NCBI GenBank assembly: GCA_030066595.1
Contig: JASJBI010000003.1
Location: 1 to 64,000 of the forward strand
Length of the DNA: 64,000 bases
DNA from: Alphaproteobacteria bacterium
Lineage (GTDB): Bacteria; Pseudomonadota; Alphaproteobacteria; JAJFFI01
Direction: 5' to 3'
Under the pieces are notes generated by a model. The model was not told the DNA's origin. It saw only the letters and a program-made list of their open reading frames with translations, and ran no database searches. Each line of letters opens with the position of its first letter. Within the stretch, counting starts at the first letter, position 1. The position numbers and the translations under genes are program-made. This document shows positions 1-64,000 of this stretch, piece by piece.

Positions 1-347
1 GATCGAGACAAATTGAGGGTCAGACGACGGGCAAGACGGCAGACGAAGAGCCGACGGTCGACCTGAGAGGTCCAGGTTCGGCTAAGGGGCGGAGTATAGG
101 AACACTGGCGACGCGGTGCGGATGAGCGGATCCCGGCGGAGCAAGCCCAAAATCCGACGCCGACAGTGAATCTACGACCCAGCGCGATCGACATCTGGCG
201 CGCCGCCCAAGCGCGGGCCGCAAGTCCGGCTGACAGGGTTGGCCGGGCTGGGCTATGCTCGCATCAATACGGGGAGATCGGCGCACGGCTCGAGACAGGT
301 CGGCATGAGACCGGCCAGCGCCTATCGCCAACCAGGGAGGAGAACGC
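1..347. other. Upstream stretch with no recognised gene
   Basis: I see no coding sequence with family features here. Open frames on both strands are GC-rich shadows with no recognisable motif. The last bases hold the ribosome binding site (AGGGAGGAG) of the acyl-CoA synthetase that starts at 348. No clear promoter or terminator was found. Confidence 0.5.
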
Positions 348-1871
348 ATGCTTGGGACCCTGTCCGAGATCATTCCGCGCGCTGCCGCGCGCTTCGGCAA
401 CAAGACCGCGCTGATCGCAGGCGACTGGCGGTTCAGCTTCCATCAGGTGGAGGAGCAGACCAACCGGCTGGCCAACGCGCTGGTCGCCTCGGGCATCGAG
501 CCCGGCGACCGGGTGACGCTCTACGCGCCGAACAGCTGGGAGTGGCTGATCGGCTATTACGGCGTGCTCAAGACCGGCGCGGTGGTCAACCCGATCAACG
601 TCATGCTGACGCCGGAAGAGGTCAAGTTCGTGACCCAGGACTGCGGCGCCAAGGCGATCCTGGCCTCGGCCGACAAGGGCGAAGGGCTGTTGGACGTGAA
701 GGCGGACACGCCCTTGGACGAGGTCATCCTGTTCGGCGAGACGGCGCCGGCCGGCGCGCGCGCCTTCCAGAAGATGCTGGATTCGGGCGACCCGGAGTTC
801 AACCCGGCGACGCCCGAGCCCGATGAGATGTCGACGATCTGCTACACCTCGGGCACGACCGGCCATCCCAAGGGGGCGATGCTGAGCCACACCGCGGTCC
901 TGGTCAGCACGGCGATGACCGCGATGATGCACATGCGCACCGGCGAGGACGTGGTCGCCACCGCGCTGCCCTGCGCCCATGTTTACGGCAATGTGGTGAT
1001 GAATGCCTGTTTCCTCTACGGCGCGACCTTCGTCTTGATCCCGCGCTTCGAGGAGATCCTCGTGCTCGACGCGATCCAGAGCCACCGGGCCACCATGTTC
1101 GACGGCGTGCCGACGGCCTTCCTCTACCTGCTCGCCCATCCGGATCTCGATAACTACGACCTCTCGTCCCTGACCCGCTGCTCGGTCGGCGGCCAAACCA
1201 TGCCGATCGCCAAGGCGGAGGAGTTCGAGGCGCGCTTCGGCTGCCCCATTCTCGAGCTCTGGGGCATGACCGAGCTGGCCGGCCCGGGCACCTGCAACCC
1301 GTTGTATGGGCTCAACAAACACGGCTCGGTGGGCATCCCGCTGCCCTATGTGGAATGCCGCATTGCCGACAACGAGGACGCCGCCAAGACCCTGCCCGCG
1401 GGCGAGGTCGGCGAGCTCATGGCGCGCGGGCCCATCGTGATGCAGGGCTACTTCAACAACGAGCAGGCCACCAAGGAGACCATCGAGCCGGACGGCTGGA
1501 TGCACACTGGCGACCTGGCCAAGCAGGACGAGGACGGCTACGTCTACATCGTCGACCGCAAGAAGGACATGATCCTGACCGCCGGCTACAACATCTACCC
1601 GGCCGAGCTGGAACGGGTGATCTCCGGCCATCCGGCGGTGGCCATGGTCGGCGTCGGCGGCCTCACGGACGAGGTCAAGGGCGAGATCGCCAAGGCCTAT
1701 GTGGTGCTCAAGCCCGGGGCGACGGCGACCGAGGAGGAAGTGGTCGCCTACTGCCGCGAGCATATGGCCGCTTACAAGGTGCCGCGCGCGGTGCAGTTCG
1801 TGGAGGACTTGCCCAAGACCAGCACGGGCAAGATCATGCGCCGTCAGCTCAAGACGCTCGAGAACACCTGA
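348..1871 (+). CDS. AMP-dependent acyl-CoA synthetase/ligase
   Basis: Adenylate-forming enzyme of the ANL superfamily, predicted to activate a carboxylic acid with ATP and load it on CoA in the cytoplasm. The P-loop-like motif YTSGTTGHPKG lies near residue 165, the acyl-adenylate motif GWMHTGDLA near 382, the hinge with GYNIYPAELE near 412, and the C-terminal catalytic lysine in STGKIMRR near residue 493. The 507-residue length is normal for the family. The ATG is preceded by AGGGAGGAG at good spacing. It converges on the IclR gene and sits beside glyoxylate genes, but the substrate (medium or long chain, aromatic or dicarboxylic) cannot be read from the sequence. Confidence 0.9.
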   Translation: MLGTLSEIIPRAAARFGNKTALIAGDWRFSFHQVEEQTNRLANALVASGIEPGDRVTLYAPNSWEWLIGYYGVLKTGAVVNPINVMLTPEEVKFVTQDCGAKAILASADKGEGLLDVKADTPLDEVILFGETAPAGARAFQKMLDSGDPEFNPATPEPDEMSTICYTSGTTGHPKGAMLSHTAVLVSTAMTAMMHMRTGEDVVATALPCAHVYGNVVMNACFLYGATFVLIPRFEEILVLDAIQSHRATMFDGVPTAFLYLLAHPDLDNYDLSSLTRCSVGGQTMPIAKAEEFEARFGCPILELWGMTELAGPGTCNPLYGLNKHGSVGIPLPYVECRIADNEDAAKTLPAGEVGELMARGPIVMQGYFNNEQATKETIEPDGWMHTGDLAKQDEDGYVYIVDRKKDMILTAGYNIYPAELERVISGHPAVAMVGVGGLTDEVKGEIAKAYVVLKPGATATEEEVVAYCREHMAAYKVPRAVQFVEDLPKTSTGKIMRRQLKTLENT

Positions 1872-1880
1872 CAGAGAGCT

Positions 1881-2702
1881 TCAAGAGGCCGCGCGCGCCT
1901 GCTGTTCCGGCACGCGACCGCCGATCTGGCGGGTGATCTCTGCCGCCGCGCGCACGACACGCGCGCCCAGCTCGCCAAGACGGGTCTCGGTGACCCGGAC
2001 GCTGGGACCCGAGACGGACACGCCGGCGATGACGTCGCCGTGCTCGTCGTGGATGGTGGCCGCCACGCAGCGCATGCCCATGGTGTGCTCTTGCTCGTCC
2101 ACGGCCCAGCCGCGCCCGCGGATGCGGGCGAGCTCGTCCCGGAGCGCGGCCGGGGTCGTCAGCGTATGCTCGGTGAAGCGGGGCAGACCTTGGCGGTGCA
2201 GAATGGCGCGCACCGCGTCCTCGGGCATCTCCGCCAGCATCGCCTTGCCGATTGCCGAGGCGTGCATCGGGGTGCGGCGCCCCTGCCGGAAGAAGGCGCG
2301 CATCGGCGCGTGGCTCTCGAATTGGGTCACGTAGACCACTTCGCCGTCATCCGCCACGGCCAGGTTGACGGTCTCGCCGACCTCTTCCATCAGGCGCCGC
2401 ATGACCGGTCGGCCCAGCGCCACCACCTTGCGATTGCGGAGAAAGGCGCTGCCCACGTTGAAGGCGCCGACGCCGACCATCCAGACCCCGTGCTCCTCGT
2501 CGAAGTCCGCGAAATGGCGCTGCTGCAGGGTCATGAGCAGACGATGCGTGGTGGAGGGCGCCAGACCCACGGTCTGCGCCAGATCGGTGAGCGTCATGCC
2601 GTCCGCCTCCGACAGGCGCTCCAGGATGCTCAGCGCCCGATCGAGGGACTGGACCTGGCCCGCCTGTGCGCCGCCGCGGGGGGCTCCGTTCGTCCGTGCC
2701 AA
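1881..2702 (-). CDS. IclR-family transcriptional regulator
   Basis: DNA-binding regulator with an N-terminal winged helix-turn-helix (MTLTDLAQTVGLAPSTTHR, about residues 35-53) and a C-terminal IclR effector-binding domain. The 273-residue length is typical. The start is a TTG, chosen because a strong AGGAGGAG lies 8 nt upstream on the coding strand and no better start is in frame. It is divergent from gcl across 240 bp, the usual layout for a local regulator of glyoxylate (AllR-like) or related catabolic genes. I infer that it controls the gcl-hyi-glxR-glcF run, possibly in response to glyoxylate. The effector is not visible. Confidence 0.9.
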   Translation of the reverse strand: MARTNGAPRGGAQAGQVQSLDRALSILERLSEADGMTLTDLAQTVGLAPSTTHRLLMTLQQRHFADFDEEHGVWMVGVGAFNVGSAFLRNRKVVALGRPVMRRLMEEVGETVNLAVADDGEVVYVTQFESHAPMRAFFRQGRRTPMHASAIGKAMLAEMPEDAVRAILHRQGLPRFTEHTLTTPAALRDELARIRGRGWAVDEQEHTMGMRCVAATIHDEHGDVIAGVSVSGPSVRVTETRLGELGARVVRAAAEITRQIGGRVPEQQARAAS

Positions 2703-2839
2703 GGCCTGTGCTCCTCCTGTCGCGGGTCCGTCGCCATCCCCCTGGCTGACCCATCATTCAATTCAGTACGCCATTCCAAAAATAATGTCAATCGCACTCA
2801 GATCAAGCATTGCGGTTTAAAAACAGCCATTTTTTGACA

Positions 2840-2854
2840 TTCCATAATGCGGAA
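2840..2854. promoter_or_regulatory. Candidate IclR-type operator
   Basis: TTCCATAATGCGGAA is a TTCC/GGAA inverted repeat with a 7-nt centre, the general shape of IclR-family boxes. It lies in the divergent IclR-gcl intergenic region, just upstream of the putative gcl promoter. A related ATTCC half-site occurs near 2771. Confidence 0.45.
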
Positions 2855-2870
2855 CATATTTCCAAAAAAC

Positions 2871-2899
2871 TTGACTTCCGAACCGGATTGCCGCATATA
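2871..2899 (+). promoter_or_regulatory. Putative sigma-70 promoter of gcl
   Basis: TTGACT (2871-2876), a 17-nt spacer, then CATATA (2894-2899). It lies about 40 bp before the gcl start and just downstream of the candidate IclR operator. Confidence 0.5.
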
Positions 2900-2942
2900 G
2901 GGGGCAGCAAAGACACCCAACAGTCCCGCAGGGAGATGCCCG

Positions 2943-4775
2943 ATGCCCAGAATGAAGGCCACCGAAGCCGCCGTGATCGTGCTGGAGAAGGAGGGCGTGG
3001 ACTGCGCCTTTGGGGTTCCCGGCGCGGCGATCAATCCGTTCTACGCCGCAATGAAGGAGCGCGGCTCGATCCGCCACATATTGGCGCGCCATGTCGAAGG
3101 CGCCAGCCACATGGCCGAAGGCTATACCCGCGCGGTTGCGGGCAACATCGGCGTCTGCATCGGAACCTCGGGGCCGGCCGGCACGGACATGATCACCGGG
3201 CTCTATTCAGCCTCCGCCGATTCAATCCCCATTCTCACCATCACTGGCCAGGCCCCCCGTGCCAAGCTCGACAAAGAGGACTTCCAGGCCGTCGACATTG
3301 AATCCATCGCCAAGCCGGTGACCAAGTGGGCCGTCACCGTGAAGGAGCCGGCGCTGGTTCCATTCGTCTTTCAGAAGGCCTTCCACATCATGAAGTCGGG
3401 CCGACCCGGCCCGGTCCATATCGACCTGCCGCTCGACGTGCAGCTCTCCGAGATCGACTTCGATCCCGACACCTATCAGCCGATGGAGGTCTACAAACCG
3501 AAGGCCACGCGGGCGCAGTGCGAGAAAGCCCTGGACATGCTGCTGGCGCATGACTTCCCGCTGATCGTGGCGGGGGGCGGGATCATCAATGCGGACGCGT
3601 CGGATCTGCTGGTGGAGTTGGCCGAAACGCTGCACGTGCCGGTCATACCGACACTGATGGGATGGGGCACGATCCCCGACGACCACGGACTGATGGCGGG
3701 CATGGTGGGTCTGCAAACCAGCCATCGCTACGGCAACGCGACGTTCGGACTGTCGGACTTCGTCCTCGGCATCGGCAACCGCTGGGCCAACCGGCACACC
3801 GGCTCGGTCGAGACGTACACCGAGGGCCGGAAATTCGTGCATGTGGACATCGAACCGACCCAGATTGGGCGCGTCTTTCCGCCCGACTACGGCATCGTCT
3901 CGGACGCCAAAGCCGCGCTGGAGCTATTCGTGGACATCGCGAAGGAGCGCAAGGCCGCCGGATCGCTGAAGGACTACGGCAAATGGGTCGAGAGCTGCCG
4001 CCACCGCAAGAAGGTCATGTTGCGCAAGACCCATTTCGACGAAGTCCCGCTCAAACCGCAGCGGGTCTATGAGGAAATGAACGAGGAGTTCGACCGGGAC
4101 ACGGTCTACGTGACCACGATCGGCCTGAGCCAGATCGCCGGCGCCCAGTTTCTGAAAGTCTACAACCCGCGGCACTGGATCAACTGCGGGCAGGCCGGTC
4201 CGCTGGGCTGGACCCTGCCGGCGGCGCTCGGCGTGCGCGCCGCCCGACCCGAGGCCAAGATCGTGGCGCTGTCGGGGGACTACGACTTCCAGTTCATGCT
4301 CGAGGAGCTGGCGGTGGGCGCGCAGCACAAGCTGCCGTACCTGCACGTCGTGGTGAACAACTCCTATCTCGGCCTGATCCGTCAGGCGCAACGGGGCTTC
4401 GAGATGGACTTCGAGGTCTCCCTGGCGTTCGAGAACATCAATGTCGAGGGCCAGGCGGGTGACGCCCCGCCGGGCTATGGCGTGGACCATGTGGCCGTGG
4501 CCGAAGGGCTCGGGTGCAAGGCGATCCGGGTGAGCAGCCCCAATGAGTTCAAAGAGGCCTTCGCCCGCGCGCACGCGCTGATGGAGGAGCACCAGGTGCC
4601 GGTGGTGCTGGAGTTCATCCTCGAGCGCGTGACCAATATCGCGATGGGCACGGAAGTCGACAACATCAACGAGTTCGAGGAGATCCTGTGCCTCGATCCC
4701 AACCTCTCGCTCGAACGCCCCGTCGACATGGGGCGCGATGCCGAGGAACCGCAGCCTGCACAACGCGACGCGTGA
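2943..4775 (+). CDS. gcl: Glyoxylate carboligase (tartronate-semialdehyde synthase)
   Basis: ThDP-dependent enzyme that condenses two glyoxylate molecules to tartronate semialdehyde and CO2. The 610-residue length and collinear PYR, central and PP domains fit Gcl (about 593 residues in E. coli). The diagnostic feature is valine at residue 51 in ARHVEGA, where other ThDP enzymes have the catalytic glutamate. This substitution is the hallmark of Gcl. The PP domain shows [15 protein letters not shown] and [11 protein letters not shown]. The RBS AGGGAG lies before the ATG. It is followed by hyi and glxR, which use its product, and is divergent from the IclR gene. Confidence 0.96.
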
Positions 4776-4834
4776 AGGCTCACAGCCACCGCGAACCGAC
4801 CGGGCGCTGGCCCGGTCTGGAGGAGACGCTCAAG

Positions 4835-5635
4835 ATGCCCAGATTCGCTGCCAACCTGACCATGCTCTATGGCGAGCATGACTTCCTCGACCGCTTCGCC
4901 GCCGCGGCCCGCGACGGGTTCGCCGGTGTCGAGTACCTGTTTCCCTATGACTTCGACAAGAACCAGCTGGCGGAGGCGCTCGCGGCCAATGGCCTGGTGC
5001 AGGTCTTGCACAATCTGCCGGCCGGCGACTGGGCGGCGGGCGAGCGCGGCATCGCCTGCCTGCCCGACCGCACCGGCGAGTTCCAGGACGGCGTCGGCCG
5101 CGCCATCGAGTACGCCACGGCCCTCGGCTGCAGCCAAGTTAACTGCCTCGCCGGGATCGCGCCGGAGGACGCCGACCCTGACGCCTCGCGGCAGACCTTC
5201 GTCGACAATCTGCGCTTCGCCGCCGCGCAGCTCGGCGAGGCCGGGATCAAGCTCCTGATCGAACCGATCAACACCATCGACATCCCCGGCTTCTATCTCA
5301 CCGGGACCGAGCAGGCGATCGGGATCATCGACGAGACAGGCGCCGGAAACCTGGCGCTGCAGTATGACATCTATCACATGCAGATCATGGAGGGCGATCT
5401 CGCCCGCACCATCGAGGCCAACCTTGGCCGCATCGCGCATGTTCAGCTGGCCGACAATCCCGGCCGGCACGAGCCCGGCAGCGGCGAGATCAACTACCCC
5501 TTCCTGTTCGACTTTCTCGACCGGATCGGCTATGGGGGGTGGATCGGCTGCGAGTACAAGCCCGCGGCCGGAACCTCCGAAGGGCTCGGCTGGCTCAAGG
5601 CCGCGGAACGCCAATCCGCGACCGCGGCGGAGTAA
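4835..5635 (+). CDS. hyi: Hydroxypyruvate isomerase
   Basis: Interconverts hydroxypyruvate and tartronate semialdehyde in the glycerate pathway. It is a TIM-barrel protein of the xylose-isomerase-like family. Conserved acidic residues are seen in LLIEPINTIDIPGFYL and GWIGCEYKP. At 266 residues it matches the family (258 in E. coli). The frame stays open further upstream, but ATG 4835 is preferred because GGAGGAG lies 9 nt before it and MPRFAANLTMLY is the family-like N-terminus. It lies between gcl and glxR, probably in the same operon. Confidence 0.93.
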   Translation: MPRFAANLTMLYGEHDFLDRFAAAARDGFAGVEYLFPYDFDKNQLAEALAANGLVQVLHNLPAGDWAAGERGIACLPDRTGEFQDGVGRAIEYATALGCSQVNCLAGIAPEDADPDASRQTFVDNLRFAAAQLGEAGIKLLIEPINTIDIPGFYLTGTEQAIGIIDETGAGNLALQYDIYHMQIMEGDLARTIEANLGRIAHVQLADNPGRHEPGSGEINYPFLFDFLDRIGYGGWIGCEYKPAAGTSEGLGWLKAAERQSATAAE

Positions 5636-5724
5636 CCGGGACGGCAACGGTCGAACGACGGGCGCAGAAAAGTCGGAGCAGGACGCAAACACCGCGAACA
5701 AACACAAGAAAAGGAACTGGCACA

Positions 5725-6618
5725 ATGGCAAAGATCGGCTTCATCGGCCTCGGCATCATGGGCGCGCCCATGGCCGGGCATCTCATCGACGGGGGACACG
5801 AGCTCTACACGGCGGTGCGCCGCAGCCCGGTCCCAGACTGGCTGACGGAGAAGGGCATCACGCTCTGCGGCTCGGCCAAGGAGGTCGCCGCCGAGGCCGA
5901 AGTCATCATCACCATGGTGCCGGACACGCCCCAGGTGGAGGAGGCCTTGTTCGGCGAGGGCGGCATCGCCGAGGGCCTGTCCCCCGGCAAGGTTTTCGTC
6001 GACATGAGCTCGATCTCGCCGATCGCCACCAAAAGCTTCGCCGAGCGCATTGCCGCACTCGACTGCGACTATGTGGACGCGCCGGTCTCCGGCGGCGAGG
6101 TCGGCGCCAAGAACGCGGCGCTGACCATCATGGTGGGCGGCTCGGAAGAGGCCTTCGCCCGCGTCAAGCCGCTGTTCGAGCTGATGGGCAAGAACATCAC
6201 CCTGGTGGGCCCGACCGGCGACGGCCAGACCTGCAAGGTCGCCAACCAGATCATCGTCGCGTTGAACATCGAGGCCGTCGCCGAGGCGCTGGTGTTCGCG
6301 GCCAAGGCGGGCGCCGACCCGGCCAAGGTGCGCACGGCGCTGATGGGCGGTTTTGCGTCGTCGAAGATCCTCGAGGTGCACGCCGAGCGCATGATCGCCC
6401 GCACCTTCGATCCCGGCTTCCGTATCGAGCTGCACCAGAAGGACCTCAACCTGGCGCTCGCGAGCGCCCGGTCGCTGGGCGTGAGCCTGCCCAACACGGC
6501 CACCGCGCAGGAGCTGTTCAACGCTTGCGTTGCCCATGGCGGCGCCGGCTGGGACCATTCGGCCATGGTCCGGGCGCTGGAGGCGCTGGCCGATCACGAC
6601 GTCGCGGCGGACGGGTAA
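5725..6618 (+). CDS. glxR: 2-hydroxy-3-oxopropionate (tartronate semialdehyde) reductase
   Basis: Reduces tartronate semialdehyde to glycerate with NAD(P)H, completing the glycerate pathway from glyoxylate. The Rossmann motif GFIGLGIMGAPMAGHL is at the N-terminus. The substrate motif DAPVSGGEVGA and the catalytic lysine in GQTCKVANQI are typical of beta-hydroxyacid dehydrogenases. At 297 residues it has the family length. ATG 5725 is chosen over upstream in-frame codons because AAGGA sits 9 nt before it. GarR and GlxR cannot be separated by eye, but the neighbours gcl and hyi favour GlxR. Confidence 0.93.
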   Translation: MAKIGFIGLGIMGAPMAGHLIDGGHELYTAVRRSPVPDWLTEKGITLCGSAKEVAAEAEVIITMVPDTPQVEEALFGEGGIAEGLSPGKVFVDMSSISPIATKSFAERIAALDCDYVDAPVSGGEVGAKNAALTIMVGGSEEAFARVKPLFELMGKNITLVGPTGDGQTCKVANQIIVALNIEAVAEALVFAAKAGADPAKVRTALMGGFASSKILEVHAERMIARTFDPGFRIELHQKDLNLALASARSLGVSLPNTATAQELFNACVAHGGAGWDHSAMVRALEALADHDVAADG

Positions 6619-6738
6619 GCCCGCCCGGACTTGACCGCGGGCCGGGCTGAGACATTATCCTGACATGGACGGACTGCGGCGCCGTTGCTGGCGCCGCGAT
6701 GCGATGCGCTCGCATGCGGATCCAGGGGAGGGGACGCC

Positions 6739-8085
6739 ATGGAGACCAAGTTCAGCCTTGCGCAGCTCGCCGATCCCGAGGTGGCGCATTCGGAGAAGAT
6801 CCTGCGCACCTGCGTCCATTGCGGCTTCTGCACCGCCACCTGCCCGACCTATGTGCTGCTGGGGGACGAGCTCGATTCGCCGCGCGGGCGCATCTACCTG
6901 ATCAAGGACATGCTGGAGAACGACCGCCCGGCCAGCGCCAAGGTCGTCAAGCACATCGATCGCTGTCTCTCGTGCCTATCCTGCATGACCACCTGCCCCT
7001 CGGGCGTGCACTACATGCACCTGGTCGACCACGCCCGCACCCATATCGAAAGGACCTATACCCGACCCTTCCTGGACCGGGCGCTGCGGACGGTTCTGGC
7101 CTTTATGCTGCCGAGCCCGGCGCGCTTTCGCCTGGCGCTGATCGGCGCCTGGTTCGGCCGGCCGCTCGCCCGCTTTCTGCCCGGCCGCCTCGGCGCGATG
7201 TTCGCGCTGGCCCCGGCTTCGATCCCATCGCCCAGCCCGGTCGACCGGCCGCAGACCTTTCCGGCCGAGGGGCCGCGCCGGGCGCGGGTGGCGCTGATGA
7301 CCGGCTGCGCCCAGCAGGTGCTGGCGCCGGACATCAACGAGGCGACCATCCGCCTGCTGACCCGGCACGGTGTCGAGGTGGTGGTCGCCAAAGGCGCCGG
7401 CTGCTGCGGCGCGCTGACCCACCATATGGGCAAGGAACGGCCGGCGCTGGCGGCGGCCAAGGCGAACATCGCCGCCTGGACCCGCGAGCTCGAGGGCGCC
7501 GGGCTCGACGCCGTGATCATCAACGCCTCGGGCTGCGGCACCACGGTCAAGGACTACGGCCACATGCTGCGCACCGACGCGGCCTGGGCGAGCAAGGCGG
7601 CGCGCATCGCCGGGCTGACCAAGGACATCACCGAGTTCATGGCGACGCACGGGCTCAAACCGCCGGTCATCGAGACCGGGCTGACCGTGGCCTATCACGC
7701 CGCCTGCTCGATGCAGCACGGGCAGAAGATCACCCGGGCGCCCAAGGACCTGCTCGCGGCCGCGGGCTTCGCCCTGCGCGAGGTGCCGGAAGGCCATCTC
7801 TGCTGCGGCTCCGCCGGGACCTACAATCTGATGCAGCCCGAGATCGCGACCCGCCTGCGGGACCGCAAGGTGGCCAACATCGAAAGCGTGATGCCGGACG
7901 CCATCGCCACCGGCAACATCGGCTGCATGACCCAGATCGCGACCGGCACCGAGCTGCCGATCCTGCATACCGTGGCCCTGCTCGACTGGGCCACCGGCGG
8001 GCCGGTGCCAAAGGCGCTCGAGGGCCGGGTCACCGCCGCGCCGGCGCCCGCGGCCGCGGCGGCGGGCACCCAGGCGGCGGCCTGA
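6739..8085 (+). CDS. glcF: Glycolate oxidase iron-sulfur subunit
   Basis: Membrane-associated electron-transfer subunit of glycolate oxidase, which makes glyoxylate from glycolate. Two 4Fe-4S motifs lie near the N-terminus (CVHCGFCTATCP and CLSCLSCMTTCP). Two cysteine-rich CCG modules follow (GCCGALTHHMG and LCCGSAGTYN). ATG 6739 follows GGGGAGGGG. At 448 residues it is slightly longer than E. coli GlcF (407), with an Ala/Pro-rich tail. The flavin subunits GlcD and GlcE are not in this window, so they must be encoded elsewhere. Its position after glxR links glycolate oxidation to glyoxylate use. Confidence 0.92.
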   Translation: METKFSLAQLADPEVAHSEKILRTCVHCGFCTATCPTYVLLGDELDSPRGRIYLIKDMLENDRPASAKVVKHIDRCLSCLSCMTTCPSGVHYMHLVDHARTHIERTYTRPFLDRALRTVLAFMLPSPARFRLALIGAWFGRPLARFLPGRLGAMFALAPASIPSPSPVDRPQTFPAEGPRRARVALMTGCAQQVLAPDINEATIRLLTRHGVEVVVAKGAGCCGALTHHMGKERPALAAAKANIAAWTRELEGAGLDAVIINASGCGTTVKDYGHMLRTDAAWASKAARIAGLTKDITEFMATHGLKPPVIETGLTVAYHAACSMQHGQKITRAPKDLLAAAGFALREVPEGHLCCGSAGTYNLMQPEIATRLRDRKVANIESVMPDAIATGNIGCMTQIATGTELPILHTVALLDWATGGPVPKALEGRVTAAPAPAAAAAGTQAAA

Positions 8086-8124
8086 GTCGGACCGCCCGGG
8101 CGGCGGGAGGGTGCTTTGGCCGCT

Positions 8125-8141
8125 TGTTCGTATCTGAAACA
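8125..8141. promoter_or_regulatory. Candidate sigma-54 activator site, TGT-N11-ACA
   Basis: TGT at 8125-8127 and ACA at 8139-8141 are separated by 11 nt. The element includes part of a perfect inverted repeat ATCTGAAACAGAT (8132-8144). It lies about 131 bp upstream of the -24 GG of the sigma-54 promoter at 8271. A second palindrome, ACAAATTTGT, lies near 8160. The same TGT-N11-ACA spacing recurs at the other two sigma-54 promoters of the locus. Confidence 0.45.
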
Positions 8142-8270
8142 GATTTCTCTTGCCTGTGACAAATTTGTATAGTCCGTGAAACGGCCAGCCCGCGGCGCGA
8201 GCGCCAAAAAGCCGCCGAATCCGGCCAAAATGCTAGCTGGATCAAAGGATTGCCCATGTCGGGCTTGACA

Positions 8271-8286
8271 TGGCACGGGCTTTGCA
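8271..8286 (+). promoter_or_regulatory. Sigma-54 promoter
   Basis: TGGCACGGGCTTTGCA matches the sigma-54 consensus TGGCACG-N4-TTGCW exactly, with GG at 8272-8273 and GC at 8284-8285 and the required 10 nt between them. The start site should fall near 8296, about 60 bp before the coding start at 8360. Confidence 0.88.
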
Positions 8287-8359
8287 AATAGTTAACAGTA
8301 AATGAAGGGGGCGCGGCGGCTGGGGACCGCGCGCTTTTCAATTGGGAGTTTCGAGACCC

Positions 8360-8713
8360 GTGGTCAGACTATTCGATACGTCAGGTTACCGACGAGGCCG
8401 TTGTCTGCTCGCCGGCGCTGCGTTTGTCGCGGTGGCCAGCGTCGCGACAACGGCGCAGGCGGCGCCCGTACGGCTCGTCCAGCAAGACGAGCTTGGGCTG
8501 GGTGCCAACGCCGTGTTCGATGACGAGCTCAAACAACAGCGCGGTGCGGGACTGGATTCGGGCTCGCCCGCCGCGCTGAGCGGCGCGCCCGGCAACAGCG
8601 ATGTGGCCGTGATCCTCTGGGACGACTATCCCGACGGTCCGGCGACGACCAATCCGGGCATGACGCTGAGCGGCAACGTCAACGTGAACTCGGTCACCGG
8701 CGCCGGCCGCTAA
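8360..8713 (+). CDS. Small exported protein with double-glycine-like motif
   Basis: No family recognised. The protein is 117 residues with a Sec signal peptide: RRGR, then a hydrophobic core, then a TAQA|A cleavage site near residue 34. The mature part carries DELKQQRGAGL (residues 55-65), shaped like a double-glycine leader motif. A related motif occurs in the exported protein at 15485-16006 and in the lipoprotein at 14079-15086. Its end (SGNVNVNSVTGAGR) resembles the VSVNSV stretch near the C-termini of the two large paralogues downstream. The GTG at 8360 is preferred to the TTG at 8342 because GGGAG precedes it. It is driven by the sigma-54 promoter at 8271. Role inferred: accessory secreted or fibre-associated component. 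Confidence 0.7.
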   Translation: MVRLFDTSGYRRGRCLLAGAAFVAVASVATTAQAAPVRLVQQDELGLGANAVFDDELKQQRGAGLDSGSPAALSGAPGNSDVAVILWDDYPDGPATTNPGMTLSGNVNVNSVTGAGR

Positions 8714-8741
8714 GGGCGCATCCGCAATTCGGCGCAGCGGG

Positions 8742-8772
8742 GCGGAATGGGCCGGCGGTCGGCCGGTTCCGC
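8742..8772 (+). terminator. Hairpin after small exported gene
   Basis: GCGGAA (8742-8747) pairs with TTCCGC (8767-8772), and GGCCG (8750-8754) with CGGCC (8760-8764), around a 5-nt loop. No clear T-run follows, so this is either a weak terminator or a 3'-end stabiliser 28 bp after the stop codon. Confidence 0.4.
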
Positions 8773-9038
8773 TCCACCCTTTCCGCGCGCCCGGCTGCCG
8801 GCTCCGCGGGCTCCTGTCACCAATAGAAAAGCTCATGCGAAATCCGGACGGCTCCGGGGCTGCGCGGGGCCGGGCCAAGGGGCCTCGGGCGCGCCTCGTT
8901 GGGCCGTCCGTGAAGCCGCGAGAAACGCCCTTCGGACAGCCGCCCGGCGGCGGGCCTGCGGGTCGATCGGCGCCGGCCGGCCGCACGCGGCGCGCGGCCA
9001 CGGTCGGAAGAGCGTAGTGCGGCCAAATGGTTAACGAC
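8773..9038. other. Non-coding stretch before the second sigma-54 unit
   Basis: I see no gene or clear signal here. It precedes the activator-site region at 9039-9077. The open frames are GC-rich shadows without a start signal or motif. Confidence 0.5.
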
Positions 9039-9077
9039 TGTTCATCTGCTTAACACTCTGTTAATCGCCATTAACAG
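9039..9077. promoter_or_regulatory. Cluster of activator-site-like inverted repeats
   Basis: Three overlapping elements lie about 85-105 bp upstream of the sigma-54 promoter at 9159: TGT-N11-ACA at 9039-9055, the perfect repeat TTAACACTCTGTTAA at 9050-9064, and CTGTTAATCGCCATTAACAG at 9058-9077 (8-bp arms, 4-nt centre). The AT-rich cluster stands out against GC-rich surroundings and sits at the usual distance for an enhancer-binding protein. Confidence 0.6.
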
Positions 9078-9158
9078 GCTCCGTCTCGGAATCGGACCGG
9101 TGCCGAGGAGCCGCGAAAATTCTTCCTAAATGTCAGGTATTTATCCCGCGGCTCGTTC

Positions 9159-9174
9159 TGGCACGGCTCTTGCT
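9159..9174 (+). promoter_or_regulatory. Sigma-54 promoter of the main operon
   Basis: TGGCACGGCTCTTGCT matches TGGCACG-N4-TTGCW exactly, with GG at 9160-9161 and GC at 9172-9173, 10 nt apart. Transcription would begin near 9184, giving a leader of about 200 nt before the first large exported protein. Confidence 0.9.
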
Positions 9175-9368
9175 ACCTTAACCGCGAGAGCAGGGAGGTG
9201 TGCTCCGGTTAGCGCTGGTTGCCAAGCGGGATCGCCCGCTCCGCGCAGTGCAGGGGTCAACCCCAATCCGCTGGTTAAAGCGGGGCACCAGGGCGTTACC
9301 CGCGACGCGGCCTCCCAATTCGAGAGAGGGTCCAGATAGGAGCCTGAGACTTGGTTAAGAGAGGACGC

Positions 9369-9389
9369 ATGACGGAGGACATAAGATGA
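9369..9389 (+). other. Possible six-codon leader ORF
   Basis: ATG at 9369 opens a frame for MTEDIR that ends at TGA 9387-9389. That stop overlaps the ATG (9386-9388) of the 568-residue protein, and AGAGGA lies just upstream. It could couple translation or be chance. It lies at the end of a leader of about 200 nt that also contains a CCGCT/AGCGG hairpin. Confidence 0.25.
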
Positions 9390-11092
9390 AGAATTCTTTA
9401 TTGGGGACCGCCTCGGCGCTTGCCCTGATCTGTGCCTTGGGTACAAGTCAGGCCTGGGGCCAGGCTGTCAACAGCGGCAATGAGGCCGGGGATGGTACGA
9501 ATCAGCAGGTCGGCAACGGCAACCTGAACCTCTCCGACCCGGGCAATGACGGCAACACGGGTCAGCAGACCGATGGGGCCGCCGCTGATATCCAGAACGG
9601 CACGACCAACACCAACGGCGTTCTGAGCCCGGCCATCGGCAACGACGTGCAGACCAGCACCGACGGCGGCCACAACTCCAATGGTGTCGACAGCCCGATC
9701 AACACCGGCGCCGGCTCCGGCAGTTCGACCGGCGAAGGCAGTATCGGCAGCGATCTGCAGGCCAACAACGGCCACGCCTCCAACGGCATCTTCAGCCCCG
9801 TCAACGTCAACGCTGACGGCAACCAGGCCGGCGGCGACGTCCAGACCGGTGGTGAAAACACCATCAACATGGAGGACAACAACCAGTTTGGCGAAAACAA
9901 CGCCGCGGAAGGCGGCCAGAACGCCGGCGTCGCGGCCTTCGGTGGTGGCAACGGTGGTGGCAACGAAAACGGCGACGGCAGCGACGGCAACGCCGTTGCG
10001 GGCGACAACGCGGCCGCCGGGATGGGATTGGCCATCGCCACCGATGACATTGACATTGCGGTCAGCATCGGTGACATCGGCATCGCCCTGAGCACGGCCG
10101 AGCTCAACCAGGTTGCCATCATTCAGACCGCCACCTTCGTCGGCGGCGAGGGCGCCTGGGGCGGCAGCGCGGCTGCCGAGAGCGGCGCCGGGGCCGAGGG
10201 CCAGGCCTTCAACCAGGCGACAAACAACGCCAACGCCAACGCGTCGGCCGGAGGCGAAGGTTTTGCGCAGGCCGAGGGCGGCAATATCGGCGTCAACGAG
10301 GCCGATGTCGACGCCGAGGCCAACGGCAACGACGGCGTTGACGGCGACACCGGCAACACCTCCTACGCCGTCAGCGCGCATAACGGCCTGAACGGCAACG
10401 GCCACAACGGCCAGAACGGGGCCGCGGCCGAAGGCGGCGCCAACTTCACCGGCGACAACACGGCCAACGGCGGTCGTGGCGGCCAGGGCGGCAACGGCAC
10501 CGGCGACGGCGGCCCGGGCTCCGTCCTGAACCTGGACGACATTGAAGTGTCGGTCGGCGGCGACGGCGGCGAAAACGACGAGGGCTTCTCCCAAGGCGGC
10601 GAAGGCAGTGGCGGCGGCACCGGCGGCCTGAGCGGCCAGAACGGCGGCAACTTTGCCGGCGGCGGCACGGCCTCGGCCGGCGGCAACGGCAACGCCGACA
10701 ACGGCGGCAACGGCGCGGGTGCGACCACCGGTGACACCAACAACGCCGGCACCGGCAGCGGTGTGGCGGAGGCGGGTGATATCGATGACACCACCCAGAA
10801 CCAGACCGCGGCGGCCAACGCCAGCGCCGGCAACGGTGGCACCGCCACGGCCAATCCGGCCAACGTGGACAACAGCCAGACCGCAGTGTCGGATGTCAGT
10901 GCCTTGGCCGACGGCGACGCCACCGCCGGAAACGGCGGCAACGGCGGCGATGTCGGCTTTGCTGTCAACCCCATGGGCTTCTCCAGCGCGTTCAGCAACA
11001 TGACCGTGTCGGTGAACAGCGTGCGGGGAGGCGTCAACAACATGGACCTTGGCACGGTCAACGTGAACGTGGCCAACGGCACCATCCAGTAA
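9386..11092 (+). CDS. Large Asn/Gly-rich exported protein, candidate fibre subunit 1
   Basis: 568 residues with a signal peptide (MKNSLLGTASALALICALG, cleavage near AWG-Q at residue 25). The mature protein is very rich in Gly, Asn, Ala, Asp and Thr, acidic, and free of cysteine. Residues about 65-150 hold three degenerate copies of an SNG-x-SP ... D-x-Q unit. IAIxxSTAELNQ...QTATFVGG lies around residues 230-252. The second half is built of NGGNG-type runs, and the end is TVNVNVANGTIQ. It is a close paralogue of the next gene, 19 nt away. The RBS is GGAGG at 9374. FapC-like fibre subunits share the exported, Asn/Gly/Gln-rich character, but I do not see their GVNxAA repeats or CxxC end. Function inferred, not shown. 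Confidence 0.75.
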   Translation: MKNSLLGTASALALICALGTSQAWGQAVNSGNEAGDGTNQQVGNGNLNLSDPGNDGNTGQQTDGAAADIQNGTTNTNGVLSPAIGNDVQTSTDGGHNSNGVDSPINTGAGSGSSTGEGSIGSDLQANNGHASNGIFSPVNVNADGNQAGGDVQTGGENTINMEDNNQFGENNAAEGGQNAGVAAFGGGNGGGNENGDGSDGNAVAGDNAAAGMGLAIATDDIDIAVSIGDIGIALSTAELNQVAIIQTATFVGGEGAWGGSAAAESGAGAEGQAFNQATNNANANASAGGEGFAQAEGGNIGVNEADVDAEANGNDGVDGDTGNTSYAVSAHNGLNGNGHNGQNGAAAEGGANFTGDNTANGGRGGQGGNGTGDGGPGSVLNLDDIEVSVGGDGGENDEGFSQGGEGSGGGTGGLSGQNGGNFAGGGTASAGGNGNADNGGNGAGATTGDTNNAGTGSGVAEAGDIDDTTQNQTAAANASAGNGGTATANPANVDNSQTAVSDVSALADGDATAGNGGNGGDVGFAVNPMGFSSAFSNMTVSVNSVRGGVNNMDLGTVNVNVANGTIQ

Positions 11093-11111
11093 CGAATTCG
11101 AGACGGAGGAC

Positions 11112-12761
11112 ATGAAAATGAAAAACACTCTCTTGGGAACGGCCTCGGCGCTGGCTCTGGTGCTGGCAATGGGTCAGGCTTGGGCCCAGCCGATCAACAG
11201 CGGCAACACCGCTGGCAACGACACCAATCAGCAGATTGGCTCGAGCAATACCAATGTCAGCAACCCGGGCAACGACAACAACAGCGGTCAGCAGACCGAC
11301 GGGTTTGCTTCGGACATCCAGAACGGCGTCACCAACACCAACGGCGTTCTGAGCCCGGCCATCGGCAACGACGTGCAGAGCAGCACCTCGGGCCACAACT
11401 CCAATGGCGTCGGCAGCCCGGTCAACACGGGCGCTGGGGCCGGCAGTTCGACCGACGGCGTCGGCAGCGATCTGCAGGCCAACAACGGCCACGCCTCCAA
11501 TGGCATCGGCAGCCCGATCAACGTCAACGGTTCGGGCAACCAGGCCGGCGATGATGTCCAGGAAGGCCTGATCAACCTGGATGACAACAACCAGTTCGGC
11601 ACGAACAACGCCAGGAGCGGCGGACAGAACGCCGGCGTGGCGGCCTTCTACGACAGCGACGGCAACGCCGTTGCGGCCGACAACGCGGCGGCTGGCATGT
11701 TCGCGATCGCCACGGACTCGATTGACATCGGCATCAGCATCGATGACATCGGCCTGGCGGTGAGCACGGCCACGCTCAACCAGATCGGCATCGTCCAGAC
11801 CGCCACCTTCATCGGCGGCAACGGGGCCGAGGGTGGCAGCGCGATTGCGGCCAGCGGCGCCGGAGCCGAGGGCCAGGCCTTCAACCAGGCGACAAACAAC
11901 GCCAACGCCAACGCGGACGCCGAGGGCCATGGCATCGCGGTCGCCCACGCCGGGAATTTCGGCGTCAACGAAGCCGACGCCGACGCCGACGCCAACGACA
12001 ACGACGGGGTTGACGGCAACACCGGCAACACCTCGGCCGCGGTCAGCGTGGGCAACGGCCTGAACGGCAACGGCAACAACGGCGGCAACGGCGCTGCCGC
12101 GGGCGGCGGCTCCAACGACACCGGCGGCAACACCGCCAACGGCGGTGCCGGCGGCCAGGGCGGCAACGGCACCGGCAACGGCGGTGCGGGTTCCATCCTG
12201 AACCTGGACGACATTGCCGTTTCGGTCGGCGGCGAAGGCGGCACCAACAACGGCGTCTCCATCGGCGGCGAGGGCGAAGGCGGCGGTAACGGCGGCCTGA
12301 GCGGCCAGAACGGCGGCAACGTCGCCACGGGCGGTGCGGCCGGGGCCGGCGGCAACGGCAACTCCGGCAACGGCGGTAACGGCGCCGGCGCCACCACCGG
12401 CAACACCACCAACGGTGGCTCCGGCAGCGGCACGGCGACGGGTGGCACGATCGACGACACCACCCAGAACCAGACCGCGGGCGCCAATGCCGAGGCGGGC
12501 AACGGCGGCACGGCCACGGCTGGCCCGTCCAACATCGTCAACGGCCAGTCGGCGTCGTCCACTGTCAGCGCCACGGCCGACGGTGATGCCACGGCCGGCA
12601 ACGGCGGCAACGGCGGCAGCATCGTGTTCGCCACCGGTGGCATGTCGTTCACCAGCTCGTTCAACGACTTGACGGTGTCGGTGAACAGCGTCACCTCGGG
12701 CCTCAACAGCCTGTCTATGGGGACGGTCAATGTGAACGTGGCCAACGGCACGATCCAATAA
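11112..12761 (+). CDS. Large Asn/Gly-rich exported protein, candidate fibre subunit 2
   Basis: 549 residues, paralogous along its whole length to the preceding 568-residue protein, with the same order of parts: signal peptide ending near QAWA-Q, SNG-x-SP repeats, IQTATF-type module (QTATFIGG at residues 229-236), NGGNG-rich half, and the ending NVNVANGTIQ. It starts 19 nt after the previous stop with GGAGG before the ATG; M3 is an alternative start. A GC-rich hairpin follows it. Most differences between the two proteins are small indels in the repeat region, so this looks like a tandem duplication kept under constraint. Likely co-exported with its paralogue. Confidence 0.75.
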   Translation: MKMKNTLLGTASALALVLAMGQAWAQPINSGNTAGNDTNQQIGSSNTNVSNPGNDNNSGQQTDGFASDIQNGVTNTNGVLSPAIGNDVQSSTSGHNSNGVGSPVNTGAGAGSSTDGVGSDLQANNGHASNGIGSPINVNGSGNQAGDDVQEGLINLDDNNQFGTNNARSGGQNAGVAAFYDSDGNAVAADNAAAGMFAIATDSIDIGISIDDIGLAVSTATLNQIGIVQTATFIGGNGAEGGSAIAASGAGAEGQAFNQATNNANANADAEGHGIAVAHAGNFGVNEADADADANDNDGVDGNTGNTSAAVSVGNGLNGNGNNGGNGAAAGGGSNDTGGNTANGGAGGQGGNGTGNGGAGSILNLDDIAVSVGGEGGTNNGVSIGGEGEGGGNGGLSGQNGGNVATGGAAGAGGNGNSGNGGNGAGATTGNTTNGGSGSGTATGGTIDDTTQNQTAGANAEAGNGGTATAGPSNIVNGQSASSTVSATADGDATAGNGGNGGSIVFATGGMSFTSSFNDLTVSVNSVTSGLNSLSMGTVNVNVANGTIQ

Positions 12762-12778
12762 ACATTCGGGAAACCTCA

Positions 12779-12807
12779 ACGCCGGCGGGCCGCGCGCCCG
12801 CCGGCGT
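12779..12807 (+). terminator. Strong GC hairpin between subunit genes and downstream genes
   Basis: ACGCCGGCGGG (12779-12789) pairs perfectly with CCCGCCGGCGT (12797-12807) across a 7-nt loop. Only a weak CCTTT follows. It is 18 nt after the stop of the second large subunit and 43 nt before the next gene. It could act as a partial terminator or mRNA stabiliser that keeps subunit expression above that of the assembly genes. Confidence 0.6.
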
Positions 12808-12849
12808 CCTTTCCCGAAGGTTGTCGGATCAAGTCAGGGAGACACGACC

Positions 12850-13269
12850 GTGAATAGACTTGTGAAGTGCGGATGTGTGCCGGCGGTAATGCTGGCATTT
12901 AGCGTCTTGGGCGGCGGCCAAGCGGTTGCCGACGAGGATGCTCTTGCACCGGGCGGCGAGGTGATCGATGTGACCTTCGCCAGCGCGGAGGTGTCCGTGG
13001 ACGTGCTCGACAGCGAGCGGGCCATGGCGGAAGTGGACATCGAGATCGACTTGGACGATGTCGCCATCGGCGTTTCGTCGGCAGAAGGCGAGCAAAGCCA
13101 CAATACGCAGACGATGACCTTCAACTCGGGTGGCGGCAACATCGACAAGGACACCGGCGCCATCGTCGGATCCCTCTCGAACAACACGCTTTCGGTCGGC
13201 ATGTTCAATACCGGAGACGACAACATCATGGGCGCGAACATATCGTTCAACCTCATCATCCAGCAGTAG
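12850..13269 (+). CDS. Small exported protein with QTxTF module
   Basis: 139 residues with a signal peptide (cleavage near QAVA-D, residue 27). The mature chain is acidic: VSVDVLDSERAMAEVDIEID, then DVAIGVSSAEG..NTQTMTFNSGG around residues 70-94. The end (MGANISFNLIIQQ) resembles the MGTVNVNV..TIQ end of the two large paralogues, so it looks like a cut-down version lacking the NGGNG region. The start is GTG with AGGGAG upstream. It lies between the large subunits and the C39 peptidase. It may be a minor subunit, nucleator or periplasmic chaperone. In size it is comparable to FapA, but I see no sequence proof of that. Confidence 0.68.
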   Translation: MNRLVKCGCVPAVMLAFSVLGGGQAVADEDALAPGGEVIDVTFASAEVSVDVLDSERAMAEVDIEIDLDDVAIGVSSAEGEQSHNTQTMTFNSGGGNIDKDTGAIVGSLSNNTLSVGMFNTGDDNIMGANISFNLIIQQ

Positions 13270-13349
13270 CGCCCGCACCCGCGGTTCGGCGGCGATGGCC
13301 GCCGGCTGCGAGATGCAAGGCACGGCCCACCAAGTAGGGGAGGGATGAG

Positions 13350-14066
13350 ATGATGAGAGCCGCGTCCATCGGACTGATCGTTTTCTGCTCCGTCAGCGTT
13401 GCGGGGTTGACCAGCGCACGCTTCGCCGAGGCCGGCGAAGTTTCCATTTTTGCCGGCGTGGGTGGGGCAAACTACTCGGTGCCGGTGACCACGGTGCGCG
13501 AGGCCCGCTTCAAGACGGTCATCAGACAGCAGTACGATTTCAGCTGCGGCTCGGCCGCAGTGGCCACGCTGCTGTCCTACCATTACGACAAGCAGACCAC
13601 CGAGGCCGAGGTCTTCAAGGCCATGTGGGCGGTCGGCAACAAGAAGAAGATCCGTCGAGAGGGCTTTTCCCTCCTGGATATGAAGCGGTATCTCGAGGCC
13701 CGCGGCTATCGCGCCGACGGCTATCGCGTAAAGTTCGACGTGATCGAGAAGGTGGGCGTGCCCGCCATCGTTTTGATCAACGTGCGCGGCTACCGCCACT
13801 TTGTCGTCATCAAGGGCGTCCGCGGCGACCAGGTTGTGGTCGGCGATCCGGCGCTGGGCGTCAAGGTCTACAAGCGGGCCGAGCTCGAGGCGATCATGGC
13901 AAGCGATGTGGTCTTTCTGATTCGCAATCGCGCGCAGGTCGCCAAAGCGAATTTCAACAAGGAACGGGACTGGGGCGTGCAGCCGAACGCGCCGTTGCGT
14001 GATGCAATGGAGCGCGACGGGCTCAGCATCTTTACCACGCTGCCCTCGGGCCCGGGCGAGTTCTAG
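13350..14066 (+). CDS. Periplasmic C39-family cysteine peptidase, FapD-like
   Basis: 238 residues with an N-terminal signal sequence and a papain-fold C39 domain. The predicted triad is visible: Cys66 in QYDFSCGSAA, His150 in RGYRHFVV and Asp166 in VVVGDPALG, with Gln60/61 for the oxyanion hole. Unlike bacteriocin-processing C39 domains, no ABC transporter is fused or nearby, which is also the situation in FapD of the Pseudomonas amyloid operon. The RBS is GGGGAGGG before ATG 13350. It is 13 nt before the lipoprotein gene. Probable role: cleaving one or more exported proteins of this locus during assembly, perhaps at the E/D-L-x3-R-G motifs. Confidence 0.85.
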   Translation: MMRAASIGLIVFCSVSVAGLTSARFAEAGEVSIFAGVGGANYSVPVTTVREARFKTVIRQQYDFSCGSAAVATLLSYHYDKQTTEAEVFKAMWAVGNKKKIRREGFSLLDMKRYLEARGYRADGYRVKFDVIEKVGVPAIVLINVRGYRHFVVIKGVRGDQVVVGDPALGVKVYKRAELEAIMASDVVFLIRNRAQVAKANFNKERDWGVQPNAPLRDAMERDGLSIFTTLPSGPGEF

Positions 14067-14078
14067 GGGGAGCGAGAC

Positions 14079-15086
14079 ATGATCAGGAAAGATCAAGCCG
14101 GGTTTCGACCCGTGTCTTGCCGAGGTTTCAGAACGACTCTCATGGCGGCCGCCGCAGCGATCTCGTTGAGCGGCTGTTCGACCTGGCAATCGATCGTCGA
14201 GGTGGTCTTCGGCGATCCCACGGAGCCGACACCGCAGATCATTGCGACGGCTCCGCTGAGTGGGGTTTCCCAAGAGCCGCTGGGTGCGGTCCTGGAACCG
14301 GGCGAGAGTCAGCCGTTGACCTGGGTCGCGGGAAGCGGCGGCGAGACACCGGTGACGGAGATCGCCGATCAGGCCGAGCAGGATGGCTTGACCGGAATCG
14401 ACACGGCGGCATCGGACGACATCCTTGCCGAAATCGCGGCTGCGACCGCGGAGTACGACAACGATGCGCCTGTACAGATCGCCTCGGCGGGCGAGCTGGA
14501 CGACCTGCGCGGCGGCTTCATCACCAATGTTGGGGTGTTCGCCGTAGGGTTTGACGTGAAGACGTTCGTCGACGGCGTGCTTCAGGTTCACAACGTGTTC
14601 AACATGGTCGGCGACGTCGCCGGCCTCAACGAAGAGATCACCCAGGACGTGAACAGGTCGCTCTCGGTGCAGCTGCAATCGGGCGTTCAGCAGAGCGGCG
14701 GCGGCGGCAGCGTGTCGGCCGAGCAGACCACGGGGGGGACGCCGCCGCCCAGCAACCCGGCTCCGGAGACGCAGGCGACTGCGGCTGCGGCGGAGCCAGT
14801 TAGCCCGACGGTCACCAACGTCAACTCTCCTGAGCCGTTCACAGTGGAGGACCAGCTCAACGGCGGCCAGACGACGGTCGTCACCGAAGTCGGCGGCGGC
14901 ACGGTCAACACGATCGTCACAAACACCGCGAGCGGGGTGAGCGTCCTGCAGATCAACAGCATCATTCTCGGCGTTACGGATCCACACGGTTTCGTGGGCA
15001 CCGTCGAGACCGGCATCAAGACGAACTCGGTGCGCAGCATGCAGAACAGCATGCGCGATGCGTTGATCGGCTCGATCGCTCGCTGA
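14079..15086 (+). CDS. Lipoprotein with internal double-glycine-like motif
   Basis: 335 residues. A lipobox (LSGC, lipidated Cys33) follows an arginine-containing, Ala-rich signal. Residues 135-147 read ASAGELDDLRGGF, matching the double-glycine leader consensus LSxxELxxIxGG at nearly every key position. Next is a hydrophobic stretch (ITNVGVFAVGFDVKTFVDG), then a Gly/Ser/Pro/Thr-rich linker (about 205-250), then a Val/Thr-rich tail with repeated short beta-prone segments. It is the last gene before a strong terminator and sits where fapE lies in Pseudomonas operons. A periplasmic or outer-membrane assembly factor, possibly cleaved by the adjacent C39 peptidase, is inferred. Confidence 0.68.
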   Translation: MIRKDQAGFRPVSCRGFRTTLMAAAAAISLSGCSTWQSIVEVVFGDPTEPTPQIIATAPLSGVSQEPLGAVLEPGESQPLTWVAGSGGETPVTEIADQAEQDGLTGIDTAASDDILAEIAAATAEYDNDAPVQIASAGELDDLRGGFITNVGVFAVGFDVKTFVDGVLQVHNVFNMVGDVAGLNEEITQDVNRSLSVQLQSGVQQSGGGGSVSAEQTTGGTPPPSNPAPETQATAAAAEPVSPTVTNVNSPEPFTVEDQLNGGQTTVVTEVGGGTVNTIVTNTASGVSVLQINSIILGVTDPHGFVGTVETGIKTNSVRSMQNSMRDALIGSIAR

Positions 15087-15122
15087 CGGAACGGGGAACG
15101 GCCGAGGACCGAGGGGGAGGCG

Positions 15123-15154
15123 CTCGGGCGGCCACTGGCCGCCCGAGTACTTTT
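15123..15154 (+). terminator. Rho-independent terminator of the main operon
   Basis: CTCGGGCGGCC (15123-15133) pairs with GGCCGCCCGAG (15137-15147) across a 3-nt loop, followed by TAC and TTTT (15151-15154). It lies 37 bp after the lipoprotein stop and closes the plus-strand operon. Confidence 0.85.
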
Positions 15155-15155
15155 G

Positions 15156-15484
15156 TCGGTCAACTCGAAAAGACGACGCCCCTGGCCGGGGATGCTGCCG
15201 GCCTTGCCGGAGAACGGGACCCCGTCGGAGCGGGCAGCGGGGCCGCACAGGCCATTCCGCCCAGCGCGCAAATCATTGCTCGGATGATGTTCAGATCGTG
15301 GCGCCGGCTCGAGCGCGCTCCGGCCATACCATGACGGGCCGCCGAGGGGGCCGTCGGCAGCGGACATCTGCGCTGCCGCTGCCCTCATCCGATGCGATCT
15401 GATCGCCTTGAGGGGCGGCGACACGCACTCCGCCACGCCCGAATCGCAGCAGACGAGCCGAGTTCTCTATGGTCGGAAAGTGCG
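15156..15484. other. Convergent intergenic stretch
   Basis: This is the gap between the plus-strand operon and the convergent gene ending at 15485. I see no gene with family features, only a short CCCC/GGGG hairpin near 15180. It may hold a minus-strand terminator I could not define. Confidence 0.45.
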
Positions 15485-16006
15485 CTAGAAGCCGGCGGTG
15501 CTGCCCGCGCTGTTGACGGCGGCGTTGCCGGCGGAGCCGAGCGCGCCCGCGCCGCTGCCCGCGCTTCCCAGGCCGCCGGCACCACCCATGCCGCCGGTAA
15601 AGGTGGCGGTCTGGTTGATCGACGACTGCGTGAGCGTCACGTTGCTGATCGCGACCGAGCCGCTGTTGATGGAGACGCCGATGCTGCCAACTCCGCTGGT
15701 CAGGCCAGTCTCGGTTGCCGCAACCGCGCCGTCCGGCAGGGCGCCATCGTTTTGCGCGCCCGGATCCTGCGCGCCGGTTGGGTCCTCTTCCTCCAATCCC
15801 AAGCCGCGCTGGCGGCTCAGGTCCTGTTCGGCAACGGCGGCACCGAGACGCAGCTCCGCCGGCGGCGCCGATCCGACATCGCCCGCCTGCGCCTCGAGCG
15901 ACAGGCCCATTGCAGCAAGCAAGGCGGCCGTCGCGGCCAGCCAGCCGAGGCTGATTGCGCTTCTGTCGCGCTCCGCATGCGAACCGGAGAAAGATCTTGT
16001 GTTCAT
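15485..16006 (-). CDS. Exported Gly/Ala-rich protein with QTxTF and double-glycine-like motifs
   Basis: 173 residues from ATG 16006, preferred over the upstream TTG because GAGAGG lies 7 nt before it and a clean signal peptide follows (cleavage near AQAG, residue 41). Residues 62-71 read DLSRQRGLGL, like the motif in the small protein at 8360. A beta-prone segment (GVSINSGSVAISNVTLTQ) leads into QTATFTGG (132-139), the module shared with three plus-strand proteins. The C-terminal 35 residues are silk-like Gly/Ala/Ser ending in Phe. It has its own sigma-54 promoter. Function unknown; probably a fibre-associated or nucleating component. Confidence 0.68.
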   Translation of the reverse strand: MNTRSFSGSHAERDRSAISLGWLAATAALLAAMGLSLEAQAGDVGSAPPAELRLGAAVAEQDLSRQRGLGLEEEDPTGAQDPGAQNDGALPDGAVAATETGLTSGVGSIGVSINSGSVAISNVTLTQSSINQTATFTGGMGGAGGLGSAGSGAGALGSAGNAAVNSAGSTAGF

Positions 16007-16077
16007 ACCCATACCTCTCGAGCCCACCGACTCCATTGATCCGCGGGCCCTTTGTTGGCCTTCGCGTCCATTTGCAA

Positions 16078-16092
16078 GCAAGCATTGTACCA
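16078..16092 (-). promoter_or_regulatory. Sigma-54 promoter, minus strand
   Basis: Read on the minus strand it is TGGTACAATGCTTGC, followed by TT: TGG-x-AC, then TTGC, with GG and GC exactly 10 nt apart. It deviates from consensus at two -24 positions. It would give a leader of about 60 nt before the exported Gly/Ala-rich protein. Confidence 0.75.
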
Positions 16093-16164
16093 CCGGTGTC
16101 TGTCCTGGCAAGTCATTGTTTTTTAACCAATTCGATCACGGCCGCGAGCCTTGGCGGCGTCCAA

Positions 16165-16185
16165 GCTGTATCATCTTGGTACAGC
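16165..16185. promoter_or_regulatory. Candidate activator site, TGT-N11-ACA
   Basis: Inverted repeat GCTGTA-N9-TACAGC containing TGT-N11-ACA (16167-16183). It lies about 76 bp upstream of the minus-strand sigma-54 promoter, with the same spacing as the elements at 8125 and 9039. Confidence 0.5.
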
Positions 16186-16799
16186 GCTGTTTCAAGTGTG
16201 AGACTCGGCCGCCGCGAGAAACGGGGCCCGACGCACTCCTTGGATTTCTGCCCACCTCGGAAGGCCAGGGCTGCGGGCTGGCACTGGCAGAAAGGGGTCC
16301 AGGCCTCGGGAGGCAGCAACGGCCGCCGCTCATCGCAGGGCCATCGCGCCTGGTCCGCCGGGGCAGATCATAACCAAGCGGCGACGGCGCACCGTCGGTA
16401 GCGGCGTTCCACTGGCGGGTGTCGAGCCCATGCCCGCAACCTCTACCTTTACCCGGCACTCTCGCGGCCTGGAGGCCTGATTCGAAACGGATAAAGGGCG
16501 GCTAGATCGATTTCGATTGCACCGCCGGCCATTGCCGTGGTCGTCGCGCCCGAAGGGCGCTGGACAACCGAGCCAGCATCGGCTGCGCCGATGCGTTCGG
16601 CACGGCCACCTATGGCAGCATCCTTGGGGCGGACGGGTGGGATCGGCCGGGGCCGATCCCGTCAAGACAGGAACGGCGTTCTAACCCCAGACCTGACCGC
16701 ACAAACGCCCCCTGTGCCACGTCGCACAGCGCGGTACGTGGGTCCCGGGAAAATCCGCTCTGGTTGGCAGGCGTCTGAGCCGCCGGAGGATGCTCGTGC
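16186..16799. other. Intergenic stretch between two minus-strand genes
   Basis: About 610 bp without a gene I can support. Overlapping open frames on both strands lack start signals, signal peptides and motifs. TGGCACTGGCAG near 16274 is not a sigma-54 promoter because the -12 element is missing. No T-tailed hairpin for the gene ending at 16800 is evident. Confidence 0.45.
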
Positions 16800-18146
16800 T
16801 CAGAAGACGTTGAACTTCCAGGGTACCCGCAGCGTCATCACGACGTCCGGCGCGTTTTCCGTGACGCCCGCCTGAACGCTCAGGTTGATGGAGACCTGGG
16901 GGCTGATCGCGTAGCTGTAGCCGACCAGCAGCGAGCCCACATCGAGATCCTGGGACCTGAAGGTCACGCCGTCCCGCTCGGTCTCGGTTTCCCAAATGAA
17001 GTTGTGCTCGTAGCCCAGGCTGATCGAGGTGCGTTCGTTGAGCCCGATGCCCATGCCGAAGGAGATGCTCAGCACATCGCCCGGATCGACATCGCCGATG
17101 CGCTGGCCGGCAATGACCTTGTCGACGTTGCGCTCGAGGTGGAACAGGTACTTGGTATTGGCGAAGAACACCGCCGGGTCGGTGCCGAACAGCATGGTCA
17201 GACCCGGTTCGACGCCCCAGAAGCCCGATCCTCTGGCCAGTTCCGTTTCGATTCCATTGGCGTCGCGGCTGACCTCAAAGGGGCCCCTGCCGGTATCGCT
17301 CTTGGCCCGAACGGCGCCGACGAAGATCGGCCAGCCTTCCTGGCCGCTGTTGATCTGGTAGCGCACCGAGCCCTCGACGTCCCCGATGCCGTTGCCATCC
17401 AGGCTGTTGGTCTGGGAGGTGCTGGTTGCCCCGACCACCTGGGAGGTGACGCGATCGTCACGATACACATAGGGGATCCGGATCTCGGCTTCCGAGCGGT
17501 TGGTGATGCCAGTGCGGAAGGTGGCCCGGCCGATGATGCTGTCCCGGTCGGAGTCCGTGGCCTCGATCTGACCGATCAGGACCGTATCGACGATCTCCAG
17601 GCCCTGGAAGAAGAACCGGTTGATGTTGGATTGCGAGTACTCCACCGACGGCTCGATCACCAGGGTCCCCGGCGTGGTCAGCACGCCGCCGGCCTCGTAC
17701 ACACCGGCAAGCTCGCGGCGATCCTGTTGCTCCTTCTTCTTCAGGTCCTCCCCAACCGGCTTCTGCGGCGTCCCCTGCTGGCTCTGCGCGGGCTGCTTCT
17801 TCTGTTGCTCCGCGGCCCGCCGCGTCTGTGACCCGCCCTGTGTGCCGGCGCTAGGCCGATAGACGGCCCGTTTCGGCCCCGCCGAGCCGGGCCGGACGCG
17901 CACCTGTTTTTCCAGCTGCTCGAGCCGCCGGGTTTGATTGCTCAACAGCTTCTGCTGCTGTTCAAGCTTCTGGTTTTGCCTGGCAACGATGTCCAGCAGC
18001 TTTTGCAGGTCCTGTGAGGTGACTTGCGACGTGTCCGCCTTCTCGTCGGCGGCCAAAACCGATGTTCCAAAGAGCAACGCCATGAGCGCCGCGGACCCGA
18101 TCAGCGTCGCCCGCCACGCCTGCCGAGACTCTTGCCTTTTTTTCAT
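16800..18146 (-). CDS. Outer-membrane beta-barrel with N-terminal coiled coil, FapF-like
   Basis: 448 residues from ATG 18146 (an upstream in-frame start would bury the signal). Signal peptide to about residue 32, then a Gln/Leu/Lys coiled coil (QDLQKLLDIVARQNQKLEQQ and on, residues 45-82), a polar linker rich in Gln/Pro/Lys (85-145), then a barrel opening with GGVLTTPGTLVIEPSVEYS. Alternating beta-strand patterns continue to a terminal Phe (VPWKFNVF). Coiled coil, linker, barrel and total length match FapF, the trimeric amyloid-export pore of Pseudomonas (about 430 residues). It could also be a general meta-pathway-type barrel, but the coiled coil and neighbours favour FapF. It lies between the sigma-54 activator and the Gly/Ala-rich protein gene. 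Confidence 0.78.
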   Translation of the reverse strand: MKKRQESRQAWRATLIGSAALMALLFGTSVLAADEKADTSQVTSQDLQKLLDIVARQNQKLEQQQKLLSNQTRRLEQLEKQVRVRPGSAGPKRAVYRPSAGTQGGSQTRRAAEQQKKQPAQSQQGTPQKPVGEDLKKKEQQDRRELAGVYEAGGVLTTPGTLVIEPSVEYSQSNINRFFFQGLEIVDTVLIGQIEATDSDRDSIIGRATFRTGITNRSEAEIRIPYVYRDDRVTSQVVGATSTSQTNSLDGNGIGDVEGSVRYQINSGQEGWPIFVGAVRAKSDTGRGPFEVSRDANGIETELARGSGFWGVEPGLTMLFGTDPAVFFANTKYLFHLERNVDKVIAGQRIGDVDPGDVLSISFGMGIGLNERTSISLGYEHNFIWETETERDGVTFRSQDLDVGSLLVGYSYAISPQVSINLSVQAGVTENAPDVVMTLRVPWKFNVF

Positions 18147-18371
18147 GCCCACGTCCGGTCCCCCGAATGCACGCAACACCGGCTGTTGCTGCCGACCTGA
18201 GGTCAAGCGTACCCGAAAGTTGTCCTAGCATAGTTCAATGTTGCCACGCCACAGTCGAAGCCGAACGTGCAAAAGATTCTCTTGGACCGTGGCGATAGGG
18301 AAACACTTGTAAACCCGCTGGTACACGCCTAAAGGGGAGCCCTCGCAAGCCCGTCGCCGGATTTGCGCCGT

Positions 18372-19604
18372 TTAATCGGTCTGGAGCTGGTATTTCTCTA
18401 TCAGACGGTACAGCGTGACCCGGGAGACGCCCAGACCCCCGGATGCCTTGGAGATATTGCCCGAATAATGAAGTAAAGCCCGCTGAACCAGGGCCTTCTC
18501 AACCGTGTTGCGCGCCGTCTCCAAAGTAGGCAGATCCTCGCCGAAGGCGACCGAGAAGCCGCTCTGCGGCGCTGCGGCCGTTGGCGCCACACCAGGGCCT
18601 GACAAAGCGGCGGTCGACCGGCCTCTCGCGCCGCCAATGGCGCTCAGATCCAGGTCACTGGCCGTGATTCGGCCTTCGTCCACCATAACCACGGCGCGCC
18701 GCACCCGGCTGATCAGCTCGCGAACATTGCCGGGCCAGTCATGCTCCTGCATGGCTTGGACCGCAGAATCGGCGAACCCGTCCACGGGACGGTTCATCTC
18801 TGTGGCGAACTTCTTGAGGAAGAAGGTGGCGATCAGATAGATGTCGTCGCCCCGGTCGCGCAGGGGCGGCAGTTCCAGCATCAAGGTGTTCAGCCGGTAA
18901 AACAGGTCCTCGCGGAACCGGGCGGCTCCGATTTCGGTCGACAGTTCCTTGTTGGTCGCGGCGATGATCCGCGCGCTGACTGGAATCGACCGGTGGCCGC
19001 CCAACCGCTGAATCATTCCCTCCTGCAGGAAGCGCAGCATATGGGACTGCAGTTCAAGCGGCAGGTCGCCGATCTCGTCCAGGAACACGGTGCCACCGTT
19101 GGCGGCCTCCAGCCGCCCGATCTTGCGCTGAGTCGCGCCGGTGAACGCGCCCTTCTCATAACCGAATAGCTCGGAATCGATCAGCGTCGGCGGCAGGCCG
19201 GCGCAGTTGATCGCCACAAAGGGCCCGGAGCGGTACTCGGACCGTTCGTGGATGGCCAGGGCCGCGAGTTCCTTGCCCGTGCCGCTCTCACCCGTGATCA
19301 GAACCGGGGCGTTGGTAATCGCGAAACGACGAATCAGATCGAAGGCAACCCGCATGGGCTGGCTGCAGCCGATCATGTACGGCTCGTCGACCGTCAGCTC
19401 GCGACCGCCGGGCCGCGCCTCGGCGGCTGCCGAGTGCGCATACGGATCCTGCTTCGCGGGAGACGGCGCGGGGTCGGCGTAGCTTACTTCGCCGTCGGAC
19501 GGTGTGTGGACCCTTGTTGCAAGGCCACTGTCAACCGCCCACGCTGGGGATCTCCCCAGCTCACTCCCCAGGCTTTCCCCCTTGGAAACCCCGTTCTTTG
19601 GCAT
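18372..19604 (-). CDS. Sigma-54-dependent transcriptional activator
   Basis: Enhancer-binding protein of 410 residues from ATG 19604 (AGGAGGG 9 nt upstream; the GTG at 19628 lacks one). An unstructured N-terminal 75 residues has no recognisable receiver, GAF or PAS domain. The AAA+ domain follows: Walker A GESGTGKE (about 105-112), the sigma-54 contact loop GAFTGA (152-157), Walker B GTVFLDEIG, and the arginine-finger region. A Fis-type HTH (ISKASGGLGVSRVTLYRLIE) ends the protein. The three sigma-54 promoters nearby are its obvious candidate targets. Without a sensory domain it may act constitutively once made, or be controlled by level or by a partner. Its stop is 225 bp before the barrel start. 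Confidence 0.92.
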   Translation of the reverse strand: MPKNGVSKGESLGSELGRSPAWAVDSGLATRVHTPSDGEVSYADPAPSPAKQDPYAHSAAAEARPGGRELTVDEPYMIGCSQPMRVAFDLIRRFAITNAPVLITGESGTGKELAALAIHERSEYRSGPFVAINCAGLPPTLIDSELFGYEKGAFTGATQRKIGRLEAANGGTVFLDEIGDLPLELQSHMLRFLQEGMIQRLGGHRSIPVSARIIAATNKELSTEIGAARFREDLFYRLNTLMLELPPLRDRGDDIYLIATFFLKKFATEMNRPVDGFADSAVQAMQEHDWPGNVRELISRVRRAVVMVDEGRITASDLDLSAIGGARGRSTAALSGPGVAPTAAAPQSGFSVAFGEDLPTLETARNTVEKALVQRALLHYSGNISKASGGLGVSRVTLYRLIEKYQLQTD

Positions 19605-19947
19605 GTACGTGCGCCCTCCTGGCAGCACACGGTATCAGAGAAGAACTTGATCGCTTTTCTAAGTTAGCGATAATTCTAGCATGAAAGCGCTATTTCCTGA
19701 AACGAAAATTTTATGACAAAGTCTTTAAAGGTTCGTTGCTTGTGTTGTTGGCGCAACACCGAACATCTTAACTAGTGTTTCCCGAAACCCTACACGCCAA
19801 ATAATCGGTGATAGACTGTACGTGTAGGCTCAGAATTCCCTCACGCATGGTGAAGACTTCGGACAGACGACTTCCAGAGTTCACCAGAATACCTCCACTC
19901 GGTGAATCTCGCAAAGCCGATCCCGCGCGCCCCGCAGCGGGCCTCGG
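19605..19947. promoter_or_regulatory. AT-rich control region of the activator gene
   Basis: A marked drop in GC relative to the flanks. It holds GTGTTG-N6-CAACAC (19742-19759) and GTTTCCCGAAAC (19777-19788). The 10-mer AGTGTTTCCC (19774-19783) recurs inverted at 18298-18307, downstream of the activator gene. The region probably contains the activator promoter; I found no sigma-54 promoter in it on the minus strand. No gene is supported here. Confidence 0.4.
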
Positions 19948-21129
19948 TCATCCGACGCTCATCACCTGCGCCCCCAGCCCCAGCCGGTCCGATTCGCGAC
20001 GCACCTCGGTCTCATAGATCGGATTCATGACAATGATCACGTCGGGCGGCTCCGAACGCAACGCCGCGGGTGCGAGGACGGGGCTGGCTGTACCCGGTAC
20101 GAATCGGCCCTGCTTGCGTGGGTTGAGGTCGACGATCCCGTAGGGCCGTATCTCCTGGGCGACCAGGTTCACAAAGGTCACCCCTTTGGATCCGGCGCCC
20201 CAAACCGCGACCCGTTGCCCGGCCTCGGTCAGATCGGCGCACAGCGTGCGCCAGCGCTTCAGGGTGGCTTGCAGCCGGGCCGGGAAGGCGCCTACCAGGG
20301 CCGCGGTCTCCGCCAGGACGTCGGTCCGCGGGTCTGCCAAGCGCGGCCTGCAGGCGGTCGGGGACGCCTCGGCGGCGAGGAACTGCCCACCGAACGCCTC
20401 GACCAGCGAGGCCACAGAGAGCCCACCATCCTCGAGCAGCCGGGACAGCGAGGCCGCCGTGAAATAAGAGCAGTGCTCGTAGATCAGGTCCCAGATGCCC
20501 AGCTCGCGCAAGGTGAACAGCGCGTTCGGAACCTCGAAGTACACCACCGTTTCAGGTCGGTCCCCAATGCCACGGCGGACCGCCGCCACCAGCTCGTGCG
20601 GTTCGGCAAGATGCTCCAGCACGTGGCGGCAGATGACCAGGTCGGCGCGGTCATAGACGGCCTGCGGCGGCGCGGCCTCCCGCGATACGGAAACCGCCTC
20701 GGGCAGCGACTGGCCATCCGCGGCGGCCGCGTAGCTCTGGTCGAAGCCCAACCCCTGACAGCCGCCCCGCTCACACAAGAGCGCCAGGAAGTCGCCCTGA
20801 CCGCAGCCGATTTCGACGGCGGTCTTGCCCCGCAGGCCGTAGCGTGCGATCAGCCGGTCGGCAAGCTCTTCGGCGTAGCGCCGAAAACGGGGCGAGAAAT
20901 GCTGCGAGGTCTCGTAGTCCGCGTCGTAGCTCAATCGTGCCGGGTCGAAGCTCCGGTTGAACAGGTGGCCGCAGTCCGGACAGAACGCCAGCTGTATGGT
21001 GCCGCTCGGTACCGCCCGTGCCGCATCCGCCGTCGCCAATAGCAGATTGCAGTGGAGCGGGACCGGCCCAAACTCGAGCACAAGCCTCAGCTGCGCCGCG
21101 TCACAGACGATGCAGCTCGACTCATCCAT
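19948..21129 (-). CDS. Class I SAM-dependent C-methyltransferase-like protein
   Basis: 393 residues with the three-part build of sugar C-methyltransferases. A zinc-binding N-terminus has CIVC and later CPDC (Methyltransf_13 type). A Rossmann methyltransferase core has the SAM motif VEIGCGQGDFLALL near residue 108. A C-terminal domain has VAVWGAGSKGVTFVNL and ends in DVIIVMNPIYETEV. It is the third of three related genes in a row and overlaps the previous one (ATGA-type). It probably acts on an NDP-sugar or a related polysaccharide building block; the substrate is unknown. The downstream end lies in the AT-rich gap before the activator gene. Confidence 0.82.
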   Translation of the reverse strand: MDESSCIVCDAAQLRLVLEFGPVPLHCNLLLATADAARAVPSGTIQLAFCPDCGHLFNRSFDPARLSYDADYETSQHFSPRFRRYAEELADRLIARYGLRGKTAVEIGCGQGDFLALLCERGGCQGLGFDQSYAAAADGQSLPEAVSVSREAAPPQAVYDRADLVICRHVLEHLAEPHELVAAVRRGIGDRPETVVYFEVPNALFTLRELGIWDLIYEHCSYFTAASLSRLLEDGGLSVASLVEAFGGQFLAAEASPTACRPRLADPRTDVLAETAALVGAFPARLQATLKRWRTLCADLTEAGQRVAVWGAGSKGVTFVNLVAQEIRPYGIVDLNPRKQGRFVPGTASPVLAPAALRSEPPDVIIVMNPIYETEVRRESDRLGLGAQVMSVG

Positions 21130-22357
21130 CGGCAGGTCCGCTGGCCATCCGGCGGAGCAGATCGGACGGCGCGGCGGTCACCGGGACGATCTCCGGCGCA
21201 AGCGCCATCCGTTGCACCTGCTGTCCGATCTCATCCAGATAGATGGGGTTCATGACGACGATCAGCTGGGGCCGGATTTGCGCCAGCGCCTCGGGCGGCA
21301 AGACCTCATGCCCGGTGCCGGGCAGAAACGTGCCGTGCTTGTGAGGATTGATGTCGACCACGCCCGCGATCTCGGGTCCGATGCCGAGGGTGGTCAGGAA
21401 GGCGACCGCCTTGGAGCCGCCGCCCCACAACACCGGACGCCGCCCCTGGCCGGACAGTTCCGCGATCGCGTTTCTCCAGGCGGCGATGCGGTCCGTGCTA
21501 CGCCCCCGGAAATTCTGCACCGCGGCGGCGATGGCGGTCTGGCCAGCGGGCGGATCCGGCGGCCGGGCGCGAGTGCTCGGCCGCGCCTCCAGCATCAGGT
21601 ACTGCTCGTCGTAGGCGGTGCCCTGTTCCAGCACGTCGAAGCCGCACCGGTTGAACAGGTAGGCCAAGGAGCCCGTGCCGAAATAGGAGCAGTGTTCGTA
21701 GTAGATGTCCCAGAAGGCGATCTGCTCGAGGATCCGTAGCGCGTTCGGAACCAGAAAGAACACCGTGGCATTTGGACGCGCGCCGATCGAACGGCGCACG
21801 GTGGAGACGAAGGCGGCGGTCTCGGGAATGTGCTCCAGGGTCATCTTGCAGCAGACGAAATCGCTGGGCCGGTCCGCATAGCGCTCGGAGTAGAAGTCGG
21901 CGATCACCGTGCTGCCTTCCGCGAGGCTCGAACCGGCGCGGTCCTTCTCGTAGGCCGGATCGAAGCCGATCCCCCGGTTCCCTCCGATCTCGCACAGCAG
22001 GCTCAAGAACTCTCCCTGGCCGCAGCCGATCTCGATGATCGTCTTGCCGTACAAGCCGTGCTTCTCGATCAGCCGTTCCGCCAATTCACGATGAAAGGCG
22101 TTGAAGGTTGCCGAATACGCCTGTGTGCCCTCATAGCCCCCGCCGTACTGTTCGAGGGCGGGATCGAAGGCGAGATTGCAGATGAAGGTACAGGTCGGGC
22201 AAAAGGCGAGGGCGATATCACCCGAGGGAAAGCCGACCGCACTGTCCCGCGAGCGCAACAAGAGCACGCTATGCGCCGGCACGCCCGCGACTTCATAGAA
22301 CACCGACAAACCTGTCGCGCCGCAGCTGGGGCAGGGGTGATTGCTCGCGGAGTTCAT
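21122..22357 (-). CDS. Class I SAM-dependent C-methyltransferase-like protein
   Basis: 411 residues, closely parallel to the 19948-21129 protein. N-terminal zinc cysteines are in CPSCGA and CPTC, the SAM motif is [14 protein letters not shown], and the C-terminal domain has [14 protein letters not shown] and [16 protein letters not shown]. Start and stop overlap both neighbours by a few bases, so the three methyltransferases are translationally coupled. The close pairing with the next gene suggests tandem duplication and a shift in substrate, or two successive methylations. Confidence 0.82.
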
Positions 22358-23598
22358 CCTGCGACGATCCTGGGTTCCGGCAGCGGCAGAATGAACCGCC
22401 CGCCGCGGCGGCGGTAGGCTTCCTGTTGGCGCATGATCTCGTCGGCGAAGTTCCAGGCCAGGATCAACAGGTAGTCCGGGCGGTCCTCCAGCAGGCGCTC
22501 TGTCGGGTGGATCGGCAGGTGGTTGCCGCCCATGAAACGGCCGTGTTTGACCGGGTTCATGTCGACCACGTAGTCGAGCAGGCGGCCGTCGATGCCGCAG
22601 TAGCTCATCAGTGTGGTGGCCTTGGCCGCGGCGCCATAGCCCACGATGCGACCACCTTGGGCCTGCAGGTCCCGCAACAGATCAATCAACGCGGCGCGCA
22701 GACGTCGCACCCGATCGGCGAAATCCCGGACATAGTCGAAGCGGTCCACGCCGGCCTCGGCTTCCGCGGCCAGCAATGCGGCGACGCTCGAATCCGGCGC
22801 CTCGACCGGCGCCACGAACAGACGCAGCGAGCCGCCGTGGATGGGAGTGCGTTCGACCGCGTTCAGAAACAGGGCATGGCGTTTGAACAACGGTACCAGG
22901 GCGGTGAGCGAGAAGTAGCAGAGATGCTGGTGGTAGATCGTATCGAACTCAAGCTGATCGATGAGATCGACCAGATACGGCACCTCGATGACGGCGAGCC
23001 CGCTGTCCTTGAGCACGACGCGGATGGCGGCGACGAAGCCATTCAGGTCGGGCACATGGGCGAGCACATTGTTGGCCAGAAAAAGGTCTGCCTGGATGTT
23101 CTCCGTGTCTCGCATCCGTCGCGCCAGCTCCGCCGTGAAGAAGGTGTTGCGCGTGGGAACCCCGGCCGCTTCCGCGGCCCTGGCCGGCCCGTCCGCGGGG
23201 TCGATGCCGAGCACCGGGATGCCGGCGGCGAGGAAGGTCTTCAGCATATAGCCATCATTGCTCGCCGCCTCGACGACCAGGCTGTCCCCGTCGAGCCCAC
23301 GCGCGGCGATCAGCGCGCGGGCGCTGGCGCTGAAGTGCGCGTTGAGTTGGGGCGAGACGGACGAGAAATAGGGATAGTCATTGCAGAACAGGACCTCGGG
23401 CGCGACCGAGACGGCGAGTTGGACCAATGCGCACTGCGGACAGAACATCACGTCCAACGGCGCCATGATCTCGGGCTCATCGAGCTGTTCCGCCGTTAGC
23501 AGCCGGTCGGCCAGGGGGCTCTCTCCGAGCGACAGCATCAGCTGCAGCCCTGCGTACCCGCACGACCGGCAGGTCACGTCGTCGGCTGGCTCCGGCAT
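22354..23598 (-). CDS. NDP-hexose C-methyltransferase-like protein
   Basis: 414 residues. Zinc-binding cysteines are in CRSCGYAG and CPQCALVQ, a SAM-binding core has [15 protein letters not shown], then HxHLCYFS-type residues ([14 protein letters not shown]), and a C-terminal domain with [14 protein letters not shown]. It is more like the TylC3/EvaC type of sugar C-3 methyltransferase than the two genes downstream. It is 11 bp after the SDR gene and overlaps the next gene by 4 bp. Substrate inferred to be a CDP-activated deoxysugar from the neighbouring cytidylyltransferase. Confidence 0.85.
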
Positions 23599-23609
23599 CT
23601 TGGGTCCGA

Positions 23610-24662
23610 CTAGCCTGCGGCAGCGGGACGCGCCGCCCCGGCGCGCCAGCGCAGGCTATCGTCGACGTGACCCTCGGCCATCAGCGCCCGCAGATAGGCG
23701 ATGCGGCTGAACCGCGCCCCCTCGAAATCGTCGAGCGTCAGCCCGTTTGCCCGGTACGCCTGGTAGAGCTCGGCCACGCCGCGCGCCGCGGTCCACCGGG
23801 GCGCGAAAGCGGGTACCTGGCGCGCCAGCTTGCTGCAGTCGACTCGATAGCAGCGCACGTCCGGGCCGGCGTCGGGTGCATAGTCGATGCGGCTCTTCGG
23901 GACCGTCTCGACGACGATCTCCGCAAGCTCTCGAATCCGGAAGTTCTCTTCGTTGCGGCCCACGTTGAAGGCTTCGTTGTGGACGCTTTCCCGAGGCGCC
24001 TCCAGGACCGCGAGAAAGGCCTGGGCGATATCCCCCACGTGGACCACGGGCCGCCAGGGCGTGCCGTCGCTCTTGAGCAGCACTCGGCCGGTGGTGAACG
24101 CCCAGGCCACCAGATTGTTGATCACCAGGTCGAAGCGCAGTCGTGGCGACACACCATAGGCGGTGGCGCTGCGCAGAAAGACGGGAGTGAAGTCATCGTC
24201 GGCAAGGGCGCCGATGTCTTGCTCGGATTTGACCTTCGAGATTCCGTAGGGCGTGACCGGGTTGAACGGGCTGGTTTCGTCCAGCATGTCGTCGCCGGCG
24301 GCGCCGTAGTTGCTGCAGGACGACGAAAAGATGAAGCGCCGAACGCCGGCAGCTTTCGCCAGCTCCGCCAGGCGCACGGCCGCTCGGTGGTTGATCTCCG
24401 CAGTCAACGCCGGATTCAGATCGCCCAAGGGATCGTTGGACAGGGCGGCCAGGTGGATCACGGCGTCGAAGCCGGCGACGTCCTCGGCCACAATCTCGCG
24501 TATGTCTTTGCGGACGGACGGGAAATCGGCCACAGGGCCGGCATAGGTGCAGGCCGCGAACAGGCCGCTGTCCAGGCCCGACACGTCATGCCCTGCGCCC
24601 CGCAGCATCGGCGCCAGCACCGTGCCGATATAGCCTTCGTGGCCGGTCAGCAGGACCCGCAT
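23610..24662 (-). CDS. NAD-dependent epimerase/dehydratase (extended SDR)
   Basis: 350 residues. The nucleotide-binding motif GHEGYIG is at the N-terminus, and the catalytic Tyr-Lys pair is in [11 protein letters not shown] with an upstream Ser-rich SSSCSNYG. The family includes nucleotide-sugar epimerases, dehydratases and reductases. It lies 7 bp after the cytidylyltransferase gene, so a CDP-sugar substrate is likely. No separate CDP-glucose 4,6-dehydratase is in the window. Either this enzyme or one encoded elsewhere supplies that step. Confidence 0.85.
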
Positions 24663-24669
24663 TTGCTGC

Positions 24670-25440
24670 CTAGTCCCAAACCTTCCAGGGTGCGGCTCCG
24701 CTCGCCCAAAGCCGCTCCAAGAGATACTTCTCGCGCAGCGTGTCCATGCACTGCCAGAAGGACGTGTGCTTGTAGGCCATCAGCTGTCCGTCCCGGGCGA
24801 GCGCCTGTAGGGGCTCTCGCTCCCACTGGGTTTCATCGCCTTCTATGTAGTCGAATATGCCCGGCTCCAGGACGAAAAACGCGCCGTTGATCCAGCCTTC
24901 CTTGGTCTGCGGTTTCTCCGTGAAGTCCGTCACCCTGTCCCCCTCGAAGGAGAGATGCCCATAGCGCGCCGGCGGATGGACGGCGGTGAGCGTGGCAAGC
25001 TTGCCGTGCGACCGATGAAAGGCCAGCAGATCCGTGAGATTCACGTCCGACAATCCATCGCCCCAGGTCAGCAGGAAGGTGCCCTCGTCCAGATAAGGGG
25101 CGAGGCGCTTGATGCGGCCGCCCGTCATGGTCACAAGCCCGGTTTCGATCAGGCTGACGCTCCAGTCCCGCCCTCCGTTGAATTCGCGTTCGATCTCGCC
25201 GGAGGCGAAGTCGATCTTGAGGTTGGTGCTGCTTTGGCAGGCCCTTTCGAAGTACTCCTTGATGATCTCGCCCTTGTAGCCCAGCGCGATGACGAAGTCC
25301 TTGAAACCATAATGGGCATAGTACTCCATGATATGCCAGAGGATCGGCATGCCGCCGATCTCGACCATGGGCTTGGGCCGCAACTGGGTCTCCTCGGCCA
25401 ATCGGCTGCCCGCGCCGCCGGCGAGTATGGCCACTTTCAT
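24670..25440 (-). CDS. rfbF: Glucose-1-phosphate cytidylyltransferase
   Basis: Makes CDP-glucose from glucose-1-phosphate and CTP, the entry to CDP-deoxysugars. The signature [13 protein letters not shown], followed by [18 protein letters not shown], is at the N-terminus. [18 protein letters not shown] and [15 protein letters not shown] are typical. The 256-residue length is normal. It is the first gene of a five-gene minus-strand operon with an SDR and three methyltransferases. The product is probably a branched or methylated sugar for a surface polysaccharide or glycoprotein. Confidence 0.93.
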
Positions 25441-25610
25441 ACCGGGTATCCTGTTGTACCAGAGGGCAAATCCTTGCCACTGCGCCAGGTCATGCCTTCT
25501 TGGCTGATCGGCGTGCGGTCGAGCTGGTAGCTTGACGTTGCACTGGTTAACCGACGCTTTATATCAGTCGCGTCCGCGCTGCCCAACTGCGTGAACGGAT
25601 ATCGCATGGG

Positions 25611-28600
25611 CTATGCCCTTGGCGGTGAGCCGTCCGAGCACCATTTGTGCCAGATGTCGCGGAGGGCCGCCTCCAGGTTGCGGGCGAAGCGCGGGGCATC
25701 GCCCATGGGGGAGGCGGCGACCCGCTCGCGCTGGCTGCGTCTGAGCGCGGCAAGCCGGTCCGGGTCGCTGGCGAGGTCTGTGGCGATGCGGACGTAGTCG
25801 TCGGCGTCCTGGGCCACCCACTCGGTGCGCCCGATCGCGGTCAGGAGCCCCAGGCTCTGGCGCGAGACCGGGCGGGTGTCGGGCAGCGTGACCACCGGGA
25901 CCCCCATCCACAGCGCCTCGCAGGTCGTGAGGCAGCCCGAGAACGGGAAGGTGTCGAGGGCGATGTCGACGTTGCCATAGTCTGCGAGGACCTGGGCATG
26001 CTTGCCGCCGCCCTTGGTGAGCACGAGCCGGTCTGCGGCAATGCCGTGGGCCGCGAATGCCTCCGTGAGCCGCGCCCGTTCGCCTGCGTCTATCAGGGTT
26101 TTCCAGCTCAGCATCAGCCGCGCGTCCGGCACCGCGGCGAGCAGCCGGGCCCAAAGCGCGATCACGCCGCTGTTCACCTTGGTCAGGTTGTTGAAGCTGC
26201 CGAAGGTGACATGGCCGCGCGCGAGGACCGGCGGCTCCGCGACCGCAGGCGCATGGTCCGGCGGCGTATAGCACCAGCGGATCTCCGGCAGGCGCACCAC
26301 CTCCTCGACAAACCAGTCCTCGCAGCCCGCAGGAACATAGCTCGGGTCCATCAGGATATAGTCGATGGCCGAAAGGCCGGTGGTGTGACAGGAGCCGAGC
26401 CAGGTGACCTGAACCGGCGCCGGCTTGAGCGCGAAGCAGCTCAGCCGGGTGCCGCCCGTATGCCCCGAGAGATCGATCAGGATATCGATGCCGTCGGCAC
26501 GGATCGCCTCGGCGAGCTCGCGGTCCGAGAGCCGCTTCACCGAGCGCCAGGCGGCAGCATGGGCCTTGAGCCGCGCGGTGAGATCGTCCTCCTGCGTTCC
26601 AGCCGAATAGTATACAAAGCGCAGCCGGTCCGGCTCGGCAGCCGCGACAACCCCGTCGAGGAAGTATCCGGTCGGATGCCGGAAGAAATCCGCCGAGACC
26701 AAGCCAATGTTCAGCGTCTTGTCCGGGTCGCGCGGGTTCGCCCAGGTCTCGAACCCATCCGCAGGGCGCTCGAACCGCTCGCCCCAGGCGCGATGCGCCG
26801 CGGCCAGCGCGGCATCGTCCGTGCCCGGATCGTAGTTGAGACAGAACAGATAGTTGTTCTCCGCCATCGCAAGGTCCGGCTCGAGCCGAAGCGCCTCCCG
26901 ATAGGCGGCAAGCGCCTCGTCAAGACGGCCTTGATCCTTGAAAACGTTGCCGCAATTGTTGTGGACGCTAGCTCGGTCAGGCCCCAGTCTGAGAGCCTGA
27001 TCGTAGGACAGCAGCGCTTCGTTCAGGCGTCCCAGATCCTTGAGGACGTTTCCCCGATTTAGGTGAACCTCGACGTTGTCCGGACCCAACCGTACCGCCT
27101 GATCCAAAGACGCCAGCGCCTCCAAGAGGCGTCCGAGCAGCCTGAGCGCGTTGCCCCGGTTGTAGTGTGCAAGCCAATGATCTGGATCCAGACGGATGGC
27201 TTCGTCATAGCTCGCCAATGCTTCATCGTGCCGCCCGAGGTCCCACAGGGCATTTCCCCGGTTGTTATGGGCTGCGCGAACTCCCGGATCGAGTTGCAGG
27301 GCGCGATCAAAGGCCAAAATGGCGTCTTCCTGGTGTCCCAAGAGCCTAAGCGCCTCGCCCCTGTCGGTCTGAAAGATCGCGACCTCCGGGTCTAACTCCA
27401 CTGCCCGACTGAATGATGCAAGGGCGTCGTCCAGATGGGCGCCCTGCTTGAGAGCATTCCCGCGGGCGTTGTGCGCTTGAGCCCAGTCCGGCCGCAGGTG
27501 GAGTGCTTGGTCTAAAGCGTGGATCGCGGCATCAACGTCGCCTTGCTGTTGCAGCAGCGTTCCGAGATCGAAGTGATACTCTGCGACCAGCGGGGCATTC
27601 CGGGTGGCCTGTCGAATGGCGGAGAGGGCGCGCTCGGGAACGCCGGTCTTCCACGCTACCAGGCCTGAGAGATGCAGGGCCGCTGCATTGCCTGGCTCGG
27701 ACTCGAGCACTCTGTCTGCGATGCACTGTGCCTCTTCCGTATCCCCGGCACCGAGGAGGTCGAGACCGTGCGCGAGTTCCGTGTCGATGCGTGGGCCGCG
27801 AGACGGCATCACCGGGCGTCGGGGTTGCATTCCCGTTTTTTTGGCCAGCCTCTTAGCAGGTCTTGCGGCGCACCAGTCTCGCCAGATGTCACGCAGCACC
27901 GCTTGCAGGTCTTCGGCGAACCGCGGGGCATCGCACATCGCCGAAGCGGCGACCCGCTCGCGCTGGCTGCGTCTGAGCGCGGCAAGCCGGTCCGGGTCGC
28001 TGGCGAGGTCCGCGGCGATGCGGACGTAGTCGTCGGCGTCCTGGGCCACCCACTCGGTGCGCCCGAGCACCCTGAGAAAACTCAACGATTGCCTTGATGT
28101 TGGGCGTATGTCGGGCAGCGTCACCAATGGCACCCCCATCCAGAGTGCCTCGCAGGAGGTGAGGCCTCCGCAAAATGGAAAGGGGTCGAGGGCTATATCC
28201 ACGCGGCTATAGCTCCCTAGAACCTCCGCGTGGCTCGCCGGCCCTTGTGTCAGGGCGAGCCGGTCGGCGGCAATGCCGTGCGCCGCGAATGCCTCCGTGA
28301 GCCGCGCCCGTTCACCCTCATCCGCCAGAGTTTTCCAGCTCAGCATCAGCCGCGAGCCGGGCACCGCTTGGAGAACATGTGCCCAAAGCGCGATCACCTG
28401 CGAGTTGACCTTACTCAGGTTGTTGAAGCTGCCGAAGGTCACAAAACCATTCTCACGCACCGGCGGGGTGGCAACCCCTGGCGCGTAAGCGGGCGGCGCA
28501 TAGCACCAGCGGATCTCCGGCAGCCACACCAGTTTCTCGGTGAACCAGCACGCCTCACCCTCCGCAAGATACGTGGGGTCCGCGAGAAAGTAGTCTATGG

Positions 28601-30380
28601 CCGGAACCCCCGTCGTCTGGCAGGAGCCGAGCCAACTGGCCTGAACCGGCGCCGGCTTGAGCGCGAAGCAGGGTAGCCGGTTGCCGGCGGTATGGTTGGA
28701 GAGGTCGATCAGAATATCGATGCCGTCGGCACGGATTGTTTCCGCAAGCTCCAGGTCGGAGAGGTCTTTCACAGAGCGCCAAGCGAAGGCATGGGCCCTG
28801 AGGCGCGCGGTAAGATCATCCTCCCGCTCTCCGGTCGAGTAGTAGACGAACCGAAGCTGGTCCGGGTCGGCAGCCGCGACAACCCTCTCGAGGAAGTATC
28901 CGGTGGGGTGGCGGAGAAAATCTGCCGAAACCAAGCCAATGTTCAGCGTCTTGTCCGGGTCGGGCGGGTTCGTCCAGTCTTTGAACGCATTCTCGGGCTG
29001 ACCAAACCGCTCGCCCCAGGCGCGGTGCGCTGCCGTCGACGCCGCCATGTCGATCGCCGGATCGTAGTTGAGACAGAAGAGATAGTTGCTGTGAGCCTCG
29101 AGATTGTCCGGCGCGAGTTCCAGGGCGCGACGATATGACTCCAGCGCATCTTCGATGCAGGCCCGGTAAGCGAGCACGTTGCCGCGGTTGTAGTGCGCCT
29201 CGGCATAGTTCGGATTCAGCCTGAGCGCGTGGTCGAAGGCGGCCAACGCCTCGGCGAGCCGCCACTTTCTGGCCAGGATCGTGCCGTGATTGTTGTTCGC
29301 CTCCGCGTAGTCCGGCTTGAGGCGCAGGGCTTCGTCCAAGGCGGCGAGCGCGTCATCCAGCCGGTCGAGCTCTATCAGCGCGCTGGCGCGGCCGTTGTGC
29401 GCTTCTGCCAGGGCAGGGTTCAGGCTTGTGGCCGCCTCGAACGCCGTCAGCGCCTCCGCTGTCCGGCCCAGCGCCAGCAGGACGCTTCCTCGATTGTTCT
29501 CAGCCTCGGCGAAGTTGGGCCGGAGTTCCAGCGCCCGCTCGACCGCCGCAAGCGCCTCGTCAGGGCGGCCCAGCCCCTGGAATACGGTCCCCCTGCTGTT
29601 GTGCGCCTCCGCCAGCCCCGGCGCCAGCCGAAGCGCCTCTTCCAACGCCAGGAGCGCGTCTTCCCGACGGCCCAGGCGATTCAGGGCCATTCCGCGATTG
29701 ACGTGCGCCACTGCGGCGTCCGGGGCCGTGCGCACCGCTGCGTCGAAGGCGGCCAGGGCCTCGGTAAACCGGCCCAACGCGTTTAGGACGTTGCCTTTGT
29801 TGTTGTGCGCTTCAGCGAACTCGGGCCGGATCGCGAGAGCGGCGTCGAACGCCGCCAGCGCGTCCTCGAGACGGCCCATTGCGGCGAGCGCATTGGCACG
29901 ATTGTAGTGCGCCTCGGCATAAGCCGCATCCAGGTCCAGCGCCCGGTCATAGGCCGCCAAGGCGTCGCCCAACCGGCCCTCCAGGGCCAGGGCGTTGCCG
30001 CGATTGTTGTGCGCCTCCGCGTTCCCGTCATCCAGGCGCAGCGCCTCGTCATAAGCCGCCAGCGATTCCGCCGAGCGGCCCAAATCCTGCAGAACATAGC
30101 CGCGGTTGTTGTGGTATAGCGCGACGGAGGGGTCCTGCGCGATCGCCCGATCGATCAGGTCAAGAGCCTCGTCCAGCTTTCCGGTCTGTCGCGCGACCAA
30201 ACCCAGGAGATGCAGCGCATCCGGGTTGTCCGGCTCTTCGTCCAAGAGCGCTCGATAGATGCGTTCCGCCGCGCCGAGCCGGCCCGATCGATGCAACTCT
30301 AGGGCCTTGCCGATCCGCTCCCGGCTAGGGTCGCCCGTGCGGGAATTGTGTTTGGTTGGCTGCGGGAATTCGGGCTTCAT
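25611..30380 (-). CDS. Double TPR/O-GlcNAc transferase (SPINDLY type)
   Basis: 1589 residues holding two complete units in one chain. Unit 1 has TPRs (about residues 25-425) and a GT41 domain (about 428-835). Unit 2 has TPRs (about 860-1165) and GT41 (about 1172-1589). Each catalytic half shows DKTLNIGLVSADF, HPTGYFL, IDILIDLS-x-HT, VTFGSFNNL and CEALWMGVP. Unit 1 keeps the usual HTAGNRL while unit 2 has HTGGTRL. Bacterial relatives usually have one unit; this is a fused tandem duplication. A 121-bp block (25714-25834) recurs at 27946-28066 with two mismatches, so the halves have been homogenised recently. Probably a cytoplasmic protein O-glycosyltransferase; the target is unknown. Confidence 0.88.
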   Translation of the reverse strand: MKPEFPQPTKHNSRTGDPSRERIGKALELHRSGRLGAAERIYRALLDEEPDNPDALHLLGLVARQTGKLDEALDLIDRAIAQDPSVALYHNNRGYVLQDLGRSAESLAAYDEALRLDDGNAEAHNNRGNALALEGRLGDALAAYDRALDLDAAYAEAHYNRANALAAMGRLEDALAAFDAALAIRPEFAEAHNNKGNVLNALGRFTEALAAFDAAVRTAPDAAVAHVNRGMALNRLGRREDALLALEEALRLAPGLAEAHNSRGTVFQGLGRPDEALAAVERALELRPNFAEAENNRGSVLLALGRTAEALTAFEAATSLNPALAEAHNGRASALIELDRLDDALAALDEALRLKPDYAEANNNHGTILARKWRLAEALAAFDHALRLNPNYAEAHYNRGNVLAYRACIEDALESYRRALELAPDNLEAHSNYLFCLNYDPAIDMAASTAAHRAWGERFGQPENAFKDWTNPPDPDKTLNIGLVSADFLRHPTGYFLERVVAAADPDQLRFVYYSTGEREDDLTARLRAHAFAWRSVKDLSDLELAETIRADGIDILIDLSNHTAGNRLPCFALKPAPVQASWLGSCQTTGVPAIDYFLADPTYLAEGEACWFTEKLVWLPEIRWCYAPPAYAPGVATPPVRENGFVTFGSFNNLSKVNSQVIALWAHVLQAVPGSRLMLSWKTLADEGERARLTEAFAAHGIAADRLALTQGPASHAEVLGSYSRVDIALDPFPFCGGLTSCEALWMGVPLVTLPDIRPTSRQSLSFLRVLGRTEWVAQDADDYVRIAADLASDPDRLAALRRSQRERVAASAMCDAPRFAEDLQAVLRDIWRDWCAARPAKRLAKKTGMQPRRPVMPSRGPRIDTELAHGLDLLGAGDTEEAQCIADRVLESEPGNAAALHLSGLVAWKTGVPERALSAIRQATRNAPLVAEYHFDLGTLLQQQGDVDAAIHALDQALHLRPDWAQAHNARGNALKQGAHLDDALASFSRAVELDPEVAIFQTDRGEALRLLGHQEDAILAFDRALQLDPGVRAAHNNRGNALWDLGRHDEALASYDEAIRLDPDHWLAHYNRGNALRLLGRLLEALASLDQAVRLGPDNVEVHLNRGNVLKDLGRLNEALLSYDQALRLGPDRASVHNNCGNVFKDQGRLDEALAAYREALRLEPDLAMAENNYLFCLNYDPGTDDAALAAAHRAWGERFERPADGFETWANPRDPDKTLNIGLVSADFFRHPTGYFLDGVVAAAEPDRLRFVYYSAGTQEDDLTARLKAHAAAWRSVKRLSDRELAEAIRADGIDILIDLSGHTGGTRLSCFALKPAPVQVTWLGSCHTTGLSAIDYILMDPSYVPAGCEDWFVEEVVRLPEIRWCYTPPDHAPAVAEPPVLARGHVTFGSFNNLTKVNSGVIALWARLLAAVPDARLMLSWKTLIDAGERARLTEAFAAHGIAADRLVLTKGGGKHAQVLADYGNVDIALDTFPFSGCLTTCEALWMGVPVVTLPDTRPVSRQSLGLLTAIGRTEWVAQDADDYVRIATDLASDPDRLAALRRSQRERVAASPMGDAPRFARNLEAALRDIWHKWCSDGSPPRA
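27946..28066. repeat. Near-identical internal repeat of the double glycosyltransferase gene
   Basis: This 121-bp stretch matches 25714-25834 with two mismatches, 2232 bp apart in direct orientation. It encodes the C-terminal QDADDYVRIA...RRSQRER segment of each GT41 unit, much more similar than the flanking unit sequence. Confidence 0.85.
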
Positions 30381-30549
30381 GGCATGGATCTTCGATGCCG
30401 TCGGGCCCCTTCGTTACCTCCGGCACGTTAACCGGTGGTTACCAGGCGCTTTCGGCTGGCAGCATATTGAGGCAGGAGCCCGATCCTCGCAATCCCGGTC
30501 GATCCGCCGGCGACCGTCGCATGGGGTGCGCCTCGACGGATCGCGCCAC

Positions 30550-33500
30550 TCACGATCCGCCGTCGCCGCCAAATAGCTGTCGTATCACGTGCGGTGTCAA
30601 GGAGGTTACGGTCTTGACCTCGACCCTGGGGTTTTTCGACGGGCCGGTCAGCCGGTAGTCGAACGCCACGAGACCGCCGTCCCTGGAGAACAGGCCCTGG
30701 ATGACCGGGATGTTCCGCAGCACCCCGCTGACATTGTCCAATGGAACCATCATGCCATGCAGGTCGTACTGGTCGCTGGCGAAACTGTAGCGGCCGATTA
30801 TGGTGGCGCCGAGCGACGCGGACTTCAGTCGCAAGAGCTCGGTGCTGACCACCTCGTCGCGGAGCATGAGTTCGCCGGACAGGCTGTCGATCACCAGACC
30901 CTCCGAAAGCATCAGCCGCTGGAGGCCGGTCAGCGACGTGCCGGCGAGGATCCGCGCCGTCATGCTGCCCTGGCCGGTTCGAAAGTTGGTCACGGATACC
31001 TTTGCCTGCAAAGGATCATCCGGCCGCCGGCCTTTGGTCTCACCAGCGACCTCCAAGCGCCCGCCTGCCACGCCCCGCTCAAAGTCCAGTGCTTGCAACA
31101 GGGCGCCCGCGTCCTCGGCCTTTGCGGAGAGCACGTAAGGTCCAGCCGGGCCTGGCGCGAACGAGACCTTGAAGGACCCTGGCGCAGACGCGCTCGCGCC
31201 CTGTGGCGCCGGCGGGGGCTGCAACTGGCCATCTCGGATCACCGTGCGCCCGGAGGCACGGATCTCTCGCCAACCGCCTCCGGCATAGTGAAGCACCACG
31301 TCCATATCTTCGATGGCATGGTTCGGAGCATCCTTGTTGAGCACGAGCCGTTTGCTCCGGCTCCGGCCCCGAACATCCGCATCATTGAGTGTGAGCTCGG
31401 CCAACAGCGGGAACGACAGATCCAGCGCTGAATGCACGCTGCCGACGGCGTCTTTCGGCTCCAGGCCGATCGCGCCGATCAGATCGAGCCGCGGCTCGTT
31501 GAGCAGCGACAGGAACGTGCGCATGGGTCCTTCGAGCCCGGCCTTCAGGGTCATGTTTTGGAGCTCTTTGTCCAGGCCCGTGATCGCGACTTCCGCATCC
31601 GTCATTGTAAGGTCGGTAATCTTGGCGCCGGGCACGATCTTGAAAGTCATGGTCTTGCTGTCATAGCGGGCCGAGCCGGTAACGCCGGTGACGGGCGCCA
31701 GCGGCCGCATATAGTGGACTTCCAGGTCCTTGAATTCGATCTTGCCCCCGATGCGGGCGATCCTGGCCTTGTCGACGTTGCCCTCGGGGACCCGAAGAGT
31801 GAGTTCCGCGGTGACGCGGTCGACGGATCCGGCAGAGATGTTCTCCGTGACCCACTCGCGGCCGCCCTCCGCCGCACCTTTTGGCCAGTAGCGCTCGAGC
31901 TGGTTCAGTGCCAGCTTTCCGACCTCCGCCTGCGCGCTGATCGTTCCCTTGGCTCCGAGATCCTTGGCGGTGGCCTTGATGGTGATGGTCGGTCCAATTC
32001 CCGCCTGTTTGCCCAGGCTGAGCGAGATCTCGTCGACCTTGGCGCTTCCGGCGGCCGCGTCGTACTCACCACGCGCTTTCAACGCGGCCACGTCGATCGC
32101 GTCGGGGAAGGTCTTTGGGTAATTGAGCGTGCCTGCGGCGCCTGTTACCTCCACGCCGAGACGCATCAGCGCGCCTTCGCGATCGAGGCTCGCCGTGATC
32201 TCGCCGGTCAACGGAATGCGGGCCCCTTTGAGGTCACCCACCTGGCTCGTGATGGCTGACATGGTGGATGGATCGAGATCCGCGAACTTGGCGACCACGT
32301 CGAAATGGTCCGTCGCCTCGGCGTAGGCCACCTTCGCCTGCAATTGGGCCTCCGGCCCCTCGGTCGGAAGTATTGCGCTCAAATCGGCCGCGAGACGCGT
32401 CAATTCGGCGGTGCCCAAGCGCAACTCCGGCACCTTGAGCTCCAACTCGGCCGTTGCCCGGTCGATGCTTCCGGCGCGGATGTTCTCGAGCACCCAGTCG
32501 CGGGCGCCGGCGGCCGCGTCTGGCGGCCAGTATTTCGCGAGCGACTCGATCTCCACCGCTTGCAGCTCGCCGTGGGCGCGGACAAAGGGGACGTCCTGAC
32601 GCAGATTGTCGGCATCGGCCTTGATGGCTATGGCGGGCCCCTCTTCGCCCGGCCGGCCAAGCGTGAGGGACAGGTTCTTGATTGCGGCGCTGCCGACCGT
32701 GCCATCAAACCGACCGTGCGCTTCGAAGGCTGCCACGGGAACCGGCACCGGCAGGATGCCCGGATAGGACACCTCTCCCGGCCGCCCGGTCATGTCGACG
32801 ATGAGCTCTTCAATCTTTCCGTCCAGTCCGGCTCTGCCGAGAATCGTGCCGAAGAGAGGGACCTCAACACCGACGAGGGGGTCCAGCTCCGGCATCCCTA
32901 CGACCGCCGCCAGCATGGACGGCATCAGGTCCGAAAAGGACGCCTCGACATCCAGCTTTTTGGTCGATTTGTCGTACAGCACGTCGCCGTGCAGCGAAGC
33001 CACCTGTACCTCGGTGGCGATCTGCAAGTCGAGGTCCACGTCGACACCCTGCGCGTGGCGCAGGAATTCGAGCCGGCTCACCGGTACCGACAGCGTCTTG
33101 CCGCTCGCCTCGTCCGTGATCGTGAGATTGCTTTCCTCGAACGTGATACTTCTCAGATAAGCGAGCGGCTGGTCCCAGTCTGGTTCGGCGAGAATCCAGT
33201 CGATGTACTCCCCTGTCGTCCCAGACCAGTCGGCCTCCGCTCCAGCCTGGCTGTCGTCGGCTCCCGGCTCTGCAACGCTTGTCGTTGGCGCGCCGCGGCG
33301 CAGACTGAAGCTCCCGTCCGCGGCACGGTAGAGTTGGAAACTCGCCCGATCCACGGCGATCGACTTGATGCCGATGACGCCGCGAAAGAAGGCGCGACGG
33401 CTGAGCCCGACCCTGATCTGCTCGATCCGAAGGCGGGTGGTGCCATCCGGGCGCATGTCGCGCACATCGCGCGCCTGGAGCTGCAGCTCGCGTCTCGCGC

Positions 33501-33705
33501 TGTCCCAGGCAATCACGGTATCGGCGATCTCCACGCGATCGCCGGTCTTCGGATCGTCGAGCGCCTCTTGCAGATAGGGTGTCAGGAACGCGAGCGAGAT
33601 CGGTCCGGACGAAAGGCGCCACGTGATCGCAATCACGACCACGACGACGGCCGCGATCAGGCCAAGGGCAATCTTGGAAATGAGCTTGAGCGCGCGGCGC
33701 GTCAT
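30550..33705 (-). CDS. AsmA-like/YhdP-type inner-membrane-anchored protein
   Basis: 1051 residues from ATG 33705 (a TTG further upstream is unlikely). One N-terminal membrane span (LISKIALGLIAAVVVVVIAI), then the conserved WRLSSGPISLAFLTPYLQEAL. A long periplasmic beta-rich chain contains repeated modules (for example the paired YWPPDAAAGARDWVLENI near 400 and YWPKGAAEGGREWVTENI near 620). It ends with an AsmA-like C-terminal region. Such DUF3971/AsmA proteins are large and bridge-like, and are linked to envelope lipid transport and outer-membrane homeostasis. No neighbour appears functionally linked. Confidence 0.85.
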   Translation of the reverse strand: MTRRALKLISKIALGLIAAVVVVVIAITWRLSSGPISLAFLTPYLQEALDDPKTGDRVEIADTVIAWDSARRELQLQARDVRDMRPDGTTRLRIEQIRVGLSRRAFFRGVIGIKSIAVDRASFQLYRAADGSFSLRRGAPTTSVAEPGADDSQAGAEADWSGTTGEYIDWILAEPDWDQPLAYLRSITFEESNLTITDEASGKTLSVPVSRLEFLRHAQGVDVDLDLQIATEVQVASLHGDVLYDKSTKKLDVEASFSDLMPSMLAAVVGMPELDPLVGVEVPLFGTILGRAGLDGKIEELIVDMTGRPGEVSYPGILPVPVPVAAFEAHGRFDGTVGSAAIKNLSLTLGRPGEEGPAIAIKADADNLRQDVPFVRAHGELQAVEIESLAKYWPPDAAAGARDWVLENIRAGSIDRATAELELKVPELRLGTAELTRLAADLSAILPTEGPEAQLQAKVAYAEATDHFDVVAKFADLDPSTMSAITSQVGDLKGARIPLTGEITASLDREGALMRLGVEVTGAAGTLNYPKTFPDAIDVAALKARGEYDAAAGSAKVDEISLSLGKQAGIGPTITIKATAKDLGAKGTISAQAEVGKLALNQLERYWPKGAAEGGREWVTENISAGSVDRVTAELTLRVPEGNVDKARIARIGGKIEFKDLEVHYMRPLAPVTGVTGSARYDSKTMTFKIVPGAKITDLTMTDAEVAITGLDKELQNMTLKAGLEGPMRTFLSLLNEPRLDLIGAIGLEPKDAVGSVHSALDLSFPLLAELTLNDADVRGRSRSKRLVLNKDAPNHAIEDMDVVLHYAGGGWREIRASGRTVIRDGQLQPPPAPQGASASAPGSFKVSFAPGPAGPYVLSAKAEDAGALLQALDFERGVAGGRLEVAGETKGRRPDDPLQAKVSVTNFRTGQGSMTARILAGTSLTGLQRLMLSEGLVIDSLSGELMLRDEVVSTELLRLKSASLGATIIGRYSFASDQYDLHGMMVPLDNVSGVLRNIPVIQGLFSRDGGLVAFDYRLTGPSKNPRVEVKTVTSLTPHVIRQLFGGDGGS

Positions 33706-33848
33706 CGGCGGCGCAGTCCTTTGGAAGAAGTAGGAAAATTCATCATAGCCATTCTCGCGCGACAATGTGGCCGCAAAAGGTCGCTCGCCGATTGCCCTGG
33801 ATGCCCTTCCCGCTCACAACGGAGAGCTTCAGGCCCGCTGAGCTACCG

Positions 33849-35426
33849 TCAGGCGATACTTGCCTGAGCCGGGATCATCCGTTCGAGCGCCTCGAGCCGG
33901 TCCGCTTCTCGCGCCGGCTTGTCCCAGCGGATGCGCTTGATGCGCGGAAAGCGCATGGCCACGCCCGACTTGTGCCGCGGCGAGGGATGGATGCTGTCGA
34001 AGGCGACCTCCAGCACCAGGTCTTTGTCCACTTCGCGCACGGGGCCGAAGCGGTTGGTCGTGTGGTTGCGGACCCAGCGGTCCAGCTCCCTGAGTTCCTC
34101 ATCCGTAAAGCCGAAATACGCCTTGCCGACAGGCACCAGCGATTCGTCCCGCCAGGCGCCGAAGGTGTAGTCCGAATAGTAGGAGGACCGCTTGCCGTGG
34201 CCGCGCTGGGCATACATCAGCACCACGTCGGCGGTCAGCGGGTCGCGCTTCCACTTGTACCAGGGCCCCTTGCTGCGCCCGCCCAGATAGGCGCTGTCCC
34301 GGCGCTTGAGCATCAGCCCTTCGATGCCGAGCGCCCGGGTCCCGGCCCTGAGCCGCGCCAGATGTTCCCATTCGTCGACCGAGACCAATTCGGACAGTGT
34401 CAGCCGTTCGCTGCCGGTTCGCGCGACGAAATCCTCGAGCCGATCCCGGCGGCTGCTCAGCGGCAGGGCACGCAGGTCCTCGCCGCCGTCGAACAGGATG
34501 TCGTAAGCGCAGACGAAGGCTGGGTGCTGGTCCAGCATCTTGCGTCCCACGGTCTTGCGGTTGAGCCGCTGCTGCAGTGCGTTGAACGGGGCGGGCGCGC
34601 CGTCCGGCGCCCGGACCAGAAGCTCGCCGTCGAGCACGCCTTCGAAGGCCGCGGCCTCGACCACGTCCGGGAAGGTCGCGCTGATGTCGTCGCCGGAGCG
34701 GGAATAAAGCCGCCGCTCGCCGCCGACCGAGGCAAGCTGGACCCGGATGCCGTCCCACTTCCATTCGACTTGGTAGGCCCCAAGATCGAGGCGCACGTCG
34801 TCTTCGAGCGGATGGGCCAGCATGAACGGCCGGAAGGTGGGCAGGCCCGAGACGTCCGGCTTGGACTCGCGGCCGTCGAGCCAGTCGAAGAGCCGCCCAT
34901 AGGGAGGCTTGAGCCCGTGCCAGACTTCCTCGATCTCGTCCAGCGGCGTGTCGAAGGCTTCGGCCAGGGCGGTCTTGGCGAGCCGCGCGGAGACGCCCAC
35001 GCGCAGCCCTCCGGTGACCAGCTTGAGGAGCGCCCAGCGCTCGCCCGCGGTCATGCCGTCGAGCCAACCGGCCAGGAGTTCCGGCACCCGGTCGCGGGCG
35101 GCGAGGCCGAGCGCGTCCACCACCTCCGACAGCCGCGGCGCCTGCCGCGGCCCGTCGCCCGGCCAGATCAGGGCGCAGGTCTCGGCCAGATCGCCCACAT
35201 AGTCATAGGACAGGGCGAACAGCACCGGGTCCGTACGCTCGGCGGCGAGCGCGCGTAGCATGGCGGGCTTGGCGCTCGCCAGGCTCAGGCCGCCGGTCAG
35301 CGCCGCAAGCCCCCAGCCCCGGTCCGGGTCCGGCACGGTCGTGAAATAGCGGCCCATGAGGCGCAGCTTGCCGTTGCGCGAGGGCGTGTAGACCAGCCCG
35401 TCCAGCAGCTCGGCGAAGGGCGTCAT
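33849..35426 (-). CDS. ATP-dependent DNA ligase
   Basis: 525 residues. The adenylation motif is KWDGIRVQL with the nucleotide-acceptor lysine (motif I KxDG). Motif III is GVLDGELLVR, motif IV GIEGLMLKRRDS and motif V WYKWKRDPLTADVVLM. An N-terminal alpha-helical DNA-binding domain precedes them and an OB fold follows. The start ATG at 35426 overlaps the stop of the exonuclease gene by 4 bp, so the two are co-translated. This is the ligase of the ligase-associated repair cluster (ligase, MBL exonuclease, Lhr-like helicase, PdeM), linked to DNA-damage tolerance rather than replication. Confidence 0.93.
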   Translation of the reverse strand: MTPFAELLDGLVYTPSRNGKLRLMGRYFTTVPDPDRGWGLAALTGGLSLASAKPAMLRALAAERTDPVLFALSYDYVGDLAETCALIWPGDGPRQAPRLSEVVDALGLAARDRVPELLAGWLDGMTAGERWALLKLVTGGLRVGVSARLAKTALAEAFDTPLDEIEEVWHGLKPPYGRLFDWLDGRESKPDVSGLPTFRPFMLAHPLEDDVRLDLGAYQVEWKWDGIRVQLASVGGERRLYSRSGDDISATFPDVVEAAAFEGVLDGELLVRAPDGAPAPFNALQQRLNRKTVGRKMLDQHPAFVCAYDILFDGGEDLRALPLSSRRDRLEDFVARTGSERLTLSELVSVDEWEHLARLRAGTRALGIEGLMLKRRDSAYLGGRSKGPWYKWKRDPLTADVVLMYAQRGHGKRSSYYSDYTFGAWRDESLVPVGKAYFGFTDEELRELDRWVRNHTTNRFGPVREVDKDLVLEVAFDSIHPSPRHKSGVAMRFPRIKRIRWDKPAREADRLEALERMIPAQASIA

Positions 35427-36439
35427 TCCGCCTCCTCCTCGCGCCCCACCAGCGCCAGCGCACGGGCGCGGTAGCCCTTCTGCTGGGCCCAATGCACCAG
35501 GGCGTCCTCCCGGCCATGGGTGACCCAGAGCTCGGGCGCCGCCACGTCCGAGATGGTCTGAGTGAGCTCGTCCCAGTCGGCATGGTCCGAGAGGACCAGC
35601 GGCAGCTCGACGCCCCGCTGCCGCGCCCGCTGGCGCACCCGCATCCAGCCCGAGGCCATTGCCGTGACGGGCTCGGGCAGGCGGCGGGACCAGCGGTCCC
35701 GCAGGGCGCCGGGCGGCGCCAGCACGAGGGCGCCTCGCAGTTCGTCCTTGTCCGCCTCGCCGGCGGCCCGTAAAGGCCCCAATTCGACGCCGAGCCGTCC
35801 ATAGAGGTCGCACAGCGCGGCCAGGGCGCCATGGAGATAGATCGGCCGATCGTAGCCCGCCTCGCGCAGCAGCCGGATCACCCGCTGGCATTTGCCCAAT
35901 GCGTAGACGCCGACGAGATGTGCGCGCTCGGGAAAGGCGGCTATGGATGCCAACAGCCGGCCGATCTCTTCACCGTCCTCCGGATGGCGGAAGACCGGCA
36001 GGCCGAAGGTCGCCTCGGTGACGAAGACATCGCAGGGCACCGGCTCGAAGGGCGGACAGGTGGGATCCCGCCGGCGCTTGTAGTCGCCCGAGACCACGAT
36101 CCGCTGACCCGCATATTCCAGCACCACCTGGGCCGAGCCCAGCACATGGCCCGCCGGCGCGAGCCAGAGGCGCGCGTCGCCCAGCTCGATCGTCTCGCCA
36201 TAGGCCAGGGGTTGGAATCGCCTGCCGGCGTCCTCGCCGTAGCGGGCCTGCATGATCGCGATGGTATCGGGCGTCGCGATCACGTCCGTGTTGCCGGGGC
36301 GTGCATGGTCGCCATGGCCATGGGTAATGACGGCGCGCTCAGCCGGCCGGGCCGGATCGATGTAGAAATTGCCGGGCCGACAGTGGATCCCCGCGTCCGT
36401 GACGCTGATCCAGTCTTCCGGTTTCGTCCGTAAGGCCAT
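35423..36439 (-). CDS. Ligase-associated DNA exonuclease (MBL fold)
   Basis: 338 residues of the metallo-beta-lactamase/beta-CASP-like nuclease family. The metal-binding HGHGDHARPG is near residue 40. APAGHVLGSAQV and SGDYKRR follow, and LVLSDHADWDEL lies near the end. ATG 36439 is the first good start; no strong RBS is visible, and the promoter region is shared with the divergent helicase 40 bp away. It overlaps the ligase gene by 4 bp. Predicted to process DNA ends for its partner ligase. Confidence 0.9.
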   Translation of the reverse strand: MALRTKPEDWISVTDAGIHCRPGNFYIDPARPAERAVITHGHGDHARPGNTDVIATPDTIAIMQARYGEDAGRRFQPLAYGETIELGDARLWLAPAGHVLGSAQVVLEYAGQRIVVSGDYKRRRDPTCPPFEPVPCDVFVTEATFGLPVFRHPEDGEEIGRLLASIAAFPERAHLVGVYALGKCQRVIRLLREAGYDRPIYLHGALAALCDLYGRLGVELGPLRAAGEADKDELRGALVLAPPGALRDRWSRRLPEPVTAMASGWMRVRQRARQRGVELPLVLSDHADWDELTQTISDVAAPELWVTHGREDALVHWAQQKGYRARALALVGREEEAE

Positions 36440-36479
36440 AATACATGCAATATGGCGGCGTGCGCCGCCCGGGTCCATC

Positions 36480-38942
36480 ATGGGAACAGGGATGCACGGA
36501 GTCGCCGATCCGGCCTTGCCGAAGACGTTTCGCGACTGGTTCGCGGGCCGCGGCTGGTCGCCGCATGCGCACCAGCTCGCCATGCTGGCTGCGACCAACG
36601 CCGGCGCGCACGCCCTCTTGATCGCGCCGACCGGCGGCGGCAAGACGCTGGCCGGGTTCCTGCCGAGCCTGATCGAGCTGGCCGAGGCGCCGGCGCGGAC
36701 CGGCCTGCACACTCTCTACGTCTCGCCCTTGAAGGCGCTTGCGGTGGACATCGCCCGCAATCTGGAAGCGCCGGTGGCCGAGATGGGGCTGCCTGTCACC
36801 TGCGAGACGCGCACCGGCGACACGCCCCAGCACAAACGCGTGCGCCAGCGCCGCCGCCCGCCCGACATGCTGCTGACCACGCCGGAATCGTTGTCGCTGC
36901 TCCTGTCCTATCATGACGCGCCGGAGATGTTCCGGGGCCTGCGCTGCGTCGTGGTGGACGAGCTGCACAGCCTGGCGCCGGGCAAGCGCGGCGACCTCTT
37001 GGCGTTGGCGCTGTCGCGCATCGCCGCCTTGGCGCCCGAGTGCCGGCGGATGGGCCTGTCGGCGACGGTGCACGACGAGAGGGGCTTTCGCCGTTGGCTC
37101 GCGCCGGGCGCCAAGAGTCGCGCGGTGCGGCTGATCCGGGGCGCCGATGCCCCCGACCCGGAGATCCGGATCCTGACCCCGGCGGCCCGGATCCCCTGGT
37201 CCGGCCACATGGCGCTGCACGGCTTGCCCGAGGTCTACGCAGCGATCCGCGCCCACCGGACCACGCTGGTCTTCGTCAACACCCGGGCCCAGGCCGAGCT
37301 GGTGTTCCAGGAACTCTGGCGGCTCAACGAGGACGGCCTCGCCATCGCACTCCACCATGGCAGCCTCGCGGTCGAGCAGCGGCGCCGGGTCGAGGCGGCC
37401 ATGGCCAGGAGCGCGCTCAGGGCGGTGGTCTGCACCTCGTCTCTCGATTTGGGCATCGACTGGGGCGACGTCGATCTGGTGGTGCAGGTGGGCGCGCCCA
37501 AGGGCGTCAGCCGTCTCTTGCAGCGCATCGGCCGCGCCAACCACCGTTTCGACGAGCCCAGCAAGGCGATCCTGGTGCCGGCCAACCGGTTCGAGTTCCT
37601 CGAGAGCCACGCCGCCGAGGCCGCCGCCGCGGCGCACGAGTTGGACGGCGACCGGCTCGGTCCCGGCGGGCTCGACGTGCTGGCCCAGCATGTGCTCGGC
37701 ACCGCCTGCAGCGGCCCGCTGGACGCGGACGCGCTCTATGCCCAGGTGAGCGGCGCGGCACCTTACGCCGATCTCGAGCGGGCCACCTTCGACGAGGTCG
37801 TGGATTTCGTGGCCACCGGCGGCTACGCTCTCGGCGCCTATGAGCGGTTCCGCCGCCTCAAGCGGGACGAGAACGGTCGCTATCGCGTCGCCTCGGGCCG
37901 GGTGGTGCGTCAATACCGCATGAACGCGGGCGTGATCGTCGATGCGCCGACCCTCAAGGTGCGCTTCCGCAACGGCCGCACCCTGGGCCAGGTGGAGGAG
38001 TCCTTCGCCATGGGGCTGACGCCGGGCGATAGCTTCGCCTTCGCCGGGCAGCTTCTGCAATACGAGGAAATGCGCGAGCTTGCCATCATCGTGAGCCGTG
38101 CCAAGACGGCCAAAGAGCCCAAGGTGCCCGCCTATGTGGGTGGGCGGTTGCCGCTTTCGACCCATCTCGCCGACCGGGTGCGCGCGGCGCTGGCCGATCC
38201 CGCCGGCTGGAGCCAATATCCCGCCGAGGTGCAGGACTGGCTTAGCGAGCAGAAGACCCGGTCCACCTTTCCCGGCCCGGACGGCCTCTTGGTCGAGACC
38301 TTTCCCCGGGGCGACAAGCGCAGCCGGAAGGAATTTCTGGTCGCCTATTGCTTCGAGGGCCGCAATGCGCACCAAACGCTCGGCATGCTGCTGACCCGGC
38401 GCATGGAGCGCGCGGGCTTGCACCCCCTCGGCTTCGTCGCCACCGACTATGTGCTCGCAGTCTGGTCGCTCGAGCCCGCCGAGGACATGGACGCGCTCTT
38501 CGACCAGGACATGCTGGGCGACGACCTGGAAGCCTGGATGGACGAGAGCGCCATGCTGCGCCGATCGTTCCGCAACGTTGCCGTGATCGCCGGCTTGATC
38601 GAGCGGCGCCATCCGGGTCATGAGAAGACCGGGCGTCAGGTGACCTTCAATTCCGATCTGATCTACGACGTGCTGCGCCGGCACGAACCGCGGCACATCC
38701 TCTTGCGCGCGACCCGGGCCGATGCGGCCACCGGGCTGACCGACGTGCGCCGGCTGGGCGAGATGCTGGTGCGCGTGCAGGGCAAGATCCGCCATGTTCG
38801 CCTCGACCGGGTCTCGCCCCTGGCCATCCCGGTGCTGCTCGAGATCGGCAAGGAGGCCGTCTATGGTTCGGCGCGGGACCGGCTTCTGGCCGACGAAATG
38901 GCGCTCATCGCCGAAGCCGGTCTGGGGCCGGGCGATGGCTGA
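36480..38942 (+). CDS. Ligase-associated DEXH-box helicase (Lhr type)
   Basis: 820 residues. The RecA-like domains show Walker A APTGGGKTLAGFLP, the DEVH-class motif VVDELHSL, motif III LSATV, and motif VI RLLQRIGRANHR. A C-terminal Lhr-specific domain follows. ATG 36480 is chosen; M5 at 36492 is equally possible. It is divergent from the exonuclease and ligase genes and overlaps pdeM by 8 bp. ATP-driven unwinding in the same repair pathway is expected. Confidence 0.93.
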   Translation: MGTGMHGVADPALPKTFRDWFAGRGWSPHAHQLAMLAATNAGAHALLIAPTGGGKTLAGFLPSLIELAEAPARTGLHTLYVSPLKALAVDIARNLEAPVAEMGLPVTCETRTGDTPQHKRVRQRRRPPDMLLTTPESLSLLLSYHDAPEMFRGLRCVVVDELHSLAPGKRGDLLALALSRIAALAPECRRMGLSATVHDERGFRRWLAPGAKSRAVRLIRGADAPDPEIRILTPAARIPWSGHMALHGLPEVYAAIRAHRTTLVFVNTRAQAELVFQELWRLNEDGLAIALHHGSLAVEQRRRVEAAMARSALRAVVCTSSLDLGIDWGDVDLVVQVGAPKGVSRLLQRIGRANHRFDEPSKAILVPANRFEFLESHAAEAAAAAHELDGDRLGPGGLDVLAQHVLGTACSGPLDADALYAQVSGAAPYADLERATFDEVVDFVATGGYALGAYERFRRLKRDENGRYRVASGRVVRQYRMNAGVIVDAPTLKVRFRNGRTLGQVEESFAMGLTPGDSFAFAGQLLQYEEMRELAIIVSRAKTAKEPKVPAYVGGRLPLSTHLADRVRAALADPAGWSQYPAEVQDWLSEQKTRSTFPGPDGLLVETFPRGDKRSRKEFLVAYCFEGRNAHQTLGMLLTRRMERAGLHPLGFVATDYVLAVWSLEPAEDMDALFDQDMLGDDLEAWMDESAMLRRSFRNVAVIAGLIERRHPGHEKTGRQVTFNSDLIYDVLRRHEPRHILLRATRADAATGLTDVRRLGEMLVRVQGKIRHVRLDRVSPLAIPVLLEIGKEAVYGSARDRLLADEMALIAEAGLGPGDG

Positions 38943-39633
38943 GGCTGGCGTGCCGATCACGGTCGCGGGGCAGCCGCTGGTCGCCGACCTGAGCGGTGCG
39001 CTCCACTGGCCGGCCGCGACCACCGTAGTCTTTGCCGACCTGCACTTCGAGAAGGGCTCTGCCTTCGCCGAGCGGGGCACGCTGTTGCCGCCCTACGACA
39101 CCCGGGCGACGATCGCCAAGATGGCGGAGGTGCTGGCCCGCCTGCGGCCCGACCGGGTGATCTGTCTGGGCGACAGCTTCCATGACGGCGAGGGTGTTGC
39201 GCGCATGGCGGCGGACGACCGGGGCCGTCTGAGCACGTTGACGGCCGGCCGCGACTGGATCTGGATCGCCGGCAACCACGATCCGATGCCGCCGGGCGAG
39301 CTCGGCGGCAGAGTCATGGCCGAAGCCCTTCTGGACGGCCTGACCTTTCGGCACGAGCCCCGCGCCGATGCCGCAGCGGGCGAAGTGGCCGGCCACCTGC
39401 ACCCCAAGGCGACTGTGAAGGTGCGGGCCAAGCGCATCACCCGGCCCTGCTTCGTCGGTGACGGGCGCCGGCTTCTGCTGCCCGCCTTCGGCGCCTTCAC
39501 CGGCGGGCTCGACGCCACCGACGGCGCCATCCGCAGCCTGTTCGCAGAAGGTTTCACCGCCCATCTCCTGGGCGACCGACACATCCACAGCTTTCCCTCG
39601 ACCGGTCTCGCGCCTGCGCCGCTCTACTGGTAG
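38935..39633 (+). CDS. pdeM: Ligase-associated DNA damage response endonuclease PdeM
   Basis: 232 residues of the calcineurin-like phosphoesterase family. All metal-binding blocks are present: ADLHFEKGS, GDSFHDGEG, AGNHDPMPP and AGHLHPKA. The start codon lies inside the end of the helicase gene (ATGGCTGA overlap), showing translational coupling. This completes the four-gene repair set. Confidence 0.9.
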   Translation: MAEAGVPITVAGQPLVADLSGALHWPAATTVVFADLHFEKGSAFAERGTLLPPYDTRATIAKMAEVLARLRPDRVICLGDSFHDGEGVARMAADDRGRLSTLTAGRDWIWIAGNHDPMPPGELGGRVMAEALLDGLTFRHEPRADAAAGEVAGHLHPKATVKVRAKRITRPCFVGDGRRLLLPAFGAFTGGLDATDGAIRSLFAEGFTAHLLGDRHIHSFPSTGLAPAPLYW

Positions 39634-39716
39634 TCGGGTAGCCGAGCTGGCCCGGCGGATCTATCTCTTGCATGGGATCGCGCGGCCCGGTGGCGCGCAA
39701 ATTGGGGGCGAGACCT

Positions 39717-41468
39717 ATGGCTGCATCCGGCGGTGGTGAATTCCTAATGAACGCCGCGGTTTTCTTGACCGCGGCGGTCGTCTCGGTACCGGTCTTCAAG
39801 CGGCTCAAGCTGGGCTCGGTGCTGGGCTATCTGGCCGCCGGTGCGGTCATCGGCCCGTTCGGCGCGGGCTTCATCAGCGACGCGCAGCGCGTCCTGCACT
39901 TCGCCGAGTTCGGCGTGGTGCTGCTGTTGTTCATCATCGGGCTCGAGCTCAAACCTTCCCGTCTGTGGTCCCTGCGGCGGGACATCTTCGGACTTGGGCT
40001 GAGCCAGGTGATGGTCACCGGCGCCATCCTCTCGGGCATCGGCTGGCTGTTGGGCTTGGCCCTTTCGACCGCTCTGGTGGTGGGTTTCGGCCTGGCCCTG
40101 TCGTCGACCGCCTTCGCGCTTCAGATCCTGGAAGAGAAGGGCGAGCTGAACAGCTCACATGGCAACACGGCCTTTGCCATCCTGCTGTTCCAGGACATGG
40201 CCATCGTGCCGCTCCTGGCCTTGGTCGCGGTCCTCGGTCCGAGCACGCCATCGGCCGATCCGCTTTGGCTCGACATCGTCAAGGTGGTGGGGGTGATCGC
40301 TGCCATTCTGGTCATAGGAAAGTATCTCCTGAACCCGGCACTGCGATTCATCGCCAAGACCAAAGCCAGCGAGATCTTCACCGCCGCCGCCCTGCTGCTG
40401 GTGGTGGTGGCGGCGCTCATGGTCTCCGCCGTGGGCATGTCCATGGCGCTGGGCGCCTTTCTCGCCGGCGTTCTGTTGGCTGATTCCGAGTTCCGCCATC
40501 AGCTCGAGACGGACATCGAGCCATTCCGCGGCTTGCTGTTAGGCCTGTTCTTCATCGCCGTCGGCATGTCGGTGGACTGGAGCCTGGTGCTCCACAATTG
40601 GCTCACCGTGCTCGGCGTGGTTCTGGGATTGGTTTTCGTCAAAGCGCTCCTGATCTATCCCCTCTGCCGCCTGTTTGGCTCCCCGGACCGGGACGCGCAA
40701 CGGGTCGCAGTGACCTTATCCCAGGGCGGCGAGTTCGCCTTCGTTCTGTTCAGCGCTGCGGTGCTGGGCGGGGTCATGGATAGGGAGCTCTCAAACCTGC
40801 TGATCCCCGCGGTCACGCTCTCCATGGCCTCGACGCCGCTCTTGGGCGCAGTGCACGAGGCTGCGCTTAAGGCCTTGGCTCGCGAGCACACAGGCGACCT
40901 GATTGATGCCTCGGAGGCCGATCCGCGCAAGGTGATTGTTGTCGGCTTCGGCCGTGTGGGGCAAGTGGTGGCCCAGATCATGAAGGCCGCCAGCTACGAG
41001 GTTACGGCGATCGATTTCGACCCTAAGCGCATCCGAATCGCCAGGGACTTCGGCAACAAGGTCTATTTCGGCGACGTGACCCGCCCGGACTTGTTGAAGA
41101 CCGCCGGCGCGGAACACGCCGAGGTTATCTTCATCTGCGTCGACGACCCCGAGGCATCGACCCGGGCGATACGGTACATTCGCGACCGTTTCCCCAACAT
41201 CGCGATCATCGCCCGGGCCTCCGACCGTACCCATGTCCTGGATCTCATGGACTGTGACGTGACCGCCTATGTCCGCGAGACGTTCGAATCCAGCGTGCTG
41301 CTCGGCGTCGCCGGGCTCCGTCGGCTCGGCACCGAGGAACTCATGATCGACCATTTGATTGCCGAGTTCCGCCATCGCGACGAGGAGCGCCTACACATCC
41401 AGAAGCAGCAAGGCATCCTCGCCGGCATGGACCGCATGTCGGCGCCCTACGATCTGTCGGGAGATTGA
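39717..41468 (+). CDS. Monovalent cation:proton antiporter (CPA2/Kef type) with RCK domain
   Basis: 583 residues. The N-terminal about 380 residues hold repeated hydrophobic segments typical of Na+/H+ or K+/H+ exchangers (GYLAAGAVIGPFG, LLFIIGLELKP). After residue about 400 a TrkA-N/RCK domain has VVGFGRVGQVVAQIM for nucleotide-linked gating. ATG 39717 has GGGGGCGAG upstream; M11 at 39747 is another option. Expected to exchange K+ or Na+ for protons at the inner membrane. No ancillary KefF/KefG gene is adjacent. Confidence 0.9.
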   Translation: MAASGGGEFLMNAAVFLTAAVVSVPVFKRLKLGSVLGYLAAGAVIGPFGAGFISDAQRVLHFAEFGVVLLLFIIGLELKPSRLWSLRRDIFGLGLSQVMVTGAILSGIGWLLGLALSTALVVGFGLALSSTAFALQILEEKGELNSSHGNTAFAILLFQDMAIVPLLALVAVLGPSTPSADPLWLDIVKVVGVIAAILVIGKYLLNPALRFIAKTKASEIFTAAALLLVVVAALMVSAVGMSMALGAFLAGVLLADSEFRHQLETDIEPFRGLLLGLFFIAVGMSVDWSLVLHNWLTVLGVVLGLVFVKALLIYPLCRLFGSPDRDAQRVAVTLSQGGEFAFVLFSAAVLGGVMDRELSNLLIPAVTLSMASTPLLGAVHEAALKALAREHTGDLIDASEADPRKVIVVGFGRVGQVVAQIMKAASYEVTAIDFDPKRIRIARDFGNKVYFGDVTRPDLLKTAGAEHAEVIFICVDDPEASTRAIRYIRDRFPNIAIIARASDRTHVLDLMDCDVTAYVRETFESSVLLGVAGLRRLGTEELMIDHLIAEFRHRDEERLHIQKQQGILAGMDRMSAPYDLSGD

Positions 41469-41633
41469 GACCAAGGCGCCATTGAACAGATTCGGGCCTC
41501 GAGCGGTTCTGCCGACGAGACCGCCTCAAGTTCACCCCGGGGCAAATGTGGCGCAGCGAGGCGAGACCCAGCGCCGTCGAGATCAGGGCCCCACCATCGT
41601 TACATACGTTTCGCCTGAGCCTGGCGCGGTCAT

Positions 41634-42614
41634 TCAGCGCTGCCAAAGGTCAGTTGCGCGTCCGTCCAGCGATATATGCTCAGGACCGCACCGGAGCGTC
41701 ACACGGACGACCTCACCCGGGCAATACAGCCGGAACGGCAGGACGCAGGTACCGATCCCCCGACTCGTGTAGCCCACCATGTCGCCATGGCGCCAGACGC
41801 CGCTGACCAGTTCGCGGTGGCGTCTGAGCCCAGTAGCAAGCGGCCGTCGCCCCGGCAGACAGATCTGTCCGCCATGGGTATGGCCAGTCAGGTACAGGCG
41901 GTGTCTGGCGGCCGCCCGCTCCGCGACTTCGGGGGAGTGCACGAGCGCGACACAAAATCCGTCCGGCGCAGCCTCGAGTGCAGCGTGCGCCGCCTCCGTC
42001 TCGAATCGATGCACGTCGTCAAGGCCGGTCATGTGCAGGGAGTCCTGGCCACGGGAAAGCGTGACCGTTTCGTTCAGCAGCACGCGAATCCCGAGGCCCT
42101 CCATGGGAGAAACCATGGCAGCGCTGTCATGATTGCCGAGCACGCCCAGCACGCCGTCCGGCGCACGAACCGCGGAGACGATCTCGCTCAGCCGATCGAT
42201 CAACGGCAGGATCGGGGCGTGGATGTTGTCGCGGATATCGCCGGTGATGACGCAGAGATCGCTCTCGATTTCCGCGACGGCTTCAGCGGCGGCTACGGCC
42301 GTTCCGTCGATGTTATCGAGGTGCAGATCGGTTATGTGGAGAATGCGATAGCCGTCAAACCCGGCTGGCAGGTCGGGCAGCGACACCGTCAGTTCTGTCA
42401 CCTCGAGCATGAGTGCCCGCGCCGCGCCCCATCGGAACGGCTTGGTCGGCCGCAGGATCTCGTGTGCCCGCTGAGCGGCACCGTAGAGGTGGCTCCGAAC
42501 ATGCCCGCGCCAACGCCTTCCGGCAGGTCGCGCTTCCATGGCCTCTCGGCGCTCCCGCCAGACCCGGCGTTGCGCGTTCAGTTCGTGCAGCTCCTCAAAC
42601 AGGCCGTCGTGCAT
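41634..42614 (-). CDS. Metallophosphoesterase
   Basis: 326 residues of the calcineurin-like family, YaeI/YkuE-like. Metal-binding blocks ITDLHLDNI, VITGDIRDN, LGNHDSAAM and TGHTHGGQICLPG are all visible. The N-terminal 70 residues are Arg-rich and probably amphipathic. Relatives act on phospholipid pyrophosphates such as UDP-diacylglucosamine or have unknown substrates, so no specific reaction is assigned. It stands alone between the antiporter and a divergent membrane protein. Confidence 0.87.
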   Translation of the reverse strand: MHDGLFEELHELNAQRRVWRERREAMEARPAGRRWRGHVRSHLYGAAQRAHEILRPTKPFRWGAARALMLEVTELTVSLPDLPAGFDGYRILHITDLHLDNIDGTAVAAAEAVAEIESDLCVITGDIRDNIHAPILPLIDRLSEIVSAVRAPDGVLGVLGNHDSAAMVSPMEGLGIRVLLNETVTLSRGQDSLHMTGLDDVHRFETEAAHAALEAAPDGFCVALVHSPEVAERAAARHRLYLTGHTHGGQICLPGRRPLATGLRRHRELVSGVWRHGDMVGYTSRGIGTCVLPFRLYCPGEVVRVTLRCGPEHISLDGRATDLWQR

Positions 42615-42800
42615 TGCTCACCAAAACAAGAACGCCCGTCCCGCAGCACTCCATTCAGACGGTCATTGCCCGGCCGGCAACGCAGGGAGCGGGAATGCCA
42701 TTTCGCTACGGACGCCGCGGACGGGTTCTCTGGAAGGATCGCCCCACAGCGCGGGAACGTGCTTTCGAAGTTGCGGGGCCACGCCTAATCTTTAGCGGTG

Positions 42801-43421
42801 ATGGCTGGATACGACAAGGCTTGGTGGAGGCCGGTCGGACGGGGAAGACTGCCGCTCTGGCTCAAGGTCCTTTACACCCTGTTCCTGTGCGTGCTGGTGC
42901 CGGTGTATTGGCATCACTATGGCCCCAGCAATTTCCTTTGGGCGTGCGACATCGCGCTGTTCGTGATTTGCGCCGCGTTCTGGCTGGAGTCCCCGCTGCT
43001 CACCAGCATGATGGCGATCGGCGTCCTGCCGTTCGAAGTGGCGTGGACCATAGACTTGGTGGCCGGCTCCCGCCTGCTGGGCATGGCGAGCTATATGTTT
43101 GACGCCCAGCTGCCTCTCTATCTGCGAGGCTTGTCGCTCTACCACACGGTGCTGCCGCCGCTGATGATCTTCATGTTGTGCCGCCTCGGCTATGATCGAC
43201 GGGCGCTGATGGCGCAAACTCTGCTTGTCTGGCTCGTCCTGCCTCTGACCTACCTGCTCACCGAGCCTGCAGAGAATATCAATCTCGTCTTCGGGCTGGG
43301 CAAGGAACCCCAGACCTTCATGAATCCGCTGCTCTATCTCGCCTTGGAGATGATCCTGCTGCCGCTCGTTGTCTGCCTGCCCGCCCACCTGTTGCTGCAG
43401 CGGCTGTTTGACCGTCGCTGA
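42801..43421 (+). CDS. Polytopic membrane protein of unknown function
   Basis: 206 residues with about six hydrophobic segments (for example LWLKVLYTLFLCVLVPVYW and LMAQTLLVWLVLPLTYLL). I recognise no enzyme motif. Conserved-looking polar features are YWHHYGPSNFLWACD near residue 36 and PAENINLVFGLG near 155. A GTG one codon upstream could also start it. Stand-alone gene. Confidence 0.75.
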   Translation: MAGYDKAWWRPVGRGRLPLWLKVLYTLFLCVLVPVYWHHYGPSNFLWACDIALFVICAAFWLESPLLTSMMAIGVLPFEVAWTIDLVAGSRLLGMASYMFDAQLPLYLRGLSLYHTVLPPLMIFMLCRLGYDRRALMAQTLLVWLVLPLTYLLTEPAENINLVFGLGKEPQTFMNPLLYLALEMILLPLVVCLPAHLLLQRLFDRR

Positions 43422-43480
43422 ATCGGCCCCGTCAGGCCGCAACTTTCATCAAGTCGACTTCGCGCCGGTAGAACCAGAGC

Positions 43481-43612
43481 GCGGCAGGTGCCAGGTTTCG
43501 TAAAATCGATCTTACGGGCGATCGCCGATGTCAAGGTTTCGCCGCTCGGCACGACGGCGCCGATGTTGCGGGGATCGCGAAGCCACAGGCGCAGAAAGCC
43601 CACGGCTTCGAC
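43481..43612 (-). pseudogene. Remnant of a phospholipid N-methyltransferase-like gene
   Basis: About 44 codons read VEAVGFLRLWLRDPRNIGAV followed by VPSGETLTSAIARKID, the N-terminal signature of PmtA-like class I methyltransferases. The frame then ends without the SAM-binding GxGTG region. This looks like a degraded 5' fragment. No downstream part was found in any frame. Confidence 0.6.
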
Positions 43613-44057
43613 GGCCGGGGCCCGTCGAAACCCTGAGGACGACGTATTGCAGCTCAATCGAGACGTTGTGGTGAATCGTGCCACGCTGCTGATGTTCAGG
43701 ATTACCGGTCCACGCCGGACCAAACCGTCCGCGCCAGTCATGCGCTGGCGCCGCGGACCAGAACAAGGGGCAGGATGCAGTGGGATCTGGGCGGTTCTAG
43801 GGCACTGGCCGGCACGTTTCCCGTGCGGCTTGTCTGTGTCCGACAGTGCGAAAGGCCTTTATGTTTCGACCGACCACATACGGGAACAGACTTCTGGCGG
43901 ACCAAATCCCGCGCATCAGGGCGCTGCAAATGGTCTCTGGCTCCTGTCCGCACAGACCGTTTTGGCCGGCTCCGAAATCCTGACTGTCATTGGACATGCC
44001 GGCAGCGAAGGGGCAGCGTATATCCGCCAGCGCAGCCTGGGATGTGGAAGATCTGCG
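43613..44057. other. Non-coding stretch with gene debris
   Basis: I see no intact gene. Overlapping frames on both strands lack motifs and start signals. It separates the methyltransferase remnant from the small secreted protein gene, which fits a decayed region. Confidence 0.45.
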
Positions 44058-44408
44058 CTAGGTCGTCAGGTCGCAGCGCCGCCAGATCTGCACCTCCGCC
44101 TGAGCTGAACTGGTCGATGTCGCGTTCATCGTCAGGTGCACGGTGTTCTCGTCCACCAGGATCATGGACACGCTCGATCCGGCGCCCGGGTCGGACGCCG
44201 GCACCACATAAGAGAACGCGTGCCGCGAGTAGTCGCCCCGCGCTCGGGTTCCCGCCGGGGTCGTGATCTTGGCTCCATGGATGGTCATATGGCGGCCGTC
44301 GGAGGCGCACCAGTTGCCGTCGATCGCATCGGCCCAAGCGCTCTTCGCCGAGAGGAGCATCGCGCCGAGCACTGCTCCGACAAGCACATGTCGCGGTCCA
44401 AGCACCAT
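44058..44408 (-). CDS. Small secreted protein of unknown function
   Basis: 116 residues. Signal peptide (MVLGPRHVLVGAVLGAMLLS, cleavage near AWA-D). The mature part has IDGNWCASDGRHMTIHG near the start and a second cysteine in WRRCDLTT near the end, suggesting one disulfide. ATG 44408 has AAGG upstream. A GTG at 44420 would instead overlap the gloB stop. It follows gloB closely and is probably co-transcribed. Resembles conserved alphaproteobacterial periplasmic proteins without known role. Confidence 0.72.
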   Translation of the reverse strand: MVLGPRHVLVGAVLGAMLLSAKSAWADAIDGNWCASDGRHMTIHGAKITTPAGTRARGDYSRHAFSYVVPASDPGAGSSVSMILVDENTVHLTMNATSTSSAQAEVQIWRRCDLTT

Positions 44409-44416
44409 GGGCACCT

Positions 44417-45217
44417 TCACCAGCTGTTGCGCAGCTCGCGCAGTTTCAGGAACACGGTCTTGGCGTCGGGCGCGTCGGGCAGGTCAGGAAACGCCTCGCG
44501 CAGCCGGGCGATCACGGTCGGGCTGTGCAACCGGAAGAACGTGTTGATCTCCTTCTCGAGCGCAAGCGTGGTCACGAGCGCCGCATCCGGGTCCTGGTCG
44601 GTGACGTCGTCCAAGAGGTCCGCAGCGCGAGAATTATCGGGCTCCCGGTCCAGCGTGAAACGCAGGTTGTTGGCGATGTAGTCGTGCCCGGGGTAGATCA
44701 GGGTTTCGTCGGGCAGGCGCGCAAGCTGGGCGGCGAAGGTCTCGTACAGCTCTTCCGGGTGCCCGCCGTTGTGGCAATTTCCGGCGCCCGCGTTGAACAA
44801 TGTGTCGCCGCACACCAAAGCCGGCGTGTCGGTCCGCGACAGCAGGCAGACATGGCTCATGGTGTGGCCGGGCGTATCGAGCGCTTCGAGCTCCACCCTA
44901 CGGCCGACCTTGACCACGTCGCCCGCCTGGAGCCCGACATCGATGCCGGGAATGCGATCCTTGGCGTTGGCGTGTGCCAGCAGCTTTGCTCCGGTGGCGG
45001 CGATCATCGCCCGGTTGCCGCCGGTGTGATCGCCATGCTCGTGGGTGTTGAGGATCTGGGTGACCTGCCAGCCCCGGTCCCTGGCCCGCGCCAGGCATTT
45101 CTGGTGATCCAGCGGATCGATCGCAAGCGCCTCGCCGCTGTCCGGGCAGGCGATCAGGTAGTTGAAATTGCGGTAGGCGTTTCCGGTCCAGATTTGCTCC
45201 ACGATCACGGCGCACAT
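44417..45217 (-). CDS. gloB: Hydroxyacylglutathione hydrolase (glyoxalase II)
   Basis: 266 residues of the MBL fold. Hydrolyses S-lactoylglutathione to lactate and glutathione in methylglyoxal detoxification. The metal site THEHGDHTGG (THxHxDH), LDTPGHTMSHVC, VCGDTLFNAGAGN and YPGHDYIANNL are all present, and a glyoxalase-II C-terminal helical domain ends with FLKLRELRNSW. The start ATG 45217 gives the usual length. It overlaps or abuts the small secreted protein gene. Confidence 0.93.
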   Translation of the reverse strand: MCAVIVEQIWTGNAYRNFNYLIACPDSGEALAIDPLDHQKCLARARDRGWQVTQILNTHEHGDHTGGNRAMIAATGAKLLAHANAKDRIPGIDVGLQAGDVVKVGRRVELEALDTPGHTMSHVCLLSRTDTPALVCGDTLFNAGAGNCHNGGHPEELYETFAAQLARLPDETLIYPGHDYIANNLRFTLDREPDNSRAADLLDDVTDQDPDAALVTTLALEKEINTFFRLHSPTVIARLREAFPDLPDAPDAKTVFLKLRELRNSW

Positions 45218-45486
45218 CCTCGCTGTCCAGGGTCGGCCGTTACTGTATCAGGGACGCCCGAGCGCGCCAAAGACCGCGCCCGCACCAGCGGGCCTAGGCG
45301 CGGATCGTGTACTCCCCGGGGGCGCAGGCTGCTGTCGATCGCCGGCTTGACGGACGCGTCGATCTCGGGCGCACCGGCTGCATAGAGCCAGCAGGGGACA
45401 ATCGCCTCACGCAGGTCGACCCCGATCCCCAGAAAGCCCGAGAGCACCCGGCAGCAGTCAGGCTCGAGCGAGATCTTCCCGCAGAT

Positions 45487-45684
45487 GCCGAAATCTACCG
45501 CTATCTGCGTGCATTGACCGAGGACGAGGCGCGCACCATTTTGATGGTCGATCAGAACGTAATCACCGGGATTAAGGTCGCCGACGACATCTACGTGCTC
45601 GAGCTGGGTGCCAATAAACTCGCAGGCAGCAAGGCGCAGTCTGATGCCCAATACCGGGAGCGCATCGCCGAGTGGCTGTTCCGC
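45487..45684 (+). pseudogene. Remnant of a livF-type ABC ATPase gene
   Basis: In frame with 45307, the translation reads AEIYRYLRALTEDEARTILM followed by VDQNVITGIKVADDIYVLEL, the C-terminal switch region (H-loop position replaced by Gln, as in LivF) of a branched-chain amino acid ABC ATPase. Walker A, signature and Walker B parts are absent upstream. It is a 3' fragment of about 60 codons whose ends are degraded. A complete livF lies at 58102, but this fragment is not a close copy of it. Confidence 0.6.
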
Positions 45685-45742
45685 CCACCGGGCCGCGTTG
45701 ATCTGCATCACGGCTGGACCTTAGGCGCGTCCCTAAGACAAC

Positions 45743-46528
45743 ATGGCCCACTCCGGTCTTCGCTCGTTGGGACGTCGCGGCGCCATGACATTCAGCTCCA
45801 AGGCCCAAGACCCCGTTGACAGGCCCCGCGTTACCCTGCGCGCCGAGGCTTTGACCAAGATCTACCGCACCGGCGAGGTCGAGGTGCAGGCGCTGCGCGG
45901 CGTCGACCTGGAGCTCTTCGAACGCGAGCTCGTGGTCCTGCTCGGCGCGTCTGGCAGCGGCAAGTCGACCCTGCTGAACATCCTGGGCGGATTGGACGTC
46001 CCCAGCTCGGGGCGGGTCTTTTTCGACGGCACGGACATCACCGCCTCGGAGGAGTCCGCGCTGACCCGTTTCCGCCGGGACCATGTGGGCTTCGTGTTCC
46101 AGTTCTACAACCTGATCCCCAGCCTGACCGCGCGCGAGAACGTGGCGCTCGTCACCGAGATCGCCGCGCATCCGATGGCGCCCGACGAAGCGCTGGAGAT
46201 GGTCGGCCTCGGCGAGCGGCTGGACCATTTTCCGGCGCAGCTCTCCGGCGGCGAGCAACAGCGGGTGGCGATCGCTCGCGCCATCGCCAAGCGCCCCAAC
46301 ATCCTGCTCTGCGACGAGCCGACCGGCGCGCTCGACAGTGCCACCGGGATCCTGGTGCTGGAGGCGCTGGAACAGGTCAACCGGGAGATCGGCACCACCA
46401 CCGCAGTGATCACCCACAACACGGTGATCGGCGACATGGCCGACCGGGTGGTTCGCCTCGCCGATGGCCGTATCGTCCAGATCACCGCCAATCCGCGCCG
46501 GCGGCCGGCGTGCGAACTGGCCTGGTAG
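45743..46528 (+). CDS. ABC transporter ATP-binding protein (MacB/LolD/DevA type)
   Basis: 261 residues. Walker [16 protein letters not shown]-loop [17 protein letters not shown], signature [14 protein letters not shown], Walker [13 protein letters not shown] and H-loop ITHN are all intact. ATG 45743 is the first start; M15 at 45785 is equally possible and would give a more usual N-terminus. It is followed 7 bp later by its permease and then a periplasmic adaptor, forming a tripartite exporter. Confidence 0.92.
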
Positions 46529-46535
46529 GCGGCCG

Positions 46536-48899
46536 ATGCGCGCGCTCAACCGCAAACTCCTGCGCGATCTCTGGCGCCTGCGCGGCCAGGTGCTGGCCAT
46601 CGCCATGGTGGTGGCCTCGGGCGTCGCCGTGCTGGTGATGTCGGTTTCCGCGATCGAGGCGCTCGAGGAGACGGCCCAGGCCTATTACGAGCGCTATCGG
46701 TTCGCCGACGTGTTTGCGGGCCTCAAGCGGGCGCCGCAGCGGCTGGCTCATCGCATCGAGGCCATTCCCGGCGTGCAGGCGGTCGAGACGCGGATCACCA
46801 AGCTCGCGATGCTCGATATCCCGGGCTTCGACGAGCCGGTCATCGGCCAACTCGTCTCGATCCCCGAGCGGGGCACGCCGGTGCTCAATCAGCTGGCGCT
46901 GCGCGAAGGGCGCTTCGTCGCCCCGGGGCGCGTCGACGAGGTGGTGCTGAGCGAGCCCTTCGCCGAGGAGCACGGTCTCAGGCCGGGCGATCACCTCAAA
47001 GCCATCATGAACGGCAACAAGCGGACGCTCGAGGTGGTCGGGATCGCGCTTTCGCCCGAGTTCGTCTACGCCATCGCGCCCGGCGCGCTGATGCCGGATG
47101 ACCTGCGTTTCGGGGTTCTGTGGATCGGACGGGAGGCGCTGGAGGCCGCCTACGACCTGGACGGCGCGTTCAACGACGTCTCGCTCTCGCTCCTGCGCGG
47201 GGCGCAGGTCGAGACCGTGATCGAACGGCTCGACCAGTTGTTGGACCGGTATGGCGGGATCGGCGCCATCGCGCGCGCCGATCAGGTCTCGAACTGGTTC
47301 CTGATGAACGAGATCGAACAGCTCAAGACCGCCGCCACGATCCTGCCGGTGATCTTTCTCGCCGTGGCCGCCTTTCTGACGAACATGGTGCTGGCCCGGC
47401 TCATCGCGGCCGAGCGCAGCGAGATCGGGCTGTTCAAGGCATTCGGCTACGGCAATGCCTGGATCGGCTGGCACTACGTGAAGATGGTCGTCGCCATGAC
47501 CGCGGTCGGCATCGTGATCGGTTGGGGTGTGGGCGCATTGTTCGGTCGCCTCAACACCGAGATCTACGCCGAATTCTATCGCTTTCCATTCCTCTACTAC
47601 CGGCCGGGCCCGGCCGCCTTCGCCATTGGGGCGGTGGTCAGCCTGGGGGCGTCGTTGGTCGGCACCATCGGAGCCGTGCGACAAGCGGCGACCCTCCCGC
47701 CGGCCGAGGCCATGCGACCGCCGGCGCCGCCCGTCTACGAACGGACCTGGCTCAGTGCCACATGGCTTGGACGCTGGCTCGACCAGCCGACCCGGATCAT
47801 CCTGCGCCAGATCTCGCGCTGGCCGGTGCGCTCGGCGCTGACCAGCACGGGGATCGCGCTGTCAGTCGGCGTGATGGTCATGGCCAACCAGTGGACGGAT
47901 TCCATCAACCACATCATTCAGGTGTACTTCTACGAGGCACAGCGCCACCACATGGCGGTCGGCCTGGTCGAAGCGCAGTCGAGCACGGCGGTTCACGAGT
48001 TCGAGCGCATGCCGGCCGTGCTGGCGGTCGAGCCGATGCGCATCGTCAGCGTCGATTTCAGCAAGGGAACACGCAAACACCGCGGATCGCTCGCGGGCAT
48101 GGTCCCGGTGACCCGGTTCAATCTGATCTACGACGTCAGCGGCCAGGTGATCCAGGTTCCGCCGGGCGGGCTGGTGCTGGGAACGAAGCTGGCCGAGAAG
48201 CTCGGGGTCGGTGTCGGCGACGAGGTTTTCGTCGAGATCTTGGAGGGGCGGCGCCCGGCTCGCCCCGTGCGGGTGGTTAGGCTCTTCGAGACCTATATCG
48301 GCATGCCGGCCTATATCGACATTCGCGTCCTCGAGGACCTGCTGCGCGAACGCCCAAGCGTCGAGTACGTAAACCTGCTGATCGACGAGGCGGCGGAGAA
48401 GGAGCTGTTCGCCAAGCTCAAGGATCTGCCCGAGGTCTCGGCTGTCATGCTGCGCCGCGCCGCCGTCGATACCTTCCGCAAGACCATGGCCGAGACGCTG
48501 CTGATTTACATTGGATTTTTCTCCGCGTTCGCTGTCGCGCTTGGCTTCGGCGTCGTCTACAACAGCGCGCGCATCGCCCTGTCCGAACGCGGCAGGGAGC
48601 TGGCGACGCTTCGTGTCCTGGGATTCAGCAGGATGGAGACCTCGTATATCCTTTTGGGAGAAGTCGGGCTCTTGGTCTGCGCCGGCCTGCCGCTCGGATG
48701 CCTGGCCGGAGGAGGGCTTGCGTGGATGATCACCACCGCGTTCGAGACCGAGCTCTATCGGATCCCGCTGGTCGTGGAGGCCTCGACTTATGGGACGGCC
48801 GTGCTGGTGGCCCTGGTCGCGACCGTGATTTCCGCCGCCCTGGTGCGACGCCGCCTCGACCGCCTCGACCTCATCGCCGTGCTGAAGACGCGGGAGTAG
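46536..48899 (+). CDS. ABC transporter permease (FtsX/MacB family)
   Basis: 787 residues with two FtsX-like units: a TM segment near residue 20, a periplasmic region, then TM clusters near 265-400, a second periplasmic region, and a final TM cluster near 650-780. ATG 46536 lies 7 bp after the ATPase stop. The doubled FtsX layout is seen in DevC/LolE-like and antimicrobial-peptide exporters. It probably extrudes a lipid, peptide or drug from the inner membrane with the adaptor that follows. Confidence 0.9.
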
Positions 48900-48906
48900 G
48901 CAGACC

Positions 48907-50118
48907 ATGAACGCAGCGGGGCGGCGATGGATCATCTGGGGCGTGCTCGGCGCGGCGCTGGTCGCGGGCCTGGTCTACGCCTTCCGGCCCCAGCCGATCC
49001 CGGTCGAGCTTGCGGCCGTGGCGCGCGGACCTTTGGTAGTCACGGTCGACGAGGAAGGCGAGACGCGGGTCCGCGACGTCTTCATACTGTCCGCGCCGAT
49101 CGACGGTTTCGCCCAGCGCATCGACGCCGATGTCGGGGACCCGGTCAAGGCCGGTACGACGGTGATCGCCCAGATCGAGCCCGAGGATCCCGGATTTCTC
49201 GATATCCGCACCGAGACCGAGGCGCGCGCGGCCATCAGCGCCGCCGAAGCGGCCCGCGAGCTTGCCGTGGCCGAGCTCAAGGAGGTCGAGGCCGAGCTCG
49301 ACTTTGCCCGCTCCGAACTCAAGCGGGCGCGGGCGCTGGTGGCCAAGAAACACATCTCGGAAAGCGCGCTCGACGACGCGCGCCGTCTGTTTCGGTTGAG
49401 AAGCGCCGAGCTGGAAACGGCCAAGGCCGGCCTGCGCATGCGCGAGTTCGAGCTTGAACGTGCGCGCTCGAAGCTCGTGTCCCCGGTCGAGACCTTTCGG
49501 CGGCGCGAGGCGTGCGGCGACTGCATTCCGATCCACGCGCCGATCGACGGCACGATCCTGAAGGTCCACCACGAGAGCGAAGGCGTCGTGCGCGCCGGCG
49601 ACCCGCTGGTCGACATCGGTGATCCGGCGGATCTCGAAATCGTCGTGGATTTCTTGTCTTCCGATGCGGTCAAGGTCGCCGCGGACCAGCGGGTCATCAT
49701 CGAGGAGTGGGGCGGCCTAAATCCCCTGGAGGGTCGCGTGCGCCGCGTCGAGCCCTACGGCTTCACCAAGATCTCGGCGCTCGGCATCGAGGAACAGCGC
49801 GTCAACGTGATCATCGACTTCACCAGTCCGCGCGCCGATTGGGAGCGGCTCGGGCACGGCTATCAGGTCGAGGTCAAGGTCGTCCTGTGGGAGGGTACGG
49901 ACGTCCAGAAGCTGCCGGTGACGGCGCTGTTCCGCAATGGCGGCGACTGGGCCGTCTTCGTCGAGCAGGAAGGCGAGGCCAGGCTGCGCCCGGTGAAGAT
50001 CGGCCGGCGCACCAGTCTCGAGGCCGAGATCCTGGAGGGCGTCGACGTCGGGGACCGGGTGGTCGACTCGCCCAACGACCGCGTCGTCGACGGCGTCGGC
50101 ATTCGGCCGCGCACATGA
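48907..50118 (+). CDS. Periplasmic adaptor subunit (HlyD/MacA/DevB type)
   Basis: 403 residues. An N-terminal membrane anchor (IIWGVLGAALVAGLVYAF) is followed by a lipoyl-type barrel sandwich, a long coiled coil (residues about 95-195, EARAAISAAEAARELAVAEL and on) and a C-terminal beta-barrel domain. It starts 7 bp after the permease stop. It connects the ABC pair to an outer-membrane channel such as TolC, which is not encoded nearby. Confidence 0.9.
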   Translation: MNAAGRRWIIWGVLGAALVAGLVYAFRPQPIPVELAAVARGPLVVTVDEEGETRVRDVFILSAPIDGFAQRIDADVGDPVKAGTTVIAQIEPEDPGFLDIRTETEARAAISAAEAARELAVAELKEVEAELDFARSELKRARALVAKKHISESALDDARRLFRLRSAELETAKAGLRMREFELERARSKLVSPVETFRRREACGDCIPIHAPIDGTILKVHHESEGVVRAGDPLVDIGDPADLEIVVDFLSSDAVKVAADQRVIIEEWGGLNPLEGRVRRVEPYGFTKISALGIEEQRVNVIIDFTSPRADWERLGHGYQVEVKVVLWEGTDVQKLPVTALFRNGGDWAVFVEQEGEARLRPVKIGRRTSLEAEILEGVDVGDRVVDSPNDRVVDGVGIRPRT

Positions 50119-50162
50119 AGTTCCGCCAGCCTGCTGAGAAGCAATCCGAACTCACGCTCCCA

Positions 50163-50230
50163 CTTTCGACAGGCTCAGCGTGAGGGTCAGCATTTCCAGG
50201 AATTCGACCTCATCCTGAGCTTGTCGAAGG
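50163..50230. repeat. REP-like inverted repeat pair
   Basis: TTTCGACAGGCTCAGCGTGA (50164-50183) and the inverted copy CCTCATCCTGAGCTTGTCGA (50208-50227) can fold into a long hairpin. The unit resembles a TTCGACAAGCTCAGGATGAG-type element I recall as dispersed between genes in many proteobacteria. It lies after the efflux operon and before the convergent helicase stop, so it may also end transcription. Confidence 0.7.
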
Positions 50231-50269
50231 GTGAGGTCGAACGAGCGTTCGAGGTTTCTTCAGCACCCT

Positions 50270-50301
50270 GTCTGCCGAAGCCGCAGTCTGCCGAAGCCGC
50301 A
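50270..50301. repeat. Short direct repeat
   Basis: GTCTGCCGAAGCCGCA occurs twice in tandem (50270-50285 and 50286-50301), directly before the stop codon region of the PHP-UvrD gene. Confidence 0.7.
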
Positions 50302-50303
50302 CC

Positions 50304-53447
<3,144 letters not shown>

Positions 53448-53590
53448 GGCGTTCCCCCCGTTGTCCTGCGACCGCCTGCGTGATGCTAGGGGAACTATAT
53501 CTTGTGTATCTGCGCCCGATCAACCCATGATTTTGTGTCTCGTACTCGGATCGCGCGACCGCGCCGCATCGCGGCCGCAGCGCCGCATCC

Positions 53591-53992
53591 TCATGACTCG
53601 GCTTTTTTGGCGATCTCCCGGATCAACCTGTCGTGAGCCGCCGGGTCGGCCTCCTTGAGCGAGTCCAAAGCGTCACGTGCGTGCCGCTCCGCCTCCCCGC
53701 GATAGTCCCGCTTGAGTGTGTCGATGCGCTCGCGAAGCGCTTGGACCTCCTCAAACGCCTTCACGTCGGTTCGACCGTCTTTTCGGATCAGCGCGTCCAG
53801 GGCGTCGAGGATCGCGCCGAGCTGTTGCCCGTAGCCCGCGCCGCGCGCCAGGATCTGCCGTTCGAGCCGCCGGTTGCCGACATAGTCCCCGGAAAAGGGC
53901 AGGTCCCAATAGGTGTGCGGCTCGATGTCCTGGCTGACGTCGCCGCTCCAGGGGTATCGCGTGATGAGATTGAGCCATAGCCAAGGGAACAT
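53591..53992 (-). CDS. Conserved small protein of unknown function
   Basis: 133 residues from ATG 53992, chosen because AGAGGAG lies just upstream, while the frame is open further. It begins MFPWLWLNLITRYPWSGDVSQ and ends in a charged helical region (VQALRERIDTLKRDYRGEAE). There is no signal peptide, but the aromatic N-terminus could associate with membranes. I do not recognise a family with a known role. It stands between the helicase and the divergent Liv operon. Confidence 0.72.
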   Translation of the reverse strand: MFPWLWLNLITRYPWSGDVSQDIEPHTYWDLPFSGDYVGNRRLERQILARGAGYGQQLGAILDALDALIRKDGRTDVKAFEEVQALRERIDTLKRDYRGEAERHARDALDSLKEADPAAHDRLIREIAKKAES

Positions 53993-54208
53993 GGTCTCCT
54001 CTCTTGTCTTGTTGATTTGCGTGAACCTGCCGAGACGGTAGCGGGCAACGGGGGCGCCGTCATGACTGTCCGAGCGCATCCCCGCCGGCTGCGTCCTGTC
54101 CGCGCGCCCTATAACCATTTGCGCTGGTCAGTGCGCGCACTAGAATGCCTGCAAACTCGGGATCACCCGAGACAATGCAGCGATGACGATCAAGAGGGAG
54201 GAGGCGTC

Positions 54209-55465
54209 ATGTCGCGAAAATCCCGTTTGTCCGTGTCCAGGCCGATCACTCGGCGCAGCTTTTCGGCCGGCGCCGCGGCGCTCGCCGCGCTCGCCGCGGG
54301 CGGCTCTCCGCTTCGCCGGGCACTTGCGGCCAAGCCCGTGAAGCTCGGCTGTCTCGCGCCGCTCTCCGGTTTCTTCGCCCGCGAGGGTCAGGCTTGCAAG
54401 CGCGGCTTCGATCTGGCGCCGGCCATCCTGGCCGACATGGGCATGCCCATCGAGATCATGATGGGCGACACCGAATCCAACCCGGACCGGGCCCGCACTG
54501 CGGCCGAGAAGCTGGTCAACGAAGGCGCGGAGGTGCTGATCGGCACTTTTGTTTCGGGCGAGACCACGGCGGTGGCCCAGGTGGCCGAGCAGCGCGGCGT
54601 TCCGCATGTCATCAACATCGCGGCCGCGCCCAAGATCACCGAGCAGGGCTACAAGTTCGTGTTCCGCAACTTCACCACCGGTCCGATGCTGGTCATCAAC
54701 GGCTTCGGGCTGATGAAGGACCTGTTCAAGGCCACCGGCAGCACGCCCAAGACGGCCGTATTCATGCATGTCAACGACACCTTCGGCAAGGCCATGGGCG
54801 GCGGCGTCAAGGCCCTGTTCCCGAAGATGAACATGCCGTTCGAGATCTCGACCACCATTCCCTACGACCCCAAGGCCAAGGACCTCTCGGTCGAGGTGGC
54901 CAAGGCCAAGGCGACCGGCGCGGACATCCTGATGCCGGTCTCGCACGGGGCCGACGCCATCAAGCTGATCCGCGAGATGGTCAAGCAACGTTGGGAGCCC
55001 ATGGGCATCATGACCCCGGGCAGCCCCGGCACCTACGAGGCGCAGTTCTACAAGACGCTGGGCAAGTATTCCGAGTTCGTGATCGCCAACGTGCCGTGGA
55101 TCGATCCCAAGACGGATATGTCCAAGACGCTGTTGGCCGCATTTGCCAAAGAGTTCCCGAAGGAATCGCCCGAGCTCAACGTCGGCTTCAGCTTCGAGGC
55201 CTGCCTGATCGCGGCCGATGCCTACAAGCGCGCGGGCTCGGGCGACCCCAAGGCGCTGGCGGACGCGCTGCGCGCGACCAACATCACCGAGCACGTCATG
55301 ATCGGCGGCCCGATCCAGTTCAACGAGAAAGGCCAGAACGTCAACATCAAGTCGGCGGCGCTGCAAAACCTGGACCGCAAGCCGACGGTGGTGTTGCCCG
55401 AAGCGTCTGCGGAAGCCAAGCCCGTCTTTCCGATGCCCGGCTGGACCGACTCGCGCCGCGCCTAG
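54209..55465 (+). CDS. ABC transporter substrate-binding protein (Liv type)
   Basis: 418 residues of the periplasmic leucine-binding family. A twin-arginine signal (TRRSFSAGAAALAALAAGG) is followed by the mature start KPVKLGCLAPLSGFFAREGQ. The Venus-flytrap core shows GTFVSGETTAVAQVAEQRGV. ATG 54209 has GGGAGGAGG upstream. It heads an operon with two permeases, two ATPases, feruloyl-CoA synthetase and a thiolase, so the ligand is probably an aromatic acid such as a hydroxycinnamate rather than an amino acid. Confidence 0.9.
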   Translation: MSRKSRLSVSRPITRRSFSAGAAALAALAAGGSPLRRALAAKPVKLGCLAPLSGFFAREGQACKRGFDLAPAILADMGMPIEIMMGDTESNPDRARTAAEKLVNEGAEVLIGTFVSGETTAVAQVAEQRGVPHVINIAAAPKITEQGYKFVFRNFTTGPMLVINGFGLMKDLFKATGSTPKTAVFMHVNDTFGKAMGGGVKALFPKMNMPFEISTTIPYDPKAKDLSVEVAKAKATGADILMPVSHGADAIKLIREMVKQRWEPMGIMTPGSPGTYEAQFYKTLGKYSEFVIANVPWIDPKTDMSKTLLAAFAKEFPKESPELNVGFSFEACLIAADAYKRAGSGDPKALADALRATNITEHVMIGGPIQFNEKGQNVNIKSAALQNLDRKPTVVLPEASAEAKPVFPMPGWTDSRRA

Positions 55466-55492
55466 AGCATGCTCTAAGCCGGCCGCCGCTGC

Positions 55493-56362
55493 ATGACCTG
55501 GGACACCGTCGCAAGCATCCTGATCGGCGGTGCGCTCACTGGGCTGGTCTACAGCCTGATGGCGCTCGGCCTGTCGGTGATCTTCGGCGTGATACGGGTG
55601 GTGAACTTCGCCCATGGCGAGATGATGACGCTGGCCATGTTCGCGGGCGTGTTTCTGTTCACAGGCGGCGGGCTGGACCCGATCCTGTCGTTGCCGATCG
55701 TGGCCGGCACCCTGTTCATTCTGGGCTACGCGCTGCAGCGGCGGCTGGTCGAGCCGTTCATCGCCCGGCCCGAGCACGAACAGTTCATTCTGCTGCTCGC
55801 GGTGGCGATCCTGCTGGTCAACGGCCTGCTGCTCGCTTTCGGGCCGGACGCCCGCAGCGTCACGGTGGACTACGCCTTCGACTCCTTCGAGCTGGGGCCG
55901 ATCTTCATCGACAAGGTGAAAGCCTATGCGGCCGGCGTCGGGGTGCTGGTGGCCGCGGGCCTGCTCATGTTCTTCCGCTACACCCGGACCGGCAAGGCGA
56001 TCCGCGCCTGCAGCGACAACCTGATGGGGGCGCAGGTGGTGGGGCTCAACATCCGCCGGCTGTACGCGCTCACCTTCGGGCTTGGCGTCGCCTGCGTCGG
56101 TGCGGCGGGCTGCCTGCTCTCGCTGTTGGTCGACGTCACGCCCATGCTGGGGCCGGAGCTGACGCTGCTGGCCTTCGTCATCGTCATCATCGGCGGGCTC
56201 GGCAGCATGATGGGGGCGCTGTTGGGTGGGATCGTGGTCGGCTTGTCCGAGGCGCTCGCCGGATTGCTGATCGTGCCGTCGATGAAGAGCATGTTCAGCT
56301 TCGGCCTGTTGATCCTGATCCTGGCCTTCCGGCCGCAGGGTCTCTTCGGCAAACGCACGTGA
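55493..56362 (+). CDS. livH: Liv-type ABC permease LivH
   Basis: 289 residues with about eight hydrophobic segments. The family-typical GALTGLVYSLMALGLSVIFGV is at the N-terminus and VVNFAHGEMM follows. GLNIRRLYALTFGLGVACVG and GGLGSMMGALLGGIVVGL are also typical. The stop overlaps the GTG start of the second permease (GTGA). Part of the aromatic-acid uptake operon. Confidence 0.92.
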   Translation: MTWDTVASILIGGALTGLVYSLMALGLSVIFGVIRVVNFAHGEMMTLAMFAGVFLFTGGGLDPILSLPIVAGTLFILGYALQRRLVEPFIARPEHEQFILLLAVAILLVNGLLLAFGPDARSVTVDYAFDSFELGPIFIDKVKAYAAGVGVLVAAGLLMFFRYTRTGKAIRACSDNLMGAQVVGLNIRRLYALTFGLGVACVGAAGCLLSLLVDVTPMLGPELTLLAFVIVIIGGLGSMMGALLGGIVVGLSEALAGLLIVPSMKSMFSFGLLILILAFRPQGLFGKRT

Positions 56363-57372
56363 GGGGGGTGGGCGCAGTCCTGCGTGGCGCGCCGCGGGCC
56401 GCGACCGGACTCGCGGTGCTCGGCGCGGCGCTGCTCGTCGCGCCCCTGTTGGTCGACGACTATCTGCTCTCGGTCATCTTGATCACGCTCTACTTCGCCT
56501 TCGTCGGTCAGGCCTGGAATCTGATGATGGGCTATGCCGGCCAGCTCTCGCTCGGCCACGCGCTCTATGTCGGCCTCGGGGGCTACGCGGCGGCGGCCTT
56601 CTTCGTCCATTTCGGGCTCACGCCCTGGGCCGGCATGGTGATCGGCATCCTCGTAGCCGCGGCGTTCGCGGCCGGCATCGGGCTCTTGGCGTTCCGCTTC
56701 GGCATCGGTGGCGTCTATTTCGCGCTCTTGACCATCGCGGTGGCCGAGTTCACCCGCATCCTGTTCGAGCATTTCGAGTGGGTCGGCGCCACCGGCGGCT
56801 TCTTTCTGCCGGTCGAGAACCGCGAGATCAACGACCTGCTCATGCTGCGCGGCAGCCCGGCGATGTTCTACTACGTCATCCTGGCCATGACCGTGGGCCT
56901 GTTCCTGGCCAACGTGGCGCTGATCCGCTCGCGCATGGGCTACTACTGGATGGCCATCCGCGAGGACCAGGACGCGGCCCAGGCGCTCGGCATCAACACA
57001 TTCCGCTACAAGATGATGGCGGTGGTGCTGTCCGCCTCCCTGACCGCGCTGGGCGGCGTCTTCCTCGCCTTCTACAACAACAATCTGTTTCCGATCGACG
57101 CCTTCGGCATTCACCGCTCGATCGAGATCATTCTGGCGCCGATCATCGGCGGCCTGGGCACGCTGTTCGGACCGATCCTGGGCGCCTTCATCCTGACGCC
57201 GCTGGGTGAGGTGCTGACCTGGGCGCTGGACCAGCTCGGCGTGCAGATGGCCGGCGTCAAGCATCTGTTCTATGGCTTGGTTCTGTTGGTGATCATCCGC
57301 TCTCTGCCCGGCGGTGTCTGGCCCTGGTTCGCCCGCCGGCTCGGCATCGAGGGACCGGAGGCCCGGCCGTGA
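56359..57372 (+). CDS. livM: Liv-type ABC permease LivM
   Basis: 337 residues from GTG 56359, which overlaps the LivH stop; a GTG at 56368 is also possible. Family signatures are NLMMGYAGQLSLGHALYVGL, AIREDQDAAQALGINTFRYK and GGLGTLFGPILGAFIL. The end GTGA overlaps the LivG start. Inner-membrane pore partner of LivH. Confidence 0.9.
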   Translation: MRGVGAVLRGAPRAATGLAVLGAALLVAPLLVDDYLLSVILITLYFAFVGQAWNLMMGYAGQLSLGHALYVGLGGYAAAAFFVHFGLTPWAGMVIGILVAAAFAAGIGLLAFRFGIGGVYFALLTIAVAEFTRILFEHFEWVGATGGFFLPVENREINDLLMLRGSPAMFYYVILAMTVGLFLANVALIRSRMGYYWMAIREDQDAAQALGINTFRYKMMAVVLSASLTALGGVFLAFYNNNLFPIDAFGIHRSIEIILAPIIGGLGTLFGPILGAFILTPLGEVLTWALDQLGVQMAGVKHLFYGLVLLVIIRSLPGGVWPWFARRLGIEGPEARP

Positions 57373-58100
57373 CCGACGCTCCGCTGCTGGACGTGCGACT
57401 GATCTCCAAGTCCTTCCGGGGTTTGCGCGCCGTGAGCCAGGTCTCCCTGGCGGTCCGGCCCGGCGAGATCGTCGGCCTGATCGGTCCGAACGGGGCCGGC
57501 AAGACCACCACCTTCAATATGATTGCGGGCGTGTTCCCGCCGGACGAGGGCGAGATCCGCTTCGACGGCGCGGACATCACCGGCCTGCGCGCCGACCAGG
57601 TGTGCCATGCCGGCATCGGCCGGACCTTTCAGCTGGTCAAGCCCTTCTACGGCCTTTCGGTCGAGGACAACGTGCTGATCGGCGCGCTGCGCGCGACCCG
57701 GGACGTGGATGCGGCCCGGGCCGCCGCGGTCGATCTGCTGGACCGGTTCGGGCTGGCCGACCGGCGTCACCAGGCGGCCGGCGCGTTGACGCTGCCCGAC
57801 CGCAAACGGCTCGAGGTCGCCCGCGCCATGGCGACCCGCCCGCGGCTCTTGCTGCTCGACGAGGTCATGGCGGGCCTGCGCCCCGGCGAGACCGACGAGA
57901 TGGTGCAGGTCTTCCAAACCCTCAACCGGGAGACCGGGCTCACCATCCTGATGATCGAGCATGTCATGCGCGCGGTCATGGCGCTGTCGCAGCACATCGT
58001 GGTGCTGAACTACGGCGAGAGGATCGCCGAGGGCGAGCCGGAACAGGTGGTGCGGGACCCCAAGGTGCTGGAAAGCTATCTCGGCGAGGAGGCGGTCTAG
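57369..58100 (+). CDS. livG: Liv-type ABC ATPase LivG
   Basis: 243 residues. Walker A GPNGAGKTTTFNMIAG, Walker B LLLLDEVMAGL and H-loop IEHVM are present. The signature is the LTLPDRKRLEVARA variant found in many LivG proteins. The start is GTG overlapping the LivM stop. Ends 1 bp before livF. Confidence 0.93.
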   Translation: MTDAPLLDVRLISKSFRGLRAVSQVSLAVRPGEIVGLIGPNGAGKTTTFNMIAGVFPPDEGEIRFDGADITGLRADQVCHAGIGRTFQLVKPFYGLSVEDNVLIGALRATRDVDAARAAAVDLLDRFGLADRRHQAAGALTLPDRKRLEVARAMATRPRLLLLDEVMAGLRPGETDEMVQVFQTLNRETGLTILMIEHVMRAVMALSQHIVVLNYGERIAEGEPEQVVRDPKVLESYLGEEAV

Positions 58101-58101
58101 C

Positions 58102-58806
<705 letters not shown>

Positions 58807-58852
58807 GCCGCTGCGCGATGTAGAACGGGGACAGGCGAGGGGAGGACCGTCC

Positions 58853-60700
58853 ATGTCGAAACCGCCCTTCAACGATCTCAACTTCGCGCCCGCGGATGTG
58901 CGGGTCGAGCCGCTCGCGGGCGGCGGCATGCTGTTGCGGTCACCCTACGCGCTTGGCGCCTACGCCCGCTGCCTCGGAGATCTCCTGGAGCAATGGGCAG
59001 ACCGGACGCCGGACCGCGTCTTCCTGGCCGAGCGCGCGGCGGACGGCGGCTGGCGCAAGCTGAGCTATGCCGAAGTGCGCAGGTCCGCCCGCGCGATCGC
59101 CCAGGCGATCCTGGACCGGGACCTCGCGCCCGACCGGCCGGTGACCATCCTGTCCGACAACTCCGTCGACAGCGCGCTGCTGCAGCTGGGCGCCATGTAT
59201 GCCGGCGTCCCGGCGGCGCCGGTCTCGCCGGCCTACTCGCTGATGTCGCAGGACTTCGGCAAGCTCAAGCTGATCATCGAGCTGCTGACGCCGGGCCTGG
59301 TCTTCACCGAGGACGGCGCCCGGTTTGCTCCGGCGCTCAAGGCCGTGGACTTCGGCGCGGCGGAGATCGTGGTCGGCGCCAACCCGCCCGACGGTATCCC
59401 GACCACGGCTCTTGCCAGCCTGACCGGGGCCGAGCGCACGGCTGCCGTCGACGAGGCCTTCGCGGCGGTCGGGCCGGACACGGTCGCCAAAATCCTCTTT
59501 ACCTCGGGCTCGACCGGTTATCCCAAGGGTGTGCTGAACACGCACCGCATGCTGTGCTCGAACCAGCAGGCGATCGCCCAGCTTTGGCCGTTCCTGGAAG
59601 AGACGCCGCCGGTGATCGTCGACTGGCTGCCCTGGAGCCACACCTTCGGTGCCAACCACAACTTCAACATGATGCTGCGGAACGGCGGCACCCTCTATAT
59701 CGACCGGGGCAAGCCGGCGCCCGGACTGATCGAGACCACGATCGTGACCCTCAAGGAGGTGTCGCCGACGCTCTATTTCAACGTGCCGCGGGGCTTCGAC
59801 ATGCTGTTGCCCCATCTGGAGAGCGACGCGGCGCTGCGCGACAACTTCTTCAAGGACCTGCAGCTCATATTCTATGCCGGCGCGGCCCTGCCGCAGAACC
59901 TGTGGGAGCGGCTCGAGGCGGTCGCCATCCAGGCGCGCGGCGAGCGCGTGCGCATGGTCTCCGCCTGGGGCTCGACGGAGACGTCGCCACTCGCGACCTC
60001 GGTGCATTTCGGAATCGAGAAGGCGGGGGTGATCGGGCTGCCGGCGCCGGGGACCGAGATCAAGATGGCGCCGAACGGCGACAAGCTGGAGCTCCGGGTT
60101 AAGGGCCCCAACGTCACGCCCGGCTACTTGAAGCGCGACGACCTGACCGCCGAGGCCTTCGACGAAGACGGCTTCTACAAGATCGGCGACGCCGGCAAGC
60201 TCGACGACCCGGAGGATCCGGCCAAGGGGATCGTGTTCGACGGCCGCGTGGCCGAGGACTTCAAGCTCATGTCCGGCACCTGGGTGCATGTCGGCAGCGT
60301 GCGCGTCGCCGCCATCGCCGCGGCCGCGCCGGTCATCCAGGACGCCGTGGTCACCGGGCACGACCGGGAGGACATCGGCCTCCTGGTTTTTCCGAACCCC
60401 GCGGGCTGTCTCTCGCTTTGTTCCGATGCGGACAAGGACACGCCGCTGGCCGAACTGGTGGGCCGGCCGGAGGTACGCGACGCGCTGCGCCGCGGGCTCG
60501 CCGACCACAACACCGCCAATCCGGGCAACTCGACGCAGATCGCGCGGGTGGTCCTGATGGCCGAGCCGCCCAATATCGACGCCAACGAGATCACCGACAA
60601 GGGCTACATCAACCAGCGCGCGGTGCTCGACCGGCGCGCGGCGTTGGTGGAAAGGCTCTATGCTGGTGGCACGCAAGAGGATGTGATCGAGGTTAGCTGA
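58853..60700 (+). CDS. fcs: Feruloyl-CoA synthetase
   Basis: 615 residues of the ANL superfamily, predicted to activate ferulate and related hydroxycinnamates to CoA thioesters. Family length (about 600-620), LFTSGSTGYPKGVLNTHRML near residue 220, DWLPWSHTFGANHNFNMMLR, SAWGSTETSPLAT and the C-terminal NEITDKGYINQRAVL with the catalytic lysine are characteristic. ATG 58853 follows GGGGAGG. No enoyl-CoA hydratase/aldolase (ech) or vanillin dehydrogenase is in the window. The downstream thiolase points to a beta-oxidation-like route. Confidence 0.85.
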   Translation: MSKPPFNDLNFAPADVRVEPLAGGGMLLRSPYALGAYARCLGDLLEQWADRTPDRVFLAERAADGGWRKLSYAEVRRSARAIAQAILDRDLAPDRPVTILSDNSVDSALLQLGAMYAGVPAAPVSPAYSLMSQDFGKLKLIIELLTPGLVFTEDGARFAPALKAVDFGAAEIVVGANPPDGIPTTALASLTGAERTAAVDEAFAAVGPDTVAKILFTSGSTGYPKGVLNTHRMLCSNQQAIAQLWPFLEETPPVIVDWLPWSHTFGANHNFNMMLRNGGTLYIDRGKPAPGLIETTIVTLKEVSPTLYFNVPRGFDMLLPHLESDAALRDNFFKDLQLIFYAGAALPQNLWERLEAVAIQARGERVRMVSAWGSTETSPLATSVHFGIEKAGVIGLPAPGTEIKMAPNGDKLELRVKGPNVTPGYLKRDDLTAEAFDEDGFYKIGDAGKLDDPEDPAKGIVFDGRVAEDFKLMSGTWVHVGSVRVAAIAAAAPVIQDAVVTGHDREDIGLLVFPNPAGCLSLCSDADKDTPLAELVGRPEVRDALRRGLADHNTANPGNSTQIARVVLMAEPPNIDANEITDKGYINQRAVLDRRAALVERLYAGGTQEDVIEVS

Positions 60701-60713
60701 CGAGGACGCAGAG

Positions 60714-61955
60714 ATGACCGAAGAGACCCTGCCCGGCTCGGGCACGACCTATGACGACGTCTACCTGTTGGACGGCGTGCGCACCGGCTTTGGCGAGGTG
60801 AACGGCACGCTCCGCGACATCTCGGCCACCGATCTGGGTATCGCCGTGGCCCGCGACGTGCTGGACCGCGCCGAAACGCCGGCCGAACAGGTGGACATGG
60901 TGATCGCCACCAACCTCTCGCCCAGCGATTTCGACTCCTACTATCTGCCGCGGCATATCGGCCTCTATGCCGGCGTGCGCACGGAAGTGCCCTGTATTCT
61001 GGTGCACCGGCTGTGCGGCTCGGGCTTCGAGACGCTGGCCCAGGCGGCGGACTACATCAAGCTGGGCAAGGCGGAGACTGCGCTCTGCGTCGGCACCGAA
61101 TCCATGTCGCGGAACCCCGTCGCCGCCTTCACCCACCGCGCCGGCTTCGGCCTCGGCCAGGTGGACTTCCGCGATTTCCTGTGGGAGGCCCTGCACGATA
61201 CCTGCCCGGACATCGCCATGGGCAACACGGCCGAGAATCTGGCGATGAAGTATCAGATCACCCGGGACGAGGTGGACGACTACGCCTACCGCAGCTTCGG
61301 CGCCGCGCTGGGCGCGACCGAGGACGGCTTCCTCGCCGGCGAGATCACGCCGCTCGAGAGCGAGACCTTCGAGCGCGAGGGCTACAAGCCGCGCAAGTTG
61401 AAACTTCCGCGGAAGGTGGAGCGCTTCGCCGAGGACGAGCACGTCCGGCCGACTTCCCGCGAGACGCTGGCCAAGCTTCGCCCCGTGTTCGGCGGTGTGC
61501 AGACCGCAGGCAACAGCTCGGGCATCGTCGACGGCGCGGCCGCGGCGGTCGTGACCAAGGGCACCAACGGGCACGCGCCGCTCGCCCGCATCGTCGCCAC
61601 GGCGTCCGTGGGCGTGCCGCCCGAGATCATGGGCATCGGCCCGGCGCCGGCGATCCGCAAGGTCCTGGACCTTGCCGGGCTCCGGCTCGACGACGTCGAC
61701 CGCTTCGACATCAACGAGGCCTTCGGCGCCCAGTATCTCGCCGTGGAGAAGGAGCTGGGCCTCGACCGGGACAAGGCCAACGTCAATGGCGGCGCCATCG
61801 CCATCGGCCATCCGCTCGCAGCGACAGGGCTGCGCTGCACCATGACCGTGGCACGGGAGCTGAAGCGCCGCGGCCTCAAATACGGCATCGGCTCGGCCTG
61901 CTGCGGCGGCGGCCAAGGGGTCGCGGTCCTGGTGGAGAACCCCGAGGCGGCCTGA
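60714..61955 (+). CDS. Thiolase-family acetyl-CoA acyltransferase
   Basis: 413 residues. Nucleophile Cys in VHRLCGSGFETLAQ near residue 103, the acidic NEAFGAQYLAVEKELG, and GHPLAATGLR and GSACCGGGQGVAVL near the end are all typical of degradative or biosynthetic thiolases. It follows fcs by 13 bp, as a beta-ketothiolase (aat) does in some ferulate loci, so it probably cleaves a beta-ketoacyl aromatic CoA. A general acetoacetyl-CoA thiolase is also possible. Confidence 0.9.
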   Translation: MTEETLPGSGTTYDDVYLLDGVRTGFGEVNGTLRDISATDLGIAVARDVLDRAETPAEQVDMVIATNLSPSDFDSYYLPRHIGLYAGVRTEVPCILVHRLCGSGFETLAQAADYIKLGKAETALCVGTESMSRNPVAAFTHRAGFGLGQVDFRDFLWEALHDTCPDIAMGNTAENLAMKYQITRDEVDDYAYRSFGAALGATEDGFLAGEITPLESETFEREGYKPRKLKLPRKVERFAEDEHVRPTSRETLAKLRPVFGGVQTAGNSSGIVDGAAAAVVTKGTNGHAPLARIVATASVGVPPEIMGIGPAPAIRKVLDLAGLRLDDVDRFDINEAFGAQYLAVEKELGLDRDKANVNGGAIAIGHPLAATGLRCTMTVARELKRRGLKYGIGSACCGGGQGVAVLVENPEAA

Positions 61956-62071
61956 CCGGCGTCCGTAGGTCCGCATGCGAAGACCGTTTTTGACTGGGAT
62001 CAATGTTGGCATATGCCGCAGATCCTAGCGTATAAGCGGTGTCGTCCGTGTCCGCGGGGGAGGGTCGGGGC

Positions 62072-62716
62072 GTGACCGATGCGATCGGGATCATACAGCG
62101 CGAGCATACGGCGCTGGTCGGCGTGGTCGATTGCCTGAACCATGCGGTGCAGGACATCGGCAAGGAGGCGACCCCGGAGCAGGATGCCCTGATCGACGCC
62201 ATCCTCGACTACATCGAGAGCTTCCCGGACCGGTTCCACCATCCGAAAGAAGACGAGTATCTGTTCAAGGCGCTCTACAACCGCGCGCCCGAGGCGCGCG
62301 CGACGCTGGACGTGCTGATGGCGGAGCATGTGACGGGGGCCGAGCGAATCGCCGAGGTGCGCCGCACCCGCGAGGCGTTTCGCACGGATGCGGCCGGGCG
62401 GGACGCCTTCGTCGCGGCCGTGCGCGCCTATGTCGACTTCCAGTACGAGCATATGGCGCGCGAGGAGACCGAGATCCTGCCGCTCGCTCGCGAGGCGCTG
62501 ACGCCCGGCGACTGGGCGCGGATCAACGCGGCCTTTTCGGACCACGACGACCCGCTGTTCGGGGATCGGCCCGCGGAGCGGTTCCGGGACCTTCACCGCC
62601 GCATCACCAGTCTCGCGCCGCCGCCTATCGGCCTCGGCGGTGGGCAATCATCGATCGGCGATCGACCGGGGCTCAAGGAGCGCCTGATCGCGCTGCTGGG
62701 CGGCGCGCGCGGCTGA
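62072..62716 (+). CDS. Hemerythrin-domain protein
   Basis: 214 residues from GTG 62072, preferred to the GTG at 62039 because GGGGGAGGG lies 7 nt upstream. Four-helix bundle with di-iron ligands visible: IIQREHTALV, RFHHPKEDEYLF, MAEHVTGAERI and YEHMAREETEILPL. A C-terminal tail (residues 180-214) is Pro/Gly-rich. Such proteins bind or sense O2 or NO. It is 26 bp upstream of a related gene. Confidence 0.88.
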   Translation: MTDAIGIIQREHTALVGVVDCLNHAVQDIGKEATPEQDALIDAILDYIESFPDRFHHPKEDEYLFKALYNRAPEARATLDVLMAEHVTGAERIAEVRRTREAFRTDAAGRDAFVAAVRAYVDFQYEHMAREETEILPLAREALTPGDWARINAAFSDHDDPLFGDRPAERFRDLHRRITSLAPPPIGLGGGQSSIGDRPGLKERLIALLGGARG

Positions 62717-62742
62717 CGGGGGCGAGGGAAGGGCAGGACACC

Positions 62743-63336
62743 ATGGCGCAGGCGATCGACATCATCCGCCGGGAACACAGCGGCTTGGCCACCGTGCTCA
62801 GCTGCCTGGAACGGACGGCCCATGCCGTGGCCGAGCCGGAAGCCACGCCGGACTTCGAGCTGTTGCTGTCGATCCTGGTCTATATCCAGAACTTCGCCGA
62901 CCGGTTTCACCATCCCAAGGAGGACGAGTACCTGTTCCGCGCCTTGCGCCGCCGCCGGCCCGAGTCGGGCGCCACCTTGGATGCGCTGGCGGCTGAGCAT
63001 AAAGAGGGCGAGCGGCTGCTCGCCGATCTCCGCGACCGGCTCGACGCACTGCGCAGCGACGTGGAGGGACAACGCGATCGCTTCGCGGAGGCGGCGCTAC
63101 AGTACGTTGCCTTCGAACGCAAGCACATGGCGACGGAAGAGCGCGAAGTCATTCCGGCGGCCAAGGAAGCCCTGCAGGCGGAGGATTGGCGGGGCATCAA
63201 CGCAGCCTTCGCGGCCAACGAGGACCCCCTGTTCGGCGCCAGGCCGCGGGCGGAGTTCGAACGCCTGCTCGAGCGCATCAACGCGCTGTCCTCGGGCCCT
63301 GGCCGCAGGGCCCGCTTCCCACAGGAGCCGCTGTAG
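62743..63336 (+). CDS. Hemerythrin-domain protein, tandem paralogue
   Basis: 197 residues, collinear with the preceding protein and with the same di-iron pattern (IIRREHSGLA, RFHHPKEDEYLF, AAEHKEGERL, FERKHMATEEREVIPA). It lacks the Pro/Gly-rich tail. Probably from a local duplication and co-transcribed with its neighbour. O2, NO or redox buffering or sensing is the usual role. Confidence 0.88.
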   Translation: MAQAIDIIRREHSGLATVLSCLERTAHAVAEPEATPDFELLLSILVYIQNFADRFHHPKEDEYLFRALRRRRPESGATLDALAAEHKEGERLLADLRDRLDALRSDVEGQRDRFAEAALQYVAFERKHMATEEREVIPAAKEALQAEDWRGINAAFAANEDPLFGARPRAEFERLLERINALSSGPGRRARFPQEPL

Positions 63337-63504
63337 CGCAAGCGACGAGCCCGGTGGTGCCTCGGGCCGCGCCGATCGATCTGCTTGGTAATTATCGTGA
63401 CTATCTCGAGCTGCTGCTCGGAACCGGACGCGCCGGCGTCAACCGAGCCGGATCGGCCCAATAGCGGACCGTCCAGGTGCGCCGAGCGCTGCTCGTGCTG
63501 CCGC

Positions 63505-64000
63505 TCATTGCTGACCCAACACCAGGGCGACCGTCTGTTTGCGCCCCTCGCGCATGAAGCCAACCGACACCTGCTCACCCGGGTCGCGCAAGCCGATCTT
63601 GTTGCGCAAGTCGGCCGCGCTCCGGACCCGCGCGCCATCGACCGCGATGATAACGTCCTCGGCGCGCAGGCCGGCCCTGCTCGCCGGGGAGTCGGGCAGG
63701 ATGCTGGCGACGACGGCGCCCCAGCTGCTCTCCAGCCCCTGGGCCTTGGCCTCCTCCGGCGTGAGGTCGCGGACCTTCACCCCCAGACGGCCACGGCGGA
63801 CCTCGCCATAGCGGACGAGTTGTTGCATGACGTTGCGCGCCATGTTGACCGGTACGGCAAAACCGATGCCGATATTGCCGCCGGCCGGCCCGACGATCGC
63901 CGTGTTGATCCCCACCAGCCGGCCGCGCAGATCGACCAGCGCGCCGCCGGAGTTGCCCGGATTGATCGGCGCATCGGTCTGGATGAAGTTCTCGTAGCCG
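63505..64000 (-). CDS. HtrA/DegP-family serine protease, 3' end only
   Basis: The coding strand runs off the end of the window, so the N-terminus, His and Asp of the triad are not visible. The part present starts with [19 protein letters not shown], including the catalytic serine, then a PDZ domain ([20 protein letters not shown], with [20 protein letters not shown]) and ends [17 protein letters not shown]. Periplasmic quality-control protease. Confidence 0.92.

Follow-up and report, generated by a model that had tools for sequence, protein, structure and literature searches.

The Fap system, whose genes follow the one-strand order fapABCDEF, is the closest described relative of the locus that we examine here, and it combines a periplasmic C39 peptidase, FapD, with a channel of the FapF family. 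The export of Fap amyloid requires FapD. In the consulted sections of one study, the cysteine of FapD is needed, with a Cys-to-Ala mutant of Pseudomonas FapD abolishing FapC secretion; peptides cover FapA to FapD throughout, the initial ~70 residues of FapE yield none, and processing of the FapF linker is considered possible (PMC5557850). The same sections state that Fap proteins are without canonical C39 sequences (PMC5557850, 2017), and the substrate of FapD is called unclear there in 2017 and to be determined in the corresponding part of a 2018 review (PMC6173800). As for the distribution of the system, an excerpt of a 2013 paper gives fapA as absent from 6 of 16 fap genera and fapF as detached in 4 of 16 (PMC3792158), while 25 genera are added by the 2018 review, in its consulted part (PMC6173800). 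The published leader of C39 peptidases is, in the text available, Leu(-12)-X3-Glu(-8)-Leu(-7) with a double Gly, where positions -4, -7 and -12 lie in the enzyme groove (PMC6363468).

Here, we have analysed a stretch of 64 kb of alphaproteobacterial DNA, which we refer to as “the window”, and have found a locus that belongs to a FapD/FapF-type clade separate from canonical Fap. We hold, with a probability of roughly 0.7, that it is a sigma-54-switched surface-fibre export system of that separate clade, in which the C39 peptidase would cut a leader and the channel would export the subunits. The features of the locus are the following:

8271..8286 (+), putative promoter, perfectly matching the sigma-54 -24/-12 pattern (TGGCACGGGCTTTGCA), 55 bp ahead of ORF 8342
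8342..8713 (+), small exported protein with degenerate leader DDELKQQRGA and VILWDD motif
9159..9174 (+), another putative sigma-54 promoter with a perfect match (TGGCACGGCTCTTGCT), ahead of the subunit operon
9386..11092 (+), fibre-subunit candidate 1, exported, Gly/Asn/Ala-rich, 568 aa
11112..12761 (+), fibre-subunit candidate 2, exported, Gly/Asn/Ala-rich, 549 aa, 75% identity to candidate 1
12850..13269 (+), small exported protein that weakly resembles a portion of the subunits
13350..14066 (+), C39 cysteine peptidase of the FapD/FilB family, stand-alone and exported by Sec, 238 aa
14079..15086 (+), lipoprotein (Cys33 lipobox) with leader AGELDDLRGG, at a FapE-like position
15485..16111 (-), exported protein that resembles a portion of the subunits, probably starting at an ATG near 16012
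16077..16092 (-), putative sigma-54 promoter, one mismatch (TGGTACAATGCTTGCT), ~65 bp ahead of the probable start of the 15485 gene
16800..18206 (-), outer-membrane export channel of the FapF type, with a barrel and a coil at the N-terminus, start more likely at 18146
18372..19628 (-), sigma-54 activator with AAA+ and Fis-type HTH, directly upstream of the barrel gene

Every component named in the preliminary description, i.e. the paralogues, a small exported protein, the C39 peptidase, the lipoprotein, the barrel and the activator, is present. The alphaproteobacterial origin that it suggested is supported indirectly. It did not mention the exported proteins at 8342-8713 (+) and at 15485 to about 16012 (-), the two perfect and the single-mismatch sigma-54 sites, or the double-glycine-like leader of the lipoprotein.

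Among the NCBIfam models, the C39 protein is matched best by FapD (4.9e-46, 156.8 bits, below the equivalog cut-off of 330), followed by FilB (127.9 bits) and the bacteriocin exporters (at most 44 bits), in line with its proposed kinship to FapD over non-FapD families; its residues Cys66, His150 and Asp166 are invariant in 12/12 aligned rows. It is also the sole match of PF03412 in the 90%-complete genome assembly (open frame 242 aa), so that no C39-type ABC exporter has been found there, and the earlier reading of this protein as a C39 peptidase without an ABC transporter stands; bacteriocin export has been rejected on the same ground. With the C39 ABC exporters LahT and ComA the window shares the peptidase family and a leader with L(-12), E(-8), L(-7), a hydrophobic residue at -4 and G at -2 and -1, as described in the consulted text (PMC6363468), but its peptidase is Sec-exported without an ABC transporter, and its leader comes after a Sec or lipoprotein signal. 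In the C39 tree, the window protein lies outside the clade of canonical FapD (100/99), within a separate 95-row clade (100/98); the locus is, therefore, a relative of Fap and not a fap operon.

The barrel matches the FapF model at 168.3 bits, along profile positions 18-420 of 420 (cut-off 700), and the FapF crystal chains at 7.6e-28 to 1e-26; its Pfam match, Phenol_MetA_deg, reaches 24 bits, barely above the cut-off of 22. An unrelated porin has been rejected by the crystal-chain matches, and the FapF comparison that the preliminary description had called for came out in favour of FapF. The conservation of the neighbourhood, on which it had also staked its reading, is seen in the FapF-type gene that is located at most 7.5 kb from the C39 gene in 73/80 loci selected by the C39 gene. 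In the window and these 73 loci, the barrel gene is downstream on the opposite strand, as in the window, in 30 cases; a downstream position on the same strand accounts for 33 cases and an upstream position for 11. L054, a locus of the window's own clade, has the same gene order as the window.

The putative pilus system Fil of Acinetobacter is also matched, by the FilB model at the 127.9 bits given above and by the FilC model at 53.3 bits, but these scores stand against cut-offs of 475 and 630, both are below those of the Fap models, and the other Fil models have no match among the locus proteins at E<=1. Curli, with its channel CsgG, also exports amyloid-type subunits through the outer membrane and works alike, but the channel is unrelated and we know of no peptidase in curli export.

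Proteins encoded beside the C39 gene often carry a tag that resembles a leader, [VLI]xxxELxx[ML]RGG|F, spaced like the double-glycine leaders that C39 peptidases cut, with distances equal to those of the published leader in the consulted text (PMC6363468); from the comparison of such loci, it is probably a tag that the processing enzyme recognises. No earlier report of it has been found in the open-licence literature searched. Of the 120 ORFs chosen on the downstream side of the C39 gene, 100 have the core motif, a count that is descriptive because the looser core pattern was set after these rows had been read; the controls are 33/498 flank genes and a mean of 6.6 (maximum 12) in 50 shuffles. 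The strict first pattern, with D/E at -8, is found in 40/120 downstream ORFs, 7/122 upstream ORFs and 6/112 FapF sequences. By group, the core occurs in 18/19 canonical Fap loci, in FapE, and in 81/94 of the window clade, where 7 of the 13 misses have it farther in or in another ORF. Positions outside the search pattern are conserved as well, i.e. V/L/I at -12 in 86/95 and E at -8 in 44/95 unique motif windows, while Arg or Lys is located at -1 in 18/95, mostly in canonical FapE. The choice of ORFs relied on a simple script that made errors, and in some loci the barrel itself was taken as the downstream ORF (7/7 third-clade loci, L081).

A matrix trained on the downstream windows only also picks 64/122 upstream ORFs and 21/112 FapF N-termini, at thresholds that about 1% of flank genes pass and without training on either set. 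The upstream and downstream neighbour proteins are not fully independent witnesses, because their C-terminal parts are weakly similar (82% by hhalign over 36 columns; 1e-6 by blastp at best); FapF (21/112) is the more independent witness for the motif. At least two leader ORFs occur within 6 kb in 61/80 of the C39-selected loci, and 158 leader ORFs lie within 6 kb (876 kb searched), against 8 beyond it (550 kb). In canonical Fap loci, the motif is found in 0/19 ORFs just upstream of the C39 gene and in 2/18 FapF proteins; a leader-like stretch in FapA appears in 7/18 loci under a post hoc pattern, and the peptides reported throughout FapA, in the consulted part of PMC5557850, argue against it. 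No leader has been found in the window's own barrel. In the third C39 clade, 4/7 loci (L046, L047, L049 and L050) have upstream small proteins with leaders that appear, by eye, near-canonical GG leaders of the bacteriocin type.

The lipoprotein of the window consists of the lipid anchor at Cys33, a linker of ~100 aa, the leader AGELDDLRGG and a beta-rich C-terminal domain. Its leader scores 25.3 against a threshold of 6.5, the best of 444 window ORFs, and has E-8, L-7, L-4, G-2 and G-1 in place, with Ala, not L/V/I, at -12; it ends at residue 146, after which the cut is predicted. The AlphaFold model (mean pLDDT 59; used for the leader helix only) places a short helix, 137-143, on the leader. 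As the leader lies between the lipid-anchored linker and the beta-rich domain, a cut would free the domain from its anchor. A lipobox-like start is present in 8/100 leader-bearing picks, of which the window, L053 and L054 are most alike. The FapE model has no match among the locus proteins at E<=1, and hhalign relates 26 window-type proteins to 13 canonical FapE at 96.9% over 52 columns in the C-terminal part.

That the locus is under sigma-54 control, as had been suggested before, is well supported by the two perfect sites before locus genes and by the activator gene adjoining the barrel gene. These are the only two perfect -24/-12 sites on both strands of the 64 kb, against ~0.05 expected from base composition; 16077-16092 (-) and 25637-25652 are the only sites with one mismatch, and with up to two mismatches allowed, the window shows no enrichment of the pattern (28 sites vs 25.7 expected). 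The activator has no Pfam match to a receiver domain, and in 30/37 loci with an activator near the C39 gene it is located at most 800 bp from the barrel gene. BrfA, an activator of the sigma-54 type, reportedly acts on Fap in P. fluorescens, according to a title cited in PMC11999139.

Gly makes up about 23% of the two paralogues, and Asn 14 to 15%. As had been noted, they are without FapC-type repeats or a CxxC end: the FapB and FapC models have no match to either at E<=1, and one has a single Cys, within the signal peptide, while the other has none. Neither the subunits nor the small proteins are matched in Pfam/NCBIfam, where nine locus proteins were searched (for candidate 1, nothing at E<=1); five of the nine were also searched against PHROGs, with no match, phmmer has found no subunit homologues in the other examined loci, and the AlphaFold model of candidate 2 was uninformative (mean pLDDT 34) and discarded. 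The small protein 12850-13269 occupies the place of the leader-bearing small proteins of relatives, with no leader found in it; protein 8342-8713 has a leader score of 3.5, under the threshold of 6.5, and the leader-like QDLSRQRGLG of protein 15485 is visible by eye only, being below threshold and outside the top 14 window ORFs. Across 119 loci with a C39 gene, the motif [VIL][VIL][LI]WD[ED] occurs in 9 ORFs with lengths of 60-259 aa, and all 9 are located at most 7.5 kb from a C39 gene, with none farther away. In relatives, the small proteins have C-termini with IQNTGNNxxIQ-type repeats that recall Fap repeats by eye, and the linked large exported proteins of L039 and L054 are repetitive and Asn-rich.

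Taken as a working sequence of events, the local activator and RpoN would switch on the exported genes, whose products would reach the periplasm via Sec. There, the FapD-type C39 protein would dock on the leader helix, [VLI](-12)xxxE(-8)L(-7)xx[ML](-4)RGG, and cut after the glycines, in the window releasing the beta-rich domain of the lipoprotein. The processed FapE-like protein, perhaps together with a change in the periplasmic linker of the channel, would then open the FapF-type channel, through which the Gly/Asn-rich subunits would exit and assemble outside, possibly as amyloid. Computation shows the homology of peptidase and channel, the clade, the linkage of the genes, the promoter sites and the leader motif; the cleavage, the opening of the channel, the secretion and the nature of the fibre or amyloid are inferred.

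C39-like domains of some type I exporters are reported to bind without cutting, and the motif could be bound by the C39 protein in the same manner, as a tag for docking or chaperoning. We regard this as unlikely, although catalysis here is predicted from sequence and Arg/Lys at -1, seen in 18/95 unique windows, is unusual at a C39 cleavage site: the catalytic residues are invariant in all 12 rows, and the Cys-to-Ala mutant of FapD loses FapC secretion, according to the consulted part of PMC5557850. A similarly low probability is given to the channel exporting non-fibre cargo, such as small secreted peptides or an adhesin coat, with Gly/Asn-rich proteins that are not amyloid; the bacteriocin-type leaders of the third clade and the missing FapC match of the subunits speak for it, but the Fap-like repeats of the relatives' small proteins and the repetitive, Asn-rich proteins of L039 and L054 speak against it.

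The preliminary description had proposed a divergent, rearranged fap-type system, and its FapD/FapF homology holds; the locus also shares with Fap the leader motif, in a protein encoded beside the peptidase, and exported Gly/Asn-rich proteins. That the locus is a divergent canonical fap operon is, nevertheless, very improbable: the C39 tree separates the two, L054 has the gene order of the window, the FapA, FapB, FapC and FapE models have no match at E<=1, a lipoprotein takes the place of FapE, and the barrel gene, next to its own sigma-54 activator, is on the other strand, which departs from the one-strand order. Moreover, a complete fap-type operon exists in a genome of the window's class; the statement that fap had not been described from this class agrees with the consulted part of the 2013 paper (PMC3792158), but does not hold for that genome.

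Returning to the separate-clade export system, we see an even chance that FapD/FapF-type systems form a broad, largely unnamed “periplasmic double-glycine” export family, in which proteins would pass through Sec before a soluble C39 peptidase cuts a bacteriocin-type leader from FapE-like proteins, from small proteins in the place of FapA and, in part of the family, from FapF between coil and barrel, with the cut acting as the switch by which the amyloid channel is opened or completed. The motif names candidate FapD substrates, giving FapE, and FapF of some lineages, a single candidate site, and points to a possible link between processing and channel gating; the comparison also shows that canonical Fap makes up a single clade within a broader family that has other subunits.

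The locus is a sigma-54-controlled export locus of the FapD/FapF type that lies outside canonical Fap, i.e. the Pseudomonas-type fapABCDEF amyloid system, and has lineage-specific subunits. The parts named in the preliminary description are real, as ORFs and Pfam/NCBIfam searches show, and one exported protein is added to them here.

Genes of the locus, named by start coordinate
8342, +, small exported protein
9386, +, Gly/Asn/Ala-rich paralogue 1, 75% identical to 11112
11112, +, Gly/Asn/Ala-rich paralogue 2, 75% identical to 9386
12850, +, small exported protein
13350, +, C39 peptidase
14079, +, lipoprotein, lipobox Cys33
15485, -, exported protein, added here
16800, -, barrel
18372, -, sigma-54 activator

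The comparisons with FapD and FapF proposed earlier favour Fap over Fil, the putative pilus system of Acinetobacter: the best NCBIfam model is FapD for the peptidase (156.8 bits; FilB 127.9) and FapF for the barrel (168.3 bits, nearly the full profile; FilC 53.3), with all four scores under the curated cut-offs. A plain sequence search with the barrel also found the FapF crystal structures 5o67, 5o65 and 5o68 (7.6e-28 to 1e-26). Besides gene 13350, no second PF03412 match occurs in the window's genome, which is 90% complete.

In the tree of 122 C39 proteins, where the root is the midpoint and the “sister” status of clades depends on it, the canonical clade (19 canonical rows and L122_1; support 100/99) is separate from the window clade (95 rows; 100/98), and the rows nearest to the window are L053, a Pelagibius MAG, and L054, a Rhodospirillales MAG (87/91). 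The earlier reading as a Fap-type system thus stands as regards FapD/FapF-type homology, but not as regards membership of canonical Fap. The 18 loci called canonical (L032-L034 and L162-L176) include eight above the FapD cut-off (L162-L169), the others being assigned by gene order, family matches or the C39 tree. In a third clade (seven rows; 100/99), whose joining with the canonical clade is a possible long-branch effect according to the tree tool's warning, the C39 protein is likewise paired with a FapF-like barrel; in four of its loci (L046, L047, L049, L050), where this barrel adjoins, upstream small proteins carry, by eye, near-canonical bacteriocin-type GG leaders. Aidingimonas halophila (L122) has one window-clade and one canonical-clade C39 gene, and L170 has two adjoining canonical fap-type copies.

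The comparison comprises 121 loci (the window, L032-L131 and L162-L181), 119 of them with a C39 gene. Since L032-L051 were chosen by their barrel, linkage was counted in the 80 loci chosen by their C39 gene, i.e. the best 80 of at least 585 relatives. The neighbourhood, whose conservation had been left for checking, is kept: a barrel is located within 7.5 kb of the C39 gene in 73 of the 80, the other seven lying on stretches of 5.8 to 12.7 kb. Of the window and these 73 loci taken together, 30 have the barrel downstream and on the other strand, 33 have it downstream on the C39 gene's own strand, and 11 have it upstream. PMC6173800 (section 6) already notes that homologues of fapD and fapF lie together in five further phyla, so the linkage as such is not new. 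L054 has the window's entire gene order (subunit, small protein, C39, lipoprotein, and on the other strand barrel and activator), and L053 was compared from the small protein onward. L035 (G028:C15) has a FapF-type gene with internal stop codons around 9503-10489 and no C39 gene in the examined stretch, and is perhaps a decayed system.

The large paralogues and 12850 have no phmmer homologue in the other loci. Parts of both large paralogues resemble 15485 and an unlinked 138-aa exported protein on another contig (2.3e-8, 3.1e-7); the similarity of 12850 to such parts is weaker, with statistics inflated by low complexity. The 138-aa protein (G000:C57, near 20037-20453; L185:1453-1869) has the C-terminal part of the subunits and is possibly a minor subunit outside the locus; in its 3.3-kb locus L185, a scan allowing up to two mismatches gives no sigma-54-like site. 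Elsewhere, a probable giant subunit is encoded upstream of a C39 gene (L039:13104-19901, -); its open-ended frame gives a repetitive, Asn-rich protein with a length of at least 2,265 aa.

Sigma-54 control, as originally claimed, is borne out by two perfect sites, the only ones in the window, each ahead of a locus gene, by one rpoN match in the genome, and by the activator beside the barrel gene; 15485 has a one-mismatch site ahead of it. Perfect sites no farther than 5.5 kb from the C39 gene occur in 8/37 loci with a nearby activator (the window among them; base-shuffled controls 0 to 1), 3/44 without (controls 0 to 1) and 2/38 other loci (controls 0 to 2); if one mismatch is allowed, the counts are 28/37, 20/44 and 15/38. 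In 30 of the 37, no more than 800 bp separate the activator gene from the barrel gene. Also beside the window's activator gene, two adjacent paralogous proteins (19948-22357, -) are C-methyltransferase-like by eye.

The alphaproteobacterial source is indirectly supported by G334, a genome of the same class, which shares 93% identity over 12.9 kb with a contig labelled as Kiloniellaceae, an alphaproteobacterial family. The taxonomic order of the window is represented by two genomes in the collection. That Fap was undescribed from this class agrees with the accessible parts of a 2013 survey (PMC3792158), in which it is confined to the beta, gamma and delta classes, but the class does have a fap-type operon, L032, with six components matched: FapA (7.5e-5), FapB (6e-16), FapC (1.6e-20), FapE (1.5e-22), FapD (208 bits) and FapF (373 bits), all under curated cut-offs, while FapA, FapB and FapE of L162 exceed theirs in the same search. 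Its order is A-B-C-D-E-extra-F; L033 and L034 resemble it in gene order and C39 tree, on which their assignment is based. In all three (G145, G123:C3, G243), an additional exported protein is encoded between fapE and fapF, and FapD of L032 and L034 appears lipoprotein-like by eye.

The leader, a tag [VLI]xxxELxx[ML]RGG spaced like the double-glycine leaders of C39 substrates, has a core, L-x-x-x-R-G-(G/R/K/T)-x, that is present in 100/120 ORFs chosen as downstream neighbours of the C39 gene (50 shuffles: mean 6.6, maximum 12; flank genes: 33/498). By our grouping, it occurs in 18/19 such ORFs of canonical Fap, where the ORF is FapE, in 81/94 of the window clade, counting the canonical copy of L122, and in 1/7 of the third clade, whose picked ORF is the barrel; in seven of the 13 window-clade misses, the core is deeper in the ORF or in a different one. 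Position -12, which the pattern leaves free, holds V, L or I in 86/95 unique windows and -8 holds E in 44/95, preferences that belong to the C39 recognition pattern published in PMC6363468, in the portion available. A matrix built solely from these 95 windows, with thresholds that about 1% of flank genes pass, is passed by 64/122 ORFs upstream of the C39 gene (window clade 64/96; canonical Fap 0/19, where the ORF is FapC) and by 21/112 FapF N-termini, with leaders ending at residues 76 to 153. At least two passing ORFs lie within 6 kb in 61/80 C39-selected loci; the evidence is the second, since the first is expected from the training. In L100, L112, L066, L073 and L077, the motif is deep inside long ORFs, at about residue 400 to 680, a sign either of very long N-terminal regions or of starts set too far upstream.

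In the window, lipoprotein 14079 has the best leader score of 444 ORFs (25.3 vs 7.2 for the next), with a predicted cut after residue 146; a model of low overall confidence places a short helix at 137-143, followed by beta strands. Because the protein starts with a lipobox (Cys33), the cut would set a domain free of its lipid anchor. The leader of ORF 8342 is degenerate and scores under threshold, and its product has a WDE motif common to a small set of proteins seen solely near these C39 genes (nine near, none far), most with a leader-like stretch ahead of the motif. No leader was found in the window's barrel or in 12850.

According to the sections available of PMC5557850, the catalytic Cys of FapD is essential and its target unclear; FapE yields no peptides from about its first 70 residues, and the FapF linker is possibly processed. 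In canonical FapE of the compared loci, as distinct from UK4 FapE, the core starts at residues 32 to 77, ORF starts being possibly over-long. FapA has a leader-like stretch in 7/18 loci, which may remain uncut, since peptides were seen throughout FapA to FapD (same sections of PMC5557850). The wider value of the locus lies in the leader motif, which makes the question of FapD's target in Fap biogenesis directly testable.
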